Assembly (NCBI GenBank): GCA_014871385.1
Contig: CM026428.1
Span: 82,153-146,152, forward strand
DNA from: Ceratodon purpureus
Taxonomy: Eukaryota > Streptophyta > Bryopsida > Pseudoditrichales > Ditrichaceae
DNA: 64,000 nucleotides
Direction of reading: 5' to 3'
In this document: piece by piece, positions 1-64,000 of the stretch
How positions within the stretch are numbered: the first letter of the stretch is position 1
How the letters are laid out: every line of letters starts with the position of its first letter
Notes under the pieces: model-generated
Database searches by the model: none
Seen by the model: only the letters and a program-made list of their open reading frames with translations
What the model was told of the DNA's origin: nothing
Position numbers and translations under genes: made by a program

Positions 1-28
1 GGACATCCGAGGATCTTTCTCACTCTCT

Positions 29-937
29 ATGTTCGATCACCACAAGTGCTCGACTCCCGACATCAAGGTACACACCAAGCAGTGGTTACAGACTGGTGTT
101 GGTCGGAGTGATAAGCATAGTTCGACGTTTTGGAATTGCCAACGTCCATACTTACGATGCATATGCTATCAGTTTGCTGTCTCGGGATGCAAAGGTGACG
201 TGATGTGGTTTGATCAAGCCACGTGGTATATGATCAATAATCTCTCTACTTTCCTTCCGAAGGAGTTTCCTACGCTATCAGCTAAGTTCCAGGCATTTCT
301 GGTGTGGGTTAGTGAAGCAGCCATAGTAGTTGTACGGCACCAGATTGCGTTTATGCACATTCGGCAGATGATGTGTGATGCTGCATTGGAATTTGCTGAG
401 GATTCTACGGGTAAGCTCCTGCCCTCGCTGGCGAATGCGCAAGGGGCTCGGATTATTGAAAAATTGATCAAACCGGCCAGTTTTTCGATTAATAATCCTA
501 GTACTCCCGGTGTTAACCATTCGGGTAAGAGATCTTGGTCCAAGATGAATCTAAACGTGGTACCGGAGGCCTCTGGCGGCACGTCCAATGTTGGGCGTGG
601 TCGTGGATATCACAGAGGTTCTGGTCGTGGTGGACGAGGTGGTTTCAATAGAAACTCCCGATCCAATAATCGGCAGACTCATGGTCCCAATGATGCGTTT
701 GTCTTCCTTGGCCCACGGTAGGGTCCCTCGGTGACTAAGAGCTCGGTTAGTCTGGCGCTGTTGTCCCCAGACGGGAGTCTTGATCCAGCGGATGCCCCTA
801 CTCCCAGCTATTCTACTCCTTCGACGCAATCTCCTCGGATGAAGCATAGCGAGAGTTCGTCTACACAGAGTGTTCCTCGTTTTAATAAGTCGACTATGAA
901 GGGTCGGGTGCTGGACTGGAGCACTATGGATAACTAA
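29..937 (+). pseudogene. Retroelement gag-like/RGG-box ORF, one in-frame stop
   Basis: This open frame of about 300 codons runs from near the window start and is interrupted by one TAG at 719-721, after which the same frame continues to a TAA after 937. The first part has no domain I can name. Residues 190-225 are a Gly/Arg/Asn-rich RGG tract (GRGRGYHRGSGRGGRGG), as found in RNA-binding proteins and some retroelement ORF1 proteins. The tail is Ser/Thr/Pro-rich. It lies just upstream of a reverse transcriptase frame on the same strand, so I infer it is the ORF1/gag-like part of that element. The true start may lie before the window, because the frame is open upstream of the ATG at 29. Confidence 0.45.
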
Positions 938-1107
938 GTGTATGTGACTGATGTGCAGTGCATACCCACAGGACTATCATCAGAGATACATATGGTCGAA
1001 AGAAACTCCACCGTACCAAAGAAACTCAGCCCTTGAGGTATCTGCATATATTCTACTGTAGCAGAGCTTTAGAATGGATTAATGTTAGACAGGTTTTTTA
1101 GGAGGCA

Positions 1108-2491
1108 TTGCACCATTTCGGCCTCACAGAATATGTCTCTTTAGAGGACATTGCTTTGTCTTGGTCATATGATCGTAATCTTTCATCGAAAGTATATAAA
1201 CCCACTTCGGTTTTTAAGCAATTTTCCTTCGTACATTTGTTGGATGATACTACGCCCTGTGTTTGTGCTACTTCTAAGCGGTTTAGACACTTTCTGGACC
1301 CATTAACCATGAATGAAACGTCTGAGTTTTGTCGGCCAGGGATGCATGTACGGACTATGGACCTCCATATCATACAGCACCCTGCGTTGCGCAAAGCTCT
1401 CTCGCTTGGTTTGAATCATATTCCTCTGTGACCCACTGACTTCCGAGAAGCATTGGACGTTATAGTGGAGGCTTTTAGACGGTTATATCAAATGCTTAAC
1501 TTACAGGCATTTGGTCTTGACCTGGACAGTGCTACGGACCACGTTCGACAGGTGTGCCGTGAGAAGCTACGTATTGCTGCGCATGATAACAAATTTGGAT
1601 TCAGACTCTCTGGTCCCTATTTGTTCGCTTTGCCGGCAGTACAGAACGAACTCCGATGGCTCCTATCTCATGTGTTCATATCAGGACTAGACGAAGCAGC
1701 GAACAACGCATGTTTTATGTGTATTAAGCACATACGCTTACAAGCTTTTAATCGGCTCATGGGTGATGATTTTACACCCTGCCGTGATAATGGTTTATGG
1801 CTCTTGCCTACGGTCATATTTGACCAGGTCAGATCCGAGATATTAGAACTGTTACCTGAATCCCCTGCGCCATATAATGCGCTCCCATTCCTTATGGCTG
1901 CGTATATGCTCCACAAACAAAAATATAGATGGCTAACTAATGCACACCAGACGGTGTACACAATTATCGCCACTTTACTGACGGTAGCTTCTGTTACCGT
2001 ACTGGATTCAGTCAAAGCTTGGGCTAAAAACATAGACCAAAGGTATCGAACTTTCTTGGGATGTGATACGTCAATATTCTGGATGGTTGATTCCATTGAA
2101 TCCATTCTCACCGTTGCGCTCAACATGCCTGATCGTATTAATGATATTTTCGTTGATGTCGAACGTTGCTATGAGTCTATCCCAGGATCCCTTTGGAGGG
2201 AAAAGACAACCTTTTTGAGGCACTGAAATTTCTAAGCGGCATTGGCTTTAGAGAAGCTGCCAGAGTACACCCTCGCTCAGTAACATCACTTTGGGTGAAA
2301 CTTGACCAGCAGGGTGTTCCCGTCTGTGCAAAATGGCTCACAACTCAACCAAAATCTGACCTCTGGATTTGCTTATCCGAGCAAAGGTTTCTAGCTCTGC
2401 ACTCATGGCTCAGCCAAAACTGTTATGTGACTCTTGGTGATAGAGTCTGGAGACAAACTCGAGGTATCCCAATGGGGAGGGAAGCTTGTAC
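1108..2491 (+). pseudogene. Penelope/TERT-like reverse transcriptase, N-terminal half (broken)
   Basis: The fingers and first palm motifs of a reverse transcriptase are visible. An LHKQKYRWLTNA segment precedes motif A (FVDVERCYESIP, about 2150-2185), and motif B-like QTRGIPMG lies at about 2455-2478. A [D]xxxxYxSIP motif with GIPMG is typical of Penelope-like and telomerase-type RTs. The gene is damaged by a TGA at 1429-1431 and a frameshift near 2190-2220. It is cut at 2491 by the giant transposon. When the insertion and one GTAC duplication are ignored, the frame continues without loss at 16189. I see no GIY-YIG endonuclease in the window, so assignment between Penelope-like and another RT lineage is not settled. 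Confidence 0.65.
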
Positions 2492-2566
2492 GTGAGCGGA
2501 GAGCGCAGAGCGGAGAGCGGTGAGCGCAGATTTGGAGAGCGGAGAGCACAGAATGGGAGACAGAAC
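2492..2566 (+). repeat. Left terminal inverted repeat of giant element copy 1
   Basis: The repeat is GC-rich and built from reiterated GGAGAGC(G/A) and GTGAGCGCAGA words. It matches the reverse complement of 16110-16184, nearly exactly over the outer 39 bases and with small indels further in. A shared block, GACCCTATAACCGTGGA, lies further in on both arms (left about 2669-2685, right about 16085-16101), so the inverted homology extends past the GC-rich part. Confidence 0.9.
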
Positions 2567-3460
2567 CTTAAAATAGCACTTTTTTTACTAAAAATAAATT
2601 ATAAAATTAGAAGATCCGAATATTCTTAGTATATTTTTGGGAAGTTACTAATTTTAGTAATTTAATTGACCCTATAACCGTGGACTAATTACAGTATTTT
2701 CATTGAATTTGTAGTTCATATTCTCTTTTCTTGGTGATTAATTTTTTAACGTGCACCAATTACTATGCTCCAGCTCCTTCTAACTAGTTCAGGCATACAG
2801 TAATTCCCCTTATCTTCTTAAATTTATATGCAAATTACTACTTAAAATGTTTTGGTATTGAACCTGTGAACAGGGATCAAGTAACATTTAATTTCATAAC
2901 ATTTTCTTAACATTGCTAGAATTCATCCACTATAATCTACATGCCTTTCTCCTTTTTTTTTTTTTTTTTAAAATTTTTTTTGAAATTTGTTTTGTATTTT
3001 TTATAAAATTCTCTTTATTCTATCTATCTTGTTAGAGGGGTCAAAAGCCTCCTTGCATTTGATTCTCTCCTTCATTTTATTTTCACAATCATTTTATTTT
3101 CACATTCAATTTGTTGATCTCCTTCATATTATTTTCAACCTTCATTTTAAATATTGCTATTCTTTTCTTTAATCTTTTTAATTTCAATTTATATGAATGT
3201 TTTTTTTTTTTTAATTATTTTTTTTTTTTTTTCATTCTTTAATTTTTTAAGAAAAATTTAAATGCTAAATGACCTCTGCTAAACCTTCATCTTTTTCCAT
3301 TCGGTTTAGGAGGATGACAACTTTTAAATGAATGAATAGCCGATTTTCAAGGGCGCCAAGCATCTTCTTCAGGGATATTTAAGATAAGAGTAGGGAATGT
3401 CTCTGCCTCTTTTGTATTGGTGTTATGTGAAGCTCTTTTCCGTAGTGCGGGACAGCAGCT
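2567..3460. other. AT-rich left arm of giant element, non-coding
   Basis: No convincing coding sequence is present. Long T-runs occur at about 2957-2970 and 3200-3232, in a region of very high AT content. This contrasts with the GC-rich terminal repeat and probably contains the promoter of the small ORF starting at 3461. Confidence 0.6.
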
Positions 3461-3913
3461 ATGGAAGACGTCAGAGATATTGTTGTTTCACTCGCTGACG
3501 ATGTTTGTCCATTTCAACCATATGTTGAGGTGGAGGACGAAGAAGAGGTGATGGCCAACAGCCAAGGGCGTCCGTCAACATCGGATGTTGCGGTACAACC
3601 GGATGTAAGAGCTGATCCTCCACGTTCAGAAAATTCGGATGAAATCATAGTGCTAGAGAAGGACGCAGATGTGCCTTTGCAACCACATGCATACTCGAAG
3701 GTTGGAAAGATCCAAAGGGGAACCTATTCCAGGGAATCAGTTAATCGGAGGCGGGGAGGTGGGCCATTGCTGAAACGATCATACCAAGGACATTTGCCAA
3801 GTGTGGGAACGAAAGTGAATGCGAATGTAGTTTCTCCTGTAGTACAGTCAGCGGCTGGCAGTCCTGCTGATAGTGTAGTGGGCAACCCTAAACGTGTTAG
3901 GTTCGAAGATTAG
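3461..3913 (+). CDS. Unknown 150-aa acidic/basic protein of the giant element
   Basis: An intact ATG-to-TAG frame of 150 codons. The N-terminal half is acidic (YVEVEDEEEV near residues 23-32). The second half is basic with a RRRGGG patch and ends with PKRVRFED. The PKRVRF segment resembles a nuclear localisation signal or an RVxF-type phosphatase docking motif, which is inference. I recognise no domain. It is convergent with the transposase gene, whose stop is 255 bp away. The corresponding part of copy 2 lies outside the window, so conservation cannot be tested here. It may be a single-exon gene or the last exon of one. Confidence 0.5.
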   Translation: MEDVRDIVVSLADDVCPFQPYVEVEDEEEVMANSQGRPSTSDVAVQPDVRADPPRSENSDEIIVLEKDADVPLQPHAYSKVGKIQRGTYSRESVNRRRGGGPLLKRSYQGHLPSVGTKVNANVVSPVVQSAAGSPADSVVGNPKRVRFED

Positions 3914-4167
3914 GACATCTAATAACAAGTATATGTTTGCCTTAATAAAGGGTACATGACAGGGGATACGAGGTATATAGTGCACTTCTTCAAGATACAA
4001 TGTATTGAAATAGAATGCAATCAATGTGAGCACCAAAGCCTTTAATATAATGAAAAAGTCAATACAGCTTCTCAATAGCTGACTTAGTATATGGTATATT
4101 ACTAAAATCATTCACTACGTGACAAATGGCCATTGTGGAAATGGAAGTTCTAAAGTAGGAGGGCTAC

Positions 4168-7100
4168 CTACTTCTTCGCCAAGGGGTGACGCAAGATTCC
4201 ACCCTCTAAGAGTAGCTTGACCTCGTTGAAGCTGAAGGTAGGCGCATGGATGAAAAGCTCCGCTTCGGGATCACGGTTGCAGACCTTCAAGAATATGTAG
4301 TATAGGTGCTTACAATACGTGAACTGAGTCTTCCCACGGAACGTAGTCATTGTCTTCTTGAATGCTGGGCAAGTGCAACCAGGGTAAGAACTGATGGTAA
4401 TCTGGTACCGTGTGATGTGTGGAGCGACGCCCGAATCCAGCCCAATGATGCAACCGTGGCCCGGCTCAGGTATCATGGTGACGGAACGGAGGCGCGCTTT
4501 AAGAGATTCGGAGGAGCCCATGGAGAGTCGCTGCGCTTGATTGGGACGAGTGGCAGTGCGCTTCACCATCTTGCCGTCTCTCTTCCCTGGGTAGCGGTCA
4601 GCGTCTGCAGGGACTGGCACTGAGCTGAGATTTGCAGGAGGCGGGGCAGAGGAAAAGAGGCGTCTTGGGGAGACCGGTTTCTTCTGCGGAAGTTGAAAGC
4701 CCGCTGCTTCCAGGGCAAGAATCTCAGTAAGTTTTAGGTTAGTACCTAGTTTCACTGGCCACACCCCTGGAATGGAGGGGAATTCCTGGTCCTTTGAGTA
4801 GTGTGCTACCCACTTGCGCTTAGAGCCTTTCACGCAACGCTCAATATCGTCGGAGCAGAAGAAGAACTCAGTCTTCTCCACTAGGTTCCTGCGATAGTTA
4901 GTCCAGAGCCCAGTGTAGGTCGGTGCAGCTGTGCAATGGGGCCCCCTGACGATTCTCTCAGTGCACTTCTTCTTTGTTTCAGCTCTTTGGGCCCAGCAGC
5001 ACTTCGCAGAAAGTTTGTGAAGTCTCGAAATGTGCCACTCCTTCACGTCCACCTTGGTTTCTTCAATCGCGTTGACATGGTGAATGCCGCCCTTGTTCAC
5101 AGGTGAAGGTAAAGGGGAATCAACTTCCTGGGCAGGAGGTTGCGTACATTGTACCTCGGTGTCGTGTTCGGAGTCGTCTTCCACAATGACGGGCATCTGC
5201 ATAGGGCGAGCCCTGACGGCACGTCTTGGGCCTCTTGGGCGTGAGAAGTTGGTCTTATCCGGGCGATGAGACTCTTCGTCAGCTCCGATAAGGACGTCGG
5301 CTTTTCGCTTCTGTGAACCGAAGACTTCCGCTCCAGGCATGATAGGCTGACGGGTGCAGAACTCATCCGCGCCTGGCATATCGAGCATGGGCTTGTCGAG
5401 CAGTGTAGGATTTCCCCATTTCTTCGCGTTGCGTTCAGCCATCCGAAGCCTGAGTTCCTTCTTGGATGGTCCTGTTCCGCCGACGTCACCTTTGAGGAAC
5501 TGGTAGTAGTTGACAACCTGTAGAAAAGCCCGAACGAAATCGTCCACGGTAGCAACGTAGAGGTCGTTCCCGTTGTTTCCAGAAGCTTGGAGCCACTTGT
5601 TGTGAACTGTTTTGGCGAGGTTACAAGTGGGCATCTCTGTGAGTTCCTCTTTCGTGAATTTCTGCAGATTTGACAGTAGGTGACGTTAGATTCACGGATT
5701 AGAGTTCTGTAGGTTAGGGCTAGGAAACCAGTATGAAAAACATGAAAACGGAGTGCGTAGAGAATACCTCGGTCATGAATCCCCCCCACTGGCGGAAGCG
5801 GTGGTGCCAGAATGACAGCCACTGATCGAGTTTGATGAGCCCGCTCTCGCCAACGACCCCGGTGGATGCCCACCATGCTCGCAACGCGTGGTACAGAGTT
5901 TCCGCCTCTGCCATGCTGGTCGCATTCTTGTACTGAGTGCACATCTTCTTGTGCTGTTCCCAGAGTTCTTCGGGGAAGTGCTTCTGCGTATACGCCACCA
6001 TGTTCTGAGTCCAGTGGAACAAGCACGACCTCTCCCGGTCCTCCATTGGGTCCTCTTTGTTGCCATTGCCGTAAAGGATCCGCACTGCATTCCAATTGGC
6101 CTGTGCGTTATCCGCCATGAACCCCTTGAAGTTCGGCGCTGCAACGCCATTGATCTCCATGACCAGGTTCAGGTTTTTCCAGAAGACGAGCTGGGCGTCC
6201 GTGTCCTCGGACTGCATGTCGCAAGTGGCGATTGTCATCACGCGGCAGTAGGTGGCGTCGTACACATGGCACGCCATCGTCGACCAGTCTTTGACGCGTT
6301 TGACATGGTTGAACATGATCCATGCGTTCTCCAAGTCGCCACCAGCTTGCATACGGCTGACCAAGTCGACACCACTGCCCGGCCCGACCTCCGACATCTT
6401 GAAGACAAAGACTTTGTCACGCATAGATCCCTGACCAGGAAACCTATTCTCCTGGACATACGCCCAGAGACTGTTACCACGGAGCTTGGTGATACCGTCC
6501 ATGATTCCGTACCTTACGAATTTTTTGAAGGTGGCGACTTTGTTGCGGATGTTGGGCGACGCCATGTCTTTGCATCCATCCAGAACAGGAACCAGCTCCT
6601 CCATCGTCAGCTTCCTCGGTGGTGCATCCTCGGGCTGTAGAAGGTAGCTCCCGATGAGGAGTTTGCTCGCTTCCAGGACGACGGCGCTCTTTGTGGCTTT
6701 GTTGTTCATCTCTACCTGCTCTTCTATTAAGCTGCTAATCTCTGCTTTAGAGTCTCTGTAGTCTCCAACTTTCACTGGATGATCATGTGTTCCTATGTGA
6801 ATACAAGCTCTAGTCTGATTCGGTTTGCCCACAACGTAATAAATCTTAGCCTCGCATGTACCTACACATGATGGAGGTTCTTTACATACCTTGCACACTA
6901 GCGTGGAGTCAGATGGAGGAGGCTGGTCCATGACAAAAGCTTGCAAGGTACAGCCTTCGAACTCAGTCCGTTAACCTCGAAGATCTTGGGAACACGCTTC
7001 AGGAAGTCACACTCATTGTTGCTGCAGCGGAGCCATCCGACGCAGGTGGAACTTCGAAAAGAGAGTCCGAAGTCGTTTTTGATGTTTGTTGTGATGGTCT

Positions 7101-7845
7101 TGGTCCACAAGTGTCCGTCGTATCGTTTGTCCATTCCCTGCATGGACTTGGCGGCGAGCTTAGAGGAACCTGAAGCAGCTGGGGGCAACTCAAAAAGAAC
7201 CGGACCATCAAACTTCGCAGGCAAGTACTCAACTCTCTCGTGTCTAATAGTGGAATAGTCTATCTTTTTCAAAATGTTTTTTGACCCACGCGTCTTAGCA
7301 ATCTGTTGAAGGAGGGGGACAATGCTAACTGTGACCTGGGACAATGGAGGAGAGACATTGGAAGGAGGAGCATCTGCGTGGACCTTAGGCACGGACTTGA
7401 CGGGACTAACTTCGTCATCAGAAGAGAGAGATATGACGGTCGGAGGAGGTTTCTCTACATCTGAAGTCTCGGTACCAGGCTCGACTTTGACCTTGACATC
7501 ACGAGGTAAGGGAGTCTGAATTGTGCAAGTAGACGAGCGGCGGGGGGTGAGGATCTCAGTGGATGCAGCCATCAGAGAATCAGTAAGACCATAGACTCTA
7601 TAGGATCCAGGGAGAAGTCTCCACTGCATGATGTTGTTCTCATCTCTCATTGAAGGTTGCCCGAGGGTGTGGGTAACCTCGGCAGTAACGTCATCAAAGA
7701 TCTCCTCCTCTATACTGATGGAATCCTCACGAAAATGGAATCTGAGACTGAGACGAAGAGAGGACACCGTAGCTAGACCATCGTCATCTACGCGAAACCT
7801 TAGAGGGATGCCCATGCCTTGGGCGTACAGACAGACCATCCCCAT
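4168..7845 (-). CDS. MULE-like transposase with zinc-binding N-terminal region and SWIM finger
   Basis: Likely the transposase of the giant element. The start is placed at the ATG at 7845 (MGMVCLYAQ) because copy 2 has an ATG at the same point; total is about 1,190 residues. One intron (5662-5767, GT...CTGCAG) is clear. In order: an unknown N-terminal 240 residues with a Ser/Asp-rich segment; a WRKY-GCM1/FLYWCH-like zinc region (WLRCSNNEC, then CKVCKEPPSC and THDHPV); a MULE-type DDE core with first Asp in HVYDATYCRV, second Asp in GFMADNAQANW, and downstream CLFHW; and near the C-terminus a SWIM finger (CTCPAFKK...CKH). The frame shifts by one base near 6965, just after FEVNG, with a TAA immediately upstream in the second frame. 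This copy therefore makes a full protein only if frameshifting or a tiny splice occurs; otherwise it is a recent pseudogene. Confidence 0.82.
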
Positions 7846-8623
7846 ATTCGCAGGCAACACAGAGATACTAGCGGAACAAGGGAGAAGAGTGAGGGTACTA
7901 GCGAAGCAGTATCGCGAGAGCAAAGTGAGAGGAATGATGCATCGCTGTTGATCGTTTTATTCAAAATGGAATGTCCATGTGGACGACTAGGTAATGATTC
8001 ATTCTGGTACGTAACAAATGTATGATTAAAGAGAGAGGGCGCTAACTGATTAGAATGTGCTTTTTGCAGGCCCATAAATATGTGGTAAGATTTTCAGAAT
8101 ATCGCTTTCAGTATTTGGAGTAGATTCTATTTTTTATGGGGTGTGATTGGATTGAAAAGAGTCGTATTTTCCTTCTGCATTTAAAACAATAAATATATAG
8201 AATTTGAATTAATCAAATTCATGCATTAGTTATATATATATAGGACAAATGCAAGCATATGATTTATTCAAATTCTATATTTTATTCAGTGATAGAGTCC
8301 CTCAATTTTCATAATAGATTGCTGGATAGACAGACTGTGAGTGAGATTAGAGTGAGCCGTCACTTGCATCCATATTTAATACAAGTATTTCAGTGCTTAA
8401 TTCAAATCTTTAAATATTTTATGGGCTTGGCTTATTCTCTTCCATTATAGATTGATCTCATCAGCTTTAATTCAAAATGCATTTATTTATAGTTTACGTG
8501 GGTTAAGAATAAGGTAAGTACTTAGGGCTGAGTCAGAGGGGTTGAAGGTTTGGGATATATAAGAAGAGGGGAAGTGTGAAGGTGAACATTATTGTGAGGA
8601 GAGTTCTCTCGTTAGTTAGACAC
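7846..8623. promoter_or_regulatory. Divergent promoter region between transposase and CTD-heptad gene
   Basis: About 780 bp separates two divergent genes in both copies (copy 2: 62811-63597). The region is AT-rich, with a run of TA dinucleotides near 8230 and a TATA-like GATATATAAG about 70 bp before the rightward ATG at 8624. A block around 8295-8470 is strongly conserved with copy 2, including GACAGACTGTGAGTGAGATT and ATTGATCTCATCAGCTTTAA. This non-coding conservation suggests shared regulatory or transposase-binding sites. Confidence 0.6.
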
Positions 8624-11531
8624 ATGAAGGAGAGTGGAGGGCCAGCTCCCTCCGCTTATGTCACTCCTAAACCTAGGAGAAAACCAGGCAGAACAGATTT
8701 CACGGATAGAAGAGCGAGAAAGAGGAGAGAATCACGTAGAAAGGTGCAGTCCAAAGGTAACATTTTGAGTGCACCTCTAAAGGGACAGGGAGCTCGACTG
8801 CCTTTGGCCCGTAAGTTTTATAGCATTCGTAAACTCGTTCTAGACTCTATACCGGACGCTAAAGATGAGATATTAGATGGGCTTGTAGTTGAGCAGGAAG
8901 AGATGGATATTATAAGTACCAGGCAAAAACAATTAGAAATGACAGCAGATTTAGGTCCCAGGTGTAGTGAAGCTCTTGAGACTCCGCAACCTTCTTTGAG
9001 CTTTAAGGACTCTTCGTCAAAAGCAACAGATTGTCAATCTGAAGATATTGTTTACGCAGGAGAAGTAAGTTCTAAACAATCTTCCTTAAAATTGTTTGAT
9101 GGTAGTTACGCATTATATATTTTCTTATCAGTTGTGTGTAATCTAGTTTGATGCAATGACTAACAATGAGGAGATTATGGGTAAAAGACTTGGAACATCC
9201 TTTTAATCAAGTACATTCACAATGATTCAAATTGGAGAACCTAGGTTAGGTCTAGGCCTCACGGATTTCTAATGAGCATTGCATGTCATTCTTTGGAAAG
9301 ACTACGGAGGAGCTTAGGGTTTGGGGGGAGATCGCAGCTCCAAGCAGAGCATCCTCAAAGGCAACTGAAGCCTTGCGAGCCGAGGCGCGGAGAGCTCGAG
9401 TTCGGATCATGGAGGCAGGCGAGGGGGGGCAAGCAATGGCGGGACGCGCAGGCCGAGGAGGGAGGGCGGGCCGGGGAGGGAGGTCGAGCCAAGCTGGGAG
9501 GGTCGGCCCAGGTGTGAGGGCGGTCAGGGGAGAGATGGTGGAAGCAGATGACCTTTACAACGTTGACATAGGTGGAGGGGCCGGAGACGCGTTTGGGGAC
9601 GGTGACGACGAGGAGAGAGACAGCCAAGGCGGAGGGGACGACGACATTGAAAGCCGTGGGGACGGCGAAACGGACGACCGCGACGAAGTCGAAATGGAGG
9701 TCGCGGGGGATGACACTGACCCGAATTCGGCCATGGGTGGGGTAAGTCTTTTTGCGGATTTTGCTATTCAGTTTGTATTGTGGGATTGGAGGGATGCGAG
9801 CACCGAGGGGAGAGTGAACTCAATAATATAGAGAGGGAGCACCGAGGCAATGGCCGCGAGGGGGAGCTCTGTGAAGACGGAGGTGGCCAAGGCCATGGCG
9901 GAAGATTGGGTCGCATTCGGAGCAGAATGCGGGTTCTGGGTGATGGGAGAAGTGGAGGAGGAGGCCGCGGCCGCGATGGGGAGCTTTGTGGGGAGGGAGG
10001 GGACAGAAGCCATGGCGGAAGATTGGGTCGCATTCGGAGCAGAATGCGGGTGCGTGGTGATGGGAGAAGTGGGGGAGGAGGCCGCGGCCGCGATGGGGAG
10101 CTTTGTGGGGAGGGAGGGGACAGAAGCAATGGCGGTTTTTTGGGTCGCATTCGGAGCAGAATGCGGGTTCTGGGTGATGGGAGAAGTGGGGGAGGAGGCC
10201 GCGGCCGGGATGGGGAGCTTTGTGGGGAGGGAGGGGACAGAAGCCATGGCGGAAGATTGGGTCGCATTCGGAGCAGAATGCGGGTGCGTGGTGATGGGAG
10301 AAGTGGGGGAGGAGGCCGCGGCCGGGATGGGGAGCTTTGTGGGGAGGGAGGGGACAGAAGCCATGGCGGAAGATTGGGTCGCATTCGGAGCAGAATGCGG
10401 GTGCGTGGTGATGGGAGAAGTGGGGGAGGAGGCCGCGGCCGCGATGGGGAGCTTTGTGGGGAGGGAGGGGACAGAAGCAATGGCGGTTTTTTGGGTCGCA
10501 TTCGGAGCAGAATGCGGGTTCTGGGTGATGGGAGAAGTGGAGGAGGAGGCCGCGGCCGCGATGGGGAGCTTTGTGGGGAGGGAGGGGACAGAAGCCATGG
10601 CGGAAGATTGGGTCGCATTCGGAGCAGAATGCGGGTGCGTGGTGATGGGAGAAGTGGGGGAGGAGGCCGCGGCCGCGATGGGGAGCTTTGTGGGGAGGGA
10701 GGGGACAGAAGCAATGGCGGTTTTTTGGGTCGCATTCGGAGCAGAATGCGGGTTCTGGGTGATGGGAGAAGTGGGGGAGGAGGCCGCGGCCGGGATGGGG
10801 AGCTTTGTGGGGAGGGAGGGGACAGAAGCCATGGCGGTTGTTGGGGTCGCATTCGGAGCAGAATGCGGGTGCGGGGTGAAGTCCAATTTGTTGTTTCGAT
10901 TTGAGTTTATTACAGGATTGTTAACATAGTCTGGGTTTATGGTGCAGGAGTACATCGATCCTGCCACAGGGAGCGAAGCTGATGGCCCCATTCCTGCGGA
11001 AACAGAGGTACTTAAATTCGATTTATGAATTCTAATGATAATCCTTCATTCTCAAATAGTAATTTAACCTTATTGTCTTTGTTGTTTTTCTAGGTATGTT
11101 CTGCTGCACCTCTGTCCATCAGTTCCCCGATTACAGTGATCAATCTTTCGGACTTATCGGATTCATTTGACCAGCCCTATTGTACCTGTGCTGTAGCAAA
11201 TTCTGTAGATATAGGTGGTGTTCCTTTCGAGGTCCAGTCTCCACAGTACATGCCCACCTCTCCCGTTTACATGCCTACATCACCAATGTACATGCCTACT
11301 TCTCCTGTTTATGAGCCGACATCTCCCAGGGTTCTCCCCCAGGATTCTCCACCTATGTCTCCACCTTCTCCTTCATCGCCAATTAGGATGAGGAGGCCAG
11401 CTCATGTAGTTTTTGGTCTACCGGCAATCCTGCCCTCTGCTGTCCCACGGACCAGGCGATTTTGGAGGAGGCGCCTTCATTGGAGTAGTCCATCTTCTAG
11501 GGAGTACTATAGGCGTTCACCACGTATCTAG
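8624..11531 (+). CDS. Basic nuclear-type protein with Pol II CTD-like heptads (multi-exon)
   Basis: Exon 1 is 8624-9064 ([13 protein letters not shown] start; GTAAGT donor). Exon 2 lies within about 9283-9741 (GTAAGT donor; acceptor unresolved). Exon 3 is 10948-11007 and exon 4 is 11094-11531. Copy 2 has the same exons, with exon 3 exactly 60 bp in both. Exon 1 encodes a dense basic tract ([16 protein letters not shown]), a probable nuclear localisation or nucleic-acid-binding segment. Exon 2 is Gly/Arg-rich, then acidic. Exon 4 holds four consecutive heptads of the form Y[ME]PTSPx (11247-11330), like the Pol II CTD repeat YSPTSPS. The C-terminus is Arg-rich (RTRRFWRRR). The TAG at 11529-11531 is at the same place in copy 2, which argues for a true end. 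With only 122 bp to the next exon, one long transcript with the methyltransferase gene remains possible. Confidence 0.6.
9742..10947 (+). repeat. 117-bp tandem array (about 9 units) in intron of CTD-heptad gene
   Basis: The motif GGGTCGCATTCGGAGCAGAA recurs at 9908, 10025, 10142, 10259, 10376, 10493, 10610, 10727 and 10844, a strict 117-bp period. Units differ mainly in a GAAGATTG versus GTTTTTTG block and a GTGCGTGG versus GTTCTGGG block. Since 117 is 39 codons, open frames appear in several frames on both strands (up to 407 codons). I treat these as by-products because the array lies between a GTAAGT donor at 9742 and an acceptor at 10947. Confidence 0.85.
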
Positions 11532-11653
11532 ATGCTATAGCACACTATCCTTTCGCTGTTTTAAGATATCATTATATATGAGGTTATGACGTTCTTCCTT
11601 TCCTATACTTGTCTACTTTTGTCTCACTATGGACGTTATATGATCTCTGCCAG

Positions 11654-14600
11654 GGTACTCAAACACAAGACGTGTTGCCATCATCATCTTGCCCTGTAGC
11701 CTTAAGCAATGCCATGGAAAGTGAGTTGCTTCATCGAACGAAGTACAAGCCAGACCCCATCAGCGTCATCAACAACCTCCGCATTGATCCAGTGAAGAAG
11801 TCCCGTATGCTTGTGCCGTTGTGTCGGATGATCCCTATGGCGAAAGTAAGGCCAGTTGGGGAAATGGGAGTACAGCATCTCGAGCGCGAATTCGTTAATG
11901 GGTACAGAGACAAGGATCGAGTTATGTACATTTCAATGTACAACCACGAAGAGCAGACTGCGGATGTTACAGATGCAATTATAGGTGAGTGGAGCGAATA
12001 TTGGCAGAGAGCCAATGAAGCTTTCGAACTCGACCTCCAGTCAGACCCTGACTTGCAGCAGTTCTCCGGAAAGATGTTTTATGTCTGGGAAGGTAACCAT
12101 CGCCTTTCGGCTTGGTTTAGACATATTAACTCACATCATTCTGAGGACCCGGAGTGGCACATATCCGTTCATTGCATAGTACTAGACCCACGTGGCCAGA
12201 TTGGGAACCTCCTCCATGCCATGCACGATATCAACTGGTATTTACATCTTCCCTAATATAACTTTTTATGTTCTAGAGGCACATTATTTGTTTCGAATTT
12301 CGACTTAATAAATTATTTATCAAACTTCAGGTCTACGGAGAATGATCACGTGAAGAGCAACCTCCCAGCCAAGCTCTTTCGAATTCGGTCTTTCGGTGTC
12401 ATGAAGTTGGAAGAGTTCAAGGATCTTCTCACAGATGAGGAATACCACATCTGCTTGACGAACAAGCCATCGATTCCCGGATGGTTCACCTTGACAACGA
12501 AAGTCTTCATTTCGTTTCTTTACCGCGTAAGTTTCTACTACTTTATTTCCTCCTTTGTCATTGACGTTTTTGTTTCTTAACTAATTGAATCCCATCTTTG
12601 TTTTACAGCGAGAGATCTCGGTTGCTGCAGACGAGGCAGTTCGAGCATACAAGGATAAAACACCTCTGGATGAACAGACAGCAACTGGTGTCTGGGATGC
12701 AATGACCACGGCATCAGAGAATATGGTTGAGTCCATCAAGAAGAAAGACTTCACCAAGTATTTGCAACTAGCGAATCCAAAGAACGGTGATGACTTCTTG
12801 GCAGAGGTTAGTTCACAGACATGCCATCGCCATTTCTTCACCTTCGTTTGTACTTCTAGGCCATCTACTTATGGTTTCTCTGATATTGTCTTTTTGCAGA
12901 TCAACCGGCATTACAGTAATATCTCAAGGCCAGAGATGACATTGGATAAGTTGTCGAAGATTGTTCCTACAGCCGTCGATGCAAAATACAAAGCGCGGTG
13001 GCTAAGGTGGTGGAACTCTTCACCAAGTTTGCGGGCTTCCTACCGGTTCCTCCCTCCTGAGTTCAAGGAAGCTGACCTCGACCCATGGTTGAACAAGGCA
13101 GCATTCTGGGCAGGGGTACGAATTCTTGAAAACTTCTTTTTAACACTACCTTTTTATTTGGTTGTCACGTAAAATATTTGTCATAATCATTTTCACTTTC
13201 ATGTGGTAGCTGGAGGAAGCCGTGACAACTGCGTTCGAGGATATCTGTAAGGCAGAAAACCTGGTCATTAAGTGGAAGGCAACTCCAGGTATCCTTCGGC
13301 CAGATGCATATGTCGAGAGTTGGCGTATCTTGTTATGGGATAAGGCATTTCCAACGTTTCTTGGACGTCGTGCAGAGAAGCCTTTCGATAAGAAATCGGA
13401 TTTCACCAATTTTCCGGGAGCTGCCGATGCAGTCAAGCGAGTGACTTACCGGTATGAGAATGCTACATTTAATTGCTACCTCAAAGTTGTGTTGCTTTAT
13501 CCAATTCTAGAAATCGGTTCTGACAAAGTTCTTTACCTTGATCAGGTATTTCAAGAGAGAGCTTGTTCCGAAAGGTGCCGTTCACGATGATGTCCTCCCA
13601 TCATACTTTGCTGCATGGATTCAGAAAGGCTCTGACCAATGTATTTACACCCCCCAGCAAGTGAAGAAGTACAAGCCTCCGCACTTGACCAGTGGATGCT
13701 GGTATCTCGATTGCATTGGTGGTTTCGTAATCGACTCAGAGGCCGAGGTTAAGGCACTGCATGATGGAGGATCGGTGACTGCCGATGACTCAAGGGCCGA
13801 TTCACAGGATGACGAAGGCCTGGAGGATCAGTCCTCTGCACCTCCACCGAAGAAAGGGCGGGCGCGGAGACTGCGAAAATTGGGATCTAAGTCCCAGGGC
13901 TCTCAGGAGACTGGTGCAGAGTCCTCCGCACCGGAGAAGGGCGCTGCCGTTCCATCTCCTGTTATTGTCGTTCCCAATCCGTCCCCTACTCCTGCGCCTT
14001 CATCGGTCAGTGCATCCGCTATCACCAGAGGTCTTCTGGAGCAACGGAAGGCCAGACTTCTCCCGGCAAGCACCTCCTCCGCAGGAACTCCCCATTCCAC
14101 TGGTGTTTCTATCATCAACTCATCCGTGACCCCGTTACTGGTTCGTAACATGGAGCTCAAAGACAAGGGTGGCCATCCGGATTGGGTGAAAACTCTGGAG
14201 TTCGTGCGCAAGGTTTGATTCTCTTCTTACATAATACGATATTACATACACTTTAATTTATTTCATATAGTCTAACCCTATTTTCTTCTTTCTGCAGTTT
14301 GGACGTGGCCGCCAGAACGAAGTACCTGAGCGGTGCCAGGATGAGAATCATCAAGGAGTGGACTTGATCATCGTTGACATCCCTGAGAATCTTCCTGTCC
14401 CTCTTGTTTCCGACCCCCCTACAGTGATTCCTCCTTGGAACTCCCGTGAAAAGGATTATGTGTACGACATTTTCTATTTCGCAAATCTTTACTTGCAGAA
14501 TGATGGCGCTTTGTGCATCATCTACAACAATGATCAAGCGTTGGCTACGGAGATTCTCGAAGAAGCTAGCGCCACTAAGTTCGTCCTTTACAAAGACTGG

Positions 14601-15650
14601 TGGGGCTTCAATGTGCTCGGCCTGACTTCTCCTACAAACCCCAAGAACCTGGTAATTTCATCCTTTCCTTTCCTTCACTTTACTTAGTACTATCCCTTCC
14701 GTTTATTCATTCTGACATAATTTGGTTGATTGCAGACTAATCGGTTCTGGATCCAAGTCTTCGTTCGTGGTGGCGAGCCGCCATCTAAGTTCTCCTTTCA
14801 AACGAGGAAATCCGATGTCATACATGGCGACCTCAACATTACCGAGAGTGATGCGATTTTCAACTGGACCGACGTTGATTCTCAGCAAATGAATGGGGAT
14901 GTTCCATGGAGAGGGCCAAGGGAGAAATCCCGTGAGATGATGGAGAGCATAATTGTAGAGCTCTCGAAGCCCGGCGACATAGTCCTGGACTGGAAGGCAG
15001 GAACAGGTAATCGTTCTTACATGTCTCTACAGAATTATTCCTCTGATTCCTTCCTCAGTTTCTCACATCTTCACCTTGCTTTGAGTTGCAGGGGCCTCTG
15101 TCAAGGCTTGCCAGGCTATTGGTCGTCATATTATAGCTTTTGAGGATGACGAAGCCATATTCAACGCCCTTCTCAAACCGTATATGGCAGCAAAATCTCC
15201 CATGGGCCCCCCTAAACACCCTAGACCGGCAGCAGCAGAGGAAGCACCAGCAAAGAAACAAAGACCCACTAAGTATTGTAAGTCTTACTCTAGAATTTGT
15301 ATGTTTCGTGCAATGCATCTAGTATTATTCCTGTACGCAAATTTACTTATTCGATCTAACCACTTCTGGCTTTCTATTGCAGAGTAGTTGTGACAACACC
15401 GCCAAGTGGGCATAGAGCCGTGTTCACTCCATCGTGGCGTATTAATTCCAGCCCGGTTCAGCCTTTTATTCTTCCGGACTATGCAGAGGGCTTAGCACAA
15501 GCGCTTCAATGTGGTGCACTTAGATATGTTCCTAGTCGGCCCACTAATTTTGATCCCAGGGCCCTTCTTTTTGTCGATGAAGAGGCTGTAGAAGGAGAGT
15601 CTGAGTCATCGGGTTCTGAGAGTGGAAGTAGCGACTGTAGCATCTTCTAA
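11654..15650 (+). CDS. ParB-like domain plus N4/N6-type DNA methyltransferase fusion
   Basis: Ten exons: 11654-12237, 12331-12526, 12609-12806, 12900-13115, 13210-13451, 13546-14212, 14298-14651, 14736-15006, 15092-15277 and 15385-15650. All join in phase to 1,059 residues, and every junction recurs in copy 2. The 5' start is unresolved: the first exon has an upstream acceptor but I find no ATG exon. Residues 54-180 resemble a ParB/Srx-type domain: RMIPMAKVRPVG...HLEREF, then YVWEGNHRLSAW. A Ser/Pro/Lys linker occupies about 600-690. Residues 720-935 have the circular order of beta-class DNA methyltransferases: a motif IV position (DLIIVDIPENLP, 724-734), then motif I (GDIVLDWKAGTG, 899-910). 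The catalytic D/N/S-PP-Y/F/W is replaced by DIPEN in both copies, so activity is uncertain. It may bind or mark DNA, or be a non-catalytic relative. Confidence 0.78.
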
Positions 15651-16109
15651 GTTTGAAAGAGGCCTCGCTCTATCATTGTTTCCATTTGATTTGATTTGAT
15701 TTCAGTGGAGTTGATTACATACTGCATCGTCTACTCTATTGCAAACCACTAAAATATTTATGATTCTCATTTCCAGTTTATACTCGTGTATACCTTGCCT
15801 CCTTTATGTTCTGTGAAAGTTGTTTCTTTCCTTGTGCATTTACATAATCCTATGAAAGAATTATTTGTTTGATCTAAAACTCAACGCCTAATCATTGTAT
15901 CTTGCCCAAACCCATGATAAATCTAAAGGAATGTATGCATGACGTCATCATGACATCAGCCCTAATTTGTATCTTTGAGAACAAACGTAATAAATTCTTA
16001 CCAGAGATAACCCTAAATTCCACGGTAATATACTCTTTTTCTAAAAAAAGTGTCAAAATTAAGCCTTAATTTAGTAATTTTCCACGGTTATAGGGTCTAC
16101 TTTGCTTTT
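15651..16109. other. Right arm of giant element copy 1, non-coding
   Basis: AT-rich 3' flank of the methyltransferase gene. It aligns in reverse complement with 50256-50520 of copy 2 (for example ATGACGTCAT near 15939 and the AATAAATTCTTACCAGAGAT block near 15989). Copy 2 has about 1 kb of extra sequence, including a gene, at the point where copy 1 shows only a short TATACTCGTGTATACC segment. No ORF is supported here. Confidence 0.7.
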
Positions 16110-16184
16110 GAAAATTTTCCTAATTGTCAATTCTGTGCTCTCCATTCTGCGCTCACCGCTCTCCGCTCTACGCTCTCCGCTCAC
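16110..16184 (-). repeat. Right terminal inverted repeat of giant element copy 1
   Basis: Inverted match to 2492-2566, ending CCGCTCAC immediately before the second GTAC duplication at 16185-16188. It contains the same reiterated GAGAGC/GCTCTC words. Confidence 0.9.
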
Positions 16185-16827
16185 GTACGAACTTTCCCCT
16201 CCCAATGGGCTTCAGTTGTTCACCGCTTTGGTGCAACGTGTACCTTGTCTCATACGAAGTAAGATTCATACAACGACTAGCGAGATTGGGACGAGTAGAT
16301 CTCTTAAGACGCTTTCGCTACGCATTTCGATATATTGACGACATATGCTGGTTAAATGTGCAGTCCCCGATGGATTTCCTAGCACATGAGCAACCACAGA
16401 CTGAGGATAATCCCTGGTGGATTTATCCTCTCCATATTATTGATGTTAAACCTGAGACTGAAGCTTTTGATCCGGATGACCCCTCTTGAGGAATCATGGC
16501 TCATTTCATGAACATGCGAATTAAATTGGATTGCAACCGACATGGGAACTTCCACATGATGAAATTCGACAAGCGACGGTCCCTGCCGTTACGATACACC
16601 CCGTTCATAAAATTCCATTCGAATCGATCTGTGAAACAGTCGTACAATGTGATCGTATCTCAAGTTCTTCCTGTGTTATACACATCCAATGACACGCCTA
16701 ATGCGATTGAAGAAATTTCTCTCTTGATCGAGACAATGACATCTAATGGCTTCCAAAAGCATAGACTTTGTAAAACGGTGGCTGAGTGGCTCCTAGCAGG
16801 GCTTTTTCGAGCTATTAAATTGGATAT
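16185..16827 (+). pseudogene. Penelope/TERT-like reverse transcriptase, C-terminal half
   Basis: This is the continuation of the frame cut at 2491. It shows the catalytic motif C (FRYIDDICWLN, about 16315-16347). After a TGA at 16487-16489 the same frame continues with a thumb-like segment (FHSNRSVKQSYNVIVSQVLP) typical of Penelope-like RTs. The frame is cut again at 16828 by an LTR-like element. Defects: one TGA, two large insertions, and the damage in the N-terminal half. The last seven residues of the apparent ORF to 16852 belong to the inserted element, not to the RT. Confidence 0.7.
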
Positions 16828-16900
16828 TGTCGGAACACGGAAACGCAACTAACATCCGGATAACACTCCAACTGAGCGTGAACTTCCGTACTGTCACTAG

Positions 16901-17012
16901 GTTCCGAGTATCGTCCAGGGACTCAATAGTGTTTCACCAAGTAGTTACTCGTAATAGTTCCGAGTATCGTCCAGGGACTCAATAGTGTTTCACCAAGTAG
17001 TTACTCGTAATA
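16901..17012 (+). repeat. 56-bp direct tandem duplication
   Basis: Two adjacent identical 56-bp units (16901-16956 and 16957-17012) beginning GTTCCGAGTATCGTCCAGGG. The sister element at 53899-57553 has this unit only once, so the duplication is specific to this copy. Confidence 0.92.
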
Positions 17013-17853
17013 GTTCCGAGCTTTGCCACTGCTAGGATAGTGTCTCCGGAACGTAACTCCTCGACTATCTCTCTCTCTCTTTCTCTTTCTCGTCAGGTGT
17101 TTCGTCCACAAACCCCAACGTCTCGGAACAGCTACCGTTTCACAACTGTCCTAGAGAACTCTGGCCAGCAGGTCACACAGACGACCACTTCCGATCCGTG
17201 AGGCTACAACGACATACCAATCCGGATCTGGGAGAACCAGGATCCAATTATCCCTAGGCGACCCGTGCCACGTTCCGAATTCCCCTCTCACAGTGTACGG
17301 AACCTCTTCAGAAGTTCAGGGAGCCCAATCAAGTACCCCTCGATCCGCTTCGACCCTAGCGACGGCTATTCTGCGTGAGGTTGGGTTGGGGATGGAATAG
17401 TGAGGCTTCACTCCTACGACAATCCACTAAATCTTTCCGCTCAATCCCATTACCCTTCCGGTTCGAGTCTCGTCACAACTCCCGTCACCTTCCTATCCGA
17501 GCTACAGCGGAACTCTCATATCCTTCCCGGATCATTCACACTTAACTGGAAACCACGCACAGTACTTGCAAAACACGAATACTTTACTGATAAGGAATAT
17601 AGGAAGAAAACATGCAAAACGAAGACCCGGACTGCATCGCCTTCCCCGTTTAAGTAATCAAAGGCTTTCACAAAAGCGGCGGCGCTAGCAGTTCAATCAA
17701 AAACCCTAATTCCTAATTATCTACTTAGAATTCTACTTTACAAATAATCCGGATCTCCCGATCCAAAATCTACTCCTATAAATCCGGAAAGTGACTGCCA
17801 GTTGCAGCGAGAAGAATCTACCCCATCTTCGTCTTCTTGTGGCTCTCCTGCTC

Positions 17854-20023
17854 TCAGTCCTTCTCCTTCGACCTGGTCATGCGTGGCTCGGATCCTTCTG
17901 TCTTCGCTGCCCGCTCCGCCTCACGCCTAGCACTCCGTTCCGCCTTTGACTCCTTCGTCTTGGTCTCCAATGAAAGCCGGGTAACGACCCGGTTCTTCGG
18001 AGATTTGGGAGACTTCGGCAACATATGCGAGGGAGGGGTTCCGGACGTAGGGGTCCGAGTCCCAATTCCTGCTGTCCCAACCGGGGAGCTCGCATAAGTT
18101 TCCGAGTCGGACCCGGAAATCGTAATGGGTCCCTTCGCTGTTGGTTCCTTCCTCTTCCTCAAAACTCTCCGGGCACTGGAACTGTCAACAGGGGAGTCCA
18201 CCACTGGCGTTCCGGTGGGCGTAGGAGTCACCGTTCCGGTCTGGGCTGTGGGTGAAGGGGTAAGTGCCCCCTCCTGAGTCACTCGGGTCCGTCCGGTTGG
18301 TGAAATGGACCTTCCCCATTCCGCTCCGGCCACCTCCCCTTGGTAAACCGCAACAATCACGGACTATCCGAGTGTTGGAAGAACAACCGGTTGCACAGGC
18401 CGGGTTACCTCTTCCGTAACCGTCCGCTCCTCGGATCGCCTAACGGTGACTGTAGTCCCTGTCACCTCGCCTGACTGGTGGGGATCGCGCAGCCTTGCTG
18501 AGCCGTGCTGGCTCCGGGTGACGCCACCTGACCTTGGTGTTCCCGGATCATATCCGCGATGGTCCGAGCCGGTTTGAAGATATCCGAGTCGACCGCCATC
18601 TGCTCCTCAAGCTGGAGGTTGCGCTCCAATGGGGTCCTGAATGCTACACCGTGGGATTCCCCTACAATGGTCCGAGAGGGAGATCCAGGAAACCTGGTTC
18701 CGACGCTGGGACTTCTGATTCCTGGATTGAGCAGCTGCCGAACCTTCTCTAGAATCTAGTTCATCGAGTGCTCGCATTTGGAGAGGATCGTGATGATCTT
18801 CTGTTTGTTCTCCAAATCTGCAGGTTGCAATACATTCTCGTCGAACAACCGGGCCTTGTTGACTATAGCACCTGGATTCCCTACCAACTTCCGAAGCTCA
18901 CCCAAGGTCTCCTCTTGCTCGACATCGAACTTCCGGATCTCCTCGCTCTTCGTCGCCAGTTCCCTCGTAAGCTCCTGCAACTAAAGCTCCAACTGCTTCT
19001 TCTCGCTCCGAAGCTTTGGGGCGTCCTTCAAAAGCTCCACCTCTCGGATCACCTCCTCCGGTAAACAGCCCCCGAGCGACGTGCAGACTCTCCGGAACAG
19101 CGTCTCGATCCGATCGTAAGAGGCCTGCGCCCATGAGTTTCCTCCCGAATTCCCCGGAACGATTCAACCGGAAATCCCCGCTCGGAACTGACCTCCTTCC
19201 GTTCTGCATCTCCCCAGGCTGTGGAGGGCTCCACGTGTTGCAACGTAGCGCGTTCCGATCGCGATTTGGAGTGGGCCTTCGTAGCGCCGGGATTCGGAAT
19301 GATCGCCGTATCATCATCCCCTTCCGTGGACGCCGTATCCGAGGTTTCGCCGTGCGGTACGACATCCATCCCTGGCGGAATCTCCTGAAAGCAGAGGAAG
19401 TTCTTCGCCGTCGTATAAGTCTCCTCCTCCTTATCCATCAGCAAGCTATACGCGTGATAGAGGTGGTAGAGAAAAGGGGGGATTGGCGTCGGCTTCTTTC
19501 CGATCGAGGGCACCAACTTGTGCACGGTTTCCGCCATGAGCGCAGCCCAATTCATTGGACGCTCCCCTGTGTACGCTCCGAGTATGGTGTTTCCAACCGT
19601 GATGGTGACCTGTTCCGGTTTCAACGGATACAGGATCGGAACGAGGAAGGCTAGGACCTGTCTCTGTCTCCTATCCTTACAGGCGTCTATCCAGTACCCG
19701 TTGTTCTTATGGATCTTCTTGTGGAACCTATCTTGCACGTACTTATTCGTCCGGGTTGCCCAAAGGAGTCCGTTCTGCTCGAAACTGTAAGTTTCCGCCC
19801 ATTGTTCCGCGCCCCACAGCGTGGGCTTGCCCCGGATCGTGTTGTCCCACCTATTGTCCGGCCCGTCCAGAATCTCCGCCACCATCGTCTCATCCTTCAG
19901 CAACCATGGCCGTGACAGCAAACCCTCACACCTCATCCGGGCGAGGTCGTCAATCAACTCGTTCATCGCTGACTCTCTCTCCGGAGTGGCGGGGCTAAGA
20001 ACTCTACACTGAACGTGCGCCAT
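17854..20023 (-). pseudogene. gag-like protein of LTR-like element, frameshifted
   Basis: Close relative of the 731-aa protein at 54424-56619. The N-terminal 300 codons are open (start MAHVQCRVLSPATPE at 20023), and the shared core includes GPDNRWDNTIRGKPTLW and VNWAALMAE (here MNWAALMAE). The frame breaks near 19115. Later parts reappear in other frames: the coiled-coil segment at 18756-18980 and the Ser/Pro-rich tail at 17854-18360. Multiple shifts and stops mark it as dead. Confidence 0.75.
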
Positions 20024-20611
20024 TTCTACGTCTTACTTCTCTCCCTTTGCGATCCGACAACAAGAAACCCGGCAATCCAACTGCCAGTGAATCGGAATAG
20101 ACAAAACACCTCACCGCTCTTTCACTCTCTACTCCCAGTCCGCAAAAAGGAACTCCAAACCCTAACACTCCCGCTCATATACCCAGGGTATCATAAACGC
20201 TGCGGCGGCCCGTAATTGCAGCCGCCACCGTACCGAGCTAGGCACCTATCCGAGTCATGATGACTTCCGCGTCGTTTTGGATCCTAGACACGGTTACAGT
20301 AACGGTCAGTTCTCGGATCGTCGACCCGTACCGAGTTCCGGGATCAGGGTTCCGAGAATACTCCAGGAACCTTAACGCAGGAATCTACGGGTTACACAAT
20401 GGCTGTTTCTGTTTTACTTCATGCTACATAGTCGCAATTAAATATGCTTTCTGAGATATTTCTCACGGCGTGAATAACGCTGCTTGAAGCAGTCCTATAA
20501 GTTACCCATAGACCCTCCAACTATTTTATTGCTCTAGATAAAGTTGCGTTTCTAATAATGCAATCTATGTTCTGACTGATGAGAATGAGCCTTGTAAAAA
20601 AGGTGTGCTGT

Positions 20612-20754
<143 letters not shown>

Positions 20755-20944
20755 GCGTTGGTCAAGGAATTTTTCAACCTACTAAATTGCAAATCTGAAG
20801 TTGAAAATCCTAAGCAATAGTGTACAACTACGTTGCGGAATAACCCTATCTGAATGCTGATAATTTAGGCAGGATCTATTTTGCAGACTGGACGTAATCA
20901 ACGAAAGGAAGTACGCAGTTAACATTATATGTCGAATGAGCGTA

Positions 20945-21125
20945 CCTGATTTGGAGTGACCGGTGTTGCGCGAGCTGGGGCACCACTCTGGGTCGGTCTA
21001 GAAAACGCCATTACCTCCTCCACCTCCCCGAACGGAAAAGAAATGGCGATTCTGGATCGAGGCCACAAGTACTCCTCACCTTCAGAGTCATCGGAGCAGC
21101 TACCACACTCAGAGAACAACGTCAT
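20945..21125 (-). CDS. Putative first exon of an unknown minus-strand gene
   Basis: ATG at 21125 (MTLFSECGSCSDDSEGEEY) opens a 60-codon frame ending at a good donor (CAG|GTACGC). The peptide is acidic and Ser-rich, then turns into ATPVTPNQ. No following exon can be identified toward lower coordinates, where the CT microsatellite lies. It could be the 5' remnant of a transposon gene or a host gene. No function is offered. Confidence 0.25.
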
Positions 21126-21495
21126 TGCAATGGATTAGGGATCACAAAAAATCCGTCTCAAGCAGCAGCGCAAAAGACCTGACCACCTTGTGTGCCTGCA
21201 AATAGACATCTGCTGCATTTGGGTGTGGAGACTACGTATAGGCTATGGCGCCCACTGTCACGGCCAACATTGGGCGTTGGGGTCTATTAAAAAAGGATTA
21301 TATCTTTGCAATTTGGCGTGGCGGTTCTGTCGTGGTGCGGTGATCTCTTTCGTCCACCTCGGTAGGTATTGATGTCCATTCATTGCTGTCCGCTGCCAAC
21401 CCCGGCCGTTGTGCCGGGAAATAACTAGAACAACGGTGAGGAGTGCAACATTGTGCCTAAGATACTGCCATTCCCCTCTTCTTCCAACCCTCACG

Positions 21496-22255
21496 TATGG
21501 ATCCCTCTAGTGTGCCAGATTATGAGCAAATCCTTGGCGAGGACCATGATGAGGAGGACCGTTGGTGGTTTCTTTAGAATGCCGTAGGAGAGGGACAATA
21601 CACCGGCAATGATAACAATCTGAGTAGCGTGTCCAGAGAAACAACCGAGAGCCAGATAGAGGGTACGGATGTTGGAGAAGATCTTGCACCAAGGAGCGCC
21701 CCTCATCCGATGCCGTGTCTTGGCAAGGCAGAGATTGTCATGGTAGAGAACCTCTACAGGAAGTACGAGTGCAGTGCAGATTTCTGAAGGGACTTACTAA
21801 ACTTGTTTGTGGTTGTCCTATCATTACAGAAGTTGCAAGTGGTTAATGCCGACAGTGGGGTGATTGAAGTGAGGTCTTTGATAGTCACTTTATCTTCGTC
21901 CATTGGTTTCTGTTTTGTCTTGATCGGAACGGTATTTGTTATGTTCCTTTCTCAGTTGGTGCAGCGATTGTTTCAGGATTCTTTCTTGTCTCCGCAAACT
22001 TCAAAGGATCATTTGCCATTCCAATCCCAAATAGATACGTGCTATGAGATGTTAGTGAGTGAACTGGTGGAACCTGGACATTCCTCGCAAGGAACTGACA
22101 AAGATGGAGATCAAAGCGATATGGTTGATGAAAGAGAGGAGTTTGATGAACAACCAATAGTTGGTAAATTAGAGGCGATGGGCCTTTGGAGTGAATGGTA
22201 TGAGAATTTGACCGATGAGCTAGAGTACAACATGGACTGTTGGTCTCCCAAATAG
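21496..22255 (+). pseudogene. Degenerate acidic coding region, unknown
   Basis: ATG at 21496 (MDPSSVPDYEQILGEDHDEE) opens a frame with one TAG after 26 codons that continues to a TGA near 21784. A second frame (21803-22255) contains a hydrophobic stretch near its start (about residues 28-48), which could be a membrane segment or chance. It ends in an acidic tail with MGLWSEWYENLTDELEY. Composition suggests real former coding sequence, but I recognise no family. The two parts may be exons of one gene or unrelated. Confidence 0.3.
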
Positions 22256-23516
22256 AACGAACGCATTCCGTAATCTTGTAGTGTCATTTGTTTGCAGTTC
22301 TGGAGCCATACTGAAGAGATCAATGGTCGGACAGTATACAATATTTAGTACTTGTACCCTTACGCTCTCTGAAATTTTGATTTGTTTGCGGGATCATGGA
22401 ATTACTGTGAATAAATCATGGCGCAGTTTCATCTCTACCGTATTAGCACTTCAGTTAAATGGCGTCTTCTGCTATTGGAATCGATGTGGTCCTTCAAAGT
22501 TTGGCCCGGAAGCATGGATAGAAGCACAAATCCGTGTCTTCGCGTGCACTATTGTGTTAATGGAGGAGGAGCACCCCAGAACAACCACGTACAGTCGTTG
22601 CAATCTGTTCTATCGATTTAAGTTTGAATAAAGCATACACAGGACAGTATGGTATCCTCGAATTCACGATTCAGGAAGAGAATATCATACCGCGCAACCG
22701 CAAGAAGTCATAACATTTACAGATTTTTACAGAAGAAGCAATGTTAAAACAAAATATGAAAAATTGACAATGCACATCATTCCATTGTATACTTGTTCAA
22801 TCTCAAGTTTAGCATTGTGAATTTCACCGCCCTTCCGATGTTTGATATTTTGTATTTCTAGTTGAAGACTGTAGCTGGAGGTGGACTCGAATTCTTTATC
22901 GAGCACCTAACGGATCCCATATTTGAGAAACTCGTACCTCCATACTTACTCATTTCTAGGAGCCTCTGTCGCTATGAAGTCTGTGACGGCATTCATTAGT
23001 TCTTCTTTCCATTTAAGGGCTTTAGTGGCCCGGTCCTGATGACGAAGAAGCGATTCGTATTCATTGACTTTTTGTATCACTCTGCCATGCGTTTTTTCCA
23101 GTATTTCCTCCATTAGGGGAAGATTGGGGTCTCCAATGGGCCTTTGGTCGAAATCCGTGCTTGAAAATTAGGCCATGCCTGTGCACTTTACCTGCTGGCA
23201 CCAACTGTGCCAGCAGGTCGCCAAATGCTGCCAGCAGTGCCAGCAATTGGCATTTGGGGGGTCCAGCCAATCGCTTCCCTTCCATACCCCACCCCACCCC
23301 ACCCCACCCCCCCATTGGACAATACAAGCAGTAATGACACTGTCACCGACCGTGTGCCCACTGTTGTCAGCGGATCCTGTTGTCAGCGGGGCAAATTTTG
23401 TTGTCAGCGGGCAGGATATCGACCAATGAGATTTCGAAGAGAAGTGTCAGCGGGCAGGAAGCTCACCTAATCCGGGCTGTCTTACAAGGCCCGTTGGAGA
23501 CCTGATTTTTTCCCTA
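22256..23516. other. Region without a supported gene; simple repeats
   Basis: I see no gene. Notable items are a CCCCA run at 23287-23313, a cluster of TGCCAGCAG-type words near 23200-23250, and four TTGTCAGCGG/TGTCAGCGG copies between about 23364 and 23455. Confidence 0.5.
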
Positions 23517-24740
23517 ATGGAGAATCCGGACTTTTGTATTCAGCCTCTCCAGCTCCATAGTTGTAGATGTCAAAACGGCGCCGCTCACGGCTGCGAGAGG
23601 TCTCAGTTTCTTGACAGTCCCCTGTTCAGCACATGCGGATATGGCGGAAGCGAGCTCTATAGTCGTGGTTTCCCTTATGTGAGCCACTTTAAAGTAATTC
23701 TTTTGTGTGCGACGATGGTGACGTAGCAATTCTCCGTGCTTTGCTTTCAAGGTGACCACTTTGTCTTGTGCAGCTACAAGGTCTCTCATTGCTTTCTCTT
23801 TGTCTGCCGCAGATGCAACGTATTCGGCGTGGATTTTGCGTTTGTTCCTTCTCGTTGCTTCAACAATCTCATCGCTGATTACACGGAGGCCCCTGACAAA
23901 CTTCTCCTCTCCTCCATACGTGCACCGTTCACCTCGATCCCGGCGTACCCTAGGACGTAACACATGATGCCCTCCGTCGTCCGCACCAAATTCTGTAGAG
24001 CAACCTTCCTCACGTTTCGGCAACATAACCTGATGATATGATACCCCACGCAATTGGTCACAGTAACCCAACCCTAGTATTTCCAATTATAAAATCTTAT
24101 ACATACAGTCATTGACGACAATTTCAACTTCCACCAGTTCCGCTGGTTTTATCAGTAGTGACCTCGCCACCAAGTCACAAAACTCAGAGCTACATCTAGC
24201 GTGCATAGAGTACATCACGAGTCTAAATAGAGCGGGGGCACTTACAGGTCGAGCTTGCGGACGTGGTCCACGGACGTTGCCCCCAGAGTCAGGTTGAGGA
24301 AGTACACTTCTGTGAATAAACGGGTATGGTATGCTGTTGTTAGCAAACTTGTGGAGTGGAACGAAGGGTGTTCTCTTCCACGCCAAGAAGCAACAAGCCA
24401 TGGCAAATTCCAGCCAGTCGACCGGCTCCCCTGCACGCTATACTGCCAGGCCACGGGCAAAGTGGAGCGGAAGGAGACGTTGGAGGAGAAGGCGCTGGTG
24501 CACTCTCTCGTATAACTCTACCACGTACAGATTGTACTCCTCACCGTCCTCTTCGAGAAACTCGTACCCCAACGAAGCTCCTCCCCCGTCATACTCCATT
24601 GCTGCTCCGTGTCGTTGAATGATATCTTGTTTCTTGAAAATGTGATGAGTAGTCGTATCACCAGGGATGAAGCCGCTTCCATTAAGCATCATGCACCTGT
24701 AGAACCAATCCTTCCACTCAGATCTTGTTCTCTCGGCCAT
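23517..24740 (-). pseudogene. Two-exon coiled-coil protein gene, frameshifted
   Basis: Exon 1 starts at the ATG at 24740 (MAERTRSEWKDWFYRCMM) and ends at a GTAAGT donor near 24247, with one frameshift near 24455. Exon 2 begins after an ATCATCAG acceptor near 24030, in the phase required by exon 1, and codes NVRKVALQNLVRTTEGIMCY. It then shifts frame near 23905 into a helical charged segment (EATRRNKRKIHAEYV, AADKEKAMRDLVAAQDKVV) that looks like a coiled coil. It stops at 23517. Matching splice phases show this was a real gene. Two frameshifts suggest decay or assembly errors. Function unknown. Confidence 0.45.
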
Positions 24741-27010
24741 CTTCGTGGACGCGCTTCAGTCCGAACACTACTCTCCTACTACTGGACAATTGCAAAAACC
24801 GTAGTGTGCGTTCCAGAAGTCTGAGACGACCTTGGCTATGGTGCATAGATCTTCCAGAGCAGCGTGTAATGGATCAGGTAAACCTAGTTGATGTCTGTAC
24901 CTTCATTTGATGTTACGTAGAAGTGGAGATCTGACTATGAGCTGCTCTTTTGGTAATTTGCTCGTACGGATGCAAGATATGGAATACTGGATGCACTCAA
25001 TGCCCATCAATGAAGTATTCCTTGTAATACCGTGGTGTCTCCCTTGGAACCGTGTTCTTTTCTATTCCAGTAGTTCTCGGTCTTAAGGCAGTGACGGTTC
25101 TTAAGATACCTCTCATAATATACGGGGAACACGGCATATACCCTGTTCATTTCTTACGGGTACTGACATGATATCCTCATACTCGTTGTCAGGTTATCCA
25201 CATGATGACCCAGATATCGGTGATTTCCGAAATTCGTGCTTTAGCTACCTCAGAATTGTTTTCTCAAGGTTTTCCAAAATGGGTTTCGTCAGGAGGGTTT
25301 GGATTGTATTGGCCGGCATTGGCAATTGCATGGCAGTACTCGTCCGGGTTCACAGTTGTTGCATCCTGCCAGTACTTCTTCCCCCAATAGCTCCCGCAAT
25401 TATTGAATACCAATAATAATCGCCAGGATGGGGGGAGGCGGCAACGAATCCGAGCAATTTTTGGAAAAAATTGATATCAACCACTCCTGTTTAGGGTGAC
25501 GACAGAAGATTACACTTTCAACGTGGGAGTGGTTTGCAATTCTCCGCACATAGTTGCATTCTTATTGTCGTACTACTGTGACAGATGGTGGCAAAGTATG
25601 GAATGGAAAAGTGATTAACCGATCCCAAATACATATTAGGGATCGACCTTGTCCCATAAACTCTGAGATATGCTCCGGATTAGTTCTGGGGCATGAAATC
25701 GTTCCAAGATTCAGCACGCACTCTTCAGGAGACGTGACATTTTAATTTCACAAATGGAGGTCGGCCTTCGGCCTTCGAAACCCTAAACAGCAGACTACGT
25801 TGGGAGGTGTTCGCAGCCTTGTGAGCCCCGACAGACATAGGAACTTCCGGCCTCGAGAGCCGTGGCAGCCATCGGCCTCAAACAAGTAAGTCTCGTAGAT
25901 GTAATTATAAGTCAATTCAATGTAAGCTTCAATTTCAGTACTGTGAAGAGGCTAACGTACATGAGCAGGTCTATAACATTGGTTGGTTTTGTGAATTGCC
26001 TTGTCCCATCGAGTCCGTGCTAACTCGATACTTTACTCCCTTCTACAGCTTCCGAGGCAATCACTGGGAGAACTCGAGCGGGCAAAGTAACACAACAGAC
26101 TAGATTTCATCACATGCTGCGACTTCCCCAGCTGCAACGAACAAAATGAAACAACGATACTAAGATACGGTTGAGTGTATCGTGCCACACTCATATCAAT
26201 AAGTGTCCCACCTCAAATTTCTCGCCAATTTGGTGTACCATGGGTTCTGAGTATTGAGAAGCAATTAGGTATTGGATGCGACAGTTCTATGGGCAATTCA
26301 AATTTACGTTTCTTATGTGTTATAATTGTACATGTGACTAGACGGAATTGCCATGGCCAGAGCAAGGAGATTGCCATGTAACAGTTTGGAGAGGATTTCA
26401 TTGCGGGATGCAAAGCTCCTCACACGAGAGAGAGTTTGGGCGAGGAAAATAATCTTTTTCTAGTCAAATGTTATTGCAACATCTGCGTTGGGTCACCATC
26501 CTCTAGGTGCTCACCGTCGATGTGCACTAAGCATCTGTTGGATTTTGGAAGACATCCATATTACAGGGGGCGCACCCAGGTATAATTTATTGTTGATTTT
26601 TTTAAGTACTCTGCAGATATAATTTTCCATACTCTCAAATAATATTCATTGAAATAAGCGAATTGTATCCAGCCTACAGAGAAGTCCACATTCTGATAAT
26701 CATGTTTAGACACAACACCGTTTAATCCTTACGAAACCAAGCCACACACATCCGTTTAATTTTATTTACATTTTCTGTAATAAAGAGTATGGACCATAAT
26801 TGAACCCTCTTGCCAACTCGGGATCACCTGGACCCCCTTTCACAATGGTTGACTAACCATGATCTGGATGTATTGGGATGGTCAGATACTTAGTTTGTTG
26901 ACATCCATGTTTGTGTAAACGATGCAGGGTACTTAACATCTGAGGATTCCTTGGATGAGTAATGGGAGACTCACATACAGAATGAATATGGTCGTCTTGG
27001 AAGAGCTTGT
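24741..27010. other. Stretch without a supported gene
   Basis: Short frames up to about 80 codons are present but none shows a recognisable domain, matching splice structure or a homologue within the window. The last few hundred bases before 27011 probably belong to the CACTA element. Confidence 0.5.
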
Positions 27011-30000
27011 TTGCTTCGAGAGGCGGCCCCCGAAACCGACGCCAACTTGAACATAATTGGTCTAGATCACCATGCATTTAACAGGTACGATGATATGACG
27101 AGGATTGCGGAGGAGCAACTCGAGGCAGATTTCAATGAGGGAGATGCGGCCCCAGCACCAAGAAGTCCAGGGGGGGCACCTCCTGCGGAGGCAGCAGAGG
27201 TCGATGAAGAAGGTGGATTCAACGACATGGATCCCGTGACGGCCGAGGAAGTAGACCATATGGCAGCTGCAGAGCGATTTCTCAAGGAGAGTCCAACACA
27301 CTTCTCTTCGCCGGGTCCCGATTGAGCAGTTTGAGTGCGACCATCATATTGCTACAATCCTGCAGAACGCATAAGTGCACTTCAACATTTATTACAGAGC
27401 TTTTAACCATCCTCAAGAACTCTATATTACGAGACCCTAATACCCTTCCACCCAGTGAGTACGCTGCAACTAAGCTCCTACGTAAGTTAGGACTCGAGCA
27501 CGTGGACATCAATGTATGCCCTAACAGTTGTATGTTGTATCGCGGACAGGATGCGGACAAAGATACCTGTACGAAGCCCACCTGCAGGGCTCCAAGATTT
27601 CGGCGTGTTGGGATGAGGCGGATGGCCCAGAAGGTACTCAGATTCTTCCCGTTAATTCCCCACCTTCAAAGGATCTGCAGCACACCAAAACGCGCGACAC
27701 TCCAGACCTGGCACAGTGCGAACAAGAGTATTGACGGAAAAATGCGACACGCTACTGATAGCAAATAGTGGGAATTTGTGGATTCCATGGATGAGTCCTT
27801 TACTTCTGAACATCGAAACATTAGATTAGGATTGGCAACTGATGGTCTAAATCCCTTCTCTGTAAAGAGGTCTACATGGTCCACATGGCCGGTTGTGCTC
27901 GTTAATTACAACATACCCCCTTGGTTGAGCACCAAGAAGGGATTCTTGATTTTGAGTATGATCATACATGGACCGCATTCAGTGACTGGTTCTTGCTTTG
28001 ACGTTTACCTTCAATCCCTTGTCGAAGAACTACAACGACTCTGGGAGCTTGCTGGAGTTGAAACAGTGGACGCTTCACGTTACAGGGACGAGGCTACGTT
28101 TAATCTGCGTGCAGTTCTTATATGGACATTGCACGATTTTCCGGCCTATGGCCTTGTTTCTGGCTGTGTCACAAAGGGCTATGTTGGCTGCCCTTGTTGT
28201 GGGCAGCACACCATGTCAAGACGGTCCATTGCCCTTAGAAAGAATGTTTACTCGTGCAATCAGTACCGTAGGTGGTTGTCCCCCACTCATCAACTTCGAC
28301 AAGATGCTGTGAACTTTGGAGGCTCATCTGGCAATACCACAGCTCCAACCCATCCCTCAGGAGCGACCACCATCCGGCATGGCAGAGAGAGGCAAACTTT
28401 TTTATACAACGGAGGTACGCCAAAGTCATCTGATCCAACTCGAAGATTTGGCCTTAATCGTGTGTCTAGTCTCTATCAACTTCCCTACTGGAAGGTACTG
28501 CACAGCTTACCCTTGCCTCAGATCATATTCTTCATTTTTTTATCGTTCCACATGACCAATTATTTTGCATGCAACTGTAAGTTTGTTTTGTTTTCCTTCT
28601 CTATCACCACTGCTAATTATTCCATTGATCCACGTATGACCGGGAACTCCCGATTCGGCACCTTGTTGATGTGATGCATACAGAACGCAACATATCAGCT
28701 AATATTTTGAAGCACATTTTTGGTGACAATGACACGGAAGATGTGCGGAAGGACATGGTGCAGGCGGGGATGATGCCTCACTTGTGGCTGCGGTTTCAAC
28801 CAGACTTTCAAAGGTATTTGCAACCTAGGGCACCATATGTTTTTACAGAATCTGAGCGGAGGTCTTTTCTGCGAGTAGTTGCTTCAACGAGCACTCCAAC
28901 CGGCTTTGCATCTTCGCTATAGAAGCACGCTAATAAGGACCGCTTGGCTGGACTTAAGTCACATGATCATCATGTTTTGTTACAACAAATCATGCCGGCA
29001 GCAATTCGTGGAAGTTTACAGGTAGGGCATCGCAATGCCGTGATCAGAATGGGAACTCTGTTCCACAAAATATGTGCGAAGGTGATCGACCCTCTCCAAA
29101 TCCCTGCACTATTGGACTACGCGCCTGAGACTCTCTGTCTCTTTGAGCTACATTTCCCACCGAGTTTCTTTGACATCATGACACATTTAACTGTGCACCT
29201 GGTCAAAGAGTTAGCACAATGTGGCCCTGTGCATACACGGTGGTGTTATCCCTTGGAGCGATATATGGGAATTCTGGCAACCTACGTCCGTAACATGGCG
29301 CAACCTGAGGCTAGCATGGCGTCTGGCTATACGGATGACGAAGCACTGGCGTTTGCTACAAAATACTTCGAGGATTTCCTCCACTCTCGACGTAGGATCT
29401 GGGATTCGGAGGAAGAATTGCGTGATTCCGAGGAACTTGTAATGGGGAAAGTGACGGGCGTAACCCTGTCCAGGGAGGATTTGCATGACATCCATGAGTT
29501 CGTAATTAGGCACTCAAAATTCACGGCGGAACTACTTGAGTAAGTGGCACTATTCTCCTACATTTGAATAAGTCCTTATTGTATTGTAATCGCATTGTAT
29601 TCTGTGCAGAATTAGATTCCATTTATTGACATTTTTTTGACCATTTGTAAAATGGCCCTGCATGTCAGCAGGGAATACACACAAGCAAAGGAAGTGCGAG
29701 ATCAAATGAGGCGGGTGTTCCGGTCAGGACAGGGTAGAAGGCAACATGGCACTGCAATTAATTACCTTGATCATTTCGCGTTGCTCCCCCCCTTTTTGGT
29801 GTGGCTCCACCGACACGTCCAGGCTTTACGAGCATCCAAATTCCCACTCGATGAGAGACTCGTGCAGCTCTCAAGAACGCCGTCAGCATCTGCAGAATCC
29901 CACGAATACATGTGGGCATACGGTGCGCTTTTCCGCTGCCTCGAAGACGAGTCCACAAGGTCGTACGCAACCTTCGACTCAGGTCTTAGCACATCAGTGA

Positions 30001-30530
30001 GCGGGAGGACTGCGAACAGCATTGAGGTCGGGATTTTTTAAAAAATCTATCGCGTCTCCTTCTCGGGTTGGAGCGTTGTTATTATGAAAGCAGACTGGGT
30101 CAGACAGGAAATGGTGCGGAAGGATGGTATGGGGTTTTGGAGTTGCAAGTTAGACGTCAGGGATGACCGTAGACGGATTAATCCATACATACTACCAGCA
30201 AACGCTGAGCAGGTGTTCTTCATGGAAGATGTGGTGACACCGGGCTGGACCATTGTTCTGCGTCATGAACCAAGGTCTCGCAGAATTGTGGGCAGCTTAG
30301 TGGATGCATTCGATTACACTCCAAATTTTGAAATTCTGAGCCACCTCGGCAGACCTACGTCAACACCACGGCCTGCGATCCCACCGAGGGACACGGTGAT
30401 CTTATAAGGGAAGTACCTGTTGGCAGAGTGGCGGAATTGGACGCGAATCTAAACCTTGCAGAAGATGACTCACACTATGACGATAACCAGTACGAAGATG
30501 AAGACGACATGGACCTCCATGCGACTTAGT
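27011..30530 (+). pseudogene. CACTA (En/Spm) TNP2-type transposase, decayed
   Basis: The order of TNP2 landmarks is clear. N-terminal: NVCPNSCMLYRGQD with following cysteines and a FFPLIPHLQRI segment. Core: NIRLGLATDGLNPFSVK, TWPVVLVNYNIPPWLS, FDVYLQSLVEELQRLWELAG and HDFPAYGLVSGCVTKGYVGC (27778-28260). Then an intron-like break near 28496-28635 and RHLVDVMHTERNISANILKH. The DUF4218-like region is at about 28944-29440 (LKSHDHHVLLQQIMPAAIRG, FPPSFFDIMTHLTVHLVKEL, YPLERYMGILATYVRN). A DUF4216-like tail is at 30084-30400 (INPYILPANAEQVFFMEDV). In-frame stops (TAG at 27766, TAG at 28920) and several frameshifts make it inactive. I could not find its CACTA ends or TSD. Confidence 0.88.
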
Positions 30531-33206
30531 TTTCAAACCTAAACCATTTAAGCTTGATCGCAATTTGAATTCTGTTTCTGTTGGGAGGGAATCTCGCAAC
30601 ATTGATCGTCATAGTCGGGGACAGTATTGAGATTGATAGAAGCACAATCTCAAGCGATTATAGGTATACCACATGTTACAGGATAGGCCGAAAGACACAG
30701 ATAGTTCGTGAACTTCAAAGTGTAGCCTATATACTATAGCTGTTTGCACGAACAATGCAATAAACATCGTTATTGTCTAATGTTCGCAGAGCATTTTTTA
30801 ATGTAAGCAGTCCAGCGTGTTCTAAATTCACCAGATTTCACATATGAACTGACTTCTGCAGGTATAGCGGTGAATTGCATTTGTCCGGGATCGAACCGGC
30901 GTCTTCAAAATGAACAGTTGTCTCTTCTCAAAATGCAGCGAAGTTCATCTACGTCGATGAAAAAGTCATAACTCCGATGTTTTCTGTCGACACACGTGGC
31001 AGGGTAATAGACGACCACGTAGGCAAAAAGAATTTATCACTTAACCCTCTACATGGCTACATGGCTACATGGCGTAAGAATGCCCATCGGCAAAAAATTA
31101 CAGAGATTGCAAAACTTTTCATGGATGTCGTAATATCTGTCGAAGGGATCCACAGCAACATCCAACTTTCACCTCTCGGGATGAAGTCACGCCTCGGGCA
31201 GGTCGTCGGGCCAGTGAAGACGTATTTGGAAACCTCGAAGAAACAGAGGGGGGCCCTCGTCTCATCCTTTCGACCGCGCGCCATAGGTTTCACTATCGCA
31301 AAACACCGTTCCAGAGCAGTGATTGACCGGAGAATCTGATTGGCCCTAGACGGTTGCTCAAATGACTCCCAGACCACCGAAGGTCGTCAGGCCCAGGTCG
31401 TCATGGACAAAATTGTACTAGTGCCTCTTTGCTCTAACACTATCTGATTGCACATTTCGTCAGCTTATAAGTACTACACTTTCAAGGCTGCATATTTTTA
31501 GTTTTCTCTGTTATCATGGTTATTTTATTATTGTTGTTTTTTTAAATCCCCCCGTACGCTCCACATCAAGAATGCAATTTTGTGAGCAGCAAACACTGAG
31601 CATAGATTTTTTTTTTTGTGAATTTTTTTGAATTTTTCACGTAATCTAAATCCCATTAAAAACATGTGGAACATAGGCTTTTAAAAATTTTGCTTCTTTC
31701 TCACAAAACACCAATAAATAAGCAAGAATTGATAAAAAGAATCAAAAAGTACGGGATGAATTTCCCTCACAGCAATTGAAAAGCCTCATTTCAACTATAT
31801 CCAATCGTATTAAAGTAGTAATTTCAACTAGGGGTGGAAATATTAGTTAGAAGATAGTATATTAGGAAAGTACAAATGCTTGTTTAGTTTTCAGGTTTAG
31901 ATGTATATATTTTTGTAGTATTGAAGTAGACTTCACTAGCATTCCAATACAATTCGAAATTCCAAAATTCATCAATTTTTGAGTTAGTTCTTGCATTCCA
32001 AAATTATCGAGTTTATTCCACTCTACTGTGATTTCGATTGGAATTCGAAAGCACTGTAAGGTAGGAATACTAGAAACGGTGAAAATAAGGTGATTCGACC
32101 AGAAGGAATGGAGTTAGAAATTATGTGAAATTTTTTGAGATGAAGAAGAAGAAATGATGAAGAATGCAACTTGTTTTGTACTTTTATTCCCCTTAAATAA
32201 TTCTCTAGAATTTCTCAAAGTGGGAAGTTCATCAAACCCCCTTCTTGTATACTAGACTCTTCTTAAGCCAATCGTGATGGTATTCTAAAACGGTTAACTA
32301 ATATCATGGAAAAGTGAACGTAAGAAAACCACAATTGACATTATATGGCAAAACCTCATTGGTCCACCAAAACTTCTCCATTTTAAATCCACCATGTCCC
32401 TGTTTCACTGTGGCTCTACTGCACACTTTGTGGGGCTTGATCGGTTTATGGTATTCCTACCTTGTACCCCACTATACGCTTCAGCTTCCCCACAATCCGG
32501 CATTTCTCTGAGTCCACACCCCATTATTATAATTTTGAACCATACCCTATTTAGAATACAATTGCTTGTAATTCACAGCTAGATGATCAGATTGGAACAG
32601 AATGTGTTGTTGGAAAGGTTTGCTACTGAATACCATTTATTGTTTGGACATCACATGATTTAAGTAACACATGCCCTTCAAATACAGTAAAAATGCTCTG
32701 TATTTGCCATGAAGGCATGCTCTGACGTTTAGGGATTAACATCACTATTCTAAATCTACTGGGGACGTATGGACCATAGATGATATCCTCCTTAAGCACA
32801 GGGATCCCAAAACTACTACAGGGCATTTGGTGCAATTTAGGTCAATGCTACAGTAACATGATACATTGTCCGACAGTGTTCCCAGATGCTGAAAAAGCAC
32901 ATAATAAAGTTGATGGGGAAGGCAAAACAAAGTATCACATCCAGCCATGAGTATAGTGCAACATTAAATGTCAATGTGGAGAGATTCGGAGCCAGAGTGT
33001 GACCGAAGGCATGGTTCATGAGAAATGCAAATTCCATCTTCCGTTGGACACTGGCCTTCAGCTGCGCAGCCGCTATGCTATGGTAGTGCATCCACTGAAG
33101 TCTCTCCCAACGTCATTCTGAACTTGGGTCGCTGGCTCTGGCTCTGGACCTCACTCTGGGTCTCTTGGCCAAAAACGGTGAGCATCCACAAGGAACCATG
33201 CTAAGC
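30531..33206. other. AT-rich stretch downstream of CACTA and ACD11 genes
   Basis: No supported gene. A 120-codon frame at 30977-31339 has no recognisable features. The part near 33207 should contain the 3' UTR of the minus-strand ACD11-like gene. Confidence 0.5.
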
Positions 33207-34416
33207 CTACCAGTCTGTGCCGAGCTCGTTGGTTACGAACACATTGTTCACATACTCAACCACTGGAGTAGCAGATTTTACAAATTCTTCGATGTGAGTC
33301 CTGGCCGAGTCCTCTGGCAACACCACAAAGCCAACATAGTGATACAGGTCTGTCAGTAGCATAAATATGGGCATACGCCTGAATAAGTTTAAGAAGAGTA
33401 GTAGAAGTTACCTTCTTCATGCAATTTTTTCAGGAACTGGGACTTGGTGGGCAACATGAACATGCCCGCACTCACAGCCTTGCGGATAGTCCAGCTATGG
33501 TGCGGAGCAAACACTTGATCATAGGCTTTGGATGCGGGCTCCTTCAACGAATTCCCTCTGTCAACCCACGCTAACCCCTTGCATCAGCAAAACCTAACTT
33601 ACAAAACAACATCGACCAGGCTTGAAACAGCTACATTATTGAATCGGAATGCAAGAATAAACTAACGGAATGTAAAATGGCCAGTCCAGGTTCAAATCCT
33701 CAACACTTCTCACAGCATCCCGTTTGATGAACACAGACAAACCCTACTGCAACCTCCTGCAAAGGAACGGAACTTTTGGCAATGAAGGAGGCTTACTCGG
33801 TGACAAGAATGTGCTCGAACAACACCCTGACCATGTCCACACCTCGCAGCACTCGCAGCAGATTTCGTGTATGGCTTCCCCCATTTCGTACGGTGTCGTT
33901 TCTTATATCTTGGCCTATCATAGCCGTCAATGTCTCATATTCCTTCGCTGCTCCACACAAATCATGCACCTGCAGGACCATGAAAAGCATTAAATTACCT
34001 CTCGGGCCTAGCAATTCTTCCTGTTCGAATCCTCAACGGGTCAGGTGCAGACTCGTTAAAAGAATTTTGACCTGTCGGTGGAGCCCATGTGAAAATCAAG
34101 TCAGAAATATACCGGATCGCCAAAACGCTGAGAAGGAGGGAGGGAGGGAGGGAGGGAGGGAGGGGGCAAAATGACGGCAATCCCAGTGGGAGGGAGGGGA
34201 GCGTGAAGCACTCACTTTGGCAACGTAGTCCTTCTCCGCAAACTTGAAAGCGATGCCGAGGCAGCCAAAGAGTGGCGAGATGAGGGAGCAGCCAGAGGAG
34301 AAAGAGCGTAGCGTCAACGCGGCATGGCCGTCGCCCAACTCCGCCTGCAGTCCCTTCCACGCCGTGGCAATGGCGAACAAAGGCCGATCAGTAGCCTCGC
34401 CGCCGTTCGACCCCAT
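33207..34416 (-). CDS. ACD11: ACD11-like ceramide-1-phosphate/sphingolipid transfer protein
   Basis: Four exons, complement(33207-33349, 33412-33557, 33797-33969, 34216-34416), join in phase to an intact 220-residue protein. Arabidopsis ACD11 is 206. All introns are GT-AG. Exon 1 codes SGCSLISPLFGCLGIAFKFA with Asp63 in EKDYVAK. Exon 2 codes GGSHTRNLLRVLRGVDMVRV with the two Arg of the headgroup site. Exon 3 codes FAPHHSWTIRKAVSAGMFML with the conserved His. The C-terminus is FVTNELGTDW, matching the family's LGIDW-type end. Proteins of this GLTP-fold family move ceramide-1-phosphate between membranes, and plant mutants show accelerated cell death. The start MGSNGGEATDRP is chosen because homology begins soon after it. 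It is the one clearly functional host gene here. Confidence 0.93.
34135..34167. repeat. (GGGA)n run in intron 1 of ACD11-like gene
   Basis: GGGA repeats of about 33 bp, 50 bp downstream (in gene sense) of the exon 1 donor. On the sense strand this is a (TCCC)n polypyrimidine run. Confidence 0.9.
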
Positions 34417-34436
34417 CTCCCAATTGCACGCCCTCG

Positions 34437-34473
34437 GGAGGGAGGGAGGGAGGGAGGGAGGCAGGCAGGCAGG
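34437..34473. repeat. (GGGA)n/(GGCA)n run in 5' leader of ACD11-like gene
   Basis: A second GGGA run followed by GGCA units lies 21 bp upstream of the start codon, probably in the 5' UTR or core promoter. Confidence 0.88.
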
Positions 34474-35733
34474 GATGGAGCACTCCTCGGGGCTCGGTTC
34501 ACAAATATACGAAGGTGAAGTTAGTGTCGGGGCCGCAAGTCTGGGCAGGCACAAGAATTAACTCAACTTTAGATTGGACGAGCTGACACTCTGCGAGGGA
34601 CGCTCACGCGCAGAGTCCAGACGTCCAGACAGAGCGAGACGACAGAAATCACCTTCAATACTACGGAACAATTTCCAACCATGTCCATTTTCCGTCAGAC
34701 CCTGCCCACTGCCCACTGCCCACTGCTATTCCATATCATTCCACCGGTTTAGGTCAAATTTGGCAAGTGTGGGCTTTTGTACAACTTGGTAGGGTTTTCA
34801 AGTGTTTCCACTTTTCTGTATTCAACACATAAGGTAGAGACACCTAAAACCCACCGGTTAAGAGATTTCCCACTGATATTGGAGGTGTATAAGTTGAGGG
34901 AGATTTTTCCTTGAAGGGGAAATAGGTTTAACGAGAAATGCAACTTTAAATTTCATGTTTGCTTCAATATTTAATTTACTATGAATTTTTAAAGCCATTT
35001 TTTGTGTAATACATATAACTGATATGTAGGCCCACCTAAAACCAACCACCATGACACCAAAACTTGATCACTCTACTGCAACCAGAATATTCCCATATGA
35101 CTTCCTTTCTATCAATCATGCTTCATATTTTCTTCTAGATCTTCCAAGATTTTAAATATGAAAACTTGTCGGAATTGGAGAAGTCTACTAATCGTTTATG
35201 GGGACTCGGTCGACTATGGGTGCCTCAACCTTAACCAAGGTGGGCGTGCGCGAGCCTACATGCAAGCTTCCAGCACCTTGAGGACAAAGAAATATAGGCA
35301 GATCAGGTAGGAATGTAGACCACATGGTCCATGAGACAAACAAAAGACACGGATGATGAAGTTGTTGTAGATGAAGTAATGTTGTCAAATTTTTCAATTC
35401 ATCCATAAAGCATACAAAAGAAAATTATGTGAAATACAATTTATTACACATATGTATTTTATACAAACAAATACAAAGTTTAAAGTATGCACCATCTATG
35501 AGACTAATCACTTGTATCAACTACAAAGAAGCATCTCCGCAACCGGCTGCCTCAATGGCTCTTTGCATCGATTTGGCTCTATCTCAACATTTTCTTCTTA
35601 TGTCATCAACCTTGACACAAAATCAAAAACTAAACTTTTGTTTTGTTCCTTTGTAAATACACATTCGATGCACACTAAAATCCTAAATTAGTAAATTGAA
35701 GTTTCACAACACCTGGCCACTGCCATATCGTAT
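34474..35733. other. Upstream region of ACD11-like gene, then AT-rich DNA
   Basis: The first 200-300 bp should hold the promoter of the minus-strand gene. Beyond that the DNA becomes AT-rich, with short frames only. Nothing else supported. Confidence 0.45.
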
Positions 35734-36665
35734 GTCAAAGGCAGCTTTGGTGTTTTCTTGTCAAATAATTAATTAATTTATAATTTTAGTGTTGACGCCT
35801 AAAAATACTATACTCTAAATTTCGGCAATTTTCTTTTTCAATTTTTTAAAATTCATCTCAAAAAGTCTTACTTAAATATTCTACTAAAGTTTTTATCATG
35901 TTGAAGTCTTTTGCATTGGATGACAAGATAGATGTGAGGGGGAGTAGAGAATGCTCTATGCTTTATACAAGTAGAATGGAGTTGTGTCCAACAATGCATA
36001 TGGGAAATGTGAAATTTGAGGTGAAGCACCTAGTTAGTCTTGTTTTTTCTAGCACGCGTAACTTTTGCATAGAGTCTTCAAATGACAAAACAATTGTTGG
36101 AGGTGAAAGAATACTTGATTTATGAACTTTTCTTAGACCTACAAAATTTCAAAAAAGTTAATCTTCAATGCACAAATGACCTTCAAAAAACTGTTTTGAA
36201 CGCATTCTATTTTTTTAATCTTTACACAACTGCAATGATTTGTCCATATCTTTTGTATAGAGACTTATTTTAACACAAAACTTGTTGAAGCTCGAAGAAA
36301 AATTGATTTATCATCTTTTGTTAGTGAAACACAATTCTATAAAACTCCATCTTCTATGCTCAATTTGACTCCAAAAATTTGTCTACAACACATTTGAAAA
36401 GCCTCATTTAGAGTCTTGCTACTTCTAAACCCATATTCTTTGTGTACTAATGTAAGTGAGCTTGATTACAAAAGGAGCACATTCTCTCCAATGCAACTTG
36501 CACATATTTCAAATACAAGTAAATGTCTAATGAGAAGTGAATTTTTTTGACTTTCCAGCAATTTTGAAAAATAATTAATATTAAATTTGGCAAAAAATGC
36601 CAATAATTTTCCAAAATTTTTGGCATCTATTTTTGGAATTATTTTTTGCCAAAGCTGCCTTTAAC
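35734..36665. mobile_element. Non-autonomous 932-bp element with 17-bp inverted ends
   Basis: GTCAAAGGCAGCTTTGG at 35734-35750 is repeated in inverted form (GTTAAAGGCAGCTTTGG) at 36649-36665, with one mismatch. The interior is AT-rich and lacks a transposase. I could not define a target duplication, so superfamily is open. Confidence 0.45.
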
Positions 36666-37940
36666 CTACGGTAGTGAATGATGCCATCACCATCACCATT
36701 CAATAAAGACTATCTCTTGAAGACAATTGTTGTATCATGACTGGCTCCCAGCTTGGTCCTACAAATCTCCCTCATGTCTGAAATTGCCGTCTATGACATT
36801 CAATGACCTCGAGGTCGACACTAAGCTGGAACTCTTTACAACATTCAATATTGTGTATGCGCTGCGGCAGCACCTAATGGCAGGGTATGTGGCTCAAAAC
36901 CCGCGCGGCACATCAAATCGCAGTCTATACTTGTCTAAGCACGACGTACATTATAGCTTCCAATTTCAAATTTCTATGTACTTATGGTGTACATTTTAGG
37001 CCGAGTGGTTTTTGAGCCACCTACAAGCTCCCCTTCCAAAATTCATAACTAATTCAGTATTAATCCAAAATTAATTATTCCAATTGGTTCAATTTTCTGT
37101 ACACTTTATCCATCTTCCAAAATTAGATTCCTTCTATAGCTCCCTACCAAGCCTACCAATCTAAAATTTGAGCAATTTTTGAGCCACTGACTATAGTTGT
37201 CAAGAAAGAAATTCCAACGGGCTAAAACCATGTCTTTTAGGGCCGATTCAAACTGTTGCCAAACTTTGACAGTAGAAGTGTTCTAACCAATGAAATTACA
37301 TAAATGCACAAAGTTTCTCTTCTTCGCCTTCACACTAAAGGCCAAAGTCCAAGGAAGGCGCCTCCAAAAGAGCTTAGGAGGCAACACTTTTGAGAGATTA
37401 TGGCGCCAAGAGTTCGGCCTCTCGAGCAAAGTTTGGATTGAGCAAAATGCTTGACCCAATCTTCCGTCGAAAGGCCAAACTTTTTTTCATTAAAATATGC
37501 ACAAGAAGACAAGGCTCACGGGCTATTAAGAGTTGGCCATGCTCCACTAGCCTTGTCAAGTTCTATTTAATGAACTTTTTGACAATCATTGGCATTACAC
37601 TAATGCTGGTCCAAAAATAAATTGAACTTTAATCAGTCATAACTTTATCATAGCAATGTAGAAATTATGGATTTTTTTTTCACACATTCTTCACTAGTTT
37701 TACACCTTCCTTATTTTTTTCCAAAAATTTTGATTTTTTTTTTTTTTGATTTCAATAAATGGCTGAATATTCGGATCACGGGTCTTGGCCTTTGGACTTC
37801 TCCTTTGGGCCTTCACACTATGATCGGCCAAAGGCTTTGAACAAGTCAATTATTTTAATATACTTTTTCAGCCCAAAGGCTTCACCTCTCAACATAGTTT
37901 GGGCCAAGGAAGTGATGCTTCTCTTCTCGACTTTGGCCTA
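36666..37940. other. AT-rich non-coding stretch
   Basis: No gene supported. A GTGGCTCAAAACC word at about 36889 recurs inverted at about 37006-37020, a possible short MITE without a defined TSD. Confidence 0.4.
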
Positions 37941-38345
37941 AGGTCTAGCCACCCATAACCGATCACTTGAGGATTTTAGCATATGATATTAAAGTATATA
38001 ATTTTTTCAGGATTTTTCATGTGAGCAAACATAAAGTTCTTGTTGAATGCAAAAAAAATTGTAATTTTATTCCCATTATTCAAAAAGTTATAATTATTTG
38101 AAGTGAAAAGTTGCTCGTAACCCACAAGAAACCTATAGAGTGCTATATAACCGCTCACTCCTGGTGCATATAATTGTAGACAAAGAAAGTCATAAATTCT
38201 TTAACACAAATTGTAAGAACCACTAAGATATTTAGAAGCATTCACAAAAATTAGACATGATTGGAAATGCGTCAAGCCTATGACTATTTCTGTGTACCCT
38301 ACATGCTACCGATGGGGTCATGGTTGGTAATGGGTGGCTCGTCCT
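37941..38345 (+). mobile_element. TA-flanked MITE, copy a (405 bp)
   Basis: Begins AGGTCTAGCCACCCATAACC and ends GGTAATGGGTGGCTCGTCCT, an imperfect inverted repeat of about 20 bp, flanked by TA on both sides (37939-37940 and 38346-38347). TA duplications point to a Tc1/mariner-derived MITE. A second copy lies in opposite orientation at 38949-39367. Confidence 0.72.
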
Positions 38346-38948
38346 TAGTCTGAAACTGCCCTTAGTGAGTATACAAACTCATCATGGATTGACTGGGCAT
38401 GAAAATATGTTCCAACTTCAGCTTAGATTGAAAGAGTAATAAGGTCAACTGTTCTAAAACCACCACCTTGCTCATTTCTGACATGTAGACCTTTGGTGGT
38501 TTTGGGTATCATCATGAGTGAAAATTAGTACCACATGGTGTGAGAATGGGAAAACTTATTGTTCGGGTTTGGGTCACGAAGTGCTTTTTCCTTTAAATTT
38601 TTTTATCTATTTCAGTATTGGAAAGAAAATTTTGAAAAAATTTGCATTTTGTTAGAAAACAACTTTCCTACATGGGAAAAACATACCCCAAAAATAACCC
38701 TGCAAATAGAAGCTCAAAATCCTTAAGTTAGTGGTTTTAGGACAACCGACCTTAGTCCTACTAAACTTGTCGATACCAAGTTTTTTAATAAAGAACTCAT
38801 GCACAAACACAACCTTGGAGCACACTACATCGCTTTGTAAATATTGCTTGGTACTCCTCCCGGACCTCCTCCATGGTTTCATTCATTGCAAACATGAAAA
38901 ACCTTCACGTTATCAATATATGTAATCACAAATACAATTCTGACACTA

Positions 38949-39367
38949 AGGTCAAGCCACCCATTACCAACTAGGAACCTATCGACAGCATGCGGGGTAT
39001 ATAGAAATAGTCATGGGCTGGACCATTTCCAATCATGTCTATTTTTTGTGGATGCTTCTAAATAGGCTTAAGTGGTTCATTATTAGTGATTCTTACAATT
39101 TGTGTTAAAGAAATTCTGACTTTCTTTGTCCACAATTATATGCACCGGGAGTGAGCGGTTATGCAATACTCTAGATATTGGTTGTGGGTTCCGAGCAACT
39201 TTTCACTTCAAATAAATATAACTATTAAAATAGTGGGAATAAAATTATGGAACTTTTTGCATTCAACAAGACTTTATTTTTACACACATGAAAAATCCTA
39301 AACAAATTATATATCTTATTCTCATATGCTAAAATCCTTAAGTGGTCAGTTATGGGTGGCTCGACCT
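38949..39367 (-). mobile_element. TA-flanked MITE, copy b (419 bp, inverted)
   Basis: Reverse-oriented homologue of 37941-38345. Ends are AGGTCAAGCCACCCATTACC and GGTGGCTCGACCT, flanked by TA at 38947-38948 and 39368-39369. Internal matches include the AAAGTTGCTCGTAACCCAC/TTCCGAGCAACTTTTCACTT pair. Together the two copies can fold into a large hairpin with a 600-bp loop. Confidence 0.72.
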
Positions 39368-39779
39368 TACTTGCAATGTCAAATGGGTACAGATGTCAAA
39401 CCAATGCAGAAATAATCCAGATAAAGATGTAATTGGCATGCAGATAGTGATGATGAAATGGGCTATTGATGCCACCTAGTTCAAGGGCCTGTTTGATCTT
39501 GGACATCTGAAGTTGTTCATTAATAATCTCAAAATCATTTGAGCAAATTAGAAATTAAAGAAATATCAGCTCCACACTGCAAGATGAACAACCTAATGAT
39601 TATTTCATATTGTCCAGATAAAGTTATTTGCACTCACAAAACCCAGTTAGCCTTGCCGAATAATGAGCCTTCTACTTTGGTTTTGAAAGAAGTGCACACT
39701 ATTCAAATCGACATTGGCTTTGTGTAGCTATGGATCCAAAATTCATATGCACAAAAGAAAGTTTTGAGAAAGAGTAGAC

Positions 39780-41340
39780 TCTCTAGTTGCATTTTTGTAA
39801 GTTTATTCATTCATTCATTAAATCACTATAGATATTGGAGGAATGAATGAATTTTCTAATCACATGTGAGAGTGTATAAGCAAAAAATGGGAGAAGCTAG
39901 ACAACTCATAGTTGAGGATGGATGAACTCGAATTAGACAACTCTCAATTAATGATGGATGGATTTGATTTAGACAACTCCAAGTTGACAACATGTGCACA
40001 AGAGTTAGACACCGCCATATTTAAGGTGGTTTCCCCATTCCCAACTGGCTCCTTTCACCAACAGCTAGGAGTATTTTCCGCAATCAATGCTCTAGTGATG
40101 TTAGTTGTAGCATGAGTTCCAGTTGGTAGTGGGTTTTCTTTTGTTGGTTTTAGCACATGTAAGTGTGGTTATGGATTTGCTGTAGTTGGTTTAAGCATCT
40201 TTAGTACACAGAAAGAGGTATACCTATATGATGTGAATGGGATGGGTCATACTGCAACTTTGAAAATTTATAACTAATTCATTCTTCATCCAAAAATTAT
40301 GTTTCAACTTGTGTTGGATTCCATTTTTTCTTGCGTACCTCTAAAAAATAACAACACCAAATAATATCAATGGCTCATATCTGTATTTCTTATTCATATG
40401 TACAAGAGTTAAACAACTCAAGATGAGGTGCACTAAAATTAGATTACTTTGCCATATTTAGATGGTAAAGAAATAGCTTTACTTGATATATAGGAGTAAA
40501 AGATAGAAAAATCTATGAATCAAGAATAGAAAATAAAAGGATTGGAGATATCTACTCCAGTTCCTTTGAAAGGAAATAGGATATAAGGCTTGCGGGTAAG
40601 AAAGTGAGACGCTTCTTCTATAATTCCTTCTTTATGGTTAGATGGTTGAGCCTTAGATAATATATTTTGGTCTTTATTGTTTATAGTCGTTTTACAATTG
40701 GAATAGTTCAGGTAGCAAATTTTCTTATTTCATCTGGAAGGTACATATAGATATGTGATGGATGAATGAGTCTTCTAATCACATGTGGCAGTATGTAAGT
40801 ACAGTAAAGGATGAGAAGAGCTAGACAACTCTTAGTTGAAGATGGATGGAATAGAGTTAGACAACTCCAAGTTGACAACATGTGCACTACACTTGGACAA
40901 TTCCATATTTAGTACACTAGAGTTAAACCACTTCAAATTGAGAACATATATATATATATAAGACTTAATAGACAAGTTAAGATGAGGTGCAGTTAAATTA
41001 GACTATTCTATATCAGATAAGGTGCATTGGAATCAACATATTGATATAAAATGTTGATATTTAAATGATGAATATATATATAAATGATGAATATATATAT
41101 AATTACTATAGATATAAAAGTAAAGGACCTTAAGAGATAAAACCACTTCAAATACAGAAGCAAATAATAGAAAGATATATGAATAAGATTTTATTTTTGA
41201 ATAGAGAAAATAAAAAAACTAAAAGTAGAATCTAGTTCTTATGGGAAAAAACTAGGATACAAGGCTCGGGGGTGAGAAGGTAAACACACTTTTGATGTGA
41301 TCTTTTCTTTGTGGTTAGGTGGATGAGCTTCAAACCACTA
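39780..41340. repeat. Degenerate tandem duplication with AGTTAGACAACTC words
   Basis: Two related segments follow each other. TCTAATCACATGTG recurs at about 39855 and 40774, and AGACAACTCCAAGTTGACAA at about 39971 and 40859. A later block with GGATA(T/C)AAGGCT occurs at about 40569 and 41250. Unit lengths differ by indels. No coding potential. Confidence 0.6.
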
Positions 41341-41642
41341 TATTTGGCCCTTGTTTGTTTATAGTTATATGTTTATAATTATTATATACTAAGTTCTCCA
41401 TCTCATCTTAGTTTTCAATGTTAGTATTGTGAAGTATTTGCGCGAGTTGGTGGCAAACTTGTAGGAAGTTTCTTACATCTTGTTTTGAATTTTTTACGTC
41501 ATATCTATAGTTTCAATTCTAACTACTCCTCTTTGAAATTCTAAAAGTTAACAAAATGTCATGATACTAAATCATGGTAGTTCAATCATTTTATCAACAA
41601 CATTTTAGCTGGGTTTTGCAACTTCAAAGCTAAAGGGAGTCA

Positions 41643-44600
41643 AACTATAAGAAACTCAAGTTTTTGATGTTTTTGATGATGTCTCAAAAAACTTATAGGC
41701 ATCGACAATGATCTCTTGCAAGCGCAATGACATCTTAGATAAGGCAAATGTCTAAAGGGACATCTCAAAAACATGAAGACAACTCTCTCTCTAAGACGTC
41801 TCAAGGTAATTTTGAGAGGGTAAAAAGTTTGCCACCGTGCTACGTGGGTGCGACGTCAACGACAACGACGACACATTAGTGCCAAATAGAGGATTAGTGC
41901 CACATGGCGATGAATTTCATCTTGATGTGGACTTTTACGTGTCCCGCTAAAATCTGACATGGTGGTGTCTAAATCCTACGTGAACTCGCAAAAAATGGAT
42001 GTTGGACTTGGGAAAAATGATGTCGCATGCGGTGTCAGCAGAGTTATCAGGGATTTTATGTTCGAATCATCTTTATGTTAGACATCACGTAAGACATGAG
42101 CGTGTTTTGCAAGACATCTTAGATGTCTTGGGTGATGTCTCCTAAAGTGTATACGTGTTTGTATTGGAGGATGTTTTAGAAGATGTCAGACATGTTATAC
42201 AAGACAGCACTATGTTGTACGTGACGCCGCAGTGGACATGTGGACGTTAGTATGCAAACATTCCAAAATTCTTAGGAACATTCCAATGTTGGTTGTTGAC
42301 TATATATTTTGAATTTATCTTGCACTTATGTAAACTTAAAGTTTTCATTTTACCAAGACATCTTGCTTTTTACTTGTCCAGAAATGTGTTAAAAGAAATT
42401 TTACAAGTTTCTGATCCAACAAAATTTTATAAAACCCCAATTTCATTTTTAAGACAAACAAAACATCTTACACTTGCGTCTAAATGCTTTTGAGTGTATT
42501 ACAAAATATGAAATTTTTGAAAGTACCTGAGCTTTTGAAAGAAAAAGAAAAAAATAATTCTATAATGAACATTATATAAGTTTAACCCCTAAAGGACCAT
42601 TGTCTTAGAATGGGCTTTTTTAGAATTTGAGCATGTACCTATGACTTCAATTGAGTTTTTTTGAATTTTTTTGTGAATGTAGGCCATAACAAGAACTTTG
42701 AGGGAATCTATTTTTTTTTTTTCAATTGGACATTTATAAAAAAATTATGATACACGAAGTGGAAAAAACTGTTCAATGGGCAATTCGGGCAGCCATGCTA
42801 AATACATCAATTATCACTAAAAATATTTCTATAAATAATTCATGATGTCATCTTTAAGGTTTCCCAAAAAAAAACGACTTTGAGTGCATAATGTTCACTC
42901 CACAAAATATCAAAATTTTCTCACCGTTTCGAGCAGTGTACTAAAAAAACTTCTCCTTTCCTTCATAAAAGTTAGAAAAAAATATCATTTTAGATTTTTT
43001 CTTTTTTTCAATGAAAATATGGACATCAATCTTTACTTTGATTGTTTGGATTGGGATTTATTGAATAATGGAATTTCTAGGAAAGAAATAAGATTTAGCA
43101 TTCTTATGTATTCAACTTCATAAAAATATTGTTTTCAACATGCTACACTTGACTTTTTGGTGTAATTTTTTTTATAAAATTACCTAAGTTAGTCTTCTTT
43201 GACATGCACCAAAACCCCCAAAATCCATAATGCAAAAAACCTTAAAAAAAAAGAGGTTAGAGTGTGTCAACCTAGTCAAAATTCTTGTCAAAAAAGTTTG
43301 TTTTTAAATTTCAATTGCTATAATCTTCTAATCTCTACGGCTCATTATATTGAAACTTCTTGAGCTCTCTATTACAATAGTCTAGTTGAAGATTTTACGG
43401 TTAGAATTAGAAAATAATGAATTTTTAGTCATTTATGCTTTTTACAGCGTTTTTTTGGTGAAACATATTCAAGGATCTTTAGGGCTTAATGATGGATATG
43501 GGGGTCTGCATGGAAGGATTTGCCAACTTCTTTGTTAGAATGCAAAACTTTGCTTCTTTTTTTAATCTTTTAAAACTTCATAAATAAAAATTGGTTGTAA
43601 AATTTAAAAAAAAAAATTGAACTAGTACAACTAAGTGACGCCTTCCATCAATGCCAAAAATTAAAGTTAAAAATAAAAAAATATGCAATCCAAATTAATG
43701 TTTATGTGATATATTAATGCCTTCTTGAAGTGAAAAAATGCACATAAAAATCAAGAAAGAGAAAAGAAGGTTGTGAAAGGAATTTTCAGTTATAATTTTT
43801 TCCAATTTACAAATATTTGAAGAGAAATTTGTTCGACATTTTTCCAAGTTTTTCCAAATAATTGAAGTTTTGATTTTAAAATATACGTTGCCAAAATTGT
43901 TCTCTAAATACTGCTAGAATACTTTTTGACGGATTATTAATCGGTCCTAACATTGAAGTTGAGAACTGAAGATATTGCTGCATTTCTTTCACAACGGCTC
44001 CAATGTCTTTGCACAGATCGTATAAGATGTCCACGGAAACATGTACTCCTTCCATCTCACTAAAAGAGCATGGTTTGCTAATAATAGCAGATTTAAGGAC
44101 GGTTCTAAATTTGGAAAACAAGTTGGACAAATTTAGAAATAAGTGGATAAATTTAGAAATAAGTTGGCCAAATTTAGAAACCACTCTTTTTTTGCGAGAC
44201 AGATTATTTTATCAAACCATACTCTTTCAGTGAGACGGAGGGAGTATATATTATCGTCATCATTGTCAATTGGATGTCTAAAGAAACATCGACGTAGAGG
44301 TACTATGACGTGTCATCTCATTAAATGTAGATTTTTTCTTGCCATGTAGATGAAGAGCTGTAAATTATAAATTTAATGATATGTACACATGTAATTTCAA
44401 ACAATTTTTTTAGAAAATTGCATTATATTATAAATGGCTACTTTTGGCAGCAGTACTATTTTAGTAATTCAATAATATTTTAATATTTTAATATATTATT
44501 GAATGAATCTAATTTTTTTTCTATATTTTAATATAAAATATTATTATTATATATTATTGAATTAATTAAGAATATATATGTAAAAAAGATTCAATATTAT

Positions 44601-45044
44601 AAAATTAACATTCCAAAATTTATAGTAATAAAAAATAATATTTTAATGAATAAAAAATGAAAGATGATTTAATAGGATGAAGCCTTTTCTCTTTTGCTCA
44701 TGGATATCGCTACTCAATATGTTGGTTTTTTTACATTTGAGCTACATTCTTCTTTGCATACCAGTAACTTTCAAACATTTATCCTTGATGAAACCATAAC
44801 TCTTTGCTAATGTAGCAATTTTTCATCTCTGGAGATGTTCTCCTAGACATCCATGTTTCTACAAACATCTTTGTGTTCATTAGCAAACACGGGTGTCTTC
44901 ATGCGTCTCCAATTCCAATTGTGTCCAAAAGACGTAGTAGACATCCTTAAGTCTTGCGAGACATCCTTGCAAGACATAAAGACATCAGAAAAGAAATTTT
45001 GTGTTTACAGAAAACATTACCAAAAACTTGGGTTTCTTATAGTG
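41643..45044 (+). mobile_element. Non-autonomous CACTA-type element (3.4 kb)
   Basis: The right end, read inward, is CACTATAAGAAACCCAAG. The left end is AACTATAAGAAACTCAAG, with the first C changed to A. Both ends are flanked by TCA (41640-41642 and 45045-45047), a 3-bp duplication as expected for CACTA elements. Subterminal zones (41680-42250 and 44840-45065) are full of AGACATC/GATGTCT words in both orientations, the usual pattern of TNPA-type binding repeats. The interior is AT-rich with no transposase. A Stowaway-like MITE is nested at 44046-44244. Confidence 0.78.
44046..44244 (+). mobile_element. Stowaway-like MITE (199 bp)
   Basis: Left end CTCCTTCCATCTCACTAAAA and right end, in inverted form, CTCCCTCCGTCTCACTGAAA, continuing to a shared ATGGTTTG. 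TA flanks both ends (44044-44045 and 44245-44246). CTCCCTCCGT is the hallmark start of plant Stowaway MITEs. It sits inside the CACTA-type element and is therefore younger than it. Confidence 0.85.
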
Positions 45045-45047
45045 TCA

Positions 45048-47300
45048 TGTGTTGAGACATGTCTAAGGTTTTTTTCTTTAAATCTTTGCAGCCCATCTAG
45101 ACAAAGATATCATGTTCAATTGTATAGCTAATGATTATAAAAAGATGTTTTATTTCTTTGTTGTTCAACGTTGAGCTCATGGAATTGTCCTAAAGTCTTC
45201 CTTTGAATCTTCTAAACGAGCACGCTGCAAGAATACCTTGATGGTGGCTTCTAAAGTTTCAATTTTAGAAACAAGAAAATTTGAACGACATTAGAATGTG
45301 TGGAAATAGATTTAACCATGCAGGCATGAAACGCACATCTATGTTTACAATCTTAGTCTTCAAAGCACACACTCTAATAAGTTTTTCTTCTTTGGCAACA
45401 ACATAGCAATGGCGCGTTTGATCCAGGTGTTTGATTTGAAGGATTGCATGCATTTAAGAAGGGAAGGATTCAAGCAAAAACATGTGGAGAGCAACCAGAG
45501 ACATGGTAGTTGTGGAGCTAAAGACTCAAGGGCTCATAGACCTTATATTTGATGAAGGAAATTAAATAGATAACTCGGTCTCATTTGATCAAATCATACA
45601 TTGTTTGTAGAGGAATCAAAATTAGCTTGGTTTTGAACCAAATGTTAATGTTCCTAATCAACATACACGTCCTTGCAAGATATAATATTGTTATTCCTAC
45701 AAGGTGGTTAATTTGACAATAGATAAGAGTTTGCAAATTTATAGTTTAAAGAAAAATTAAATGCAATGCTTACAATAGAATTTTACATGAGTTCAACTAG
45801 ATCACAAGTCATTGGATTATTCATGTTGAATAAAATATTATACAATTAATATTTATATGTATTATATTGTATTTAACTTATCCTATCATAATGGATTATT
45901 TTTGTAATTGTTAATGAATTTTATATTTTCATCACCTATCAAGGTGACCATTTGTCTAACACCCTGTAATTCAGCAAGTCTATGTGCACTTCAAATGATG
46001 CACTCCAAAAGCACCACCTCTAGCAACTTGTAGTTCATTTTATCAACTTAGTAGTTCATTTTATGCTAATCTTTTGCTAATTGCAATATATTATTCTTAA
46101 AGAAAAATTTTGGAGTGAGACAATTGAGTTACTCCATTTATAGGTCAAAAGTGATTTGACAGGGCATTTGATTAGAAAAGAGCAGCGAGCTCCAAGATAG
46201 GCGGGGAGTAGGTTAAGGATTAGGGTTAGAAATGAGTAGAGGCTATTGCTGCTTTATATAGGAGGGCTTTCAGTTAAAGTATAACAAAATGAAGCAGACC
46301 ATGCAAATGATAACACTCATAACAGGTGTAGAATTGAAGTTTGAATGTAGTTTCGAGCATTTGCAAAGCTTTTGCAATCAACTCCTACAATATTGAACTT
46401 ATATGGAAATCTAACAATTTGGACTTTAAAAAAAGAGTAGTTTCATGCTTGCTTAAATTGCCTCTTAAAGCATGTTCTCAAGAATAACAAGTATAATCTA
46501 CATACAATTTACTTTGGAATAAATACCAAAGAAAAGAAGGCTTTAGAAATTTGAAACATTCATATCCACTTATTATTCCAAGATGTAGGTTGTAAAACAT
46601 TGTCTTTTGGAATATCCTTATCTGCAATAATTTTGACTTTTTTATTTGAAATAAAGATTTTAAACTTTTGCTCCTCAATGTACATGTAGTGAGAGACATA
46701 TATACTACACTAGTCAATCCAATCTTTTTTCTAATGTACCTCTTTTTGAACTTACTGAGCAATGTTTTAAGACATTGTAGTAAAAATTAATACATTATTT
46801 GTATTTTGATATACACTGGATAGTCAATGCAAACCTACTAACAATAATTTTATATTAAAAAAGCCTTTTACAATTAGAATTCAAATATATGAATGTTGTA
46901 TTCTAAATGTTTACAAGATGTACCATAACATCATATACAATTCTACCCTAGATGTTTATAAGGTAAGTGCAACAATAGAAATATAAAAATAAATATAACA
47001 ATGCAATACTTATTTGACTGCTTCTCTTCTTTGTATTGAATCATCTACAATGAAACATGATGGTTTCTAATCTAAGTCTTTTTTTGGTGACAATCAAGAA
47101 CTTTAAGTATAATAACAAGTGAAATATCAAATCATTTGTAACTCAAGTTGCATCTATAGAAATATATGAATTTCTTCTATATCTTAAATAAATTGCCATT
47201 TGGTATGAAATTTCAATACCAAAGGTGAAAAGAACACCTTGTGAAGCGCCACCATTTTTATAGAAGAAGACCACATTGAGATTCTTATACTAATCGTTGG
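45048..47300. other. AT-rich stretch without a supported gene
   Basis: Short frames only and no recognised domain, RNA gene or element end. Confidence 0.5.
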
Positions 47301-48311
47301 ATTGTTGTGCTTTATCAAATATTTTGTTCTCTTGATACTTATAGTTACAAACACTTATGGCCCCTTCACACCTGGAGGTGTGGGCCACCGGTAAGCAACC
47401 GATTAACACTAGGGCTCCATATAACCCAAATTGTGTTCACATTTGTTGAAGGTGATCGAGATAAAGTGGGATCCGACGGGAAGGGTAGTGGAGAGGTATG
47501 GACGCATGGGTTCACATCTGAGTTGACATGGAGCGATAAATGTTTAGATGTGGGCCCGCCATGATGGGGCGTTCAGACCTCACGAAGAAGATAAGGAGTT
47601 CACTCCTTGGCGGGCATGTTGGATCGTCGATCAGGCATGGCAACGCGCAGGGTTAAGAAGAAATGCATGCTAGGGCATACTTCATCTCCCTCACAGTGTG
47701 TGTGATTCACAGCGTGTGTGCAACACAGACTTCATTTCCCTCACATGTTTGCAGTGTGCTTGTGCATCGTAAATGTTGCCCCAAGTGTACTATTGTTCGT
47801 TGGAGCGTGATCGTGTTCTGCACATGATCAGCGTCAATTTCCGCTGTGTGTGAGCGACCTTGTCGTGGTTTATGTATGAGCTCCCGAGGTGCTCAAGGAA
47901 GCCCGTTGTGACATGCACATTGCGATCATTCTGGAACCCGTGTCCTCCCAGTTGTTCCTCTGTGCCTTTTAGTCTTTCGGGGGATGGGATATCAGTGCAA
48001 CATGTCCGCGGAATGTTTGCAAATCATTTCCTTCCTGGTCACATGCCGCTGGAATTGGCAAGAGGTGATCTTTCCTTATCTGCGCTTCCACGCGAGAGAC
48101 CGCTGTGCACTCCGGGGGCGGTTATGGAGAATGCTTTGGGTGGCGCTTTCTCAAGTAAGTTCCATGAACCGACTTTCGATTCCTTCGGTACTCCCTGCAT
48201 TGCTTTCTGGTTGTTCCTTTTCAATTTCATTTGGTTGGCTTGATTTTCCATTCCCTTGTTGCTCTCGGAGTCGAAGTTCTGAGTCCACGTCTGTCGCCGA
48301 TTGAGTTTGGC

Positions 48312-49472
48312 ATGGCACCCTCCCCTGATCCCGCCAATGTGGCGCTCTTTCTCCCCTCATTTGACATTCTGCTCCAAAACGTCGTGGACATGATGTTAAG
48401 ACCAGTGGAGGTAGCACCACCGGATGGGGGGGAGGCCACTGTGGATGTCTTAGATGTCCATGAAACACTCCTGAGCATGAATACCATCATTGCCTCTGTG
48501 CTTCATGAATTCCGCTTGGCCCATGCGTCCACCCTCCTTGATATGGAACTGGGATGGTGGGTACTTTCAAGGTCAACATCGTGGTTCTTACGGTTTGTAT
48601 TGCAAGAATACAATGATAACATGTGGTTGGAAAATTTCAGAATGACAAAGGCTGCGCTATTTAATCTGACCAATTTGCTCCGTCCTCACATTGAGAGACA
48701 GAATAATCATTACCGCTAAGCAATTCCACCCATTGTTTGAGTGGCTTGTTGTCTTTTTAAGCTAACGCAGGGGGCAAGTCTGCACATTTGTTCGGAATTC
48801 TTTGCCATAGGGGCAAGTACAACCTCCGGGATCATTCGGGACGTGGTGAAGGCTGACAATGAAGAGCTCCGTGGTGAGATAGCTTGGCCAACTCAAAACA
48901 AACTTCAGGTCTCCATGGAGCAGTTTTGTGAGTTCTGAGGATTGCCTGGTGTGGTGGGCGCAATCGACGGCACTCACATCGATATTCGAAAGCCCACACA
49001 GAGTGCTGAAGACTACTACTACTTTAAAAGTGGTGGATTTTCAATACAGTGCCAAGCAGTTGTGGATCGCAAGAAAAGATTAATTGATGTTTTTGTTGGG
49101 ATGTCTAGCAGCACCAACAATGCAAGGCAGCTGAGGCGGTTGATGTTGTACCATAAAGCGCTTACAACAAATCTCTTCGACCCCGCCGATGCTATGGACG
49201 ACTTCATACCTTATCTCATCGGGGACCTCCATGTGACGTTGGTGCCCGACGTTGTGATGTGCTGTTGCATTTTCCATAACTTACTACTTAGTCAATCAGC
49301 AGAAGAAGTGGATTGCCTCCTTGAGATGTTGCAGAGGGAGGGAATGGCCCCGGCCGTTGACGACCATCCCCTCATGCATAGACCAGGGGAAGATCCGCCT
49401 GACAGAGACCAAGAGCGCGGCGATCGCAAGCGTGCAGAGCTGGCCGCTTTCCTTGTCCAGCAACGCATATGA
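48312..49472 (+). pseudogene. PIF/Harbinger transposase (DDE_Tnp_4), decayed
   Basis: Start MAPSPDPANVALFLP at 48312 leads into an N-terminal region ending SWFLRFVLQEYNDNMWLENF and LLRPHIERQNNHYR, followed by a TAA at 48718. The nuclease part begins near 48942: LPGVVGAIDGTHIDIRKP with the first catalytic Asp, then GGFSIQCQAVVDRKKRLIDV. Where the family has a second Asp (usually HD before AR.L) this copy reads TNNARQLRRL. The segment after YLIGD jumps directly to HVTLVPDVVMCCCIFHNLL, so the stretch before the catalytic Glu has been deleted. Stops at 48718 and 48936 confirm loss of function. Confidence 0.82.
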
Positions 49473-50047
49473 CGAGGTACATATGTACAAGCCGAACTCG
49501 GTTTTGTTGTTTTCTTGTTCTGTACCATGTGTATGTTTGATAAATTTTTGCTTCAAACTAAGGGGTCTTGATGTGGTTGTGTAGGGACTGTTGAAGGGAG
49601 ATGTTGGCCGCATGCAATTTACACGATGGGCTAGGTTGGGGGGGGGGGACACTTTACAGTAAGGGCTTCGATAAACTCAAGGTGAGCACCGGATGCATGC
49701 ATCCGTATTTTATTATAAAAATCGCTACGGTATAGAGGACTGCCATGCAGTTCACGTTGTTTTATTTGCCTACGCTTTGGAGTCCTTTGCGCAGTATAAT
49801 GAATACTGTACTCGGTCAGACTCTAACCTATGTGATGTCCTTCGTCTGTTGTGGGTGCAAGAGTCCCTGCCGTCGACCATGCAAGCTACATTGGAGGGCC
49901 GGGTTCCACAGTCGCAACATCGGCTGCATCCATGTCAGGAGACGGTGGCTCGCTTGGGAGGGATTGGTTGGAAGACGCCTTTGATATTGGGGGAGGTTTC
50001 ATCGGTGCCACGGTTTGGCCTATCGCACATGCAAGACTTGCAATCGC
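49473..50047. other. Region between Harbinger transposase and convergent ORF
   Basis: No gene clearly supported. Overlapping frames of 70-130 codons exist on the plus strand but with no recognisable domain. A run of nine or more G lies at about 49639. Confidence 0.4.
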
Positions 50048-50176
50048 CTACACCACAAGCTGCTGATTCATCAACCCCAGTCTAGCTTGTTCTTGTAAAA
50101 TTCTTGCATTTTCCATTAGCATACGATCTTGTTCTCTCTTGTACTCCAAGCTTTCACTGAAATGTGGGGAAGGTTC
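50048..50176 (-). pseudogene. C-terminal fragment of a coiled-coil ORF, cut by giant copy 2
   Basis: The minus-strand frame ending at 50048 reads SLEYKREQDRMLMENARILQ and closes with LGLMNQQLVV. Such charged helical tails occur in Myb-like partner proteins of PIF/Harbinger elements. It is convergent with the Harbinger transposase, so I infer it is that element's ORF1. Its upstream part is replaced at 50181 by the terminal repeat of giant copy 2. Confidence 0.4.
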
Positions 50177-50180
50177 GTAC

Positions 50181-50255
50181 GTGAGCGGAGAGCGTAGAGC
50201 GGAGAGCGGAGAGCACAGAATGGAGAGCACAGAATTGAGTTTAAGGAAAATTTTC
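50181..50255 (+). repeat. Terminal inverted repeat of giant element copy 2
   Basis: Matches 16110-16184 in reverse complement, with the same GGAGAGC-type words. The outer 28 bases equal the copy 1 right end. Confidence 0.9.
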
Positions 50256-50936
50256 AAAAGCAAAGTAGACCCTATAATTGTGGAAAATTACTAAATTAAG
50301 GCTTAATTTTAACACTTTTTTTAGAAAAAGAGTATATTACCGTGGAAATTAGAGATTATCTCTGGTAAGAATTTATTACGTTTATTCTCAAAGATACAAA
50401 TTAGGGCTGATGTCATGATGACGTCATGCGTACATTCCTTAAGATTTGTTATGGGTTTAGGCAAGATACAATGATCAGGCGTTAAGTTTAAGATCAAACA
50501 AATAATTCTTTCAGAAGATTCTGTAAATGCACAAGGGAAAAAACAAATTTGAAAGAACGTAAAGGAAGCAAGGTTTGAAAACTTCCTGGAATATTTCAAA
50601 ATTCGTGTATCATATCTTAACTGCTGAAACCAAAAAATACCTTCTTAGAGTCCTTGTCTTCATCGAAGATTACTCTCTCTTCCTAGGCAGCAAAGCATCT
50701 TCATTTGAGTGATACAACTAGGAGATTTTCATCATGAAACAACACTTGGTAAGCTGGGTTCCAGAGAAGGAGGTCACTCTTGGTTTCTTGAGCTTGTCTC
50801 TAGGTTGCGTATTTGGATAGTGACACAGTCCTTGGCCTGCTGTGTTGTATGCGAAGGTAGCGTAGGAGTTCGGGGATGTCAATCTGCAAGCTTGAGTGTA
50901 ACGTTTGAAGACTACAAGAATTCAGTGTGTTGCACG

Positions 50937-51308
50937 ATGCCGAAGGTGTGTAGTGCGAGATCGAGGAGGACGAGAGCGGCTGTAGGTTTGCCCCCAAAGG
51001 CACCGGCGAGTTATGAGGAGCTGCGGCCGTGGCTGCTGGAGGTGGAGCGCGCCAGGGAACGAGGCATGGACCTGCCACCGTTTAGGCACATCGGAAGCCT
51101 CCATGTTGGTGAAGGTGAATGGCGTTGGACAGTGCTTTGTATCAATGAGCATCTCCGTATTATGGAGTTGTCCCTTATCCCGTATCCCTTGCTTTCAAAC
51201 GTCGATAAGAATCCAGTTGTTCAGCTGCCCGAAGTGATCATATCGGATGGCGAAACTTGCTGGTTCGATATGGACAAGAGTTGGACTGTATATCCTCCAA
51301 AGGATTAG
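50937..51308 (+). CDS. Cargo gene of copy 2 only, unknown 123-aa protein
   Basis: ATG at 50937 (MPKVCSARSRRTRAAVG) to TAG at 51308. The N-terminus is basic. The rest is a compact globular-looking sequence with WLLEVERARERGMDLPPF, a GEWRWTVLCINEHLRIMEL core and a Trp-rich end (ETCWFDMDKSWTVYPP). No family is recognised. It is opposite in direction to the methyltransferase gene. It is absent from copy 1 and is flanked by imperfect direct repeats (50588-50609 and 51470-51491, 20 of 22 identical). This suggests gain by insertion or loss from copy 1 by recombination. The frame is open upstream to 50709, so a longer N-terminus or a first exon is possible. Confidence 0.5.
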   Translation: MPKVCSARSRRTRAAVGLPPKAPASYEELRPWLLEVERARERGMDLPPFRHIGSLHVGEGEWRWTVLCINEHLRIMELSLIPYPLLSNVDKNPVVQLPEVIISDGETCWFDMDKSWTVYPPKD

Positions 51309-51822
51309 TACTGTGAAGTCTAGCGGGGTGTTCGAATACAATCCTTAAGATTTGGTCATTTATTGGATCTAGATACGAGTATTCCAGCATGATGGTTTTA
51401 GATAATATAGATGATTCTAGAAATAAGAGAACTCGAAACCAACTAAAACAAATGGTCTTAAAAGTTCGTGGAATATTTCAGAGTTCGTGTACAGTAATGG
51501 AGTAGCAGAAACCAAGATGTACACCAAGTCAAGAATAGGTAACATGGCTATGCAAATGTGGGATTTTGAATGAGTAAAATATAAATAACAGCACAATATT
51601 ATATTTGAGCCTTTCTTTTGTAACATTTCATTCTTCATATTATTTTTTGAGCATTACAGTTGTGACATTTCATCCTTTACAAACACGGAGAGAAATTGGA
51701 TATGAGAATCATAACAAGTTCAGGTTTAGGGTAGTAGAGTAGACGAAGGATTACCCAATGAACTCCAATTAAATCAAATCAAATCAAATGAAAACAACAG
51801 TAGACCGAAGCCTACTTCAAAC
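51309..51822. other. Spacer between cargo gene and methyltransferase gene, copy 2
   Basis: Non-coding and AT-rich. It contains the second direct repeat (51470-51491) and the 3' flank of the minus-strand methyltransferase gene. Confidence 0.5.
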
Positions 51823-54800
51823 TCACAACATGCTACTGTCGCTACTTTCACTCTCAGAACTAGATGACTCCGAATCTCCTTCTACCGCCTTGTCATCGAC
51901 GAATAGAAGGGCTTTGGGATCAAAAGTAGTTGGCCGACTAGGAACATATGTAAGGGCTCCAGATTGAAACGCCTGTGCTAAGTCCTCTGCGTAGTCCGGA
52001 AGTATGAAAGGCTGAATCGGGCTGGAATGAAGACGCCACGATGGAGTGGACACTGCACTTGGCACACGTGGCGGTGATGCTGAAACTACTCTGCAATAGA
52101 GAACCGACTGTGGTTACATCGAGTACGTAGAGCTGCAAAGAGAAGTAATGCTTGGATAATTTGAACGTAGAATAGAAGACTTACACCACTTATCAGGTCT
52201 TGGTCTCTTTGGAGGCGCTTCGCCTGCTGCTGCCGGCCTTGGATGTTTACGAGGGCCCATGGCGGATGGTTTGAGAAGGGCGTTGAATATGGCTTCGTCC
52301 TCCTCAAAAGCGAGAATGTGGCGACCAGTAGCCTTGGCAGCCTTGATGGAGGCTCCTGAAACTCGGAGAGGTACAAAGAAATGAGAAACTGTGGTAAAAA
52401 CGAGAAGAATAATTCAGCAAAGATATGCATGAATAGTTACCTGTCCCAGCATTCCAATCAACAACTATGTCGCCGGGCTTCGACAGCTCCTCAAGTATGC
52501 CCTGCATCATCTCGATGGATTTCTCCCTTGGGCCTCTCCACGGCACCTCCCCATTCATGAGCTGAGAATCCACATTGGTCAAGTTGAAAATGGCATCACT
52601 CTCGGTAATGTTGAGGAGCCCATGTATCAGGTCTTCCTTCTTCGTCTGGAAGGAGAAAGTACTGCCACTACGAACGTAGACGCGAATCCAGAATCGCATA
52701 GTCTGCAGTCAAGCAAAACTAGTGAGTAAAATGAAGCGGAAGGGTTATCAGTAAGCGAAGAGAAGGGCATGTTCAGGAAAAGTACCAAGTTCTCGGGGTT
52801 CGTAGGAGAAGTCAGGCCGAGTACATTGACACCCCACCAGTCCTTGAACAGCACGTATCCACCAGCAGCAGCTTCTACCTCGATATCCTTAGCCAGCTTC
52901 TGATCAGTGTTGTAGATGAGGCAGATGGCACCATCTTTCTGCAGGAATTCATCTGCAAAATGGAAGATGTCGTACAAATAATCCTTGTAGCGAGAGTTCC
53001 AAGGCGGAATACTCGTGGGGGGAACGAAAACGGAAGGGACGGGAAGATTCTCAGGGATGTCGGCAATGATCAAGTCGACTCCCAGATGGTCCTCTTGTTT
53101 GCACCGGTCCGGAACTTCGTTTTCGCGGCCTGCTCCAAACTTGAGGAAACAAGAAAGGAGAGTTAGTAACTACAAAGCGAGTAGAGGTGGCTGAATCCAA
53201 GAAATGTCAAAATATAGGAACATACCTTGCGAATGAAGTCTTGAATCTTGATCCAATCCGGGTCGCCACCTTTTCTCTCCTGTCTCCTATTTCGCCGCAA
53301 CAGGGAATCCACAGATGAGTTGAAGACGGAAACATGTGTGGAAATCGAAGCTCCAGCGGAAGAAGTTGTTTGAGGATATAGTTTGACCTTCCTCTGCTGA
53401 AGGAGACCTCTGGTGATCTCCGAAGCACTGACCGATGAAGGAGCCGGCGAAGAAAGTGGAGAAGGTTTGGTAACGACAACACCCGGAGTCGGATCTGGTG
53501 CCTTCTCAGCTGGCGCGGAAGACTCCGCACCAGTTTGCTGTGATGCCTCTGACTGAGAACGTAGAGATTTTAATCGCCGTCCTCTCCCTTTCTTCGGTGG
53601 AGGAGCAGAGGATTGATCTTCAGGGCTTCCAAAATCGTCTGCCCCATCCTCTGTGTCCTCGACCACCACCGCACCCCCATCGTGTAGAGTCTTGACTTCG
53701 ACCTCTGAATTAATCGTGAAACCACGAGAGCAATCAAGGTACCAGCATCCCTCAAGCAAGTGAGGAGCTTTGTACCTTTGCAGCTGCTGGGGAGAATAGA
53801 TACACTGGTCCGAGGTTGTCTGCGTCCAAGAACGGAAGTAGTTGGGTAGCTGCTGGACTGTGATGACCCCCTTCAAAACAAGCTCTCGCTTGAAGTACTG
53901 TGGGATCCGAGAAACTCAGAATAAACCGGAAGAGCCCCAGCCGGCGTAAGTATTCCATTTATTTTTCATTTTTTTTGGCTAATTAGGTAAAAACTGGCCA
54001 GACACTAGCAGCATTAGTAGTTAACGCAAATCGGATACTCCAGAAACGTTAAAACAGTTAACGTAGGAAGTGTTCCCGGAACCTGGATTCCGGAAACTCG
54101 GAAGATAAGATACGGAACGGGTGGACGATCCGAGTACTGACCGTTACTGTAACCGCGTCAAGGATCCGAAGCGACGCGGAAGTCATCATGACTCGGATAG
54201 GCGTTTACCCCGGTACGTTGGCGGCTGCAATTACGGGCCGCCACAGCGTTTATTATGCCTGGGGTATATAAGCGAGGGTGTTAGGGTTTGGAGTTCCTTT
54301 TTGCGAACTGGGAGTAGAGAGTGAAAGAGCGGTGAGGTGTCTTTGTCTTTTCCGATTCACCGGCAGTTGGATTGCCGGGTTTCTTGCTGTCGGATCGTAG
54401 AGGGAGAGAAGTGAGGAGTAGAGATGGCACGCGTGCAGTGTTGCGTCCTTAGCCCCGGAACTCCAGTGAAGGAATCGGATATGGAGGAACTGATCACCGA
54501 CCTCACTCGGATGAGGTGTGAGGGATTGTTGGCACGGCCGTGGTTACTGAAGAGTGAGGTGATGGTGAGGGAGGTCCTGGAAGGTCCGGACAACCGGTGG
54601 GATAATACGATCCGAGGCAAGCCCACGCTGTGGAATGCGGAACAGTGGGCGGAAGCTTACGGTTTCGAGCAGAAGGGACTCCTTTGGGCGACCCGGACGG
54701 ATCAGTACGTGCAGGATAGGTTCCACGGGAAGATCCATAGGAACAATGGATACGAGATAGACGCCTGCAAGGATAGGAGGCAGAGGCAGGTCTTAGCTTT

Positions 54801-57800
54801 CCTCGTTCCGATCCTGTATCCGCAGAAACCGGCACAAGTTACCATTACGGTCGGGAATACCATCCTCGGAGCGTATACAGGAGAACGTCCGGTGAATTGG
54901 GCTGCACTCATGGCGGAAGTGGTGCAGAAGATGGTTCCGACGATCGGAAAGAAGCCGACCCCACTCTCCCCTTTCCTCTTTCACCTTTACCATGCGTATG
55001 ACTTGCTGACCGATAAGGAGGACGAGACGTATACGCACGCGAAGAACTGCCTCAACTTCTCGGAGATTCCGCCCGGAATGGAACCCGATCCGCGAGGTGA
55101 GCCCTCGGATACAACGGACTCGGAAGATGAGGACGATACGAGGGAGGTTCCGAACCCTGGCGCTACTAGGGCTCAGTCCAGGTCGAGATCGGAACAGGCT
55201 CCGTCACGACACGCGGAGCCGTCTACGGCCCGGGGAGATCCGGAACGGAGAGAGGTCAGTTCCGATCGGGGATTTCCGGTGGACCTGTTTCGGGGGATTC
55301 GGGAGGAGACTCACCGGGCTCAAGCTTCTTATGATCGGATCGAAACCCTGTTCCGGAGGGTCTGTACAGCGCTGGGAGGGTGCTTACCGGAAGAGGTGAT
55401 CCGAGAAGTGGAGTTGTTGAAGGATGCCCCAACTCTCCGGAGTGAGAAGAAGCGGCTGGAGCTTCAGTTGCAGGAGCTGACGAAGGAGCTAGCGGCAAAG
55501 AGTGACGAGATCCGTAAGTTCCACGCCGAGCAGGAGGAGACTTTGGGGGAGCTTCGGAAGTTGGTGGGAAGTTCGGGAGCGGTAATCAACAAGGCCCGGC
55601 TGTTTGATGAGAACGTAGTGCAGCCGGCCGATTTCGAGGACAAGCAGAAGATCATCAAGATCCTCTCCAAATGCGAGCACTCGATGAACATGATCCTGAA
55701 GAAGGTCCGGCAGCTGCTCAATCCGAGCACCGGAAGTCCCAGTCTCGTAGTCGCTGGCCGGGGTCTTCCGCTCCCCGGATCGCCCTCTCGTGCCGTGGTA
55801 GGAGAATCTCGCGGAGTGGGGTTCCGAACCCCGATAGGGAGTAACCTCCAAGCAGCAGAACAGATGATGGTCGAAGAGGCCGCCATGACAAATCGGACGA
55901 TTGCGGAGGCGATCCGGGAACACCAAGCACCAGTGGCGTCACCCGGAACCAGTACAGTCCAGCAGAGCTGCGCGATCCCCAGAGGACAGGTGGAGGTGAC
56001 CGGAACGACAGTCACCGAGAGGCGGATCGAGGAGAGGACGGTTTCGGAACAGGTGACTCGGACCGTGCCGCCGGATGTTCTTCCACGACTCGGAGAGGAA
56101 GTGATCATTGCGAATTACCGAGGGGAGGTAGCGGGACCGGAATGGGGACGACCTATTTCACCACCTGGACGGACCCGAGTAACTCAGGAGGGGGGATTGA
56201 CCCCTTCACCCACAGCCAAGACCGGAACGGTGACGCCTACTCCCACCGGAACGCCAGCAGCGGGTTCCCCTCCGAACACTGTCGGTGATTTCCGGAGGTT
56301 GCGGAAAAGGAAGGAGCCGATTACGATTTCCGAGTCCGACTCAGAGACGCATGGGAGCTCTCCGGTCAGGACCACCGGAACTGAAACTCAGACTCCGACG
56401 TCCGGAACCCCTCCCGCACATATGATCCCGAAATCGCCCAATTCTCCCAAGCCCCGGATCGTTACCCGGTTGTCTTTGGAGGCTCAGGAGAGGGAGTCAA
56501 AGGCGGAACGGAGTGCTAGACGCAAGGCGGCACGAGCAGCAGAGGCGGGCGGATCCGAGCCGCGGGTGACCAGGTCGAAGGATCGCGAGCAGGAGAGCCA
56601 CAAGAAGACAAAGAAATGATAGATTCCTCTCACTGCCACTTGTCGTAACTTTCCGGATTTATAGGAGTAGATTCCGGATCGGGAGATCCGTCCTAATCGT
56701 AAAGTAGAATTCTAGGTAGGTAGTTAGGGATTAGGGTTTTGATTGAACTGCCGGCGCCGCCGCTTTTGTGGAAACCCCTGCTTACTTAAACCAGGCAGGC
56801 GAGGTGATCCGGGTCTTCGTTTTGCATGTTTTCCCCCTATATTCCTTATCAGTAAAGTATTTGTGTTTTGTAAGTACTGTGCGTGATTTCCCGCTAAGTG
56901 TGAATGATCCGGGAAGGATATGGGAGTTCCGCTGTAGCTCGGATAGGAAGGTGATGGGAGTTGCGACGAGACCCGAACCGGAAAGGAAATGGGATTGAGC
57001 GGAAAGATTTAGCGGATTGTCGTAGGAGTGAAGCCTCACTGTTCCGTCCCCAAATCAACCTCATACGGAATAGCCGTCGCTAGGGTCGAAGCGGATCAAG
57101 AACTACTTGGTCGGGCTCCCTGAACTTCTGAAGAGGTTCCGTGCACAGTGAGAGGGGGAGTCGGAACGTGGTACGGGTCGCCTAGGGATAATCGGATCCT
57201 GGTTCTCCCAGATTCGGATTGGTTTGTCGTTGTAGTCCCATGGATCGGAGAGGATCGTTTGTGTGACCTGCTGGCCAGAGTACTCTAGGACAGTTGTGAG
57301 ACGGTAACTGATCCGAGACGTTGGGGTTTGTGGACGAAACACCTAATGAGAGAAGAATAGAGAAGGAGATAGTTCGGGAGTTACGTTCCGAAGACACTAT
57401 CCGAGCAGTGGCAAGGCTCGGAACGATTAGAAGTAACTACTTGGTGAAACACTATTGAATCCCTGGACGATACTCGGAACCTAGTGACAGTACGGAAGTT
57501 TACGCTCAATTAGAGCGCTATCCGGATGTTAGTTGCGTTTCCGTGTTCCGACAAGTATCTAAGAGAAGAGATTTAGAAGGTTAGTAGCATAGAAAGCTCT
57601 AGCGAATTAGAATATGCAAATGCAAAAAAGTAACGCAATATACCGGTAAATAACCCGCTTAACAACATCAGCGGTTCCAGGGAATTTAGCGAAGTCGGAC
57701 TTCTTCTCGAAGGGCTTCTTAGTTCTCTTTCCAATGAACGTAGGGAAGGCCTTGTCCCACAACATAATACGTGAACTCTCGACATAATCGCCCGGCTGTT

Positions 57801-59450
57801 GGACATCAGGAAATGCCCTCCAGTCGATATCGAGGTTCTCCGACTTGAATATGTCCTCGACCTCGTTGACGACGGCCTCCTCCAACTGAAATACAGAATT
57901 GAAATAAGTACCAATGAGAAAAGAATTCATAAAGCATGTTGTAATTGGTAAGGCATATTTCGAAACCATACCCCAGCCCAGAATGAAGCCCTGTTCAACC
58001 AAGGGTCAAAATCAGTATCCTTGAATCCTGGCGGTGGAAATCTGTAAGATAGTCTGGAACTCAGAGATGAGTTCCACCACCGCAGCCACCGAACCTTGTA
58101 TTTGGGCTCAACGGCCGCCGGACAGATCTTCTGGAGCTTATCCAGGGACATTTCAGGTTTGGAGTTTAGACTGTAATGCCGATTGATCTGCCAGGAGCAG
58201 AGAAGTATTAGAAAATAGTATTCAGAACTTTGAATCAATTCCAAATTCTTAAATGATATTGAATGAAGTTGTTACCTCGGTCAGGAAGTCGTCTCCGTTT
58301 TTGGGGTTTGCAATTGCCAAGTACTTGGTGAAGTCCTTATTCTTTATGGATTCCACCATTTTCTCAGACGCGTCATTCATGATTTCCCAAACCGCAGACG
58401 CAGTCTGTTCATCCGCCGGTGTCTTCTCCATGTAGGCATTAGCTGCTTCATCCGAGGCCACAGCAATTTCCCGCTGTAGAAGGATAACCAATTTTTAGAG
58501 AATTCATAAATGAACGAAATTAAACTTTAAAAGTATGAGAGAAGATAGAACGAGCGAAGACGGAGAGGAGGTCAAACGTACTCGGTAGAGAAATGCGATG
58601 AAAACTCGAGTAGTCAAGGGAAACCATGACGGGTTCGGGGGCTTGTTTTTCAAACAAGCTTCGTATTCTTGAGGGTTCAGGAGGTCCTTGAACTCCTCCA
58701 GCTTCATCATTCCGAATGAGCGGATTCGAAACAATTTTGCTGGGAGATTACTCTTCACGTGGTCATTCTCGGTCGACCTGAATATCATATTAGTAAGTAC
58801 GTTTGATGAATTATAATAGAGAAAGACTTGAAATGGACAACAAATACTCAAGTTTTTTGAACGTACCAGTTGATGTCGTGCATAGCGTGCAGGAGAATAC
58901 CCACATGGCCACGAGGGTCAAGTACAATGCAATGCACAGTGATGTGCCAGGATGGGTCGTCCGCATGATGCTTGTTGATGTGCCGGAGCCAAGCGGAGAG
59001 GCGATGATTACCCTCCCAGACATAAAACATCTTGTGTTTGAACTGCATCAACTCCTCGTCCCCAGAGACCTCATCATCAAAGCGATCACTTGCGGCCCTC
59101 CATAAAGGGCTCCAAGTGGCCATGATCTCCGCCGTCACATTCTTCGTTTCCTCTTCGGTGTTGTACATGGAGATGTACATGACGCGGTCCCCATCTCTAT
59201 ATCCCTTAACAAACTCCCGCTCCAAGTGTTGTACCCCCATTTCACCCACTGGTCTAACCTTGGCCATTGGAATCATCCTGCATAAGGGCACCAGCATTCG
59301 AGACTTGTGCGACGGTTTGATCCTGCAGTTGTTGATGACGGCGTTGGAGTCCAACTTGTATGTTATTCGATGCTGCAATTCCCCTTCCATAGCAGTCTTC
59401 AAGTCGATCGGGCAAGATGGTTTTGCCAACACATCTTGTGTTAGCGTAAC
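51823..59450 (-). CDS. ParB-like/methyltransferase fusion gene, copy 2, with LTR-like insert
   Basis: Exons in gene order (minus strand): 58867-59450, 58582-58777, 58276-58473, 57972-58187, 57644-57885, 53226-53898, 52786-53139, 52441-52702, 52185-52355 and 51823-52088. Seven of ten are identical in length to copy 1; the others differ by multiples of three (673/667, 262/271, 171/186). They join in phase to 1,053 residues. The ParB-like core (YVWEGNHRLSAWLRH), the motif IV site (DLIIADIPENLP) and motif I (GDIVVDWNAGTG) are kept. A 3,655-bp LTR-like element lies between the fifth and sixth exons and replaces the original splice acceptor next to GTACTTCAAG, so correct splicing is doubtful. As in copy 1, the 5' start is unresolved. 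Confidence 0.75.
54264..54272 (+). promoter_or_regulatory. TATA box of the gag-like gene
   Basis: GTATATAAG lies 160 bp before the ATG at 54424. The degraded sister copy keeps a GTATATGAG at the matching place, so the promoter is part of the element. Confidence 0.6.
54424..56619 (+). CDS. 731-aa gag-like protein of LTR-like element
   Basis: Intact from ATG (MARVQCCVLSPGTP) to TGA. Residues 1-215 form a conserved domain with GPDNRWDNTIRGKPTLW, DACKDRRQRQVLAFLVPILY and GNTILGAYTGERPVNWAAL. This pattern resembles the capsid-like 'putative plant transposon protein' region of plant retroelements (resemblance, not proof). Residues 215-300 are acidic then Ser/Arg-rich, and 340-430 form a coiled coil (RLELQLQELTKELAAKSDEI). 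The C-terminal 200 residues are Pro/Thr/Ser-rich and end with a strongly basic Arg/Lys stretch. No CCHC zinc knuckle is seen. It is closely related to the broken gene at 17854-20023. Being open after 731 codons suggests a recent insertion or an active family. Confidence 0.75.
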   Translation: MARVQCCVLSPGTPVKESDMEELITDLTRMRCEGLLARPWLLKSEVMVREVLEGPDNRWDNTIRGKPTLWNAEQWAEAYGFEQKGLLWATRTDQYVQDRFHGKIHRNNGYEIDACKDRRQRQVLAFLVPILYPQKPAQVTITVGNTILGAYTGERPVNWAALMAEVVQKMVPTIGKKPTPLSPFLFHLYHAYDLLTDKEDETYTHAKNCLNFSEIPPGMEPDPRGEPSDTTDSEDEDDTREVPNPGATRAQSRSRSEQAPSRHAEPSTARGDPERREVSSDRGFPVDLFRGIREETHRAQASYDRIETLFRRVCTALGGCLPEEVIREVELLKDAPTLRSEKKRLELQLQELTKELAAKSDEIRKFHAEQEETLGELRKLVGSSGAVINKARLFDENVVQPADFEDKQKIIKILSKCEHSMNMILKKVRQLLNPSTGSPSLVVAGRGLPLPGSPSRAVVGESRGVGFRTPIGSNLQAAEQMMVEEAAMTNRTIAEAIREHQAPVASPGTSTVQQSCAIPRGQVEVTGTTVTERRIEERTVSEQVTRTVPPDVLPRLGEEVIIANYRGEVAGPEWGRPISPPGRTRVTQEGGLTPSPTAKTGTVTPTPTGTPAAGSPPNTVGDFRRLRKRKEPITISESDSETHGSSPVRTTGTETQTPTSGTPPAHMIPKSPNSPKPRIVTRLSLEAQERESKAERSARRKAARAAEAGGSEPRVTRSKDREQESHKKTKK
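56620..57553 (+). other. 3' region of the LTR-like element, non-coding
   Basis: No supported ORF on the plus strand. It aligns with 16828-17850 of the other copy, including a single unit of the 56-bp sequence duplicated there. It should contain the polyadenylation region. Confidence 0.55.
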
Positions 59451-60443
59451 CTGCGAAGAGGTGTTTGAATTAAGAGAGGAATCACAATCAAAGGAAGTCA
59501 TGCGAAGAAGACAAGTATGTAAAAGAAAGTAACAATATATCTTCATACTGTCATTTCTTTTGTAACAAGTCAATCGTCATCTGCGATGGAAGGAACTATC
59601 TACGTGATGCTCGACTATAGTACTCCTTGGACTGTCTACAGTTCCAGTGACGGCGCCTCCTCCAAAACCGCCTGGTCTGCTGAACCGGGCACGGCAGAAT
59701 TGCCGGAAGCGCGAAGACCACATGTGCTGGCCTTCTTACTCTAATAGGCGAGGAAGGCGAGGTGGAGACATCGGCGGTGAGCCCTGTGGAGGGGAGGTGG
59801 GCATGTACCCCGGGGAGGTAGGCTCATACACTGGGGAGGTAGGCATGTACACGGGAGAAGTAGGCATGTACTGGGGAGAGTGGACCTCGAAAGGTCCACT
59901 ATCTCCAAATACAGGGTTGGCTACATCACAGGTACAATAAGGCTGATCAAATGAATCCGAGAGATCGGAAACATTGATGACTGAAATGGGGGATGTGGCG
60001 GACATCTCAGGAGCATCTGAATATACCTAGAGTACATAAAATAATTTAAGGTTAAATTGCAGATCCAAAAATGAGAGAAACAACAACGCAGAGGTCGAGG
60101 ACAAACTATTAGGATAAAAAGAATCATAGGTTTTCAGTAGGAAATAAAAAAGTACCTCGGTTTCTGCTGGAGTCGGATCTTGACCTTGGCTCTCCATGTT
60201 GTCCTCAGAGGACTCCTAAGTCACAAGGAACGTTTATGATGTTACATCAAACATGGAAGAACATTCTTGTAACTGTTAAGTAAAAAGAATATTGAAATGT
60301 AAAATTAAACAAATAAAAAACCATCACGCATTCACTCTCATGGAGCCCCAAACAACAACAGCCGAGAATTTGACCTAGTCACCAACAGACTACATATAAC
60401 TTGGACGTTGAACAATTACATATAATTTGGACGTTCAAAATAC

Positions 60444-61601
60444 CGTAAGGAGGCTCCCGGCCTACTGTCTGTGCCGACAGTAGGTCCGGGTTGCTCCAAG
60501 ATTTGGATTTTAAAAAAAAATCATTGAGCATCCTCGGCCCACCCCAAGGGGTGAGCCTCCGCATGTGAGCATCGTAAGGAGGCTCCCGGCCTACTGTCTG
60601 TGCCGACAGTAGGTCCGGGTTGCTCCAAGATTTGGATTTAAAAAACAAATCATTGAGCATCCTCGGCCCACCCCAAGGGATGAGCCTCCGCATGTGAGCA
60701 TCGTAAGGAGGCTCCCGGCCTACTGTCTGTGCCGACAGTAGGTCCGGGTTGCTCCAAGATTTGGATTTTAAAAAAAAACATTGAGCATCCTCGGCCCACC
60801 CCAAGGGGTGAGCCTCTGCATGTGAGCATCGTAAGGAGGCTCCCGGCCTACTGTCTGTGCCGACAGTAGGTCCCGGTTGCTCCAAGATTTGGATTTTAAA
60901 AAAAATCGTTGAGCATCCTCGGCCCACCCCAAGGGGTGAGCCTCCGCATGTGAGCATCGTAAGGAGGCTCCCGGCCTACTGTCTGTGCCGACAGTAGGTC
61001 CGGGTTGCTCCAAGATTTGGATTAAAAAAAAAATCATTGAGCATCCTCGGCCCACCCCAAGGGGTGAGCCTCCGCATGTGAGCATCGTAAGGAGGCTCCC
61101 GGCCTACTGTCTGTGCCGACAGTAGGTCCGGGTTGCTCCAAGATTTGGATTTTAAAAAAAAATCATTGAGCATCCTCGGCCCACCCCAAGGGGTGAGCCT
61201 CCGCATGTGAGCATCGTAAGGAGGCTCCCGGCCTACTGTCTGTGCCGACAGTAGGTCCGGGTTGCTCCAAGATTTGGATTTTAAAAAAAAATCATTGAGC
61301 ATCCTCGGCCCACCCCAAGGGGTGAGCCTCCGCATGTGAGCATCGTAAGGAGGCTCCCGGCCTACTGTCTGTGCCGACAGTAGGTCCGGGTTGCTCCAAG
61401 ATTTGGATTTTAAAAAAAAATCGTTGAGCATCCTCGGCCCACCCCAAGGGGTGAGCCTCCGCATGTGAGCATCGTAAGGAGGCTCCCGGCCTACTGTCTG
61501 TGCCGACAGTAGGTCCGGGTTGCTCCAAGATTTGGATTAAAAAAAAAATCATTGAGCATCCTCGGCCCACCCCAAGGGGTGAGCCTCCGCATGTGAGCAT
61601 C
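60444..61601 (-). repeat. 129-bp tandem array (9 units) in intron of copy 2 gene
   Basis: CGTAAGGAGGCTCCCGGCC recurs at 60444, 60573, 60702, 60830, 60958, 61086, 61215, 61344 and 61473 (128 or 129 bp apart, varying with an A-run). Each unit holds a perfect 9-bp hairpin, CCTACTGTC/GACAGTAGG with a 6-base loop. The array is unrelated to the 117-bp array at the same intron position in copy 1. Confidence 0.92.
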
Positions 61602-61602
61602 G

Positions 61603-61660
61603 TACACCCACAACCCACAACCCACAACCCACAATTCGTACTCCCACAACCCACAACCGA
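61603..61660. repeat. (CCCACAA)n short 7-mer run
   Basis: Imperfect CCCACAA/ACCCACA repeats directly after the last 129-bp unit. The 7-mer period recalls plant telomere repeats (CCCTAAA), but the sequence differs. Confidence 0.7.
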
Positions 61661-62810
61661 AATCCGACTCGACAACAATCCATTCTCCCAATTACTTGGA
61701 TTCCGCATCACATCAAGAATTAGTACCTCATAGTCAAGCGCAATCCACCCATATGATCCGTACTAACACTCAATATGATCCGTACATCCCGAACTCAAAA
61801 CCCTAGGTCTGTACTAATGAGTAATTCCAACATTTGAATGGCTCATTAGCTGCGTACCTCCTCACCACCTTCTTCGTCTTGCTCACCATCGTCCCTGTCC
61901 GTTCTCTGGAGCTCCTCGCTTCCGTCCCCGGGCAGCATCAGCTGCTCGTTCCCTTGTCCCAGGTCGACCGCGCCCATCTCCGGACCCTGCTCCGCGGCCT
62001 CTCCTCCGTCCTGCATCACTAGCCCTCCTCTCCCCTGCCCCTGCCTCCCAGCCATGGCCTCGCCCCCTTCACCTGCTCCCAAGATCTCACTTCTCGCCCT
62101 CCTCGCAATGGCAAGCAGATAGTCGATTTCGCCTCCCACTTCTGCAACTGAACCCCTCCTCGATTCTCCTACTTCCCTTATCCTCAGATAACTCTACGCA
62201 AATTTTTTTAAAAAACACAACCGTGAGTTCTTAGGCACTTAGGTGATTTTAAGCATTTCCCTCGGTAATTTTCTCAATATAATTTAGATTTTTCTATTAC
62301 TAATGCTACTATTGCGTTAATTTAAACAACCCGATTCAGTGAAGACAATGTAGAATTGCTTACCTTTTCGGATTCAAAATATAGATCTGATTGAGAATGC
62401 GGCTCCCCAGTCGAAAATTCATTGAAACTAATAGAAGGTTGCGGTGACTCTACTCTTTGACTACAATTAAAGACTAATTCTTCCGTCATGGCCTCGCGTG
62501 CAACTCCGCTTAAAATTACCTCCTCTTCCTGCTCTAGATTAGCTACTTCGTTGTTCTCTAAAAGGTCTTCCTCCTCCTCCACTATAGAGTCTAGAATGAG
62601 TTTACGAATACTACAGAACTTCAAAGCAGTAGGGAGACCTGATCCTCTCCTTTTCACGGGAGCACTCAAATGGTCAATTCTAAATCCTACCTTCCTACGT
62701 GACTCTCTCCTCTTCCTAGCTCTTCTATCCGTAAAATCTGTACTACCTGGTTTTCTTCTACGTTTCGGAGTAACATAAGTAGAGGGAGATGGCCCTCCAC
62801 TCTGCTTCAT

Positions 62811-63597
62811 GTGTCTGACTAACGAGAGAAGTCTCCTCACAATATAGCTCTCCTCCTACCTTCCCTCAAACTTATGTATCCCAAAACTCCTAAAGCCCAC
62901 CTGAGTCAGCCCTAAATACTTCCCATATTCTAAACCTACTTGAATTAATGAAAAGTTTAAATGAATTGCATTTTGAATTAAAGCTGATGAGATCAATCTA
63001 TATTTGAAGAGAATAAACCAATCCCACCAAATATTACAAGATTTTAATTAAGCACAGGAATACTTGTATTAAATATGGATGCAAGTGACGGCTCACTCTA
63101 ATCTCACTCACAGTCTGTCTGTCCAGCAATCTATTATGAAAATTGAGGAACCCTAACACTGCATAAAATTTAGAATTTGAATAAATCATATGCTTGCATT
63201 TGTCCTATACATATATAACTAATGCATGAATATGATTAATTCAAATTCTATATATTTATAGTTTTCAATGCAGAAGGAAAAGACGGCTCTTTTTAATCCA
63301 ATCACACCCCATAAAAAACAGAATCTGCTCCACGATTTAAACACTTAAAGCAATATTCTGAAAATCTTACCCCATATTTATGGGCATGCAAAAGCACATT
63401 CTAATCAATTAGCGCCGTCTCTCTTTAATCGTACATTCGTTACGTAGCATAATGAATCATCCACATGGACATTCCAACCTGAATAAAATGATCATCAACG
63501 ATGCATCATTCCTCTCACTTTGCTCTCGCGATAGCGCTTGGCTGATGCACTCACTCTCCTCCCTGTTTCCACTAGTGTCACTGAGTTGCCTGCGAAC
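62811..63597. promoter_or_regulatory. Divergent promoter region, copy 2
   Basis: Counterpart of 7846-8623, with long conserved AT-rich blocks (about 62960-63250), between divergent CTD-heptad and transposase genes. Confidence 0.55.
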
Positions 63598-64000
63598 ATG
63601 GAGATGGTCTGTCTGTACGCCCAAGGCATGGGCATCCCCCTTAGGTTTCGTGTAGATGACGATGGTCTAGCTACGGTGTCCTCTCTTCGTCTCAGTCTCA
63701 GATTCCATTTTCGTGAGGATTCCATCAGTATAGAGGAGGAGATCTTTGATGACGTTACTGCCGAGGTTACCCACACCCTCGGGCAACCTTCAATGAGAGA
63801 TGAGAACAACATCATGCAGTGGAGACTTCTCCCTGGATCCTATAGAGTCTATGGTCTTACTGATTCTCTGATGGCTGCATCCACTGAGATCCTCACCCCC
63901 CGCCGCTCGTCTACTTGCACAATTCAGACTCCCTTACCTCGTGATGTCAAGGTCAAAGTCGAGCCTGGTACCGAGACTTCAGATGTAGAGAAACCTCCTC
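63598..64000 (+). CDS. MULE-like transposase N-terminus, copy 2 (truncated by window)
   Basis: ATG at 63598 (MEMVCLYAQGMGIPLRF) opens a frame that is still open at the window end. The encoded 134 residues match the N-terminus of the copy 1 transposase almost exactly. From about 63651 the DNA is identical base for base to copy 1 (7442-7791 reversed), while the DNA just upstream differs at many positions. Zinc, DDE and SWIM regions lie beyond the window. Confidence 0.85.
   Translation, partial: MEMVCLYAQGMGIPLRFRVDDDGLATVSSLRLSLRFHFREDSISIEEEIFDDVTAEVTHTLGQPSMRDENNIMQWRLLPGSYRVYGLTDSLMAASTEILTPRRSSTCTIQTPLPRDVKVKVEPGTETSDVEKPP

Follow-up and report, generated by a model that had tools for sequence, protein, structure and literature searches.

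Relation to Known Transposon Systems

The evasion of silencing by transposons has been worked out in molecular detail in few cases. Anti-silencing has been shown for VANC of the Arabidopsis VANDAL elements (PMC5735166, PMC10398659), and fungal DNA transposons, KDZ among them, encode TET/JBP dioxygenases (PMC12730594). ParB-like plus N4C/N6A methyltransferase accessory proteins are described in algal transposons, e.g., Sola1-1_Ec32 of Ectocarpus, in a report stating that such proteins are known from green and red algae and naming, for red algae, giant EnSpm elements with accessory genes (PMC12477816).

The stretch of Ceratodon purpureus DNA analysed here (64,000 nt, referred to as the window) carries a transposon with likenesses to these systems. 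As Sola1-1_Ec32 is described, the two share a single ParB-like plus N6/N4 methyltransferase protein of about 1,050–1,100 aa, encoded on the strand opposite the transposase within a large DNA transposon. Compared by description, the carrier is Sola-1 in the alga and a MULE/IS256-type transposase in the moss, and the moss element has in addition arrays, a partner gene with heptads and a ParB half that varies between copies. The first-pass annotation had regarded the gene combination as undescribed, a claim that is not supported in view of the algal reports of ParB-methyltransferase accessory proteins (PMC12477816), so that the principle is not new. A literature search did not find a MULE-like carrier of a ParB-methyltransferase protein in moss, a mosaic of near-identical transposase and, inside two allele groups, near-identical methyltransferase with a ParB half that is often saturated at synonymous sites yet open in nine of nine readable copies, or a tandem array, often with a dyad, in an intron of a heptad gene.

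As described for VANDAL/VANC (PMC5735166), the transposase is far more conserved than the accessory protein, and the (putative) targets lie in fast-changing tandem repeats of introns and other non-coding parts. VANC carries DUF1985/DUF287, whereas the moss accessory protein carries ParB and methyltransferase domains, and its anti-silencing role is putative. The pairing of a transposase with a DNA-modification gene is shared with the TET/JBP transposons, although theirs is described as a demethylation-type enzyme (PMC12730594). The 10-bp target site duplication (TSD; MULE range 9–11 bp), the IS256-like DDE fold and a CxxH motif are MULE-like, as may be, less firmly, a putative GCM-like zinc fold and a SWIM-like motif; unlike MULEs, the element has no PF10551 sequence match and carries accessory cargo. 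KDZ elements have an 8-bp TSD and a transposase of a different superfamily.

Ends and Target Site

The first copy in the window (c1) is delimited by the following features.

2477–16199: whole element, 13,723 bp, based on ends and TSD
2467–2476: left copy of the TSD TCCCAATGGG, an exact 10-bp direct repeat adjoining the terminal inverted repeat (TIR)
16200–16209: right copy of the TSD TCCCAATGGG, likewise exact (10 bp) and adjoining the TIR
2477–2530, + strand: left TIR, beginning GAGGGAAGCTTGTACGTGAGCGGAGAGCG; 8/8 full copies are identical over its first 72 bp
16146–16199, − strand: right TIR, from an inverted-repeat search and comparison of copies

The inverted arms (2474–2530 and 16146–16202) are GC-rich, 57 nt long and 89% complementary. 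A 26-nt end pattern allowing up to three mismatches has six matches in the 64 kb, at three ends, and none in 100 shuffles. An exact 10-bp TSD is present in all eight copies with both ends in hand; among these, the left 25 bp are identical and the right 24 bp vary by at most one base. Joining the flanks with a single TSD copy produces one open reverse transcriptase frame (...RQTRGIPMGFSCSPLWCNVYLVSYE...). The earlier description of a complete TIR transposon with GC-rich inverted ends that interrupts a reverse transcriptase frame is thus upheld. Its limits, given as 2488–16188 and defined to the base, were too narrow, since at both ends another 11 bp belong to the TIR, which reaches 2477 and 16199. 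Nor is GTAC the duplication, as had been proposed: it is its own reverse complement and internal to the TIR, and joining the flanks at GTAC keeps the frame too, at the cost of 12 surplus codons within the reverse transcriptase motif. The true TSD is the 10-bp TCCCAATGGG.

Copies of the Family

Ends of the element occur at many places in the moss genome. A second copy (c2) lies in the opposite orientation in the same window:

50166–64000, − strand: c2, extending beyond the window as far as contig position 151,119; 18,802 bp in all, with TSD ACATTTCAGT

Copies were picked by left-end identity. Among 11 distinct left-end copies, eight contain the full set of three genes within their two ends, with frames broken in some of them. 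In C2a the three genes are present and the element extends past the fetched DNA, in C7a the accessory genes are inverted, and in C5a none of the three genes was found within 20 kb of the left end. The gene set is therefore recurrent. These three copies were excluded from certain counts, as was C98, a redundant contig of C7b with the same flank.

Transposase

7845–5768, − strand: exon 1, with a PB1/ubiquitin-like N-terminus, putative GCM-like zinc region and DDE core; frame broken in c1
5661–4168, − strand: exon 2, splice junction read from the sequence; open in 7/8 full copies

The transposase is of DDE type with an IS256/MULE-type catalytic fold. Exon 2 carries a lesion in C11, and the complete frame is intact in three of the eight full copies. 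A SWIM-like motif (CxC..CxH) was spotted by eye in exon 2, where the Pfam scan gave no SWIM match. The transposase did not match the Pfam MULE profile PF10551 at E ≤ 10. With 150 of 384 candidates scored, at least 93 places in the genome match this profile, none of them in the window, and hhalign of the transposase to families built from these loci gave no signal. Close kinship with the genome's own PF10551 MULEs was rejected on the profile listing and the hhalign result. The label given at first, MULE-like, is retained on the strength of fold, motif and TSD, and does not denote sequence membership.

ParB-Methyltransferase Gene

This gene has ten exons on the strand opposite the transposase and encodes one protein.

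11654–12237, + strand: first resolved exon, ParB/sulfiredoxin-fold domain (VWEGNHRLSAW)
12331–12526, 12609–12806, 12900–13115 and 13210–13451, + strand: exons 2–5, the diverse half; AG/GT borders in 9/9 copies
13546–14212, + strand: exon 6, S/P-rich linker, from splice borders; divergence falls within this exon
14298–15277, + strand: exons 7–9, N6_N4-type methyltransferase domain (motif IV DIPE, motif I DWKAGTG)
15388–15650, + strand: last exon, from alignment of copies

The ParB-like/methyltransferase assignment made at first sight was confirmed for both halves. The best 27 Foldseek matches were all ParB or sulfiredoxin proteins, as were the best 13 of VIA, and PF01555 scored 35.8 bits on the spliced protein (cut-off 26.7; profile positions 141–218 of 221). 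PDB sequence matches of the methyltransferase included DpnA (E = 1.3e-4) and CcrM (E = 6.6e-4); the NCBIfam and PDB sequence searches matched only its C-terminal part. Catalytic motif IV of N6/N4 methyltransferases is D/N/S-PP-Y/F/W. Because it reads DIPE and not DPPY in 9/9 copies, the methyltransferase may be inactive, judging from sequence; DIPE pairs with the DpnA DPPY only in a sub-significant stretch of the alignment.

No readable copy (nine, C2a partial) has a broken frame, and dN/dS is 0.10–0.26 for dS up to about 2. A Pfam scan of the spliced protein returned PF01555 and a weak RITA match, the VANC domains DUF1985/DUF287 being absent; for the heptad gene this check covered the heptad ORF. 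A protein search with the whole spliced protein gave no match among 7995 scored candidates, a search with a single exon gave 42 matches, and a scan of viral contigs for the ParB exon gave none.

Heptad Gene

8626–9064, + strand: gene 2 exon A, basic N-terminus, from the best-ORF listing of c1, C11, C5b, C2b and c2
9283–9741, + strand: probable exon B, glycine/acid-rich, an open frame to a GT donor; start uncertain
10948–11007, + strand: exon C; AG and GT borders kept in 9/9 copies
11094–11531, + strand: exon D, heptads (YxPTSPx) like those of the Pol II CTD

At exon A the best-ORF listing gave another ORF for C13, C7b, C3 and C2a, and an ORF similar to exon B is found in these four. The CTD-heptad gene of the first-pass annotation was recovered, with three to five heptads in 9/9 copies; PF05001 scored 16 bits on the heptad ORF, under its cut-off of 20.3. 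A single fused heptad-ParB-methyltransferase protein was considered and rejected, as the heptad exon meets an in-frame stop in 9/9 copies; by eye, it has no in-frame donor common to the copies. Without fusion, the first resolved ParB-methyltransferase exon has no located start.

Mosaic Divergence between Copies

The transposase differs little between copies (dS 0.03–0.14), whereas dS of the ParB half runs from 0.40 to saturated in all pairs except C13–C5b (0.02). The methyltransferase half shows dS of 0.01–0.11 inside each of two allele groups, and within these groups pS falls at codon 600–660 (about 13.9–14.1 kb when converted from codons), inside exon 6. Trees of the modules conflict (eight copies), and the ParB half following the transposase tree was rejected. 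The copies are strongly mosaic, a varied ParB half being joined to a homogenised transposase and, inside the two allele groups, to a homogenised methyltransferase half.

Tandem Arrays and Dyads

9852–10879: tandem array of c1, 117 bp × 8.8, located between exons of gene 2; dyad of the unit, CGCATTCGGAGCAGAATGCG

A copy-specific array occupies the same place between heptad-gene exons (a presumed intron) in 9/9 copies, and in eight of ten further copies. The 16-nt core of the c1 dyad CGCATTCGGAGCAGAATGCG has nine exact occurrences. Short dyads were found in many arrays, not all, and surfaced only as inverted repeats: a search for shared k-mers across array units gave no motif clearly above shuffles, save A-rich words. 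Dyads recur in unit families that BLAST does not join. Four patterns were fitted to the dyads, and the C13 and C5b arrays lack all of these.

In a hold-out test, example dyads were noted before further copies were fetched, and their cores were then sought in eight new arrays. In seven the cores were matched more closely than in shuffles at p < 0.05 (L048, L049, L050 and L051, p = 0.003; L044, L046 and L053, p = 0.033–0.043), and L047 gave p = 0.093. The closest core for L044, L046 and L053 came from the C13/C5b example, and this core does not form a dyad by itself. A pattern-free inverted repeat beat shuffles at p ≤ 0.025 in six of the nine first arrays, and in three of the eight new ones (L048, L049 and L051). 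Two consensus dyad patterns, drawn up, unlike the example dyads, after the new arrays were in view, were non-significant in C13 (p = 0.87), C5b (0.16), C3 (0.11) and C7b (0.058).

Proposed Function and Alternatives

Most of the examined copies have an array of possible protein-target motifs of their own, suggesting self-marking against silencing. The family is a DNA transposon that combines a transposase of IS256/MULE type with an accessory module found repeatedly. The reading tentatively preferred, at somewhat less than an even chance, is that this module forms a sequence-specific self-recognition (self-marking or anti-silencing) system whose logic resembles that of VANDAL/VANC; we infer binding, modification and anti-silencing by the module. 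The ParB-like half would bind dyads in the array of its own element, as ParB does on parS palindromes, then load and perhaps spread, recruiting to the element both the methyltransferase half, whether enzymatically active or a dead reader/scaffold, and the protein with CTD-like heptads. The element would thereby be marked or opened and escape host silencing, with private protein-array pairs restricting the effect to the element itself and its nearest relatives, and recombination would repeatedly couple varied specificity cassettes with a single successful pair of transposase and methyltransferase. Possible but doubtful is a fuller version, in which a bacterial-type ParB clamp and methyltransferase would make up a self/non-self system with a private ParB half and parS-like dyad array in each lineage. 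Cassettes would be shuffled at the protein linker onto shared catalytic parts, as in restriction-modification specificity subunits, and a Pol II-CTD mimic would keep the element open for transcription.

The arrays might instead be neutral slippage satellites, their dyads arising by chance or as a by-product of hairpin-driven slippage, a reading considered somewhat unlikely. Array units do turn over between copies, pattern-free dyads are significant in only 3/8 new arrays, and for several arrays no motif reached significance. Distance between motifs correlates with ParB distance (r = 0.44, p = 0.003; 12 copies, hand-picked motifs), which linkage could explain because ParB and array are adjacent, and it also correlates with transposase distance (r = 0.34, p = 0.030; eight copies). 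Against this, the array keeps its place in nearly all copies, the same dyads occur in otherwise unrelated units and in the hold-out set, and they are nearly absent elsewhere, the four fitted patterns having one occurrence in 124 kb outside arrays at up to one mismatch.

An unlikely alternative gives the ParB-methyltransferase a part in transposition, marking or pairing ends or copies (e.g., to restrict cutting to DNA that is newly replicated or modified), with arrays as loading sites and no anti-silencing. It would fit the homogenisation of both transposase and methyltransferase half, and the ParB-methyltransferase frame being open where the transposase is broken, as expected for a function needed in cis; however, the dyads are located in arrays and not at the TIRs, and the ParB half departs from the transposase in its trees and in distance (r = −0.04). 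That this half has simply evolved fast or under relaxed constraint, rather than coming from old lineages that recombination joined to a common transposase and methyltransferase, is very improbable and already disfavoured. The first 480 codons are visibly less identical in protein between copies than the methyltransferase part, but in four distant pairs the first 540 codons are almost saturated at synonymous sites and show little non-synonymous change (pS 0.56–0.90 vs. pN 0.08–0.27), and splice sites and frame are kept.

Under the self-recognition reading, the many protein-array pairs of a single genome, which differ in the recognition half but share constant machinery around it, would constitute a natural experiment on self-recognition specificity. 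The family also bears on whether ParB-type clamps can function in the nuclei of plants and whether plant transposons make use of N6/N4-type methyltransferases, live or dead.

Other Sequence Features

3461–3913, + strand: 150-aa ORF with no assigned function
8192–8283: inverted repeat with 46-nt arms

The ORF is open in all 11 distinct copies and broken in the redundant C98. The inverted repeat lies in the divergent promoter region, and c2 has a similar sequence.

Ends, Target Site and Copies of the Element

The complete copy c1 runs from 2477 to 16199. The inverted ends noted in the first-pass annotation are genuine and well in excess of what chance would give, but the limits of 2488 and 16188, there taken as defined to the base, lie inside the true ones, and the GTAC read as a duplication is palindromic and part of the terminal inverted repeat. 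The target site duplication (TSD) is an exact 10 bp, TCCCAATGGG, at 2467–2476 and 16200–16209. Joining the flanks over one TSD copy restores a single reverse transcriptase frame that spans the motif GIPMG-FSCSPLWCNVYL, in keeping with the interrupted frame described earlier.

In the genome containing the window (362 Mb, 151 contigs), the left 124 bp occurs in at least 40 places at 99–100% identity (best 40 of 1,420 candidates) and the right 120 bp in at least 40 at 100% (best 40 of 1,405), end matches that alone do not prove full copies. For nine copies picked by their left ends, 20 kb each was compared, together with one small contig and the distal end of c2, the second window copy (which starts at 50166 in the opposite orientation); C98 shares its flank with C7b and was counted as that copy. 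The matching ends expected of other copies were found in all eight two-ended copies (c1 included), each with an exact 10-bp TSD and a length between 13.3 and 19.2 kb. The right end is absent from the fetched DNA of C2a, C7a and C5a. C2a has an array of 8.7 kb, and C7a (loci L014, L015) carries an accessory module of the C13/C5b type, inverted, behind the transposase half, with a 213-bp array (about 35 units). Behind the transposase half of C5a (loci L018, L019) lie other long ORFs (955, 504 and 492 aa), and the ParB-methyltransferase gene was not seen in the 20 kb examined. The 110.5-Mb contig C6 holds, by hand count, about 60 of the 93 PF10551 MULE places listed.

Further features of the window are:
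3461–3913, left-end ORF of 150 aa that is open in all 11 distinct copies
8192–8283, in the divergent promoter region of c1, an inverted repeat whose arms are 46 nt long
63163–63259, inverted sequence in c2 similar to the repeat at 8192–8283
16957–20333 and 54113–57480, inverted pair of about 3.4 kb (82% identity), the latter member within c2, where it sits in the intron that precedes exon 6
54424–56619, long ORF belonging to this pair
48231–49472, ORFs that we take, by motif, to resemble a Harbinger-type DDE transposase
50709–51308, 199-aa ORF close to the right end of c2, within a segment of 1.1 kb; the segment is present in C13, C5b, C3, C2b and c2, and absent from c1, C11 and C7b

The ParB-Methyltransferase Gene

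The gene has ten exons with AG/GT borders in nine copies, within two limits: C2a covers only exons 1–6 and part of exon 7, and the exon 6 acceptor of c2 was removed with the excised insert and so fell outside the check. Its frame is open in all nine (C2a in part), C11 having lost its terminal stop at the position compared, and dN/dS is 0.10–0.26. The first resolved exon has the predicted fold of a ParB/sulfiredoxin domain (pLDDT 80.3). An N6_N4 methyltransferase domain makes up the last third; its motif IV reads DIPE in 9/9 copies and aligns to the DPPY of DpnA, in an alignment below significance at that point.

A protein search with the ParB exon gave 42 matches. The longest contigs of one of these (P0075) and of a transposase relative (P0038) are equal at 674,632 bases, which suggests that the two are linked in another genome too. 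A ParB-methyltransferase protein of a transposon is already described in Ectocarpus, in a report that gives similar proteins for green and red algae as well, citing Iyer 2011 and Petroll 2025 (PMC12477816). The combination had been put forward as undescribed; this does not hold for the protein itself, but a search of the literature, without most subscription journals, listed no report of it with a MULE or in a moss.

Mosaic Structure

Between copies, transposase dS is 0.03–0.14 (nine copies), and codons 1–480 of the ParB-methyltransferase gene range from 0.40 to saturation in all pairs (nine copies) except C13–C5b (0.02). After codon 640 the copies form two groups, c1 with C11 and the other seven, with dS of 0.01–0.11 inside each group and 0.63–0.71 between them (about 1.0–1.1 with the partial C2a). 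Profiles of pS in 60-codon windows, made for 12 of the 36 pairs, fall within groups from 0.25–0.67 at codons 540–600 to 0.00–0.10 at 660–720 (C13–C5b excepted), a drop located within the S/P-rich linker and past it. Pairs from different groups (c1–C13, C7b–C11) lack a sharp fall, and their pS declines slowly to about 0.3. C7b shows an additional, earlier fall against C2b and c2, near codons 300–420. The right-hand 408 bp is a separate matching block with 92–97% identity to c1 in C13, C7b, C5b, C3, C2b and c2, and C11 matches c1 in one 81% block running to the end.

Module trees built from eight copies disagree. With the ParB data, both the methyltransferase tree and the transposase tree are rejected (p-AU <1e-40), and the transposase data reject the other two trees (p = 1.6e-6 and 4.8e-5). 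The methyltransferase data reject the transposase tree and accept the ParB tree (p = 0.19). The mosaic is most simply read as recombination between old lineages.

Gene 2 and Its Tandem Array

The exons of gene 2, the heptad gene, comprise one that is basic, one rich in glycine and acidic residues, one of 60 nt and one with 3–5 YxPTSPx heptads; this heptad exon carries a frameshift in c2 and is shorter in C2b. Against the Rpb1 CTD repeat the heptads score 16 bits, below the profile cut-off, so the likeness is suggestive. All nine copies readable there have a tandem array between exons of gene 2, in the same position each time; judging by the conserved exon borders, it would be intronic. Leading periods are 108–453 bp, with 2.1–75 units, and only C13 and C5b of this set have a clearly related unit.

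Inverted repeats in the units exceed 200 dinucleotide shuffles (p ≤ 0.025) in six of the nine (C7b, C5b, C3, C2b, c2 and C2a); c1 (p = 0.055), C13 (0.23) and C11 (0.24) do not reach this level. Example dyads, short inverted-repeat motifs within units, were set down before ten more copies were fetched (2.5 kb each). Eight of these have comparable arrays; none was found in the stretches of L045 and L052. The central 12 nt of the example dyads gave p = 0.003 in L048, L049, L050 and L051, 0.040, 0.033 and 0.043 in L044, L046 and L053, and 0.093, short of significance, in L047. A pattern-free inverted-repeat test was significant in three of the eight (L048, 0.005; L049 and L051, 0.010) and not in the other five (p = 0.085–0.58).

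The 17 arrays make up nine unit families unconnected by BLAST matches of at least 50 nt, and dyads are common to different families: CATTCTGTACAGAATG is found in C7b and L048, and CTGTCG.....GACAG in c2, L049 and C2b. The consensus patterns TTCGGNNCCGAA and CTGTCGNNNNCGACAG, composed with the new arrays already known, occur with at most two mismatches in all eight of them (p = 0.002–0.070); in the first set C13, C5b, C3 and C7b all fall short of significance. Four patterns, fitted to the same arrays in which they were counted, have 158 occurrences (overlapping counts) at up to one mismatch in 26.4 kb of array, against one in 124 kb outside, and are absent from C13 and C5b at that threshold. 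ParB distance correlates with motif distance (r = 0.44, p = 0.003; 12 copies, hand-picked motifs), but so does transposase distance (r = 0.34, p = 0.030; eight copies), making the former weak evidence for co-evolution.

Relation to Known Systems

Proteins of the ParB family bind palindromic parS sites. In VANDAL transposons the motifs bound by VANC proteins lie in tandem repeats that change fast, introns included, and the transposase VANA is far more conserved than VANC (PMC5735166; PMC10398659). The layout here is similar, with ParB in the place of VANC, and this analogy makes a putative sequence-specific self-recognition the best reading. Such self-recognition may lead to DNA modification, anti-silencing, or both.
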